From: Nymphaea colorata
Taxonomy: Eukaryota > Streptophyta > Magnoliopsida > Nymphaeales > Nymphaeaceae
Length of the DNA stretch: 64,000 bases
Direction of reading: 5' to 3'
NCBI RefSeq assembly: GCF_008831285.2
Contig: NC_045143.1
Coordinates: 12,885,214-12,949,213, forward strand
Within the stretch, counting starts at the first letter, position 1; every line of letters begins with the position of its first letter. Below the pieces are notes generated by a model. The model had not been told where the DNA came from. It did not search any database and worked only from the letters and a program-made list of their open reading frames with translations. Made by a program: the position numbers and the translations under genes. Of this stretch, positions 1 to 64,000 are shown piece by piece.

Positions 1-519
1 CAACCAAATGGCATGACCAATACACAAAAGAAGCTATCACATATTTGGAAAACAAGTAGATACGACAATAATTAATTACTTCTTCAAACAGTAAGTGAAT
101 GCTATAAAATAAAAATGAAATATATAGCCATCAATAATTTGGTTTTCTCCAATATCACCTCTCCAATCATTATCACAATATTTGATTAAGTGATGTGAAA
201 AGTAAAACTATAAGATTGCATTTTTTTCTTCAATCAAAGATGTAACGTTACAGAATTACTAAATACTTGAAGAACAAGTAAATGTTCTTGAAAAGGGCAA
301 ATATGAAAAAAGTTCGATCATGAATGGCTGAGAAATGAGATGAATCACTTTGAGAGGGCATTAGTGTTTGATTATTTGAAGTCAGTATCCATATATGTTA
401 TGCTTCATACTTAAATCATTATGTTGTGCAAATTCACCATGACTCTGATTGAAACTCCTCAATTGCTCGGCCACTTATACTATATGACGGCACAGTAGTG
501 TCATGGGCTATTAAGTGAG
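1..519. other. AT-rich intergenic sequence, no gene seen
   Basis: No coding signal, RNA gene or clear repeat was recognised here. The stretch is AT-rich with frequent stops in every frame. Confidence 0.5.
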
Positions 520-930
520 CTAAGAAGATATTGAAGAGGGAGATGAGAGTATTTAAGATGGATAGTAGAAAATTTGTGGGAAGAGAAGAAGAGGGGATGG
601 AAAAAGAGATAAGAGGGGAAAAAAGAGAGAATTGCCATGAGAGAAGAAAGAAGAGGAAGATGAGAGGAGAGAATGCAAGGAAAAAGGAGATGGGATGGTA
701 TATCTAAGAGGGAATGGGGGAAAAAAAGGAGCTGCAAGTAAAGTGGAGGGTTTTGAGAGGAGGGGAAGCGGAGTTTCATGGATAAAAGAAGAGGCGGAAA
801 CTAATCAAACATTAGAAGAGGAAGTTGGCAGTAGATTAGAAGGGGTAGTTTTGTGATCAAAAGTAGCGTTTTGTGAACAGAAGAGGGGATTGACAAAAGA
901 GAGTGTACATAGGAGAGGAGAAGAGGAGGA
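520..930 (+). repeat. GA-rich (purine) low-complexity tract
   Basis: For about 400 bases the plus strand is strongly enriched in purines, with repeated gaagag, gagagg and ggaaaa blocks and few pyrimidines. The minus strand is open for 92 codons (779 to 501), but the peptide is only a Leu/Phe/Ser/Pro string dictated by the tract and is not a credible gene. Confidence 0.6.
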
Positions 931-2844
931 GGGTGTAGAAGTAAAATTTTTTACAACTATATGTAGTGATTTAATGATAATTGTGAGAAACCATGCTCTC
1001 TTAAGTCACTTAATTAGCTTACAGTATGGTTAATGGTATGGACATTACATGAAGGAAAAGTGTTGATGGCCAAGCTTTAGAAGTGTCAAAAATTATTTGT
1101 GTTGCTGTTACTTTGATAATGTTTCATACTTCAATTGTTCCTATTTTAATATAATATTTATGATAACTTATATTATAATGTGTTTATAGTTACAAAGTTG
1201 GCAATATAAAAAGAAGAAAGCTGAGAAAAGAGATGATTGTATTCATGATTAAATAATTGTTTCATAGTGAGTTAATGTACTTTTCGAATGATGTTTCAAT
1301 ATGAATAAGTGGAAATAACACACTATTATAAATTTAGCAACTTCTCAATAGTAATAAGTTGGGGTAGAGTCCATATGAAACGAGATTAAATTTTGAATAA
1401 CTCAATCAAGAAATTATCTTTAGTAGTACTCAACATAAAAAAAAGTTCATACAAATTCAAGGTCTAATCAACCAATCACACAATCTCTTAGCAAGAAGTA
1501 AATTAGAAGACAAACTCTTCTTGTAGATAACTACTAAGGCGCTTAATTTGAGATCTTGCACTTAGCACTTCTTTTGGACAGCTTTAGTGGATCATAACAA
1601 TGATCTTATACACAACTAAAACAAGTTATGGTCTTAATACAAAAAACATGAATACAACACAGTAAACAAGCAATATGAATCACATAGTTAAGTAATGGAC
1701 AACCCTATAATATTAAAAAAAAACCAAAAAGTTATACTATCTAACTAGAACAATGAAAGGTCTTAACAAACAATTGAAAATTTAAACTAAAGTAATCCTA
1801 AACATACTTATTATATATTGAAAAACAGCTAAGCACTCTACTGCATAGGACAATAAATAAAAACAGGTGAACACCCTAAACTGCTCCAATATAGTGTTCA
1901 ATTTAGCTTCAAGGCAGGTTTTCAAAATCTATAAATTCTAGAGGGCAAAAATTATCCCAAATTTATGAAATTAGGCTTACTCTACACACTTTCCCAAGAA
2001 ACTAACCCATTTTACATAACTCAAAAAAATCTTTGTACATTTTAAGATACAAGCATTTTAATTACAATAAATTTTTGTCTATATACTTCCCCAAAATATG
2101 AAAAAGTATAAAACTTATTTTCAATCCAAAACTCTAAAATCAAGTTTAAATTAAACGAAATTTGGTTTGAGGACACTAGAAAGTGAACTAAGATATAATA
2201 TAAATTTCATATTGAAATTCAATGAGAATCTACACAAATCAATATGTACATGAATATCTAAATTTTGTTACATTCTAATCTTTAGTATCTTAAAGTAAAG
2301 ATAAATCCAACACCTAAAGGAATGCTTCTGAGTTCTGACCTAAATTCAGCACTCCCACACACTTAGACAATAATTAAATACCCTCAAACATTAACTAAAC
2401 TAATCGAAGATCTGTGACTAGTCTAAGTGCACTATAATGAAGTGAAGGCTAATGCTAAATTAAAGTACACTAACTGACTTGTGGTTGACAATTAAATTAG
2501 AACTAAAGGAACAAGGGGAGACAAAGGAACTAAACATGTCCCATAGTGGGGCCCTAGGATATGATTTGGCAATAGCATAGAGACTTAGGTGTGCATGCCA
2601 CTTAGTGTGGATACTTTACTAGATTAAATTAGCTTAAAAAAAGTTAAATGAAGTTAAACTACCTAAATTCAACTAAATGATAAATGTAAATGAACAATAA
2701 ATGAATCTCTAATTTAGATGAAGAAGAAGGTAGAATGCAATTTAAATAGAATGAATGCTAAATAGTTCTAGATAAAACTAAATATAAATTAATGAGGATT
2801 TAAAGGAAAGAAGTTAGACAAGTGGACCCTAATAAAGGTTATGA
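931..2844. other. AT-rich intergenic sequence, no gene seen
   Basis: No open frame of note and no recognisable protein similarity in six frames. Composition is uniformly AT-rich, as in plant intergenic DNA. Confidence 0.45.
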
Positions 2845-3195
2845 GTAGTATTATATAGTATCCAAGTGTTAGAATGATATATAATGTATATTGTATTACA
2901 GTGATATATTTTTTAAGTGTTATACAATATCATAGTGTTATAGTGTTATATAGCTTTATATATTGTTATATAATGTTTTATAGAAATATATAGTGTTATG
3001 TAATGTTATATAGAGTTAGTGTTATTGTGTTATAGGGTTATAGTGTTATATAGGGTAATAGTGTTCTAGCGTTATAGTATTAGTGTTACAGTGTCTTGTA
3101 GTGTTATATAATGTCACATAATATTATAATGTTATAGTGTATCAGTGTTATATAGTATTGTAGTGTTATATAATGTTATATAGTGTTATAGTTGA
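2845..3195 (+). repeat. Minisatellite, ~10-bp unit (tatagtgtta)
   Basis: The sequence is a degenerate tandem array of tatagtgtta and close variants (agtgttatat, aatgttatat), running for about 350 bases with interspersed insertions and substitutions. The array stops sharply near 3195. Confidence 0.75.
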
Positions 3196-6100
3196 TATAC
3201 TCTACAAGACATCATTTGTTAAAAGGGTGATTTCAATTTTCATTGATTGTCTTTTCATTTTCTATTGATTGTTATTTCACTGCAGTACTAGCAAATGTGT
3301 TAGGATTAATTTCTTCTTCAGTTTTGTATAGTCTGTGCAAAAAAAAAAAAAAACCAATCTTTCAATTGGTTTCTAAAAATCATTTGGTAAAGGTGGACTA
3401 GTAAAATCCACTATCTTTTTTAGGGTCAATATGTTCTTTTTAAGTAAAGTTTATATTTTTCATATTTTAAAGTGTCTAAGGACGAGCATCTACCTTTGAT
3501 CAGATTCTTGGAGATCTGACCAGAAGTCGAACATTTTCTTTGTTTAGTTGAGTCTAGTGTTCTTTTTTTTTCACTTTTCACATAGTATCATAGTTATTTG
3601 TGTACATTCAAGTCTTCAGTGTACTTAAAATATTTTAACATATTTTTAAGTGACCGATTTATAGGCATAATTTGCTAGAATTAGCCATGACCTGGCCATA
3701 ATTAGGATTTCTAGTCAATAGTTTTGAATAGGTGTTTTAAAGTTTTTAAAGCATTTTACACATAGTTTTGGATTTTTTTGGTAATTTTAACTGTGACCCA
3801 CCATAGTGTCATGTCCTGGTCTTGCCCTTCACATGTCATAGGTATAAGTGTCAGATTTTTGTGCCATATCATGTCATTTATCAGAATTTAGTATTTTAAA
3901 GTGATTTCTCGTGTTACGAACCTGGTCTTTCTCTTTTATGTATAGTTGGGATTCTTGTTTAAGACGGCTATTCCATTACTTGCATGAGTCACTACAAATT
4001 TATTTATTGAGTTTCTAGTCCAATTTGGGGCAACGCCATAATTTTTCTTTGCTGTAATTAGCTTTCAATTTGTTGAAATTTGTGATAGTATGAAACAACA
4101 AAAGTTCAATTCCCTTGTTTATTTCCCTTCTCAACCGTATGTTGCTAATTTCAACAGTACATGCTACTTGTGATTTTAGTTAAAAATATTATTTGGTGCA
4201 TGGTTTTAGTTCACATTGCAATGTGGAAAAAATTGATTTAAAAAGTGAAGTTTATTGAATTTAAAGGCATATACCTAAAATCACATCATGGGCCCCACAC
4301 ACCTTTTGTAGCTTGATCTGGATAAGGAAGATCCGAAAGATTAATGAGAGTATCCGTATGGACTAGACACAGCTGAATTGACCACAACTTGTTATTTTCT
4401 TCATATCAAGTTAGGGCTTTCAAAATTTCTTTTAATGTTTTGATCCATGTTATATACGTTCTAATATTTCTATGTGGTTTTCTAATTTTCAAAGTATTGT
4501 TAAGTAAGTTTAGTTTGTGTTTAAGGTCTAGGAGATTTGCGAACTAGTTTGTGGGTCAAGGTTGGAAATTTTCTACTACATGTATTTCTTGTTTTGTTTT
4601 AGATTGTTTGTTGAAGCTAGGACATGTATGAGGTTTTTGACCATCAATTTGGATAGTGGTTCACCAGAAATGGCATGATTGTGTGGAGAAAAGCATATGA
4701 TAACTCCCTAGCTATGTGATGATAACCAATCATAAAATTGTTCTTGGTGGACATTGATTTACATTTCTCTCTTTTAATTCTACATTTGTTTTGTATTGCC
4801 CATCAGATCATTTATTGCTTTTAAGTTAAGTTCTATCTAGGGGCCTATAAACAGCCTAATTTTTCACTTGTTTAAATTACCACTTTGCCCTTCACTATGT
4901 TTTTTTTTTCAAGTGGTTTTTAAAGACATTTCAAATTTGAGGGCATTTTCATCTAAACTAAAGTCTAAATCTATTTAGTACCAAACACCTAGACTCTAGA
5001 AAAATAGAACCAACTAGGTTGCTGCCACCCTATCAAATGACCATTTTACCTCTAAACACTAGAAAACCTATGGAGCTTAGGTGATTGTTTAAAACAAGCT
5101 CAAATAGGGTAATTTCCAGCTCTACAAGCCTGCCAGAACAATTAGGATAAGATTATTAGCCTACTATCCAGTTCATTCTAACTTACCTCAACTCAAGTCA
5201 GATCATTGAAACCTAAAAACTATACTTTTTTAGTTCAACCGAGCTTAGCATAAGTTCACCTCAACGAAAAATAAGTATTATTACACTTTGATTTACAAAG
5301 CAAATTTCAATTCTAGACTAACTTGCATGTTTTCATTAGATCATTCTCTCTCCTATTTAATAGGATCTGAACTCAACTAAGTCAAGTAAACTCAAACAGA
5401 TAGGATCATACTCATCATGTTTAAATCTATCTTCCTTTAGTTCAGTTTGAGTTCATTCATCACGGTTATGAGTTTAATTTCAGTTCCTTTTTTTTTCTTT
5501 TTTTGCTTACTTCTTTCTCTCTTCTTTGCATTATTTTTAGTGTTTAACATAGATTTGAGCTCAATAGGGTGGAGTTAGCTCGAACCAAGCTAGGCTCATG
5601 TTCATCATGCTTAAATTTATCTTTCCTTAGTTCGATTTGAGTTCATTCATCAAGGTTTCAGTTCATCTTCAGTTGATAGGATCAAGTTGGTCATGTTTAC
5701 ACCTACTTTCCTTCAGTTTAGTTTGAGTTCAAGTGCTCTATATTAAGTTCAATTAAATTTCCTAGGTCTATGGAACTTACTCCTAGTACTTGCTATCGAT
5801 GGATAAAAAATTTTGATCTCTCAACATATCATCACCATAAATGATTGATATGGGTGTTATCAACTTACTCCATCTATGAAAAATGTAATGAAAACATGAT
5901 TGTTCTAACCCTCCTCAGTTTCCTTTCATAATCTGAAATTTCAAGTCACCTTTTTTTTTAGAAAAAAATGATCTTTAGAACAATCCAAGAGGAATTCCAG
6001 TGAAATCTTAACTTTGATCTTGGTCTAAGGCAATCTCCAGATACGTTGAATTTGAACACTCATCTTTGATTCTACTTATATATGTTTCATGAACTATATA

Positions 6101-7179
6101 ATGTAATGCTTATGCAGTACATATTCTCTTTATTTCTCTTATCTAAGCATCAACATAGGTCAACAAGCAATGTGGAACTCTTCCATACCATGAACACAAT
6201 TTCCAACTGACAAAATCTATTTTCATTGAGAAATGAGCAAAAAATGTCAAAAATATTGCTTCAATACAATGTTAAAACATGATATAACATAAATTTTTTG
6301 CTCAATATTTTGCTTCATAAAGAGTCCAACTCCGCAAGCTAAAAATTTAGTCATGTATATAAAGTTGAAGAAAAATCTTCTGCCTTAGCCACTATAAATA
6401 CCCCTTGGAATGAGGGTTTTAACACACAAATTCCAAGGCAAGTTTCTACAAAATTTTGGAATTCACAAGTTCTTAAAAGCTATAAATTGGTAAAAAAAGA
6501 TCTTTGGCCAAAACTTTTATTTAGACTCAGTTTGCATTAGGGGCTTGACTCTAGCCACAATAGCAATCAGTTATATCTCCTACCCAAGGCTCAAGTAAGT
6601 CAGGTCGGGGTAGGGTCAGGGTCCAGGTCCTACTCCAGTTTGTGAGTCAGGTAATTTATCTCATTTTCTTCTTTATTTTTCTTGTTTGTTTTATGCTTTC
6701 ATGGTAGCATGTTTTGAGTAAATTTTGCTTTCTTATTGCCATGTTTTAGCTAGTTTTTGCTTTATTAGTAACAAAATTTAAGTAAATTTTGTTTCCTTAA
6801 TAGGATATTTTAGATATTTTTTATTTTCTTAATAGCATGTTTAGTAAACATTCTATTTTCTTAAGCATACTTAGAATGTTTTTCTTTCTTGGTTTCTTAA
6901 GCATGTTTTATAATAGCTTATTTTTAGCTTTCATCATTAAAATTTAATTTTATGTCTTTAAGATATGATATAGAGGTCATGTATGTCCCCCTCTCTTTTT
7001 CTATTTTAGTTTGTATATTTCAATTTGCGTTCATGCATAGATATATAGTTTCCTTTCCTATAAATGTTTAGATCTAGGCTTGAATTAGTTCAAAATTAAA
7101 TGAGCATTAGCAATTACACGTCTAGCACACACCATGGTTTGTGTAGAAGCTGACTCAAAAGGGGTCAGGACCAAGATTT
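3196..7179. other. AT-rich intergenic sequence with a few diverged internal repeats
   Basis: No gene is supported. Three diverged copies of a ~50-60 bp segment with the core agttcagtttgagttca lie near 5412-5470, 5592-5650 and 5686-5735. Runs of A or T occur at 3340 and 5490. A short aataggat-type stretch near 6720-6910 repeats a 'tttagtaaattttgctttctta' theme in diverged form. Confidence 0.4.
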
Positions 7180-8400
7180 AGAGTTCTATTAATTGCAAAA
7201 GGATACATTTAGATAGAGGACATAGACTATGGAGAGACTTTCTCTCCAATAGTCAAATTAACCTCAATCTTTCTTTTATTAACTATTGTCTCATACATGG
7301 ATCTAGAATTGCATCAGATAGATGTAAAGACAACATTTTTTAATGGAAAAACCGTAGAAGAATTTAACATGGAACAACAAAGGAATTATGTTTCAAAAGG
7401 ACAAGATCACAAACGATCCATTTTATGAAGCCAAACAATCATTCAACAATTGTACTTAGGTTTCATAATACCATCATAGAAATGGATTTGATATGTTTAA
7501 TAAGGACCATTGTGTCTATATGAAATGACAGAAGAAGAAATTTGTGATTCTCTTTATTAGCTAGTAATGATGTAGAGATGTTAAATTTGTAGAAGACTGG
7601 TTATCAATTCATTTTGAAATGAAAGACATGGGTGATGCAACATTTAGTGTGGAAAAATTTGAAAGAGATCATTCAAAAATATTTCTTCCTCAGTTACAAG
7701 AGTCTTTTGTCAAGAAGATCTTAAAGTGTTTCAATATGCAAAACTATAGACTCATTGAGACTTCAATAACTAAAGTGATAAATGTAGCCTTGAGTTGTGT
7801 CCTAAAACACCAGAAAAAACTATGTTAACGTCTAAAGTCTCATATTCTAGTGGTGTGGGCAATATGATGCACTTAGTGATGTGTGCCCAGGGCCATACAA
7901 TTTTGCATTATGTTGGAGATATGTGCATAACAGGATGTATAGATGCATATTGGGTGGCGACCCATATGAGCACAAATCTACATCTAGTTATGTATTTTTA
8001 TCAAGCCAAAGTGCTATAATGTAGCAAGAAATAGACGTGCGTAGCTTTATCAATCATGGAAGTAAAATTTGTAGCTGGCTTTGTGGCAGAATAGGAAGGT
8101 CTTTGGTTAAGAAGAATGATGAAACATATATGAGTATTTTATATAGAAATATTTTCCGATGTCAAGTTACCCATAATCAGGCAAACGACCCATATGCAAC
8201 GGATCCGTGTATTTACCAGAAATATTTTCATAGTAAAACCAAACACATAGGCACTAGTGGAAGTATATACTTTACATTATATCCAAATGGAATGTGATTT
8301 AAGGGTTTATGACCACCCATAATAAGGCGGTTGATCCTTTTACAGAACAGATTGCCTAGGATTCATACCTGAAAAATGTACTATAGGATTGTATAAAATT
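7180..8400 (+). pseudogene. Ancient Ty1/Copia RT-RNaseH remnant (different lineage from the young copies)
   Basis: Reading across frames gives successive Copia polymerase motifs. LIAKGY near 7185 is followed by DYGETFSPIVKLTS (about 7225-7270), DLELHQIDVKTTFFNG (about 7300-7345) and MKDMGDATF (7619). QNYRLIETSI then CPKTPE lie near 7740-7810, SKTKHIG near 8235, and VDPFTEQIA near 8327. The frame is broken by many stops and indels and no LTR could be attached, so this is a decayed internal fragment. The wording of the conserved blocks differs clearly from the 5.4-kb family elsewhere in the window. Ty1/Copia assignment is secure; the sub-lineage is not. Confidence 0.8.
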
Positions 8401-8904
8401 TGATTTGTTAATAAATATTATTTCAAAAGCATGTGTATATCTATACGAATATGCAACCAAGTTGTAATGATTCTCTCACATGAACTGCTTGCCTCAACCA
8501 CTGCATGAGAGCAATCTGAGATGAGATGTTGAAAATATAAGGACGCTACTAGTTAGCAAGGCATGCTTTTGAAGATAATAAAGAAGTCAGAAATTAAGAA
8601 GGATTATGAGTTTAATTATCTTGGCAAGAGTAGTATACATCGCCCTAAACAGTTCAAGACAAGGTCTTATCATAATTAAGACCCACATGATCAATCCCAA
8701 ATCATGTAAACCTGATAAACCAGGTCTAAGAACTCAGGTTATTTTAGTGGGATGAAAGAGGAGATCTTTGACATCTTGAGTTATTTCTCGTAGAGGAGAT
8801 GAGTCTTGGTGTTCTGTACAGCAAAAGAATTTTTGGCGCTTGCATATGCCCATTCAAAGATGTGCCATTTTGTTGTAGTATGTTACACATATCGCATAGA
8901 TTGT
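8401..8904. other. Intergenic, no gene seen
   Basis: AT-rich sequence between the Copia remnant and a tandem duplication; possibly the decayed 3' end of the remnant, but no LTR boundary is visible. Confidence 0.35.
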
Positions 8905-9119
8905 GATATATTTAAGTTGATCAATAATGGAAAATGAAGAATGATCCATTGATCCTTGCTTTTTTGTTGTGTCCAGAGATACAAACTTAAGTATCTTAAG
9001 TCATCTATATATATATATATAGCGATATATTTAAGTTGTTCAATAATGGAAAATGAAGAATGATCCATTGATCCTTGCTTTTTTGTTGTGTCCAGAGATA
9101 CAAACTTAAGTATCTTAAG

Positions 9120-9151
<32 letters not shown>
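8905..9151 (+). repeat. 119-bp tandem duplication followed by (AT)n
   Basis: A 119-bp unit starting gatatatttaagttg at 8905 is repeated from 9024 with almost no change. Each unit ends in a (TA)n run, the second expanded to about 30 bp at 9122-9151. Replication slippage seeded by the TA microsatellite is the likely origin. Confidence 0.8.
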
Positions 9152-9155
<4 letters not shown>

Positions 9156-9474
9156 TAATATTATAAAATACCTTGTACCTGCAAAAGAAAAATGTATAGC
9201 TCTCGTACATAGAGGTTGCTCACTATGCATTAGACAAGTTTGAATATATTCAATCTCATTGGATTAATAAAGTTGAATATGTAAGACTGAGATCTCATCT
9301 TATATTTAATATTTATTATTGAATTAAGTTTTCTAGGCGATTCAATGTTGCATGCTGTAAATATTAACATCAGCGAAGAGACAATTGATCTATCCAATCG
9401 AATTATTCATTGCCTTAGGTGACATACTAAAGTAGCAACACTACATCTCATCAAAATATAGCCAAAAGTCATGA

Positions 9475-9478
<4 letters not shown>

Positions 9479-9514
<36 letters not shown>

Positions 9515-9545
9515 CTTCATGACCATAGGGTCGAACAATCTATTT

Positions 9546-9616
<71 letters not shown>
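9479..9616 (+). repeat. (AT)n and compound (AT)n(GT)n microsatellites
   Basis: An (AT)n run at about 9479-9511 is followed by a second (AT)n at about 9551-9577 that passes directly into a (GT)n run ending near 9616. Confidence 0.9.
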
Positions 9617-9619
<3 letters not shown>

Positions 9620-11129
9620 TCAATACAGTACAATGAAATATTATTTTTCGCAACAAGTACGAGTGGGAAAATGTGGGAGAATGTATCTAGACCCATTCAA
9701 GATGGAAAAAAGGATCTGATTCACCTTTCACATATACAAATTTGACTGTTATATCATCCAAAGTTTTGAACAAGTAGGGTGAGTGTTTCGGAAACCACTT
9801 CCTTCCTTAGTTTAAAGAATGTGGTTATCTCAAGACATTATAAAAACGGGCGAGTGTCTGAAATCAATAGCACTGAGGTAGTGAGGATTAGTCTCTGTCT
9901 TAACGGACTAATATCAGAAAAAGTGTGTTATGCATTAACTTGTTTTGCAATATGCTTCTTTGTTTTGTAAGAATCATGACCCTGTCATATCCATCCTTGC
10001 ATGAAGATCTTATGCGAATTTCTTCTCCATCCAGATATAATTCTTGACTTGAATTACATTCAAATTTTCTTTCACTCAATGCATGGTGGACCCCATTTTA
10101 TTTGACGCTTGAAAAGCATTCGCACACTACATTTTCCAGTTTAGGAATAGTCTTGAGTTTGACGGTTTCTTTTGTCATTGTGTGGGCTGTGTATGATAGA
10201 TTGAATAATTTGAGGTTACTTAATAAAATTTGAGTTCTTTTATTTGGTTAATTCAACACCTTACTCCTTGTGAGTTTGATCCGACTCATCATTACATGCA
10301 AGTTGGTGAACTATAATTGGTAAATGCCTCTTATTGGAGTTTAACGATAAAATCATTTTAAATTGGGCCTCAGCAAAGCCGCATTGAACTCAATAATTTT
10401 CTTTTTTATTTTGGTTATCTAAATCCTGTACATACTTTAGGACTTGATGTTGAATAAGACCACTCCATCATGTTTGTGGATACAGGTTTTAAGAAGAGCG
10501 ATCCACTTATATTTGATCCTCTGTCTTCTTTCAGAATATAACTCCTACTCGCTCTTTGGGTTTGCCATACTGGCAAATCCTAGGACCGTAAACATAAGAA
10601 ATCTGTAACTATATTTGTGAATGCTCGAGCACCAATAGATGAACTCTTGAATGAACCAATATAATTACTTATTAGTCATTTAATTATCTACTTAACTGAA
10701 CCTAACAACCCAGTTTGGTTTCAAACATTCCAGTGAACTAAATCTGAAGCATTTAGCATCGAACAATTATCGAACTATAAATAACATTCGATTTAAATAT
10801 CTTTTTAGGGGCATCATTCTAATGAAATTATTGTGAAAATTAAAAAACAAAACCTAAATTTGAACAAAAAGGTTATATTCTTCGTATATTTTATTCGACA
10901 TTATTTGTCCCTTAAAAATGTGCATCTCCAAAACAAGCAAAAGAGTGAGCTGCTTTTCAGCTTCTTTCCCAGTGACAGGAAGGAAGTGCCCCTGTTTAAC
11001 GCACATCCATTTTATGTTGCCTTCTATCTACACCTTATACACGTGGAAGGCAAGTGAACAGTATATCAACAAGCAATCGTGAACCAGCCTTTGTGAATAC
11101 TGAGTAGCTAGAAAGAACCATCACCATCA
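9617..11129. other. Intergenic and probable DHAR 3' flank
   Basis: No gene is recognised. A tttatt at 10890-10895 reads AATAAA on the minus strand, about 235 bases past the DHAR stop codon, and could be its poly(A) signal; this is positional inference only. Confidence 0.35.
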
Positions 11130-21693
<10,564 letters not shown>

Positions 21694-21988
21694 CGTCGTT
21701 CTTCCTCCTTCTTCGCAGGGGAGGGTACGGATCTGCAACGCGTGGTGGTTGGGTGGATATTAAACGTTCGAACACCACATCCACCACCCAGAACGCAAGT
21801 TATGTGCGGTCGATCCGCCGTCGGAGGATTGAAGGGGGGATGTAAACACTTGTATCTGCCCCGAATACTCGAGCACATTCATACAAGCAATTTTATTTTA
21901 AAATGTCTGATGAGTGTAACTATTTTTTTGGTTTAGATTCATGATAGAGTAATGTAATATAATATAATATTTCTTACTACTTCAAATT
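21694..21988. promoter_or_regulatory. Probable DHAR 5' UTR and promoter
   Basis: Immediately upstream of the DHAR start. The first 150 bases are GC-richer than the surroundings. No convincing TATA box was identified on the minus strand, so this is assigned by position only. Confidence 0.4.
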
Positions 21989-22363
21989 GGGGTTGTTTGG
22001 TAAAAGATGAGTGCAGGTTTATAAAATAATAGTTTTAGTATTTATTAATGAGTCATTTGACAACAATGACAACAAGTAAATGTTTCGCAAATCTATCTTA
22101 AAAAGTAAGGTAGGTTTATGAAACAATAGTGTTAGTGTTCATGACATACCCCAATCTTTAGAGCAGAGCAGATTCATTGGTGTCTTTGTTGTCAAACGGT
22201 CCATAGGTCTTTTGGTAGTAGAAATAATTTGTAATTGTTTAGAAATTTACTTCAAAATTTAGACAAATTCAAAGCTATTATTTTATAAACCGACCCCATT
22301 CTTTAAAAGAGCTTACATAGCACTACAAAAGGTGTTACTAAGTCTAAGATGCCAAACGACCCC
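21989..22363. mobile_element. MITE-like inverted-repeat element
   Basis: The left end ggggttgtttggta (21989-22002) and right end tgccaaacgacccc (22350-22363) are inverted repeats matching at 12 of 14 positions. Inside them ggtttataaaataatag (22016-22032) has a perfect 17-bp inverted partner at 22275-22291. A further pair (catttgacaacaatgaca near 22054, and tgtctttgttgtcaaacgg near 22181) lies deeper. There is no coding capacity. The ends resemble those of plant hAT-type MITEs, but an 8-bp target duplication was not found, so the exact borders or family are uncertain. Confidence 0.65.
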
Positions 22364-22583
22364 GACCCCTTTGGGATGACCCCATCGCTTTATAAGGCCT
22401 TCATGCTACAATATATTACTAATTTGCCTAGTGATTCTCTATTATTGCAAATCCTGAAGCTTTTATTATGACCTACTAACTTCACATTTTTCAGCCATGC
22501 TCAACTAAATTATATGGTTTTTATTTGCAATGAAGTTGTTTCTTTAATTAATTGATTATTTTCTCTGCCAAGTTTTTGCTGCA

Positions 22584-23021
22584 ATGGTTAATCTATTTAT
22601 ATTTCTTCTATTTGTTGCTATGTTGTATGCTAGAAGGGTGGAGAACTCACGCATGATAAGCAGTACAACAACTATAATATCTTGCGACGGACATAAAGCA
22701 ACTGCAGCCTCCGTTGCAGAACAGGGCCAGCGCAAAATTTCTCTTGGGAGACGTTGGAAGCGATCGCTGGTGATGCAACCGAAGGGCTTGGCCGCTGCTG
22801 GCAATGACCGTGGCTGGATTGCTGTGGAAGACGAAGCGCCACTCGTGATGGCCATTGATGAGGGTGCCATTTCTAGCTCCAATTATTGGAGCTTATCCAC
22901 GCAAATTCGGCATATGATTGGGGACGTCGATGCCGTGGAGGAGGTCGGACACCATTGCATTCGTCTGTTCCTATGGGAGTGTTGGCTTCATCTAGCAAAC
23001 ATGTTCATAAAGTTGGGCTAG
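22584..23021 (+). CDS. Hypothetical 145-codon open frame
   Basis: The frame starts with an ATG and a hydrophobic stretch (VNLFIFLLFVAMLY, residues 2-15) that could be a signal peptide or anchor. An Arg- and Ala-containing polar part with no recognisable motif follows. Its base composition is more GC-rich than the flanks. No related domain was recognised and no introns or promoter are evident. It may be chance, or a scrap of a decayed element next to the retrotransposon at 23902. Confidence 0.15.
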   Translation: MVNLFIFLLFVAMLYARRVENSRMISSTTTIISCDGHKATAASVAEQGQRKISLGRRWKRSLVMQPKGLAAAGNDRGWIAVEDEAPLVMAIDEGAISSSNYWSLSTQIRHMIGDVDAVEEVGHHCIRLFLWECWLHLANMFIKLG

Positions 23022-23742
23022 TCGATTGATTTTGCCGCCAAGTATAAGTAAGTTTGTGTTTACTGCCTGATTTAGATCGATTTAGCATGATTTAGTGTCG
23101 GTGCCGATATTGCCAGTTTCAGTTTATTTTGTCTCCCCAAAACCGTGAGGTCCCTCATCTGAACCTAATTGATGGTTAGTTGTTGAAGCTGATCATGTCA
23201 ATGAAAACCATGTACAAGAATTACATAGTCATCATCTGTAGATTGCAGGCATTTGTTACCCCTTCTTTATCAAGTGCCAAGCATGCTTTTTAAATGGCAA
23301 TGCAGACTTTGACACGTCTCCACAACACTCAGACCTTATGCCTCCTTGATGAGAATGAGGCCCATGACTATCTGCACTTACTATGGAAAGTTTTCAATTC
23401 ATTTTAATAAAGAAAAATTGAACAAGTTCAGTAATTAAGACGCTTTCTCTTGTTCCTTTTTATCTAAACATGGTTCTAATGGATCATTCTCAGATGCCTC
23501 TTCTTTCTTTCGTAAATATCTAGTGCAGACATAATCCCCTATCTAAAGAACATTTCAAAAGATTTAAAAGAGAAAACCTGAGATCCTTTCTTGAGGCCCT
23601 TCGTTTTTGTCTCAATTGCTTCTAAGTGATCTTTTTGTCCTGCAATCACCATGTGGCGACCATGCAAGGAATAATACAGTTCAATTCATCTTAATAAAGA
23701 AAAATTGAACAAGTTCAATAATTAAGAAAAAAAATTGAGAGC

Positions 23743-23817
23743 CTCTATGTTGCTTAGCCATTTTTATCCGCTCTATGTTGCTTACCCATTTTTATCCGCT
23801 CTATGTTGCTTACTCTG
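23743..23817 (+). repeat. 28-bp tandem repeat, 2.7 copies
   Basis: ctctatgttgctta starts at 23743, 23771 and 23799, an exact 28-bp period with one difference between the first two units. Confidence 0.9.
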
Positions 23818-23901
23818 AGAAAAGAAGAACGATGTTTCTTTTCACTGAACTCTTGACATAAAATTGGAATTGATGGTCATCTGGGTCGCAACAGTGCCTT
23901 T

Positions 23902-23965
23902 GTATGTGCGTGTGTATTTGGAGATTTCTCTTGTAAGAGCTTATCAAGGTTAGCGGTGCCTAACA
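23902..23965 (+). repeat. Remnant of 5' LTR (3' end only)
   Basis: gtgtatttggagatttctc and aaggttagcggtg.ctaaca match the end of the 3' LTR at 26582-26801 with several changes. Upstream the similarity stops. Confidence 0.65.
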
Positions 23966-23966
23966 A

Positions 23967-23979
23967 TGCTATCAGAGCC
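23967..23979 (+). promoter_or_regulatory. Primer binding site-like sequence
   Basis: tgctatcagagcc, one mismatch from TGGTATCAGAGCC, one base after the LTR end at 23965. Confidence 0.6.
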
Positions 23980-24818
23980 AGGCCGTTTCCCCAGGCGATC
24001 ATCCATGGCCCTCTTCAACCATCAGATGAGGTTCCAGACGATTACACGCTTCTGCAGCTGGGGTCACAGATATATGGCGTCCCCAGCCCCGGCTCTTGGA
24101 GCTCAAAACCGTTTGAGGAGTATGACGACTACATCAGCAACCTTGCGAGATTCGGATTATGGTTGTGGTGGCAGCTATTCATCTTCCTAGACAAGGAACG
24201 CTACCAGGAATTGTGCTGCCCTGAGGGAATTACCTTCTGGCCAATCTGACCCAACGAACAACCCTCCATGGTGAGAGATTGGACAACGGTTGTTGGCGAA
24301 GGAGACGACGCTGCAGTTGGTCGACCGAGTCTTGATGCTATTAGAACAAGGCGAGCAGAACTGGACGGAAGAAGATGAGGCTCCAAACCTGGTGAGGAAT
24401 GTAAATCGGAAAAAGAGGCAGACGAATTTTTGGAGACAACAAGGGAGGTCGTTTGTGCCCATACCTTGTCGAGTCAAAATGTTAGCCTCAGAGATAGTGG
24501 GCAAGAGAAGGATGCTCTTCCTGTCGGAGGCGTCCTCATATTCCGATCGCTGTTGGAGGAAGCGCCCATTGAAATCGTCGAGTACATTAGAGCTTCAGGG
24601 GGTTGGTTCAACCATCTAACAAGGACGCATTCATCATAAAAAAACCAAGGTATGCACCATTCTCCTAAAGTTTCGATTGAAACCTCGTGCTAGCAGGAAG
24701 AACGGGTGGAATTCACTAGTGGTAGGGAGAAGCAGACATCGACCGAGCACTGTGTGTCTCGGCCTCTGTTTTTTGTGCGTATGAGGACCGTGTAATTCAG
24801 CCAGGGAAACCTCCATGG

Positions 24819-25322
24819 GTGAAGAGCACGAACAGTCAGGTGGCCAACGAGGAGTCAGGGTTGATAAGCCAAGGAAGGCAGCGAGGCTTGAGGGAACAAA
24901 CATCTACTAAGGTACTGCTATCTGATATTATAATTGATGATCTTGTTCCCTTGGAGAAGAAGTACAAAATAGTTGTCGCTGTTAGATTCCCTCATTCAAA
25001 AATGGATAGCGAGAAGATCCTGGAGGCCATTCAACAGAGCAGGGGAAGCGCATCTTCTGTAGTAAAGAATGCTTATGTACTAATACGGAGGGCCGCTGTC
25101 ATTCATATTGAGCCTACAGGTAAAACTTGGGCAGACACTTCAGCGAATGATCATCTCGAAGGTTGGGTAGAGATAGCCCTTCTATCTTATGGTCATGAAC
25201 CAGGCAACCCTCAAGACACACAGAAAGTTATAGTGAACAATTTCAGCATGAAACCAAGACATTTTATGCCAGGTGTCAAGGAGTGTCTTGATGAACTAGC
25301 TAAGGGCTGGAAGGCAGACTAG
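24819..25322 (+). pseudogene. Unidentified 167-codon open frame inside the element
   Basis: The frame is open from a GTG to TAG and reads like real protein (for example DDLVPLEKKYKIVVAVRFPH and GWVEIALLSYGHEPG, mixed charge, no low complexity). I do not recognise the family. No ATG starts it, and it lies between the PBS side of the element and a captured formin fragment on the same strand. A second captured host exon or cDNA piece is possible, or a decayed element-specific gene. It ends ..LAKGWKAD before TAG, immediately ahead of the formin section. Confidence 0.35.
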
Positions 25323-25380
25323 CAGCTGTCTTCATACCTGAATTCAGACGTCAAGGACTGCCACTGCAAAAAATGAAGAT

Positions 25381-26330
25381 GAACTTGCTTTCGATTGAAC
25401 TACATGGTAATGAACTCAGCGTCGAGCTAATTCAAACCTTATTGAAGATGGAACCAACTTCTGAAGAAGAGTCTAAGCATAGGGCCTATACTGGGGGAAC
25501 TGTCACAGCTAGGGCCTGCTGAACGGTTTCTTAAGGCATTGGTGGACATACCTTTTGCCTTTAAGCAGCTTGATGCATGGTTTTTTATGGGTACTTTGCA
25601 GAGGAAATGATTAACATTAAAGCATCCTTTATTACTTTAGAGGCAACTTGTGAAGAACTCAAAGGCAATCATTTTTTTAGGAAACTCCTGGAAGCTGTCC
25701 AAACAAACTGGAAGCGCATGAATGATGGGACCTTCCATGGTGGTGCTAAAGCATTCAAACTTGACACTATTAAAATTGGCTGATGTAAAATGAACAGATG
25801 GGAAAACAACTCCGTTGCACTTTGTTGTTCAAGAGATTATACGATCTGAAGGTGTCCGTGCAGCAAGGGCAACTAGAGGAAGTGAGAGTATGCCCAGCCT
25901 GAATTCTGAGCAAAATTTAGAAAATGCACCCTTTGAGATGGAAGATCATTTCCAAAGCTTGCGCTTACAAGTAGGATTTGGGCTTGGAATGAGCGTGAAG
26001 ATGCAAAAAAGGCAGCAGCAATTGATGCTGACATGTTAACAAGTAGTGTCAAAACTTGGTGGTATGCTGCTAAAACAAAGAAATTTTTGGACTCAGAGAT
26101 GCAAGGCATAGAAGAAAATGGGCACTTTGTACAAACTCTTCCACATTTTGTAGAGCATGTAAAAAATGAAATTACATGGTTGCAGTCCGAGGAAAAAAGG
26201 ATAGTCACTGGTGAAGGGAACAACAGATAATTTTCATGGAAATGCTGCAAAGGATGAGGGTTTAAGGATGTTCATCATAGTTCAGGACTTTTTGCATATG
26301 TTGGATAAAGCATCTAAAGGTTCCATGTAA
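25381..26330 (+). pseudogene. Captured formin FH2-domain fragment (class I plant formin type)
   Basis: Conserved FH2 blocks appear in the right order across three frames. ELIQTLLKMEPTSEEE is followed by LGPAERFLKALVDIPFAF and EEMINIKASFITLEATCEEL. Then come RMNDGTFHGGAKAFKLD, LHFVVQEIIRSEGVRAARAT and DAKKAAAIDADMLTSSV. The last two are TKKFLDSEM with EKRIVTG, and FHGNAAKDEGLRMF to a TAA at 26328-26330. In a working formin this domain nucleates and elongates actin filaments. Here frameshifts and stops break it at least four times and the N-terminal half of FH2 is absent. The blocks abut without intron sequence, which suggests capture from spliced mRNA. It shares the strand of the surrounding LTR element. 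Confidence 0.88.
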
Positions 26331-26581
26331 AGATTCCATGAACCAGGCCACTGGCTTGCATTTATTTGTGGTGCTGTCTTGAGCTAATTGTGAGGAAGCT
26401 TCTGAGTACGAGGAGCAGGTTTTCAAGAGTGCACTTACACTATCAAGACTACTGTTGAGACAGGTTCATACAGTTGGTGGACCACCTTGTCTGGCCGAAA
26501 GCAAGGAAACAATTTTCAATGTCTGCATTCATTTCCCATGCTCACACCTTGAGGACAAGGTGTTTTTCAAGGGAGGAGTAC

Positions 26582-26801
26582 TGTTAGGGACCTGGTCCTG
26601 GGTTGTGGGTCAGGCCCCTTAGACTGACCCAGGAACAGGTATAAATAAGGGTTGGGCAGCTGTAATTAGAGGATGGCAGAACATATCGGGCGTCCTTCTG
26701 GGAGGAGAAACCCTAATCTGGAGATTAGGGTTGAGAGTATGCTTGTGTATTTGGGGATTTCTCTTGTACTAAGGGTTTTCCAAGGTTAGCGGTGGTTAAC
26801 A
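26582..26801 (+). repeat. 3' LTR of the non-autonomous element
   Basis: 220 bp with TGTTA/TAACA terminal inverted repeats. It contains a TATA-like tataaataa (about 26640-26648) and a duplicated agggtt/ccctaatc hairpin (about 26706-26730), and follows a purine-rich tract. Confidence 0.75.
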
Positions 26802-28164
26802 ATTTCTTATCATGTTTATTTCTTTATAGGCATCTTTTCATGCTTAAGTCATATGTTCACAATAAAAGCCATCTAGAAGGTTTAATTGCTGAAGGTTATT
26901 TAATTAGCAGAAAAATGTCCAACATTTTGTTCAAAGCATGATGCTAAAACTCAATTTACATGAGCTGGAAGGAACAATGATGGTAACTTTAGAGATGATG
27001 ATGAAACATATACATTGTTCAGAAAAGGTCGTATCACAGGAAAGGAACAATCAATTTTACCAGATATAGAGTGACAAAAGCAAATCCATCAATGTGTACT
27101 ATTTAATATTGAATCAATCATGCCATATATCAGGTAAGAATTATATTCTTATTTTTAATTGAATTTTATTCAACTTACATTCCTAAGCATGCTTGGCTTT
27201 TTATTGAAGGAAACAATTGTTAGTGTAGTTGATTTGACTAAATGGTATGGTATGGAATTTGGAAAGTCTGTTCAAGTTAAGGCATTAGTATTACAAGGCT
27301 AGATTTTCTCTATAATAACTTAGAATGATAGTAAACTTTTGAACTCCTTGTAGCTATAGGCATTGTATGCCTTTGGCAAACAAGAACTTGGTGCTCTTCT
27401 CTACTTTATTTATATTATAAATTATGAGCAAATGAGAAGGTTCTGTTAGTTTTTTCCCATTGCGTGGCGTGATCAGCTCTTCTATTTTGAATTACTTTCT
27501 GAAAGAATTTGAGCTACATATTGCACTTAATAAGGAGGGTGGAACGTCAAGTTGAGTAGCTTGGACTCAACTTGGTAAAGCTTGTTTCAAGCCTGAGTTT
27601 GAGGCAACTCTTTCAACAAATGAGTCAAGTTTTTGACTTTGTACAATAACTTATTTATTAAACCAAGTCAAGCTTGAGCTCATTGAAGTCGATTTGATAA
27701 AGCTCAACCTGGCTTTTGGGTGGCCCATTGACCTTATGCCCTTGGATGTTTCAAATATTGACATCCTTAGATGCCCTTTCCTTGTGACCTGGACTCCCCA
27801 TTTAATTCTTTTGGCCTGCCAAGGATGCAAAGAAAGAGATTAAAAAGGAAAGAAAAGACTATTTAATAATTTAATTTATTACCAAGAAACAAAAAGACTT
27901 GCAACAATGGCTGACGTTAATTTCTCCCTCTCCCCTTCATTATATAAATGGTAGGATGCTGACTGACATTAATTACTCCTTCTTTCTCTCCCACGTTAGT
28001 TACTTGCTTTTTCTCTCTCTTTGTCTTCTCTCTGTGCCATTATTCCAGTTGTTCTTTTTTGTCACTTGGGTGCCTTGATATTGAAGTTGGTGGCCTTGTT
28101 TCTCTCTATACAAGACCTGTGTTTCTTGGGCTGAGAAAAAAAAGGGAAGAGAAACTATAGTTGG
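26802..28164. other. AT-rich intergenic sequence, no gene seen
   Basis: No open frame or motif of note. Near 27540-27730 there is a stretch rich in aagcttgagctca-type text, common in plant repetitive DNA. A 16-base sequence gttggtggccttgttt at 28086-28101 recurs immediately after the Copia element at 33629. Confidence 0.4.
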
Positions 28165-28537
28165 TGTTAAAATATAAATCCTTCACCAACACGTTGAAGA
28201 GGAGTCTCTTAGGATTCCACCTCCTTGTAGAATGTGAAGATATTTAATGTCCTTGTAACATGTGAAGAGTCTCCTAGGATTCTATGTTGTAGTTAATATC
28301 CTTGTTATATGGGAAGTCTCCTAGGATTCTATGTTGTAGTTAATATCCTTGTAATATGTGAAGTCTCTTAGGTTTCTATGATGTAATTAATGTCCTTGGA
28401 GCTTGTGAAATCTCCTAGGATTCTACGATTGGAGACTCTTAGAATTCTGGAAATGAGATTATAAATAGAGGCCGTGCAAACCATTTTGGCTACGACTTCT
28501 TCTCCTCAGTTTCTTCTTGTTTTCATTCTCTCTCTCC

Positions 28538-28573
<36 letters not shown>

Positions 28574-28634
28574 CTCTATCTTCCTGCATGAGTGCTGTTT
28601 GCTGGTTACAGATATTGGTGCTAGATTTCTATCA
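28165..28634 (+). repeat. 5' LTR of Copia copy 2
   Basis: 470 bp, TGTTAAAATATAAA...TTTCTATCA; the microsatellite (CT)n(AT)n is longer than in its 3' LTR. Confidence 0.96.
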
Positions 28635-28646
28635 TGGTATCAGAGC
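28635..28646 (+). promoter_or_regulatory. Primer binding site (initiator Met tRNA), copy 2
   Basis: TGGTATCAGAGC directly after the 5' LTR. Confidence 0.93.
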
Positions 28647-28855
28647 GCCAGGTTACGTTATCTCTACCAAACGAAATGCCCAAACAGGTCTGATCTGGTT
28701 AGAACTCTTTTCTCATCTTGTCTCTATCCTGAATTTACTTTTGTCTTGCGCAATTCTTGTTCCTTTTTCTTCTTGCTTACCCAAGGACACATCTTGTTAT
28801 ATCGTGTCTTCTTTCCCTCTCATCTTCTACCTATATACCATTCCTTTCTGCTGTC

Positions 28856-31800
28856 ATGGAAAACCTTTCGTATTCTGGCATGTCCTCAAGTTTTCTTCCT
28901 CACCTTATTACCGAAAAACTCAACCATGAGAATTATTTGATCTGGAAAAGGCAAATCATGCCTTTCATAAGAAGTCAAGGCCTCTTTGGACATCTCGATG
29001 GTTCAACAAAGGCTCCACCAATATCCGTCTTACAGGAAATAAAAAATGAGGCAGGAGAAGTTATTGCTGTTCATGAAGACAACAATCCTGAACATGCTAT
29101 GTGGATGAGACGTGATCAAAGTCTGGTTGCGTATATTTTGTCCACTTTATCTCAACAAGTGTTACTTTCAGTTTCTGATGATTGTACTGCAGAAGAATTA
29201 TGGGAAACCCTTGCTGATACCTTTTCCCAAATATCAGAAGCTCGAATTATGTACTTAAAGAAAGAATTTCAAAATTTGAGCAAAGGTTCAACGTCTATCA
29301 TGGATTATTTGGGGCGTATTAAGGTCGTCGCAGACCAACTTGCTGCCTCAGGGAATAACATTTCTGATAAGGAAAAGGTGCAGCAAACCTTGAATGGACT
29401 TGGGCATGATTATCATGCTTTTATTACAGCTCTTGAGGTCCTTCCTGTTCTGCCTTCCTTCAACGAACTACAAGGTAAACTTCTCCAACATGAAATGAAT
29501 ATAAAAAGAGTCATTGAAAGGACTGATCAAGGGAACTCCCAAAATGTGTTGGCTATGAATGTAAAGTTTGGTAAGAGCCATGGGAACTCCAACCATGGTG
29601 GTCGTGGCATTCTACCAACACCACATAACCAAGGTATGTCTCCTTTGGATACTTCAAGAAAAATACCAATTTGTTTTCAGTGCAACAAGAAAGGACACAT
29701 GAAGGCACAATGTTGGTTTAATCCTCAAAATAAAAACAAAGGGGTAAGACATGATTATAAACAAGGAGGACAAAGTTCTAAATCCACCGCTGAAGATATG
29801 CAACAGCTATTGATGACCGCATTCTCAAAGATGACTATAAAGCAAAATGAGCAGGGAGAATGGTTCTTGGATTCAGGTGCAGCTACCCATGTGACAGGAA
29901 ATGCAGGTAAATTGACTAACTTATCCCCTCATTACGGTAGAAGTTGCATTATAACAGGTGATGGAAAATCTCATCCTATTACACATATTGGAAATGCACA
30001 TATTCCATTGTCATCCTCGTCTCTATCACTGTCTAATGTTGTTCTTGCTCCCAATATCAAAAAGAACATCATATCCATTTCTAAACTCATTGATGATACA
30101 AGCTCTTTTGTTGAATTCACACCTTCTTCTGTATATGTCAAGGACCTCCAAACGAAGAAAATGTTCGCTAGAGGGGAGCGTCAGGGGAATATGTACGTCC
30201 TCAAGGAATGTCTACCCAAGGATGGATCCACTTTTGATATAGGATTGAAGACATTTTCTCTTTCTCATAATGCGTCATCAGTGCCAAGTTCTTGCCATTT
30301 TCAATCAAAAGTAAGGGGCCCTAACCAATTTTTGGAGTCTGATTTGTGGCATAGTCGGCTAGGACACTGTGGTCGACATTTCATTGAAAAACTTGTCATA
30401 GATAGTCTCATTCCAAGATCAAGTTTACCTCTTACTTCAAGTGTCAAAAAATGTTCAAGTTGTGGACTTTGTAAGAGTCATGTTTTACCTTTCCATAATA
30501 TAAATCAAAGGGCTTTCAAACCTTTTGAAACTATTTTTTCTGATGTATGGGGGCCAGCCCCTATTGATTCTATGTCTGGGTCAAGATATTATGTCTTATT
30601 CATTGACTCTTACTCACGTTTCACCTGGATTTACTTCATGAAACACAAATCAGAAGTACCTCACATATTTCGAAACTTCTATGCCATGATTCAAACTAAA
30701 TTTTCATCCAATGTGGTGCATTTTCAATGTGATGGAGGGGGAGAATATTCCTCGCTTGATTTTATTGAATTTCTACGTGAAAAAGGGATAACTAGACAAA
30801 TTTTTTGCCCTTACACACCACAACAAAATGGTGTAGTTGAGCGGAAACATCGACATATAGTTGAAAGCACCATGAGCATGATGCATGATAATAATGTGCC
30901 CATTTCCTTGTGGACTGAAGCCTTTCATACTGCTGTATACATAATAAATTGTTTGCCTATGACACTCTTGATGTCTAAATCGCCATATTTTACACTCTTA
31001 GGCAAACAACCTGATTACAAGAACTTGAAGGTTTTTGGTTGTGTATGCTATGTTCACGTTGATGCTGCCTTGAGGAACAAGTTTCAAGACAAAGCTATTC
31101 AATGTAGATTCGTTGGATATGCTGATGAATATAAAGGTTTTCGATGCTATGATCCAACAACTAAACGTATCAAAACTTCAAGAAATGTCATTTTTGATGA
31201 ACATAGTTTTGATAATACAAATGAAATGCCTATGACCATTGAATCTTATGATCCCTGGACCAGTACACAGTTATTCAATGCAGATCCTGTTATAGAAAAT
31301 GATGTGCCTCAAAGTGAAGATTCAGAGAGAGCAATACAACCGTCGGATATGGCTCAAAGTGAAAATCAAGAAGATCCAACACAGTCATCAAGTCATCACG
31401 AAAACAATAATGAAGAACAGAGCAACGATGCACATCGGTATTTAGGTCTTATCTACAGTCGACGACTAAGGGACAGAGATGCTCACAGTGAAGAAGACAA
31501 CATGCCCCACCTTAGAAGATCCCAACGCATTCGTCATCCCATTCACAGGTGGGTTAGCTATGATTCTTTATCACTTGATTTTCAGTTATTCATGGCAAAA
31601 GTTGGCAAGGAGGAAGAACCTACTTCATTTGATCAGGCATCAAAATCACATCATTGGAGAAAGGCTATGAAAGAAGAAATGGATGCCTTGCATGAATGTG
31701 GAACATGGGAGATCGTCCCAAGGCCATACGAAAAGAACGTAGTGGGCTCCAAATGGGTATACAAAATTAAATACAAACCTGACGGCAGCATAGAAAGACA

Positions 31801-33174
31801 CAAAGCAAGGTTAGTAGCAAAAGGGTTTACACAACAATATGGAGAAGGTTATGATGAGACATTCAGCCCTGTGATCAAAATGAGAACAATTCGCGTGATT
31901 ATATCATTGACAGTTGAATATGGATGGAGACTACATCAAATGGACGTGAAGAATGCTTTTCTTCATGGTGATTTAAGGGAGGAAGTATATATGGAACAAC
32001 CTCCAGGATACACGAAAGGAGACTCTCATGCATGGGTTTGCAAACTAAGAAAATCTATTTATAGACTTAAACAGGCCTCACGTTCGTGGTTTGACAGTTT
32101 CTCTTGCAAGATTCAAGAATGTGGTTTTCGGAGATGTCCTCTAGATCACTCTCTTTTCATTTATCGAAAGGAAAACATATTTACTTTACTTCTTATATAT
32201 GTTGATGATATTGTTATCACAGACAATTCAGAAAAACACATAGAAGAAGCTAAAGTTTTGATGATGCAAAACTTCAAAATGAAAGAGCTTGGTGATTTAC
32301 GATTCTTTCTTGGAGTGGAGATTGATAGGCACAATAATCGCCTCACATTGACACAACAGAAATACACGTTGGATCTGCTGAAAAAGTCAGGTATGTCTGA
32401 TTGTAAACCTGTTGGAACTCCTAGTGTTCTAAATTAAAGACTAAGTGCTCAAGATGGGGAGTTATATGAAGATCCTACGCAATATCGAAGTATTGTTGGG
32501 GCACTTCAATATCTTACATTTACTAGACCAGATATTAATATGTTGTGAATCAAGTATCTCAATTTATGCATGCACCTAGAGATACTCACATGGATGCTGT
32601 CAAAAGAATATTAAGATATCTTAAAGGGACAGCAGGAGATGGCTTAGTTTATGGTAAGAGTGAAAATATAACTACTGGACATCAACTTATGACATTCACA
32701 GATGCAGATTGGGCTGGAGATCCCGATCAAAGAAAGTCCATTTCTGGTTTTTGTATTTTCATTGGACGTAATCTTGTGTCTTGGAGTTGTCAAAAGCAAA
32801 AGGCAGTAGCAAGATCCAGCACTGAAGCTGAATACAGATGCATGGCTGCGGGTACTGCTGAAGTTACATGGGTTAGACATTTGCTAGAAGACATTGGAGA
32901 GAAGATTAAAACATCAATGTTAATGTGCGATAATTAAAGCGCTATTAACATTGCCTTTAATCCCGTACAACATGGTCGAACAAAGCACATTGAGATTGAT
33001 CAACACTTTGTTAGACAAAAGGTGGAAGACAAGGAGATTCAGCCTATTTATGTTCGTACAGATGAACAAGTTGCAGACTTATTTACAAAAGGATTAACAA
33101 AGGAATGATTCTGGTTTCTAAAAGGCAAGTTGTACATGGTGCAAAACCATGCACAACTTGAGGGAGGGTGTTAA
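28856..33174 (+). pseudogene. Copia gag-pol polyprotein, copy 2, broken
   Basis: The frame is open from MENL (ATG 28856) for 1193 codons, through gag, protease (DSGA), integrase and most of RT (YVDD retained). A TAA at 32435-32437 replaces a CAA. A one-base deletion near 32538 shifts the frame. TAA at 32935-32937 and TGA at 33106-33108 interrupt the RNase H region, from CAA and CGA in the intact copy. RT also has YRLKQAS where the intact copy has YGLKQAS. Not able to encode RNase H in one protein. Confidence 0.95.
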
Positions 33175-33628
33175 AATATAAATCCTTCACCAGCACGTTG
33201 AAGAGGAGTCTCTTAGGATTCCACCTCCTTGTAGAATGTGAAGATATTTAATGTCCTTGTAATATGTGAAGAGTCTCCTAGGATTCTATGTTGTAGTTAA
33301 TATCCTTGTTATATGGGAAGTCTCCTAGGATTCTATGTTGTAGTTAATATCCTTGTAATATGTGAAGTCTCTTAGGTTTCTATGATGTAATTAATGTCCT
33401 TGGAGCTTGTGAAATCTCCTAGGATTCTACGATTGGAGACTCTTAGAATTCTGGAAATGAGATTATAAATAGAGGCCGTGCAAACCATTTTGGCTACGGC
33501 TTCTTCTCCTCAGTTTCTTCTTGTTTTCATTCTCTCTCTCCCTCTCTCTCTCTATATATATATATATCTCTATCTTCCTGCGTGAGTGCTGTTTTCTGGT
33601 TACAGATATTGGTGCTAGATTTCTATCA
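33169..33628 (+). repeat. 3' LTR of Copia copy 2
   Basis: 460 bp, preceded by the polypurine tract gagggaggg (33160-33168) and followed by the TSD GTTGG. Confidence 0.96.
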
Positions 33629-33904
33629 GTTGGTGGCCTTGTTTTGGTTGGATGCTAATGACAAACAAACTTACCAAGTCAAATAGAGATCTAAAATGTA
33701 TTAGCAAGTCGACCTTGAGCCCAATTTGTTGAGTTCGAGTACTCGAGCTTGAGCAGCAAGCTAAGTATTTCAGGTGTCAAACTGAGCTTCAGCTGGCCCA
33801 ACTAGAGGTCGGTTTGTCTCGTATTCACCCTAATTAATAAGCCCATAGTTGATAGTTGTCAAACTCACTGATTCGAGTCATGAGTCATTTGAGTAGGATA
33901 GGAT
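33629..33904. other. 276-bp spacer between Copia copies 2 and 3
   Basis: Unique, non-element DNA flanked by the TSDs of the two neighbouring elements (GTTGG on the left, AGGAT on the right). By eye the same 276 bp recur base for base at 43790-44065. Confidence 0.9.
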
Positions 33905-34262
33905 TGTTAAAATATAAAGCCTTCACCAGCACGTTGAAGAGGAGTCTCTTAGGATTCCACCTCCTTGTAGAATGTGTTAAAATATTTAATGTCCTTGTAA
34001 CATGTGAAGAGTCTCCTAGGATTCTATGTTATAGTTAATATCCTTGTTATATGGGAAGTCTCCTAGGATTCTATGTTGTAGTTAATATCCTTGTAATATG
34101 TGAAGTCTCTTAGGTTTCTATGATGTAATTAATGTCCTTGGAGCTTGTGAAATCTCTTAGGATTCTACGATTGGAGACTCTTAGAATTCTGAAAATGAGA
34201 TTATAAATAGAGGCCGTGCAAACCATTTTGGCTACGGCTTCTTCTCCTCAGTTTCTTCTTGT

Positions 34263-34306
<44 letters not shown>

Positions 34307-34358
34307 CCTGCGTGAGTGCTGTTTTCGGGTTACAGATATTGGTGCTACATTTCTATCA
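33905..34358 (+). repeat. 5' LTR of Copia copy 3
   Basis: 454 bp, same length and sequence as 44066-44519 as far as compared. Confidence 0.95.
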
Positions 34359-34578
34359 TGGTATCAGAGCGCCAGGTTACGTTATCTCTACCAAACGAAA
34401 TGCCCAAACAGGTCTGATCTGGTTAGAACTCTTTTCTCATCTTGTCTCTATCCTGAATTTACTTGTCTCTTGCGCAATTCTTGTTCCTTTTTCTTCTTGC
34501 TTACCAAGGACACATCTTGTTATATCGTGTCTTCTTTCCCTCTCATCTTCTACCTATATACCATTCATTTCTGCTGTC

Positions 34579-37500
34579 ATGGAAAACCTTTCGCATTCTG
34601 GCATGTCCTCAAGTTTTCTTCCTCACCTTATTACCGAAAAACTCAACCATGAGAATTATCTGATCTGGAAAAGGCAAATCATGCCTTTCATAAGAAGTCA
34701 AGGCCTCTTTGGACATCTCGATGGTTCAACAAAGGCTCCACCAATATCCGTCTTACAGGAAATAAAAAATGAGGCAGGAGAAGTTATTGCTGTTCATGAA
34801 GACAACAATCCTGAACATGCTATGTGGATGAGACGTGATCAAAGTCTGGTTGCGTATATTTTGTCCACTTTATCTCAACAAGTGTTTCTTTCAGTTTCTG
34901 ATGATTGTACTGCAGAAGAATTATGGGAAACCCTTGCTGATACCTTTTCCCAAATATCAGAAGCTCGAATTATGTACTTAAAGAAAGAATTTCAGAATTT
35001 GAGCAAAGGTTCAACGTCTATCATGGATTATTTGGGGCATATTAAGGCCGTCGCAGACCAACTTGCTGCCTCAGGGAATAACATTTCTGATAAGGAAAAG
35101 GTGCAGCAAACCTTGAATGGACTTGGGCATGATTATCATGCTTTTATTACAGCTCTTGAGGTCCTTCCTGTTCTGCCTTCCTTCAACGAACTACAAGGTA
35201 AACTTCTCCAACATGAAATGAATATGAAAAGAGTCATTGAAAGGACTGATCAAGGGAACTCCCAAAATGTGTTGGCTATGAATGTAAAGTTTGGTAAGAG
35301 CCATGGGAACTCCAACCATGGTGGTCGTGGCATTCTACCAACACCACATAACCAAGGTATGTCTCCTTTGGATACTTCAAGAAAAATACCAATTTGTTTT
35401 CAGTGCAACAAGAAAGGACACATGAAGGCACAATGTTGGTTTAATCCTCAAAATAAAAACAAAGGGGTAAGACATGATTATAAACAAGGAGGACAAAGTT
35501 CTAAATCCACCGCTGAAGATATGCAACAGCTATTGATGGCCGCATTCTCAAAGATGACTATAAAGCAAAATGAGCAGGGAGAATGGTTCTTGGATTCAGG
35601 TGCAGCTACCCATGTGACAGGAAATGCAGGTAAATTGACTAACTTATCCCATCATTACGGTAGAAGTTGCATTATAACAGGTGATGGAAAATCTCATCCT
35701 ATTACACATATTGGAAATGCACATATTCCATTGTCATCCTCGTCTCTATCACTGTCTAATGTTGTTCTTGCTCCCAATATCAAAAAGAACATCATATCCA
35801 TTTCTAAACTCATTGATGATACAAGCTCTTCTGTTGAATTCACACCTTCTTCTGTCTATGTCAAGGACCTCCAAACAAAGAAAATGTTCGCTAGAGGGAG
35901 CGTCAAGGGAATATGTACGTCCTCAAGGAATGTCTACCCAAGGATTCATCCACTTTTGATATAGGATTGAAGACATTTTCTCTTTCTCATAATGCGTCAT
36001 CAGTGCCAAGTTCTTGCCATTTTCAATCAAAAGTAAGGGGCCCTAACCAATTTTTGGAGTCTGATTTGTGGCATAGTCGGCTAGGACACTGTGGTCGACA
36101 TTTCATTGAAAAACTTGTCACAGATAGTCTCATTCCAAGATCAAGTTTACCTCTTACTTCAAGTGTCAAAAAATGTTCAAGTTGTGGACTTTGTAAGAGT
36201 CATGTTTTACCTTTCCATAATATAAATCAAAGGGCTTCCAAACCTTTTGAAACTATTTTTCTGATGTATGGGGGCCAGCCCCTATTGATTCCATGTCTGG
36301 GTCAAGATATTATGTCTTATTCATTGACTCTTACTCACGTTTCACCTGGATTTACTTCATGAAACACAAATCAGAAGTACCTCACATATTTCGAAACTTC
36401 TATGCCATGATTCAAACTAAATTTTCATCCAATGTGGTGCATTTTCAATGTGATGGAGGGGGAGAATATTCCTCGCTTGATTTTATTGAATTTCTACGTG
36501 AAAAAGGGATAACTAGACAAATTTCCTGCCCTTACACACCACAACAAAATGGTGTAGTTGAGCGGAAACATCGACATATAGTTGAAAGCGCCATGAGCAT
36601 GATGCATGATACTAATGTGCCCATTTCCTTGTGGACTGAAGCCTTCCATACTGCTGTATACATAATAAATTGTTTGCCTATGACACTCTTGATGTCTAAA
36701 TCGCCATATTTTACACTCTTAGGCAAACAACCTGATTACAAGAACTTGAAGGTTTTTGGTTGTGTATGCTATGTTCACGTTGATGCTGCCTTGAGGAACA
36801 AGTTTCAAGACAAAGCTATTCAATGTAGATTCGTTGGATATGCTGATGAATATAAAGGTTTTCGATGCTATGATCCAACAACTAAACGTATCAAAACTTC
36901 AAGAAATGTCATTTTTGATGAACATAGTTTTGATAATACAAATGAAATGCCTATGACCATTGAATCTTATGATCCCTGGACCAGTACACAGTTATTCAAT
37001 GCAGATCCTGTTATAGAAAATGATGTGCCTCAAAGTGAAGATTCAGAGAGAGCAATACAACCGTCGGATATGGCTCAAAGTGAAAATCAAGAAGATCCAA
37101 CACAGTCATTAAGTCATCACGAAAACAATAATGAACAGAGCAACGATGCACATCGGTATTCGGGTCTTATCTACAGTCGACGACTAAGGGACAGAGATGC
37201 TCACAGTGAAGAAGACAACATGCCCCACCTTAGAAGATCCAACGCATTCGTCATCCCATTCACAGGTGGGTTAGCTATGATTCTTTATCACTTGATTTTC
37301 AGTTATTCATGGCAAAAGTTGGCAAGGAGGAAGAACCTACTTCATTTGATGAAGCATCAAAATCACATCATTGGAGAAAGGCTATGAAAGAAGAAATGGA
37401 TGCCTTGCATGAATGTGGAACATGGGAGATCGTTCCGAGGCCACACGAAAAGAACGTAGTGGGCTCCAAATGGGTATACAAAATTAAATACAAACCTGAC

Positions 37501-38890
37501 GGCAGCATAGAAAGACACAAAGCAAGGTTAGTAGCAAAAGAGTTTACACAACAATATGGAGAAGATTATGATGAGACATTCAGCCCTGTGATCAAAATGG
37601 GAACAATTCGCGTGATTATATCATTGGCAGTTGAATATGGATGGAGACTACATCAAATGGACGTGAAGAATGCTTTTCTTCATGGTGATTTAAGGGAGGA
37701 AGTATATATGGAACAACCTCCAGGATACACGAAAGGAGACTCTCATGCATGGGTTTGCAAACTAAGAAAATCTATTTATGGACTTAAACAAGCCTCACGT
37801 TCGTGGTTTGACAGTTTCTCTTGCAAGATTCAAGAATGTGGTTTTCGGAGATGTCCTCTAGATCACTCTCTTTTCATTTATCGAAAGGAAAACATATTTA
37901 CTTTACTTCTTATATATGTTGATGATATTGTTATCACAGGCAATTCAGAAAACACATAGAAGAAGCTAAAGTTTTGATGATGCAAAACTTCAAAATGAAA
38001 GAGCTTGGTGATTTACGATTCTTTCTTGGAGTGGAGATTGATAGGCACAATAATCGTCTCACATTGACACAACAGAAATACACGTTGGATTTGTTGAAAA
38101 AGTCAGGTATGTCTGATTGTAAGCCTGTTGGAACTCCTAGTGTTCTAAATCAAAGACTAAGTGCTCAAGATGGGGAGTTATATGAAGATCCTACGCAATA
38201 TCGAAGTATTGTTGGGGCACTTCAATATCTTACATTTACTAGACCAGATATTATATATGCTGTGAATCAAGTATCCCAATTTATGCATGCACCTAGAGAT
38301 ACTCACATGGATGCTGTCAAAAGAATATTAAGATATCTTAAAGGGACAGCAGGAGATGGCTTAGTTTATGGTAAGAGTGAAAATATAACTACTGGACATC
38401 AACTTATGACATTCACAGATGCAGATTGGGCTGGAGATCCCGATCAAAGAAAGTCCATTTCTGGTTTTTGTATTTTCATTGGACGTAATCTTGTGTCTTG
38501 GAGTTGTCGAAAGCAAAAGGCAGTAGCAAGATCCAGCACTGAAGCTGAATACAGATGCATGGCTGCAGGTACTGCTGAAGTTACATGGGTTAGACATTTG
38601 CTAGAAGACATTGGAGAAAAGATTAAAACATCAATGTTATGTGCGATAATCAAAGCGCTATTAACATTGCCTTTAATCCCGTACAACATGGTCGAACAAA
38701 GCACATTGAGATTGATCAACACTTTGTTAGACAAAAGGTGGAAGACAAGGAAATTCAGCCTATTTATGTTCGTACAGATGAACAAGTTGCAGACTTATTT
38801 ACAAAAGGATTAACAAAGGAACGATTCTGGTTTCTAAAAGGCAAGTTGTACATGGTGCAAAACCATGCACAACTTGAGGGAGGGTGTTAA
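34579..38890 (+). pseudogene. Copia gag-pol polyprotein, copy 3, apparent frameshifts
   Basis: Starts at the same ATG (34579, MENL) as the intact copy. Single-base losses at about 35895 (GGGG to GGG), 36257 (T run), 37239 (CCC to CC), 37950 (A run) and 38638 (AA to A) break the frame into six pieces. All protein motifs remain present piecewise. Because the twin sequence at 44740-49056 is intact, these breaks are most likely uncorrected sequencing errors near a contig end and not biological mutations. Confidence 0.9.
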
Positions 38891-39239
38891 AATATAAAGC
38901 CTTCACCAGCACGTTGAAGAGGAGTCTCTTAGGATCCACCTTCTTGTAGAATGTGTTAAAATATTTAATGTCCTTGTAACATGTGAAGAGTCTCCTAGGA
39001 TTCTATGTATAGTTAATATCCTTGTTATATGGGAAGTCTCCTAGGATTCTATGTTGTAGTTAATATCCTTGTAATATGTGAAGTCTCTTAGGTTTCTATG
39101 ATGTAATTAATGTCCTTGGAGCTTGTGAAATCTCCTAGGATTCTACGATTGGAGACTCTTAGAATTCTGAAATGAGATTATAAATAGAGGCCGTGCAAAC
39201 CATTTTGGCTACGGCTTCTTCTCCTCAGTTTCTTCTTGT

Positions 39240-39283
<44 letters not shown>

Positions 39284-39335
39284 CCTGCGTGAGTGCTGTT
39301 TTCGGGTTACAGATATTGGTGCTACATTTCTATCA
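38885..39335 (+). repeat. 3' LTR of Copia copy 3
   Basis: 451 bp, three single-base losses (near 38934, 39008 and 39170) relative to the twin LTR at 49051-49504. Confidence 0.93.
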
Positions 39336-39337
39336 AG

Positions 39338-39437
39338 NNNNNNNNNNNNNNNNNNNNNNNNNNNNNNNNNNNNNNNNNNNNNNNNNNNNNNNNNNNNNNN
39401 NNNNNNNNNNNNNNNNNNNNNNNNNNNNNNNNNNNNN
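39338..39437. other. Assembly gap, exactly 100 N
   Basis: One hundred N, the conventional size for a scaffold join of unknown length. The left contig ends two bases into the TSD of copy 3; the right contig begins inside the gag region of a copy-2-like element. Confidence 0.99.
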
Positions 39438-42400
39438 CTTGCTGATACCTTTTCCCAAATATCAGAAGCTCGAATTATGTACTTAAAGAAAGAATTTCAG
39501 AATTTGAGCAAAGGTTCAACGTCTATCATGGATTATTTGGGGCGTATTAAGGCCGTCGCAGACCAACTTGCTGCCTCAGGGAATAACATTTCTGATAAGG
39601 AAAAGGTGCAGCAAACCTTGAATGGACTTGGGCATGATTATCATGCTTTTATTACAGCTCTTGAGGTCCTTCCTGTTCTGCCTTCCTTCAACGAACTACA
39701 AGGTAAACTTCTCCAACATGAAATGAATATAAAAGAGTCATTGAAAGGACTGATCAAGGGAACTCCCAAAATGTGTTGGCTATGAATGTAAAGTTTGGTA
39801 AGAGCCATGGGAACTCCAACCATGGTGGTCGTGGCATTCTACCAACACCACATAACCAAGGTATGTCTCCTTTGGATACTTCAAGAAAAATACCAATTTG
39901 TTTTCAGTGCAACAAGAAAGGACACATGAAGGCACAATGTTGGTTTAATCCTCAAAATAAAAACAAAGGGGTAAGACATGATTATAAACAAGGAGGACAA
40001 AGTTCTAAATCCACCGCTGAAGATATGCAACAGCTATTGATGCCGCATTCTCAAAGATGACTATAAAGCAAAATGAGCAGGGAGAATGGTTCTTGGATTC
40101 AGGTGCAGCTACCCAGTGACAGGAAATGCAGTAAATTGGACTAACTTATCCCCTCATTACGGAGAAGTTGCATTATAACAGGTGATGGAAAATCTCATCC
40201 TATTACACATATGGAAATGCACATATTCCATTGTCATCCTCGTCTCTATCACTGTTAATTGTCTTGCCCCATATCAAAAGAACATCATATCATTCTAAAC
40301 TCATTGATGATACAAGCCTTTTGTTGAATTCACACCTTCTTCTGTATATGTCAAGGACCTCCAAACGAAGAAATGTCGCTAGAGGGGAGCGTCAGGGGAA
40401 TATGTACGTCCTCAAGGAATGTCTACCCAAGGATGGATCCACTTTTGATATAGGATTGAAGACATTTCTCTTTCTCAAATGCGTCATCAGTGCCAAGTTC
40501 TTGCCATTTTCAATCAAAAGTAAGGGCCCTAACCAATTGGAGTCTGATTGTGGCATAGTCGGCTAGGACACGTGGTCGACATTTCATTGAAAAACTTGTC
40601 ATAGATAGTCTCATCCAAGATCAAGTTTACCTCTTACTTCAAGTGTCAAAAAATTTCAAGTTGTGGACTTGTAAGAGTCATGTTTACCTTTCCAAATATA
40701 AATCAAAGGCTTCAAACCTTTGAAACTATTTTTCTGAGTATGGGGGCCAGCCCCTATTGATCTATGTCGGGTCAAGATATAGTCTTATTCATTGACTCTT
40801 ACTCACGTTCACCTGGATTTACTTCATGAAACACAAATCAGAAGTACCTCACATATTTCGAAACTTCTATGCCATGATTCAAACTAAATTTCATCCAATG
40901 TGGTGCATTTCAATGTGATGGAGGGGAGAATTCCTCGCTTGATTTATTGAATTCTACGTGAAAAAGGGATAACTAGACAAATTTTTGCCCTTACACACCA
41001 CAACAAATGGTGTAGTTGAGCGGAAACATCGACATATAGTTGAAAGCACCATGAGCATGATGCATGATAATAATGTGCCCATTTCCTTGTGGACTGAAGC
41101 CTTCATACTGCTGTATACATAAAAATTGTTTGCCTATGACACCTTGATGTCTAAATCGCCATATTTACACTCTTAGGCAAACAACCTGATTACAAGAACT
41201 TGAAGGTTTTGGTTGTGTATGCTATGTTCACGTTGATGCTGCCTTGAGGAACAAGTTTCAAGACAAAGCTATTCAATGTAGATTCGTTGGATATGCTGAT
41301 AATATAAAGGTTTTCGATGCTATGATCCAACAACTAAACGTATCAAAACTTCAAGAAATGTCATTTTTGATGAACATAGTTTGATAATACAAATGAAATG
41401 CCTATGACCATTGAATCTTATGATCCCTGGACCAGTACACAGTATTCAATGCAGATCCTGTTATAGAAAATGATGTGCCTCAAAGTGAAGATCAGAGAGA
41501 GCAATACAACCGTCGGATATGGCTCAAAGTGAAAATCAAGAAGATCCAACACAGTCATCAAGTCATCACGAAAACAATAATGAAGAACAGAGCAACGATG
41601 CACATCGGTATTTAGGTCTTATCTACAGTCGACGACTAAGGGACAGAGATGCTCACAGTGAAGAAGACAACATGCCCCACCTTAGAAGATCCCAACGCAT
41701 TCGTCATCCCATTCACAGGTGGGTTAGCTATGATCTTTATCACTTGATTTTCAGTATTCATGGCAAAAGTTGGCAAGGAGGAAGAACCTACTTCATTTGA
41801 TCAGGCATCAAAATCACATCATTGGAGAAAGGCTATGAAAGAAGAAATGGATGCCTTGCATGAATGTGGAACATGGGAGATCGTCCCAAGGCCATACGAA
41901 AAGAACGTAGTGGGCTCCAAATGGGTATACAAAATAAATACAAACCTGACGGCAGCATAGAAAGACACAAAGCAAGGTTAGTAGCAAAAGGGTTTACACA
42001 ACAATATGGAGAAGGTTATGATGAGACATTCAGCCCTGTGATCAAAATGAGAACAATTCGCGTGATATATCATTGACAGTTGAATATGGATGGAGACTAC
42101 ATCAAATGGACGTGAAGAATGCTTTTCTTCATGGTGATTTAAGGGAGGAAGTATATATGGAACAACCTCCAGGATACACGAAAGGAGACTCTCATGCATG
42201 GGTTTGCAAACTAAGAAAATCTATTTATAGACTTAAACAGGCCTCACGTTCGTGGTTTGACAGTTTCTCTTGCAAGATTCAAGAATGTGGTTTTCGGAGA
42301 TGTCCTCTAGATCACTCTCTTTTCATTTATCGAAAGGAAAACATATTTACTTTACTTCTTATATATGTTGATGATATTGTTATCACAGACAATTCAGAAA

Positions 42401-43335
42401 AACACATAGAAGAAGCTAAAGTTTTGATGATGCAAAACTTCAAAATGAAAGAGCTGGTGATTTACGATTCTTCTTGGAGTGGAGATGATAGGCACAATAA
42501 TCGCCTCACATTGACACAACAGAAATACACGTTGGATCTGCTGAAAAAGTCAGGTATGTCTGATTGTAAACCTGTGGAACCCTAGTGTTCTAAATTAAAG
42601 ACTAAGTGCTCAAGATGGGGAGTTATATGAAGATCCTACGCAATATCGAAGTATTGTTGGGGCACTTCAATATCTTACATTTACTAGACCAGATATTAAT
42701 ATGTTGTGAATCAAGTATCTCAATTTATGCATGCACCTAGAGATACTCACATGGATGCTGTCAAAAGAATATTAAGATATCTTAAAGGGACAGCAGGAGA
42801 TGGCTTAGTTTATGGTAAGAGTGAAAATATAACTACTGGACATCAACTTATGACATTCACAGATGCAGATTGGGCTGGAGATCCCGATCAAAGAAAGTCC
42901 ATTTCTGGTTTTTGTATTTTCATTGGACGTAATCTTGTGTCTTGGAGTTGTCAAAAGCAAAAGGCAGTAGCAAGATCCAGCACTGAAGCTGAATACAGAT
43001 GCATGGCTGCGGGTACTGCTGAAGTTACATGGGTTAGACATTTGCTAGAAGACATTGGAGAGAAGATTAAAACATCAATGTTAATGTGCGATAATTAAAG
43101 CGCTATTAACATTGCCTTTAATCCCGTACAACATGGTCGAACAAAGCACATTGAGATTGATCAACACTTTGTTAGACAAAAGGTGGAAGACAAGGAGATT
43201 CAGCCTATTTATGTTCGTACAGATGAACAAGTTGCAGACTTATTTACAAAAGGATTAACAAAGGAATGATTCTGGTTTCTAAAAGGCAAGTTGTACATGG
43301 TGCAAAACCATGCACAACTTGAGGGAGGGTGTTAA
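39438..43335 (+). pseudogene. Copia gag-pol polyprotein fragment (assembly twin of copy 2)
   Basis: Begins at about codon 119 of gag because of the gap. CCHC knuckle, protease, integrase, RT (YVDD) and RNase H motifs are recognisable, but in many short frames. Most single-base losses look like sequencing errors; the nonsense codons shared with copy 2 are real element mutations. Confidence 0.9.
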
Positions 43336-43789
43336 AATATAAATCCTTCACCAGCACGTTGAAGAGGAGTCTCTTAGGATTCCACCTCCTTGTAGAATGT
43401 GAAGATATTTAATGTCCTTGTAATATGTGAAGAGTCTCCTAGGATTCTATGTTGTAGTTAATATCCTTGTTATATGGGAAGTCTCCTAGGATTCTATGTT
43501 GTAGTTAATATCCTTGTAATATGTGAAGTCTCTTAGGTTTCTATGATGTAATTAATGTCCTTGGAGCTTGTGAAATCTCCTAGGATTCTACGATTGGAGA
43601 CTCTTAGAATTCTGGAAATGAGATTATAAATAGAGGCCGTGCAAACCATTTTGGCTACGGCTTCTTCTCCTCAGTTTCTTCTTGTTTTCATTCTCTCTCT
43701 CCCTCTCTCTCTCTATATATATATATATCTCTATCTTCCTGCGTGAGTGCTGTTTTCTGGTTACAGATATTGGTGCTAGATTTCTATCA
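43330..43789 (+). repeat. 3' LTR, assembly twin of copy 2
   Basis: 460 bp, same as 33169-33628 including the shortened (CT)n(AT)n array. Confidence 0.95.
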
Positions 43790-44065
43790 GTTGGTGGCCT
43801 TGTTTTGGTTGGATGCTAATGACAAACAAACTTACCAAGTCAAATAGAGATCTAAAATGTATTAGCAAGTCGACCTTGAGCCCAATTTGTTGAGTTCGAG
43901 TACTCGAGCTTGAGCAGCAAGCTAAGTATTTCAGGTGTCAAACTGAGCTTCAGCTGGCCCAACTAGAGGTCGGTTTGTCTCGTATTCACCCTAATTAATA
44001 AGCCCATAGTTGATAGTTGTCAAACTCACTGATTCGAGTCATGAGTCATTTGAGTAGGATAGGAT
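43790..44065. other. 276-bp spacer (twin of 33629-33904)
   Basis: Identical by eye to 33629-33904, including both flanking target duplications. Being ordinary single-copy-like DNA, it is the clearest sign that the surrounding block is present twice in the assembly. Confidence 0.93.
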
Positions 44066-44171
44066 TGTTAAAATATAAAGCCTTCACCAGCACGTTGAAG
44101 AGGAGTCTCTTAGGATTCCACCTCCTTGTAGAATGTGTTAAAATATTTAATGTCCTTGTAACATGTGAAGA

Positions 44172-44359
44172 GTCTCCTAGGATTCTATGTTATAGTTAAT
44201 ATCCTTGTTATATGGGAAGTCTCCTAGGATTCTATGTTGTAGTTAATATCCTTGTAATATGTGAAGTCTCTTAGGTTTCTATGATGTAATTAATGTCCTT
44301 GGAGCTTGTGAAATCTCTTAGGATTCTACGATTGGAGACTCTTAGAATTCTGAAAATGA
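44172..44359 (+). repeat. 47-bp tandem repeats in LTR U3
   Basis: gtctcctaggattctatg and variants recur with exact 47-bp spacing, four times. They end just upstream of the TATA box, the usual place of LTR enhancer elements. The array is present in every LTR of the family in this window. Confidence 0.85.
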
Positions 44360-44362
44360 GAT

Positions 44363-44370
44363 TATAAATA
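44363..44370 (+). promoter_or_regulatory. LTR TATA box
   Basis: TATAAATA, positioned between the U3 repeats and the CT-rich leader; transcription would start about 30 bases downstream. The 3' LTR copy is at 49348-49355. Confidence 0.75.
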
Positions 44371-44423
44371 GAGGCCGTGCAAACCATTTTGGCTACGGCT
44401 TCTTCTCCTCAGTTTCTTCTTGT

Positions 44424-44467
<44 letters not shown>

Positions 44468-44519
44468 CCTGCGTGAGTGCTGTTTTCGGGTTACAGATAT
44501 TGGTGCTACATTTCTATCA

Positions 44520-44531
44520 TGGTATCAGAGC
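44520..44531 (+). promoter_or_regulatory. Primer binding site (initiator Met tRNA)
   Basis: TGGTATCAGAGC immediately after the LTR; primes minus-strand DNA synthesis. Confidence 0.95.
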
Positions 44532-44739
44532 GCCAGGTTACGTTATCTCTACCAAACGAAATGCCCAAACAGGTCTGATCTGGTTAGAACTCTTTTCTCA
44601 TCTTGTCTCTATCCTGAATTTACTTGTCTCTTGCGCAATTCTTGTTCCTTTTTCTTCTTGCTTACCAAGGACACATCTTGTTATATCGTGTCTTCTTTCC
44701 CTCTCATCTTCTACCTATATACCATTCATTTCTGCTGTC

Positions 44740-47700
44740 ATGGAAAACCTTTCGCATTCTGGCATGTCCTCAAGTTTTCTTCCTCACCTTATTACCGAAA
44801 AACTCAACCATGAGAATTATCTGATCTGGAAAAGGCAAATCATGCCTTTCATAAGAAGTCAAGGCCTCTTTGGACATCTCGATGGTTCAACAAAGGCTCC
44901 ACCAATATCCGTCTTACAGGAAATAAAAAATGAGGCAGGAGAAGTTATTGCTGTTCATGAAGACAACAATCCTGAACATGCTATGTGGATGAGACGTGAT
45001 CAAAGTCTGGTTGCGTATATTTTGTCCACTTTATCTCAACAAGTGTTTCTTTCAGTTTCTGATGATTGTACTGCAGAAGAATTATGGGAAACCCTTGCTG
45101 ATACCTTTTCCCAAATATCAGAAGCTCGAATTATGTACTTAAAGAAAGAATTTCAGAATTTGAGCAAAGGTTCAACGTCTATCATGGATTATTTGGGGCA
45201 TATTAAGGCCGTCGCAGACCAACTTGCTGCCTCAGGGAATAACATTTCTGATAAGGAAAAGGTGCAGCAAACCTTGAATGGACTTGGGCATGATTATCAT
45301 GCTTTTATTACAGCTCTTGAGGTCCTTCCTGTTCTGCCTTCCTTCAACGAACTACAAGGTAAACTTCTCCAACATGAAATGAATATGAAAAGAGTCATTG
45401 AAAGGACTGATCAAGGGAACTCCCAAAATGTGTTGGCTATGAATGTAAAGTTTGGTAAGAGCCATGGGAACTCCAACCATGGTGGTCGTGGCATTCTACC
45501 AACACCACATAACCAAGGTATGTCTCCTTTGGATACTTCAAGAAAAATACCAATTTGTTTTCAGTGCAACAAGAAAGGACACATGAAGGCACAATGTTGG
45601 TTTAATCCTCAAAATAAAAACAAAGGGGTAAGACATGATTATAAACAAGGAGGACAAAGTTCTAAATCCACCGCTGAAGATATGCAACAGCTATTGATGG
45701 CCGCATTCTCAAAGATGACTATAAAGCAAAATGAGCAGGGAGAATGGTTCTTGGATTCAGGTGCAGCTACCCATGTGACAGGAAATGCAGGTAAATTGAC
45801 TAACTTATCCCATCATTACGGTAGAAGTTGCATTATAACAGGTGATGGAAAATCTCATCCTATTACACATATTGGAAATGCACATATTCCATTGTCATCC
45901 TCGTCTCTATCACTGTCTAATGTTGTTCTTGCTCCCAATATCAAAAAGAACATCATATCCATTTCTAAACTCATTGATGATACAAGCTCTTCTGTTGAAT
46001 TCACACCTTCTTCTGTCTATGTCAAGGACCTCCAAACAAAGAAAATGTTCGCTAGAGGGGAGCGTCAAGGGAATATGTACGTCCTCAAGGAATGTCTACC
46101 CAAGGATTCATCCACTTTTGATATAGGATTGAAGACATTTTCTCTTTCTCATAATGCGTCATCAGTGCCAAGTTCTTGCCATTTTCAATCAAAAGTAAGG
46201 GGCCCTAACCAATTTTTGGAGTCTGATTTGTGGCATAGTCGGCTAGGACACTGTGGTCGACATTTCATTGAAAAACTTGTCACAGATAGTCTCATTCCAA
46301 GATCAAGTTTACCTCTTACTTCAAGTGTCAAAAAATGTTCAAGTTGTGGACTTTGTAAGAGTCATGTTTTACCTTTCCATAATATAAATCAAAGGGCTTC
46401 CAAACCTTTTGAAACTATTTTTTCTGATGTATGGGGGCCAGCCCCTATTGATTCCATGTCTGGGTCAAGATATTATGTCTTATTCATTGACTCTTACTCA
46501 CGTTTCACCTGGATTTACTTCATGAAACACAAATCAGAAGTACCTCACATATTTCGAAACTTCTATGCCATGATTCAAACTAAATTTTCATCCAATGTGG
46601 TGCATTTTCAATGTGATGGAGGGGGAGAATATTCCTCGCTTGATTTTATTGAATTTCTACGTGAAAAAGGGATAACTAGACAAATTTCCTGCCCTTACAC
46701 ACCACAACAAAATGGTGTAGTTGAGCGGAAACATCGACATATAGTTGAAAGCGCCATGAGCATGATGCATGATACTAATGTGCCCATTTCCTTGTGGACT
46801 GAAGCCTTCCATACTGCTGTATACATAATAAATTGTTTGCCTATGACACTCTTGATGTCTAAATCGCCATATTTTACACTCTTAGGCAAACAACCTGATT
46901 ACAAGAACTTGAAGGTTTTTGGTTGTGTATGCTATGTTCACGTTGATGCTGCCTTGAGGAACAAGTTTCAAGACAAAGCTATTCAATGTAGATTCGTTGG
47001 ATATGCTGATGAATATAAAGGTTTTCGATGCTATGATCCAACAACTAAACGTATCAAAACTTCAAGAAATGTCATTTTTGATGAACATAGTTTTGATAAT
47101 ACAAATGAAATGCCTATGACCATTGAATCTTATGATCCCTGGACCAGTACACAGTTATTCAATGCAGATCCTGTTATAGAAAATGATGTGCCTCAAAGTG
47201 AAGATTCAGAGAGAGCAATACAACCGTCGGATATGGCTCAAAGTGAAAATCAAGAAGATCCAACACAGTCATTAAGTCATCACGAAAACAATAATGAACA
47301 GAGCAACGATGCACATCGGTATTCGGGTCTTATCTACAGTCGACGACTAAGGGACAGAGATGCTCACAGTGAAGAAGACAACATGCCCCACCTTAGAAGA
47401 TCCCAACGCATTCGTCATCCCATTCACAGGTGGGTTAGCTATGATTCTTTATCACTTGATTTTCAGTTATTCATGGCAAAAGTTGGCAAGGAGGAAGAAC
47501 CTACTTCATTTGATGAAGCATCAAAATCACATCATTGGAGAAAGGCTATGAAAGAAGAAATGGATGCCTTGCATGAATGTGGAACATGGGAGATCGTTCC
47601 GAGGCCACACGAAAAGAACGTAGTGGGCTCCAAATGGGTATACAAAATTAAATACAAACCTGACGGCAGCATAGAAAGACACAAAGCAAGGTTAGTAGCA

Positions 47701-49056
47701 AAAGAGTTTACACAACAATATGGAGAAGATTATGATGAGACATTCAGCCCTGTGATCAAAATGGGAACAATTCGCGTGATTATATCATTGGCAGTTGAAT
47801 ATGGATGGAGACTACATCAAATGGACGTGAAGAATGCTTTTCTTCATGGTGATTTAAGGGAGGAAGTATATATGGAACAACCTCCAGGATACACGAAAGG
47901 AGACTCTCATGCATGGGTTTGCAAACTAAGAAAATCTATTTATGGACTTAAACAAGCCTCACGTTCGTGGTTTGACAGTTTCTCTTGCAAGATTCAAGAA
48001 TGTGGTTTTCGGAGATGTCCTCTAGATCACTCTCTTTTCATTTATCGAAAGGAAAACATATTTACTTTACTTCTTATATATGTTGATGATATTGTTATCA
48101 CAGGCAATTCAGAAAAACACATAGAAGAAGCTAAAGTTTTGATGATGCAAAACTTCAAAATGAAAGAGCTTGGTGATTTACGATTCTTTCTTGGAGTGGA
48201 GATTGATAGGCACAATAATCGTCTCACATTGACACAACAGAAATACACGTTGGATTTGTTGAAAAAGTCAGGTATGTCTGATTGTAAGCCTGTTGGAACT
48301 CCTAGTGTTCTAAATCAAAGACTAAGTGCTCAAGATGGGGAGTTATATGAAGATCCTACGCAATATCGAAGTATTGTTGGGGCACTTCAATATCTTACAT
48401 TTACTAGACCAGATATTATATATGCTGTGAATCAAGTATCCCAATTTATGCATGCACCTAGAGATACTCACATGGATGCTGTCAAAAGAATATTAAGATA
48501 TCTTAAAGGGACAGCAGGAGATGGCTTAGTTTATGGTAAGAGTGAAAATATAACTACTGGACATCAACTTATGACATTCACAGATGCAGATTGGGCTGGA
48601 GATCCCGATCAAAGAAAGTCCATTTCTGGTTTTTGTATTTTCATTGGACGTAATCTTGTGTCTTGGAGTTGTCGAAAGCAAAAGGCAGTAGCAAGATCCA
48701 GCACTGAAGCTGAATACAGATGCATGGCTGCAGGTACTGCTGAAGTTACATGGGTTAGACATTTGCTAGAAGACATTGGAGAAAAGATTAAAACATCAAT
48801 GTTAATGTGCGATAATCAAAGCGCTATTAACATTGCCTTTAATCCCGTACAACATGGTCGAACAAAGCACATTGAGATTGATCAACACTTTGTTAGACAA
48901 AAGGTGGAAGACAAGGAAATTCAGCCTATTTATGTTCGTACAGATGAACAAGTTGCAGACTTATTTACAAAAGGATTAACAAAGGAACGATTCTGGTTTC
49001 TAAAAGGCAAGTTGTACATGGTGCAAAACCATGCACAACTTGAGGGAGGGTGTTAA
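44740..49056 (+). CDS. Copia gag-pol polyprotein, intact (1438 aa)
   Basis: Encodes the capsid, protease, integrase, reverse transcriptase and RNase H of the element as one frame. The ATG at 44740 (MENL) is the first in-frame ATG; the frame is open further up into the LTR but without an ATG. Residue positions: CCHC zinc knuckle CFQCNKKGHMKAQC 273-286; protease DSGA with Asp339; integrase zinc region from His499 to the CSSC at 533; catalytic triad Asp563, Asp626, Glu662 (DD35E spacing); RT Asp1029 (HQMDVKNAF) and YVDD 1114-1117; RNase H Asp1282, Glu1323 and Asp1358. The stop TAA (49054-49056) lies inside the 3' LTR, so Cys1438 is encoded by the first three LTR bases. No catalytic residue is missing. 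Confidence 0.97.
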   Translation: MENLSHSGMSSSFLPHLITEKLNHENYLIWKRQIMPFIRSQGLFGHLDGSTKAPPISVLQEIKNEAGEVIAVHEDNNPEHAMWMRRDQSLVAYILSTLSQQVFLSVSDDCTAEELWETLADTFSQISEARIMYLKKEFQNLSKGSTSIMDYLGHIKAVADQLAASGNNISDKEKVQQTLNGLGHDYHAFITALEVLPVLPSFNELQGKLLQHEMNMKRVIERTDQGNSQNVLAMNVKFGKSHGNSNHGGRGILPTPHNQGMSPLDTSRKIPICFQCNKKGHMKAQCWFNPQNKNKGVRHDYKQGGQSSKSTAEDMQQLLMAAFSKMTIKQNEQGEWFLDSGAATHVTGNAGKLTNLSHHYGRSCIITGDGKSHPITHIGNAHIPLSSSSLSLSNVVLAPNIKKNIISISKLIDDTSSSVEFTPSSVYVKDLQTKKMFARGERQGNMYVLKECLPKDSSTFDIGLKTFSLSHNASSVPSSCHFQSKVRGPNQFLESDLWHSRLGHCGRHFIEKLVTDSLIPRSSLPLTSSVKKCSSCGLCKSHVLPFHNINQRASKPFETIFSDVWGPAPIDSMSGSRYYVLFIDSYSRFTWIYFMKHKSEVPHIFRNFYAMIQTKFSSNVVHFQCDGGGEYSSLDFIEFLREKGITRQISCPYTPQQNGVVERKHRHIVESAMSMMHDTNVPISLWTEAFHTAVYIINCLPMTLLMSKSPYFTLLGKQPDYKNLKVFGCVCYVHVDAALRNKFQDKAIQCRFVGYADEYKGFRCYDPTTKRIKTSRNVIFDEHSFDNTNEMPMTIESYDPWTSTQLFNADPVIENDVPQSEDSERAIQPSDMAQSENQEDPTQSLSHHENNNEQSNDAHRYSGLIYSRRLRDRDAHSEEDNMPHLRRSQRIRHPIHRWVSYDSLSLDFQLFMAKVGKEEEPTSFDEASKSHHWRKAMKEEMDALHECGTWEIVPRPHEKNVVGSKWVYKIKYKPDGSIERHKARLVAKEFTQQYGEDYDETFSPVIKMGTIRVIISLAVEYGWRLHQMDVKNAFLHGDLREEVYMEQPPGYTKGDSHAWVCKLRKSIYGLKQASRSWFDSFSCKIQECGFRRCPLDHSLFIYRKENIFTLLLIYVDDIVITGNSEKHIEEAKVLMMQNFKMKELGDLRFFLGVEIDRHNNRLTLTQQKYTLDLLKKSGMSDCKPVGTPSVLNQRLSAQDGELYEDPTQYRSIVGALQYLTFTRPDIIYAVNQVSQFMHAPRDTHMDAVKRILRYLKGTAGDGLVYGKSENITTGHQLMTFTDADWAGDPDQRKSISGFCIFIGRNLVSWSCRKQKAVARSSTEAEYRCMAAGTAEVTWVRHLLEDIGEKIKTSMLMCDNQSAINIAFNPVQHGRTKHIEIDQHFVRQKVEDKEIQPIYVRTDEQVADLFTKGLTKERFWFLKGKLYMVQNHAQLEGGC
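49042..49050 (+). promoter_or_regulatory. Polypurine tract
   Basis: gagggaggg directly before the 3' LTR; primes plus-strand synthesis. It is also coding, for the last residues of the polyprotein. Confidence 0.85.
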
Positions 49057-49408
49057 AATATAAAGCCTTCACCAGCACGTTGAAGAGGAGTCTCTTAGGA
49101 TTCCACCTTCTTGTAGAATGTGTTAAAATATTTAATGTCCTTGTAACATGTGAAGAGTCTCCTAGGATTCTATGTTATAGTTAATATCCTTGTTATATGG
49201 GAAGTCTCCTAGGATTCTATGTTGTAGTTAATATCCTTGTAATATGTGAAGTCTCTTAGGTTTCTATGATGTAATTAATGTCCTTGGAGCTTGTGAAATC
49301 TCTTAGGATTCTACGATTGGAGACTCTTAGAATTCTGAAAATGAGATTATAAATAGAGGCCGTGCAAACCATTTTGGCTACGGCTTCTTCTCCTCAGTTT
49401 CTTCTTGT

Positions 49409-49452
<44 letters not shown>

Positions 49453-49504
49453 CCTGCGTGAGTGCTGTTTTCGGGTTACAGATATTGGTGCTACATTTCT
49501 ATCA
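49051..49504 (+). repeat. 3' LTR of the intact Copia element
   Basis: 454 bp, same length as the 5' LTR and about 99.8% identical to it; followed by the TSD AGGAT. Confidence 0.97.
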
Positions 49505-49509
49505 AGGAT

Positions 49510-52500
49510 GATCCATTTACCAGGTCCTAAGTCAGGATCCACCAAATCAGCTTTGACCATCAACTAATTATATGTTCTTTTTTGTCTTGTATTGTTAAAT
49601 ACGATTGAAATTTTCAATTTTTGAATAGTGAAATATCACAAACTTTACTAAATGTACACAAATACTCATATTACATGTAATTCAATTTTCGTTGATGAAA
49701 GAATCAAGTCCTGATGGACTTACGTCCTTCTTCTATTTATAGAAAAATGCACTATAAAAATTTTTGACCTAACCCATTCGAGTTGCCAAGTCAACTCTAT
49801 GGCCCGGTGACCCAGTTTTCAGCCGAGTCCAAGTCATGGGCTTGCCAACTATGAATAAAGCTGATGAATTCTACTACTTTTAGCGACAATTAACATGATA
49901 TATGCTTTTTGATGGTTTTCATGTATACTAAAGATGATATTTCTGGTTTTTTTTTCCTTCGATCTACTATGAAGTAATGAGAGGCACCGCATTGATACCA
50001 TAGTTACAAAAAACATTCTTGCATTTTAAACAGCTGGGTTTTTCTCATGTATAATATACTGAACTTGAAAAAAAGGGTTAAAATACAATCAAACTTTTAA
50101 AAGTTTAATTTTAATAATTAAGGAAAAGTAAAATAAGTGAGAAACTAATAACATTGACATGTTGATCATCTTCGTACTATTTGCTCTTGATGTACTGTGT
50201 GAACAGATTGTTGTGACATTTGTTCAACAGGATGTTTCAACTTTCAATTTCCCTTATATGTTTTTCATAAAGATAGAAGATAAATTATCTTCTATTTGAG
50301 CTCCTGCATCCTACCATTCATGTGTGTATGGATTAGTGGATGGTACAAAAACTTTTGAGAATATCTGCCTAATTTATTTTCCTACATAATTATGATTGTT
50401 GTTTGTCTAGTAAATTTTCGTCAAAATTTTACATTTTATGATGTGATTCAACTTATTAATACTAAATCTTTTTCATTTTCTCTGTTCGAACAAGCAGGAT
50501 TAATTTTCTATTTATTTTTCTACTTTTTAACAGATAAAGAGGCTGGTATTAATTTTCTGAGTGTATCTGTGGGCATGTTTCACTAATGCTCATTTACAAG
50601 ACTTGCTTTAGGTTAGCTTGGTTTCAATTCATCAAGAATTTGGCATAATCAGGGCAGGTGATTTCTTGATCGTTCAAAGGACAGATTCTTTAATGTATAG
50701 AACTTGAGTGATTTTAAAGTCATATTCTCAAACTTGTAAGATTGAATGCCTTAAAGATATTCATTACAGTGCAGTTCTCTGACAGTTGGTATGCTATTTT
50801 CTGGTTGCTTTATTAATTAATTAGCTGAGCATTGTATCTCTAATTATGAAGTTTGTCTTGAATGGCAAAGCTTTTGTTCCTAGTTGAAATCAGGGCTAGT
50901 GATTGTGTGCTGAAAGAACTACTAATTTGGCCAAGTTATGCATGAAGGCGTCCGGTGTTAAAATAGCTTGATCTAATTGAGTTTGGATAGTGCATCCAGT
51001 CAATTTACAAAATATCCACTATGATATGATGAACAAAACATTAAGAGTTCTGCCTTTGGCCCTTGATTTGCTCTACATGTCAAATCATAAGGTGATTCCT
51101 TCGCCTATATGATAGCTTTTCAAAAAGAAGAAGCAAGTAGTCTTAATATCATTTGGCTGCATATTGGTATAATATGACATGACTGGAGATGTCAATTTTG
51201 AAATTCATGCTCTATTTTTGTGAAGCCATTTTTGGAATTTCATGTTTCCTCACAAGTAAAGTTCATAGCATGTCATTATACTGTTGATCATATATCATGA
51301 ACAATAAACTTAGAAGATGTTCTAAAGCATTTAATAGGTGGTAGTCTAAAAAAGGTTTTGTCAATGCAGTAGTTTTTGTTTTTGATTCAGCTTACTGTAC
51401 CATATTCCAATTGCTCAGCTTATGTTCTTCCCTTATTTTGTGTAGGGGAAGTGGGTTCAAGATTTAATCATAAGAACTTGTTTGGCATAACTTTTATACC
51501 TTAACTCATCAAACTATTTTGTTCTATGATTTGGAATGAATTTTATAGAATCATCTCTACATTGAGAATGCTGCTGCCACAGCTGGTTTTCTCGCCGGGC
51601 TTTGCATTTAACTTGATGAAACAGATTGTTTCTATTAGAAAAGGAGGAAACTGCTTTAAAATACTTTGTATGGATTGTGGGAGAGTAGTGGGATTACTTC
51701 CTCTATTAGAAGGTATACATTATGTTCCCTTCCTACCTGTTGTGCCTTTTTAATTTCTATTCTATTCTATATTGAGAAGCTTTTTTTTTTTTAATTTCCA
51801 TTCCGTTTTATATTTAACAAGCTTTATATTTCACCTATTGGTAAGGTTCTGGGCAATATGCTGAGTTTCTTGTGAAAATCCTTGCACGAGCTTGAGCTCA
51901 CTTGTATGGTAGTTTACTCTTGCTGAGATGTGGAGATAGGTTTACTGAAATTTCGCTGAACATTCGTAGAAATACTGAAAGTAATAGCTTTAGTGCTACA
52001 ATTTCTCCACATTATAATCTCACCTAAAAGTCCATAATATTAATGGATCTCCCTCGTAACATTCAAGCATAAAAAGTATTGTCTTTGTGGAATTTCATGA
52101 GGGTTTGCATGACAGCAGCTAAGGACCTTTGTTCGTGTACTGATCTAGGAAGAAAAGGTGCACTTTAAACTAATTTAGGATGATCTCTCTACTGATAGTT
52201 GCATGACAGATGGTATTTTTCCTGGTTAAGCAAGTTTCATTCATTTTGGACAAGCAGATGCTTCTTTTCTTATGTTTTCATCGTAGTTTTCAAGATTCAA
52301 ATGGGTCAATTACTTATTGAATCCTAAACCAGACAATTTAATCTACAGTTGCTGAATTTGTAGCGTGAAAGTGAAAAACACGTTCAAACTTGGGATTTGG
52401 TGCATTATTATTTTGTATTACTAATTAATGTTTGTCATTTTATATTTGTTACTGTTTCTTACAATGAGTACTAGTGTGTCTTGGATATTTTCAGCGAACT

Positions 52501-53699
52501 TTGGTGTGCAATGCTAATGGGCATGAACAGAATGAAATTTGAGTTGATGTAGACTAAAAAGGTGGAGAGGATACTGAATCAACAAGGCCAGCTGTTTGAC
52601 TTAGCTCAATTCAATAAAAGTTTTAATTTGTAAAAGTTGGATATTGTATAATTTTTTTGGTTTTGTATACATCTTCTTTAATTGGACACATTACTGGATA
52701 ATTTTTTCTTTTTCATGAAATTTTAATTTGTGAAAGCTTTCTCTCATTTTTATTTGAAATTGAATATATTTTAAATCTTAAAATCTTAGACATGAGAATA
52801 TTCAAGTCACATGGAATTTATAATCAAATGCTGTCAAATGCCCCCCTAAGTCTACATATGAAATCCTTTGGTTAGGCCGGGGCAGAGTTCAAGTCGATCT
52901 CAAATTCCTTGCACAAATGAGGCACGTGTGCTAGCCTCTATGCATTCATTTGGATCTCTCTTTGACCCCACCCACTATACAACAGCCAGTCCTCTCTCTC
53001 AATGCTAGGAGACGACCTCATCTTTATAAGTTCAGTTAGTCTCCCTCTCTGTGTGCCGTCATGGCTGAGTATTATCTCTCTGTCTCTTCTCTCCTATTTA
53101 AATGTTTAGCCATGGTGCAGCGTTTTGCATGTCAAAACCATCACATTGAAATTGGATGTACTCTTACCAACACCCACTTTTTTGAATGTTCACATATCAA
53201 TTTGAAATTCAGATTCAAATGAGAACAAAGAAAAGCTACTTACGAATCCGAAATCTGATTTCACAATTGGAATATGATCCAAACCCAACTTAATTCATGT
53301 CCACATTTAAATCATAATTTTTAAACCAAATCTGGTTGACTTTCAAAATACAAGGGCATTTGACATAAGATATTTATTTAAAAATAAATTTGATTTGAAT
53401 TCAATTTGGATTATTCAAATCCAATTGAAATATTAAATTTTTTTTGGAAATAGTTCGATTGGATTGTGATATATTGACATCCTTAATCCAAACCCTCAAA
53501 TGAAGGAATGGCTGCCAACATTAAAGGACGGGTCCCAACACAGCTTCAAGTGTGGATCAGATTCACAGATTTTGCGGTTATTATGGATCTGAAATCGGAG
53601 AATCTCACATCTCTCGGATTGAACTTCGGATTTGCCCCGTGATCCGCCCTAGGATGCCAAACCATCAACCTTGGCTTAATGATGCAAAAGGGCGTCTCC
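49510..53699. other. AT-rich intergenic sequence, no gene seen
   Basis: Six-frame reading gave only short chance frames. Near 49780-49860 and 53340-53470 there are AT-rich stretches without recognisable repeats. Confidence 0.45.
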
Positions 53700-53986
53700 T
53701 GCCTTCCTGTTTCGCATATATACCGATTGTATCGAGCCTACTGCGACGTAGGCCTCCTCCCTCTCTATCTCCCTCGTGCCGGAAGGAGTGCGAGCGGGGA
53801 CGTAAGGCCGGAAAATGTTTACGGGCGGACGGTGCGCTGGACCGTGACGTCGTGGCAAACACTCTGACTTGACTGTCTCACACGGGGAAGTGTTCTGCTT
53901 TTCGTGGAGCGCTAACTGTTTCGAGCTATCGTTTTTCTCTTTCGTTCGTCCGCCATAATCAATCGTTCGGCGGTTCGGTGGTGGAG
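53700..53986 (+). promoter_or_regulatory. Probable promoter and 5' UTR of the Nab2/ZC3H14-like gene
   Basis: The composition rises abruptly in G+C and CpG between about 53700 and 54120, as often seen around plant transcription starts, and the start codon at 53987 lies within it. No TATA box was identified. Confidence 0.4.
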
Positions 53987-54118
53987 ATGGAAGGCTCCAG
54001 TAGAAGTGGAGGTCGAACGATTAGGTACGATTTCAGTAGGGAAGGGGAGGGCCGGCTGAAGGACGAGGTGGAGGCCAAACTTTTGGAGTTCACGGGCTAC
54101 ACGGACGACGTTCTCGCG
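53987..54118 (+). CDS. Nab2/ZC3H14-like exon 1
   Basis: 44 codons, ATG to GCG, phase 0, donor GTATGC. It encodes the start of the PWI-like domain (LKDEVEAKLLEFTGYTDDVL). The next exon is 4.4 kb away, but the protein alignment with the domain is gapless across the junction. Confidence 0.75.
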
Positions 54119-57100
54119 GTATGCGTCTGTTTGCGATAGACGATCCGATGTTTTGTTTCCTTGATATTCTATTTCGTGTTTTGAGTTATCGAATTGGTTA
54201 TCGGTCGTGGAATAGGGTTTCAAGTAATGGTGTTTATGAGATTTTCGGAAGAAAAACCCTAGGACTGTCAATGCCTAACCTTTTCATGACTTCGTGCTTT
54301 TTATTAGCCGCTTTTCCTGAATGTTGAATTTTTGCCTGATTATTAATTCGTTGTTGAATGTCTGAACGGTTAGGAATTGGATGTACATATGAAACCCTTC
54401 CGATGGAACTGAAACTTCTATTTTTTGCACTTCTCTTCGTGTGTTTCTGGTTGATTAATTAGTCATTAACGAAGTGATATTACCACCTAACTTTTAGACA
54501 TTCGAAGTGTCAAGGCCATTGTCAGAGCTGGAGTTGCCTATTGGTGTCTGGAGGAGCAAACGATTTAGTGAGGAAAAGTCTCTGAAGGAAGCAATGGTGA
54601 AATTTCATCCACTCTGAAATCACAGGGGAATTTTTCTGCAAAATTTTACGTGTTATTGCTGTGGAGGTTACAATTTCAGGAAAAATATGGTCAGCCCTAG
54701 GGGGATCCCAGCATTTTTCTTAAAAATTTCACCATTGTTACAGCATGAAAAAAGTTTCCCTGCAACTTTTTTACGTTGTCAAATCCCCTCGTGATAAGAA
54801 CAATAAAGGAGGATTGCGTAAACCCATTGAGGCTTTTCAAATGCCAGTATACTAGAAAGGGGGTCATTGTCTTTTCTCATAGTGAAGTACGTGTCATGTA
54901 GGCAGGAAACTTAAATAATAAGTGTGCAACAAAATGCTTCAATTAGCTGGTGTTATTTGTAGTGGCAAGAAAATGAAGGTATGCCACGAAGGCGAAGATG
55001 CAATTTTCTTTGGAGGAGCTTTGCTTGCCAATACTCAAAACATACAAAAGTAAAAGATGGGCTCATCATCTAGTCCAATTCGTGTGTATCCAATAAAAAT
55101 TGAACCCACGAATTGCCAATTATGAGTTGGGTGACTCAACCATTCAGCCATGGATGCTTCATGTAGGCTCATCATCAACAGGGCCATCTTGTGTCAGATG
55201 GATTTCAATTGACATATAATATTTTTGTTTAGGAGAAGTTAGTGTTTGACTTTGATTGGGAGAGATATTGAGAGAGATCAAGAATTTTTGCTATTTCATA
55301 GACTCATGGACAAATTTGACTTAATGTTTTTCAATCATAGCCACAAATATCACGATATTAATAAAAAAAATAAAGAAAATGATAAAAACGGGAAAACATG
55401 CGATATATTGCAAAAAATGTTTAAAATGAATTTATTGTGATTTTATTGCGATTTTATTTCGATTTTTTCATTTATTTTTTATTTCATTTTTCTGTTTTTA
55501 TTTTTTTCAACTTCTGTTTCATTGTTTTATTTCCTCTTGTTTTAGGTATTTACCATAACCTCATACATGCAATACAATACTTATTAGTTTTTCATTTCTT
55601 GTATTTTTACATAACATTTTGATTTTTTTTTTTGAAGTGAGATTTTCTCGAGATTTTTTCCTAAAAAACAACTTTGCCGATAATACAAGAGAAAAACCTC
55701 AACGATAAAAACCTGAAAATGATATTTTTGTGGCTGTGCTTTCAATCACATTTTTTCCACCAAAAGCATTTTTTTTTCAAACTCCTTGGTCCCAAACCTG
55801 GAGTGTGTTGCTTTCACATGATTCATAGTCTCTTGAGAAATTGGAAATATGTAATTCAAATTATTTCTTAAAATATCCCCATCATATCCCTATATTATTG
55901 CAATTCTATTATGAAAATGTCATTTATTTTCTTAATGAACTGTTAGTATTATCATTATGGGATTTTTTGACAAGAGTATGAGGAAATTCCATGTTTCTTT
56001 CGTTTTTTCTCTTTTTTAACATTGATATCATCATGAATTAAATTTTATACTTAAATTGAATTTTTTACCATCATTAATTCATTATTTTTGTTATTTTATA
56101 TAGTCATTTTTGTCATCTTACTAGTTTTTTATTTATTTTCTTTTACCTAAGTTTTAGGATTTTTTTTCCCACTTTTCAAAAAAATTGCTGGGATATTCCT
56201 GATAAAGTATAACTTTGTGAACAATTGCCTGAGAAGAACCTTGCTGTTAAAAACCGAAGAACTATATTTGTAGCTGTGATTTATATACAGAGAGACTCAG
56301 GATATGTATTTGCTAATGCATGTAAGTGTGCCCCTTACTTTGGCACTTTGAATTCGGAGTTGCGAAGTCAACAAAGCCTCTTCTAGTGAAGTATCTGTCA
56401 AGTTGCTCGTCTTTGTGGTAATCACACTTTAGATGAGGCACACTGCTTTGGCATGCTTTTGACATTCTACTTTACAGTCAGTGCTTAGGATATCCGCTAG
56501 TCATCTTTACACATCCCTGTCTTTAAGTGACTTTATAAGTTTATGGAAGCTTGAAAGTGGTATTTATGTTAGGAGTTAGGACCACTGCTGCATTGAGGAG
56601 TATGGTCATCTTTATTGATTGCCCCAGAGGAGGATCCATAGTTCTTTTCTCTTTTTATGTAGTCATTTTTCAAATGGGAATGAATACTTGGCTTTTACCT
56701 GTTAATGGTCATGGTTCTAGATGTTCTTATATTGCCGCTTTCATTTTCCAGCTGTATGATTTGGTATGAAATTTGTGTAAGGCAACCGTTGTTTCCCTTT
56801 TTGTCCTTTTCCTTCAAGACCATTCTTTCTTGATCATTTTTTGGGCATAAAGTTCAAATTCAGAGGATACATAGTGACATAAGACAACAATATAATGATC
56901 TTCAAAATCCAAGAACTAACTATTCAAATTTATTAGATTATCAATAATCCCTTGCGAAAGCACTTTTGCCAGTAAATCCCTGTCTTAAAACCTGATAACT
57001 TGGGACTCAACTTGGATGCTGTTGACTCATGACTCGCCATGTCTACTTGGGTGACTTGGCCAGTTTTTTGTAGTTTTGAAGAAGAAAAAGACAATATTAC

Positions 57101-60100
57101 ACTATTAGTTAAATAACTTAAATGTCAAAAAGCTACAGAATGGTCTGAATTGGTCGGAATCCAATAAAAGCAAAAGGACTACACATGTGGAGCTATATGT
57201 GACAGAACTGAGTTTGGGTTGATGTGATCTCAGTGAGAGTTCAAAACCTGAGTTTGTCTGAGAAAAAATACATGGTAATTCTGATATTTGTTATTTTGAG
57301 AGAGAGAGAGAGAGCAAATTCTTCTGGTAAGAAACATGCCAGAAACATCACTTGATTGCTGGAAGTTTTTACCTGAAACGCAAAGGGGGAGAGAGGCCCA
57401 TAATGTAGTTCTCTTTTAACTATAACTGGTTCAGCAAAAACCATAATTTCTGTATTTTTACGATTGCCACTGCCTGCTTTTGAGAAACATCACATTGCAC
57501 TTTTACAACTTTCCACTGCATAAATCCAAGAAAAACATGACTACAATGAGTTTTTTCTTAAGTCGTCAAAAGTCATATATCATATGTGACGTGATTCAGA
57601 TGGGTCAAATGAGTCAAAGGAGTGTTTTCACATGTTTTTGGACGGTTTTGAGTTTTCTTTCTGGGAGTCAGCTGAGTCAGCTTGGTGAGTTTCTAACTGA
57701 TAAATGCTTTTGAAAATATGTAGACCTGTCGTTGTTCTATTGTGACTTTTTAGCTTGTTCCTAGTTATATGCTTGAGGTGACTAGTTTAAAGGAAAAGGT
57801 CTCAATCGGACTGGTTGACAATTGGTATATGCTATAAAGTATTGTATTAAACTACTGATTAAGTCGGCTTTTACAAATAATGTGTTCTTGCAAAAACATG
57901 TATTGTGTAAGTTGGTGGCTGCAAAGTGGATGGTTGAATTTTGTGTTTTTTCGTTTGAACATACAGAATTCGGCTTTTAGGACTTAAAATACATATTGTT
58001 CACTTCTTTCTTTTTAGGATAATAAGACATTGTTGGGGAAAATTTTCTTAGGCCCCTTGGTGCCAATATCTTTAACCCTCATATGGGATGTGTGTTTTAG
58101 GAAGTATCTGCTTATGTCCACGTACTTATTGCTCTAACAGTTAATTGACTCTGGTTATTTCTATATCTATTTATAGCTTTTCTATAATGACTTGCTTTTT
58201 TTAATCATTGTACTCTTAGATTGTTGTCCTAATTGTCGCTGCTTCTTATTGTTGAATCTTGATGACCTATTAAAGCTTTGTCCTTTACCTGTGTATCAGA
58301 TTTTGATAAACTGAAGGAAGTGACAAATGAATTTTGCTTCTTTCCTTAAGAAATAGCCTTTTGTTTTTCTTGGTTTCTGTTTGCTTCTGTCTCTTACAGT
58401 TATACCGTCTATTACTTTTTTGAGGCAGTTCTACGTCTTGCTCCTTAGAGAAACAAAAGAAACCGACTAAGTTTTCCTGAGAAGGGAGGTCAAGTCCTTA
58501 TGTCTTATCTTCTTCTATTTTGCAGGACTATGTCATTGTGCTAGTTAAGAATGGCAAGCGTAAAGAAGTTGCTGAGCAAGACCTTAATGTTTTTCTTGGG
58601 GACAATTGTAGTTCTTTTGTTTCTTGGTAATGTAACAAACTAAACTTGTCCTGGCTAGCAGGTGGCGGTTGCCTGCATTGACATCATTATTAATCTAACA
58701 CAAGCTTGCTTTAACTCTTTTGATGCTTACATGCAGGTTGTGGGATCATCTTTCTTCGAATTGGCATCTTTATGTGAAACCTCAAGAATCATCTCTCCCT
58801 GCTGAAGCAGTTCCAACTAAACCCCTGTTAGTTGAGTCTGCCAAAGGAAAAAATGTGAAGCTGGAGGATCAGAATGTCAGCTTGCTTGTGGATGCTGAAA
58901 CTATGCAAGAAAGGTCAATGAAAGAGGCTGGTAGTCGTCGCAAAAGGCAATGGAAGGGGTTAACAAGGGAAGAATTAGAGTCCCCTCCTCTTCGAGTATC
59001 TGAATTTGACAACAGTCATCCTGAGGACCATAGTGCCCATTCTTCCATTTCCAACGTTGAAAAGGGACATAGTCACTACAAAGAACACTCTGAGAAAGTG
59101 CGGAAAAAAAATCCCCCTGACAATAGAAAGGTAAAATTGGTGTCAGTTTATTTTTTATGTTTCTGTTGATTAGTGAGTTGAAATTGCAACCATGACACAT
59201 GAGATGGGGACTGAAAAGTGACATCCAGGAGAAGCTGTATGGTCATACTGCTTCATGTTACTGATCTTCTGGATCAATGATGTAGGATGAACTTATGAGC
59301 CTGTAGAGTTTTAGTGCATGTTAATCTCTTAGAGTTGTCTGTGTCCATGATTGACTATGATGTGTTGGCTGTGAACCTCAAGTAACAAAAATATGCAAAG
59401 CCAGAAAAAAAATTGCTTGTGTCCATGTGTTTAATCTGATCTCTCCCCCTCTTGATCCCTCAGCCATTTTCATAATATTAGTTTGTGGATAAAGCATCTT
59501 ACTTTTTGTTACTTTTATCATAAGAAGAAGAAGTGTACTGTTGAAATTTGTGGTGGTGGTGCTTTTTCTCGTATTTTTTGTCTCTTACCATTAATTTTTA
59601 TCTACTTTGTAGATGTTACACATGGTAGCTCTTGTAGTACGCCTTATCTAATTTAGTTAACAGGTTAATGCTTGTCGGATGAAGTTTTAGTTGGATATGG
59701 TGAAGTGTTTCTGTTTGCTGATGCTCTATGCTGTATGGGTTATGACTTACAGGTGCTGCTTAATGATAAGATTGTTTTTTCTATCCTTGTAGAGGGTTAC
59801 TCCCAATATGAAGATTGACGCCCCTCGTCGTCTGCTTCAGTCTGCTTTTCGTGAAGCTTTGGGTCCATTGAGGTCCTCAGATTCTTTGAGATCTGAGCCA
59901 GCATTCAAGCGCCTGCGTTCAGTGGTTTCATCAGATTCTTCCACGGATAAATTTTCACAGGCTAAACTGAACAGATCTGCTTCAAAGGTGGCAGCTTCGA
60001 TGGCTACTGCTATGAAAGCTGCAGCTGAAGCTGCCTATGACACATCAAAAGCTAGGCCAGTAAGAAATGTTCTTAATGGATTGGGCGATGGTACACATAC

Positions 60101-61566
60101 TGAAGGTCCTGGCCGTGCAATGGGGATTGGAAGTCCTCATTCGAAGGAACCATATAGTGATTACGATGGGGATTCTGATGGGGGCTTGGGTCCAGTTCAT
60201 GAGACTGGCCAGCCTGATACATTTCAATTCAATGCATATCATAATGAAGCTGTAATGAATCTAGACAGAGATGAAGCTGTGTCTGGTTGTGCATCTGATC
60301 ATGATGCATTCCATGATGCGGATCATGACAGACAAAGGTTTATGGGCATTAATGAGACCTCTTATTCTGAAAACAAGGAAGACAATTCACTGATGGTACA
60401 GTACACTGTGGCTCCTAAACCAGATGAAGTCCCAAGGAGAACAAGGCTGAAAGACAAGTCTGATGTTGTGATGCCTAAACCGGCCCACAAGATTGTAAAT
60501 ATTTCTGTTAATGTGAATACATGGAAACCACCTCACTTTGAGTCAGCAAGTGAAGTCTCAAAAATGGAGAACACTAGTTTGCAGGACAGGGGAGCTTTTG
60601 CTTTCAAGTCTGGCGTAAGGCTGGTTCAAGAGAATAACACTGTCACAGGCGATAGGAGTGTAAGTTTAATGCAAACATATGGTCAATTGTATGGTAACTC
60701 TTTGTTTTACTATTTTTACTGTTGTGTCATTTATTATTATTCTTATGCTAATGTTATTGTTGCTATTTAAATGGTGAGGATGTTGGGCATCTTTGTCTTA
60801 GTTGCTGAGTTCAGCTTTGCTCTTTCTTAATGTACAAGACATGATTCTTGTATTGCACATAGCCACATACCAATATATGTTAGTCTCTGTAACTTCATCT
60901 TGAAACCGAAATATCTGACAACTTTGTGTGGTTCTTGTAGGAGGAATAGTATTGGTAGTTGTTAGTAATTGACTATCTTATCTTTCACCCATCTTTTTTG
61001 TGATATTTTTCTTGGAATTAACTTGCTCTGTGCATTGTCTTACCAATTTCTAGCCATTGATTGCTCCTCTGAAAAACTCAAAAGCTTGGTTGCTTGTTTT
61101 AGGGTGTGATTTTGTATAACTTTTAGATTCATAAGAACTCATTAGCCTCAAAGTTAGAGTGTATCTTTTCATCCGCTAACATCTGTTATATTTTATTACA
61201 TTTTTCATCAGGAAAGACCTCGTGTGGATGTTCATGAGGACCAGACGGCCGTGACATCCATTCCTGGTGAGTGTTTTGAAATTTTGGGGTGGCATACAAG
61301 CTCTAAGAGTTATACCATGATGTAGTTTTTTTTTCTTTCCATCCATTTCTTAAATCAATAGTTTCTTTTCTTTATTTCTTTCTATTTGGCATGTTTGTCA
61401 GTTGCTTTTTTCTATCTTTTCTACTGCATATCTTTCTGTTTGTTGTGAATGACAAACATGTTCCTTTGTGTTATAGTGCTTAATTGTAGCACCTATAGGC
61501 ATGCTTGGTGATCCTCTGGAAGAAGAAACATATGATGGAAATGAAATCCTGCAAACCTCCATATGA
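53987..61566 (+). CDS. Nab2/ZC3H14-like protein (PWI-like N-terminal domain), multi-exon, 3' end uncertain
   Basis: Exons 53987-54118, 58526-58626, 58737-59130, 59793-60659 and 61212-61266 join in phase with GT-AG introns, giving 516 codons; a sixth exon from 61490 or 61499 runs to a TGA at 61564. Residues about 25-85 (VEAKLLEFTGYTDDVLADYV, then VLVKNGKRKE, DLNVFLGDN, FVSWLWDHL) match the PWI-like fold at the N-terminus of Nab2/ZC3H14 proteins. These bind poly(A) RNA in the nucleus through C-terminal CCCH fingers. The rest is polar and probably disordered, with a basic SRRKRQWK stretch (possible nuclear signal) and an Ala-rich helix in exon 4. No CCCH fingers are seen in the window, so the gene probably continues beyond 64000 and the TGA may not be the true end. 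Homology rests on the N-terminal domain only. Confidence 0.7.
54119..58525. other. Large first intron (4.4 kb) of the Nab2/ZC3H14-like gene
   Basis: Bounded by exon 1 and exon 2. T-rich throughout, with repeat copies at about 55350-55745 and 56170-56290 and a GA run near 57297-57314. No internal exon is needed to keep the domain continuous. Confidence 0.65.
55350..55745 (+). repeat. Dispersed repeat, copy A (AT/T-rich)
   Basis: Shares a long pattern with 63300-63590: ataaaaacgggaaaaca..aaaaaatgtt at the start, T-rich middle, then gagaaaaacctcaacgat..aaaaacctgaaaatgatattt at the end. A third partial copy (..gaacaattgcctgagaagaaccttgctgttaaaaacc..atatttgtagctgtgattt) lies at about 56200-56285. 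Confidence 0.55.
58526..58626 (+). CDS. Nab2/ZC3H14-like exon 2
   Basis: Acceptor tttgcag, donor GTAATG. It encodes DYVIVLVKNGKRKEV, then DLNVFLGDNCSSFVS and a split Trp codon (TG|G). Confidence 0.85.
58737..59130 (+). CDS. Nab2/ZC3H14-like exon 3
   Basis: Acceptor atgcag, donor GTAAAA. It completes the Trp and ends the PWI-like domain (LWDHLSSNWHLYVKPQE). A charged linker with SRRKRQWKGLTREELESPP follows. Confidence 0.88.
59793..60659 (+). CDS. Nab2/ZC3H14-like exon 4 (large)
   Basis: 289 codons, acceptor ccttgtag, donor GTAAGT. It begins RVTPNMKIDAPRRLLQSAFR, contains a Ser-rich part, an Ala-rich helix (KVAASMATAMKAAAEAAYD), and an acidic, Asp/His-rich region. It ends with KPAHKIVNISVNVNTWKPP and a short tail. 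Open through the donor for 34 further codons, which is intron read-through. Confidence 0.88.
61212..61266 (+). CDS. Nab2/ZC3H14-like exon 5
   Basis: Acceptor catcag, donor GTGAGT, 55 nt, phase 0 to phase 1. Encodes ERPRVDVHEDQTAVTSIP. Confidence 0.75.
61490..61566 (+). CDS. Nab2/ZC3H14-like exon 6 (tentative)
   Basis: Acceptor attgtag at 61489, or ctatag at 61498 with the same frame. Encodes (API)GMLGDPLEEETYDG and then reaches a TGA at 61564. A one-base shift after about 61535 would open a coding-like frame to 61601 (KPPYDRELEDDGNILD) ending at a GT, so a frameshift in the sequence or a splice variant is possible. Confidence 0.4.
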
Positions 61567-61926
61567 TAGGGAACTGGAGGATGATGGAAATATCTTAGAC
61601 GGTGTCTTTTTTTTGTAAGAAAATTGAGTCAAGCATGGAGTTCTAGAACATTTGTTCTATTCAAGATGTCCATGTGGTTCTACTCTTTTTTTTTTTTGTT
61701 TCTTTCTCCCCTTCCAGGGGGTGTGGGGTGGGGAAAAGTGTATTAAGCTCAATTAAACGTCTTTGGAAGTTCTGCACTAAAATGGAAGTTCAATTTATAT
61801 GTATTGGCGAAGCAAAGTTTCAAACATATAGGATTGCAAACCCCACAAGTTGGTTAGAACCAGTTTCTGGTTTTCAGGTAGTTTTGGTATTTCAAACAAT
61901 TGATGATGCTTCCTGAAATACATGAG

Positions 61927-62094
61927 CATGTCTAAGCTCCATTAAATCTTATGCTGTCAATGGCTACCAATTCAGGATCGTGTTTAGAGTTTGTTTTTTA
62001 AGATGTGGTGCATGTCTAAGCTCCATTAAAATGTTATGCTGTCAATGACTACCAATTCAGGATTGTGTTTAGAGTCTGATTTTTGATGCAGTTG
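61927..62094 (+). repeat. 84-bp tandem duplication
   Basis: catgtctaagctccattaaa begins at 61927 and again at 62011, and the text following each start stays closely similar to ttcaggat(c/t)gtgtttagagt. Lies in the presumed intron region. Confidence 0.85.
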
Positions 62095-63299
62095 CATTCC
62101 CTGAATAGTGCGTTGAAATGGTTGAGTAGATCAATCCAAAGAGTACATTGATTTTCAGTGGCTTATAGTGGTATAATTCTTTGGTGAGTGTTAAAAGCCT
62201 CAGATACATAAGCTTGTCAATGAAAGGATCAGGCAATGGCACTTAGCAATGAACACCAACAGCATTATGTTCAGGCGTGCATGCATTTTCTACTAGTCCA
62301 AGCATGATATATAGGCCTCAAGGTCCATGCTTATCTCATTGCTCTCTGCTTCAGACACTGTCATTGTAGAAGTTATTGTGTTTGTGTGCTTGAAGTACAA
62401 TCCTGAATTTCAAAACATGTGAAAAGGTTCAAGTATATGATAACAGATTCAGCAAAATATCTTGAATTTTCAATGGAGGTTTTGAATTTTTCATGAAAAC
62501 TGCTGAATAATTAACATATACACAAAAAAATGTAAGGCTTGAATTCATTATTAAACCTTGTGCCGACAAACAGACAGACACGCACACACACCAAACACAT
62601 ATATATACACACCAGTGGACTCAAATCATGTCTCAACAAGCATATAAATATATACCAATCGTCTTAAATCATGTCTTGACAGCCTTTGGGTCTCAACTCA
62701 ACAACCTTTGGCAACTTGAGATCAGGATGACTGTTAAATATGAGTAGATTGTGTTGGTGGTTATTGATCAGTAACAAAATTTCTGATGCTTTCACCTTGC
62801 CAGATCTTCTATCCATGAATGTAACTCATACATGCATGAGTACTTTAACTTTGTGGGTGCGATATGGTCCGTGCTGTACTTGGAGTCAAAAAGATATGAG
62901 AATAGTTTTCTTCTTTTCACATTCAATACCACATAGTTGCATATTGGACCATTATCTGGGATGATTTGAACTAAATCAACATTGACTTCTTTGATCTGTA
63001 GATAGCTGCCTCAGATATTCAATGTCTTTATATTCTGTAGATGCATCAACTGTTTTTGGAAAGTCTGATTCATCACATGAGAAAGAAATACAAATATTCA
63101 TGAGTGCCTTTGAATGCTAGTCCAACCATCAGAAACAATCAATAAACCATATTGTTTCCATGAGAATTCTTGGAATTTTTAAGTAGTTTCTCAACTTGTT
63201 GCTCTTTTGACTTAGGATTTTGGTTGAAGTTTCTCTCTGCTTGGAGTAAATTGCAAATTGCAATAGATGTAAGTTATAAATATTGTCATAAAAAGTGTT

Positions 63300-63590
63300 T
63301 TATTTCGAAAAACGTGAGAAAAACATCAAAAAAAGATTAGCTGAAAAAATGGGAAAACACATTTTTTTGAAAAAAATGTTGAAATGAACAAAAACTCACA
63401 TTTTTTCGTTTTTTCGTTTTTTATGTATTTTAATTACCAGTTTTTTATTTTCATATTTTTCACATTTTATTTTAGTTTTTTAGCTTTTCTAAATTTTGCC
63501 GAAATTTTCTTGAGAAAACAATTTTGCTGTATTATAATAGAGAAAACCTCACTGTTTTATACCCAAAAACGATATTTGTGACTTATAAGT
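63300..63590 (+). repeat. Dispersed repeat, copy B
   Basis: Diverged relative of 55350-55745: same succession of gggaaaacacattt, aaaaaatgttgaaatgaa, a T-rich block, then gagaaaacctcactgtttta and aaaaacgatatttgtg. Confidence 0.55.
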
Positions 63591-64000
63591 TATAACTAAT
63601 CATTCCAGTAGGCATTTCTACTGATATCAAAGGCATGCAATTAAAGGACAAAGCTGTCCTCTGTTGTGTTTTCACCAATCACACTTATCTTCCTTTTTTT
63701 TTTTTCTTTGAGGCTTGTCATTTTTGAGAGAGAGAGATATATTTGCTGCATTTGAATTTTTCAACCTGTTTTTTGAATTTAATCACCATGTTCTTATAGT
63801 TTTAACTTTTTAGAATCCTCTAATCTTTGTCTTGAAAGTTTTTTATTTTTTTGAATTCCAAAATCGACAAATTAAACAAATGTGCTTTCCTTCTGTGTAT
63901 AAGATCCAAAAGTAGGGCACCGTAAAAACCGCAAATGAGCTGCACCACATTTGCATCACCACCTACATTTTTTGACACCATGCTCATAGATTTCCAAAGT

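Follow-up and report, generated by a model that had tools for sequence, protein, structure and literature searches.

The window, i.e., the whole 64,000-nt stretch of DNA that was analyzed, contains a single run of N, the 100-letter gap at positions 39338 to 39437, which separates a left from a right contig and has LTR retrotransposons on both sides. The Pfam domains Retrotran_gag_2, gag_pre-integrs, rve, and RVT_2 identified these as Copia-type LTR retrotransposons. An RVT_2 reverse transcriptase, a copia-type gag, an integrase placed before the reverse transcriptase (gag at 191 to 339, rve at 675 to 776, and RVT_2 at 1070 to 1310), paired LTRs, and a target-site duplication (TSD) were all present. 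The window elements resemble Copia in the order of Gag, integrase, and reverse transcriptase, in LTRs of the form TG...CA, and in their 5-bp TSDs, and nothing unusual was seen in them.

With 2 kb of one of the elements, copy 2, as the query, at least 40 matches of about 99 to 100% identity were obtained, two of them in the window; the count is a lower bound, as 40 of 891 candidates were scored, 38 of these 40 lying outside the window. The family is young and highly amplified. Three of its members were delimited in the window, copy 1 at 12587 to 18052 on the minus strand, copy 2 at 28165 to 33628 on the plus strand, and copy 3 at 44066 to 49504 on the plus strand, with the distinct TSDs GAGGT, GTTGG, and AGGAT, respectively, and with 7 differences in 464, 5 in 460, and 1 in 454 positions between their LTRs.

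On the left contig, copy 2 (5.46 kb, plus strand) has its LTRs at about 28165 to 28634 and 33169 to 33628, which differ by 5 substitutions in 460 aligned positions, and is flanked on both sides by GTTGG. It is followed by a 276-bp spacer (33629 to 33904), which includes the right TSD GTTGG of copy 2 and the left TSD AGGAT of copy 3. Copy 3 then runs from 33905 to 39335 on the plus strand, and the left contig closes with AG at 39336 to 39337, identical to the first two bases of AGGAT. The right contig starts at 39438, 1,045 bp inside the same copy 2, which continues on the plus strand to 43789; the same spacer follows at 43790 to 44065, identical to its first appearance, and then copy 3 (44066 to 49504, plus strand) with AGGAT on both sides. 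The right TSD at 49505 to 49509 is followed by flanking sequence that has one full match in the assembly.

The intervals 29210 to 39337 (10,128 bases) and 39438 to 49506 (10,069 bases) aligned to each other as a single block of 10,137 columns with 99.2% identity, corresponding to an overlap length of 10.1 kb in head-to-tail order around the gap. The original prediction, that the same segment of about 10.1 kb is present twice around a 100-N gap, was thus borne out, and so was the series proposed for both intervals, the end of copy 2, GTTGG, the 276-bp spacer, AGGAT, and copy 3. The proposed end of the left contig two bases past the young element and the start of the right contig inside copy 2 were likewise recovered at 39337 and 39438. 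A finer global alignment resolved 76 differing places, made up of 3 substitutions, 64 places where the right contig lacks bases, and 9 where the left contig does, i.e., 73 indel places. Between the zones of error lies a core of 3,479 bases, starting at 32420, in which the two intervals show neither a substitution nor an indel. In both intervals, as had been predicted, copy 2 carries stop codons at 32435, 32935, and 33106, and its frame shifts between the first two of these; the stretch from 32420 to 33904 is identical to the letter.

Family-private substitutions, identified by comparison with as many as nine other members of the family, were then checked in the two intervals. The intervals have 28 of these in common in copy 2, over 3,500 scored columns, and another 9 in copy 3, over 4,529. 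Seven further entries in copy 2 were found in one interval only, three in the left and four in the right. The left-only entries are the substitutions at 29272 and 29325 and one on a base that the right contig lacks, and the four right-only entries fall in deletion places; the five entries on deletion places were discounted as alignment effects. Independent insertions of the elements on the two sides of the gap were ruled out by the common private substitutions, the TSDs, and the spacer.

In a search of the assembly (407.8 Mb, 783 contigs), the full-length spacer gave two matches, both at this locus, together with nine partial matches that were 69 to 79% identical. One full match each was obtained for the right flank (49510 to 51500) and the left flank (26160 to 28159), the next best matches being partial. 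Neither a third nor a merged version of the locus was found among the best candidates scored in the whole assembly including unplaced contigs. Since the search scores best candidates only, this would be strong but not complete evidence that the assembly holds no such version, and it stops short of proof that there are no further copies.

The missing bases are unevenly distributed along the contigs. All 68 bases that the right contig lacks are located at 39731 to 42581, within its first 3.2 kb, and 56 of them sit 0.5 to 2 kb from the contig start. On the left contig, eight of the nine places with missing bases are at 35896 to 39170, in the 3.5 kb before the gap; the remaining one, 29914, coincides with a tight group of right-contig errors and is most simply explained by the alignment itself. 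Errors do not become steadily denser as far as the contig end, since the 600 bp next to the gap on the right contig contain only one missing base and two substitutions (39500 and 39553). On the plus strand, the 68 bases absent from the right contig comprise 52 T, 7 A, 7 G, and 2 C (T versus A, binomial P = 5e-11), a bias that would fit a consensus built on a small number of reads in the same orientation.

The quality of copy 3 differs between the contigs in the same sense. In the right contig, it has a single uninterrupted frame with Copia domains, and its LTRs differ by 1 substitution in 454 positions with no gap opening. In the left contig, the frame is broken where the contig-end indels lie, and the LTRs differ by 2 substitutions and 3 gap openings. 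Copy 3 of the left contig therefore looks frame-broken and older because it stands at a contig end. The clustering of indels outside the core toward each contig's own end and the breaking of the copy 3 frame in the left contig only were not part of the original prediction.

A vote was taken among eight other family copies at 57 clusters of differences between the two intervals. The voters were copy 1 of the window and seven loci (L002 to L008) from the 38 scored matches outside it; the retrieved family loci contained no N runs. At 46 of the 57 clusters, the copies that matched either version matched the contig in which the place is interior, with support from 7 or 8 of the 8 copies at 44 clusters and from a single copy at 2. 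No copy was decisive at eight clusters, and at the remaining three all eight copies matched the contig end. In comparison with the other element of the window, 48 clusters near the start of the right contig gave the left version at 36, the right version at 1, and neither at 11, and 9 clusters near the end of the left contig gave the right version at 4, the left version at 1, and neither at 4.

The three opposite clusters are the three substitutions, 29272/39500, 29325/39553, and 39135/49303, none of them more than about 200 bp from a contig end. At all of them, the interior contig has a private base, a transition, where the contig end shows the family-common base found in 8 of 8 copies; this runs counter to simple random error. 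The substitution 39135/49303 is absent from the lists of private substitutions and rests on the alignment, the family vote, and a comparison of the LTRs: in each contig its private base occurs in the 5' LTR of copy 3, and the right contig has it in the 3' LTR as well. Its presence on these other LTRs indicates that the base is the element's own. The pattern suggests that reads from sister copies determined, or were used to polish, the last few hundred bases at either contig end.

As judged from the assembled sequence, the duplicated segment is very probably accounted for by unmerged overlapping contig ends of a draft assembly. The original prediction of such ends in place of a biological duplication was supported by the gap, the clean core, the polarity of the errors, the private substitutions, the spacer, and the TSD bases. 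The TSDs pair as expected across the gap, and the terminal AG of the left contig begins AGGAT, although this match comprises only two bases. The draft genome would have been sequenced with long reads, and the two contigs terminate within the same neighboring Copia pair, of a family with at least 40 near-identical matches. Because of this near-identical family, the overlap graph may have branched, so that the contigs would have stayed unjoined despite an overlap of about 10.1 kb. Scaffolding would then have set them adjacent with a 100-N filler and left the overlap in the sequence twice, and the terminal few hundred bases may have been determined by reads from sister copies. Most likely, the real locus consists of two Copia insertions 276 bp apart on the same strand, in the order left flank, GTTGG, copy 2, the 276-bp spacer (GTTGG...AGGAT), copy 3, AGGAT, and right flank.

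This fits a known kind of assembly error, homotype false duplication, which according to the legend of Extended Data Fig. 5b in Rhie et al. 2021 (PMC8081667) includes "overlapping sequences at contig boundaries." The same sequence flanks the assembly gap; at the sequence level, no haplotype variants are spread through the copies, the 3,479-base core being identical; and consensus quality is unequal between the copies, with errors near each contig's own end and a family vote in favor of the interior version. As in the homotype case of that legend, the same sequence stands in tandem at both contig ends with a gap between and with different consensus quality. Unlike in that case, the overlap at the present locus, known from the assembled sequence, falls in two LTR elements that are nearly identical, and the bases nearest the contig ends seem to have been drawn toward those common to the family.

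If the block of copy 2, spacer, and copy 3 had very recently undergone a real tandem segmental duplication, with the junction lost in the gap, the order would also be head to tail. Contig-end errors would be equally expected had a real duplication broken the assembly; low quality on both sides of the gap is thus predicted either way, and error polarity alone does not exclude such an event. Against it, the differences sit toward the contig ends and the core of 3,479 bp has none, which would limit the age of a duplication to less than roughly 30,000 years (estimated from an upper limit of 3/3479 at a rate of 1.3e-8 per site and year). Moreover, there is no sequenced junction between the units, the 100-N gap being the only place for one, and the left contig ends in AG and not in GT, the start of the spacer, which with two bases is a weak argument. 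Taken together, these observations leave a tandem duplication improbable. Unequal exchange between two elements was considered too and is disfavored; it predicts that copy 3 of the left contig is followed by the spacer, GT..., and AG is present, a difference of two bases only.

The contig ends might instead come from two haplotypes of a heterozygous individual, a heterotype false duplication, which Ko et al. 2022 (PMC9516828) also give as a common cause of duplicated sequence around gaps. Allelic variants spread through the overlap were not seen, however: the core of 3.5 kb shows no differences, and all 3 substitutions of the 10.1-kb overlap fall in the terminal 200 bp or so of a contig. Two haplotypes are a still more remote explanation than a tandem duplication. 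The least credible reading, which deserves almost no weight, treats the 100 N as letters masked by the operators of the data set, in which withheld stretches also read N, and the repeat as real. Against this reading, errors are concentrated to the left and right of the N run, as at contig ends, and exactly 100 N is a common gap filler.

If the segment stems from unmerged contig ends, it bears only on data quality and curation. Element counts, LTR dating, and calls of tandem duplication on NC_045143.1 would be off at this locus, and copy 3 of the left contig is unfit for dating or for calls of coding state. The locus further suggests that, where a contig ends within a young repeat family, its terminal sequence can shift toward the bases common to the family, an effect that a plain error model would overlook.

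Other repeats were also present in the window. The stretches 19902 to 20053 and 9468 to 9578 are self-complementary simple repeats that match one another, and 8896 to 9140 holds a tandem repeat of two 126-bp copies, 119 bp apart, with 96% identity.
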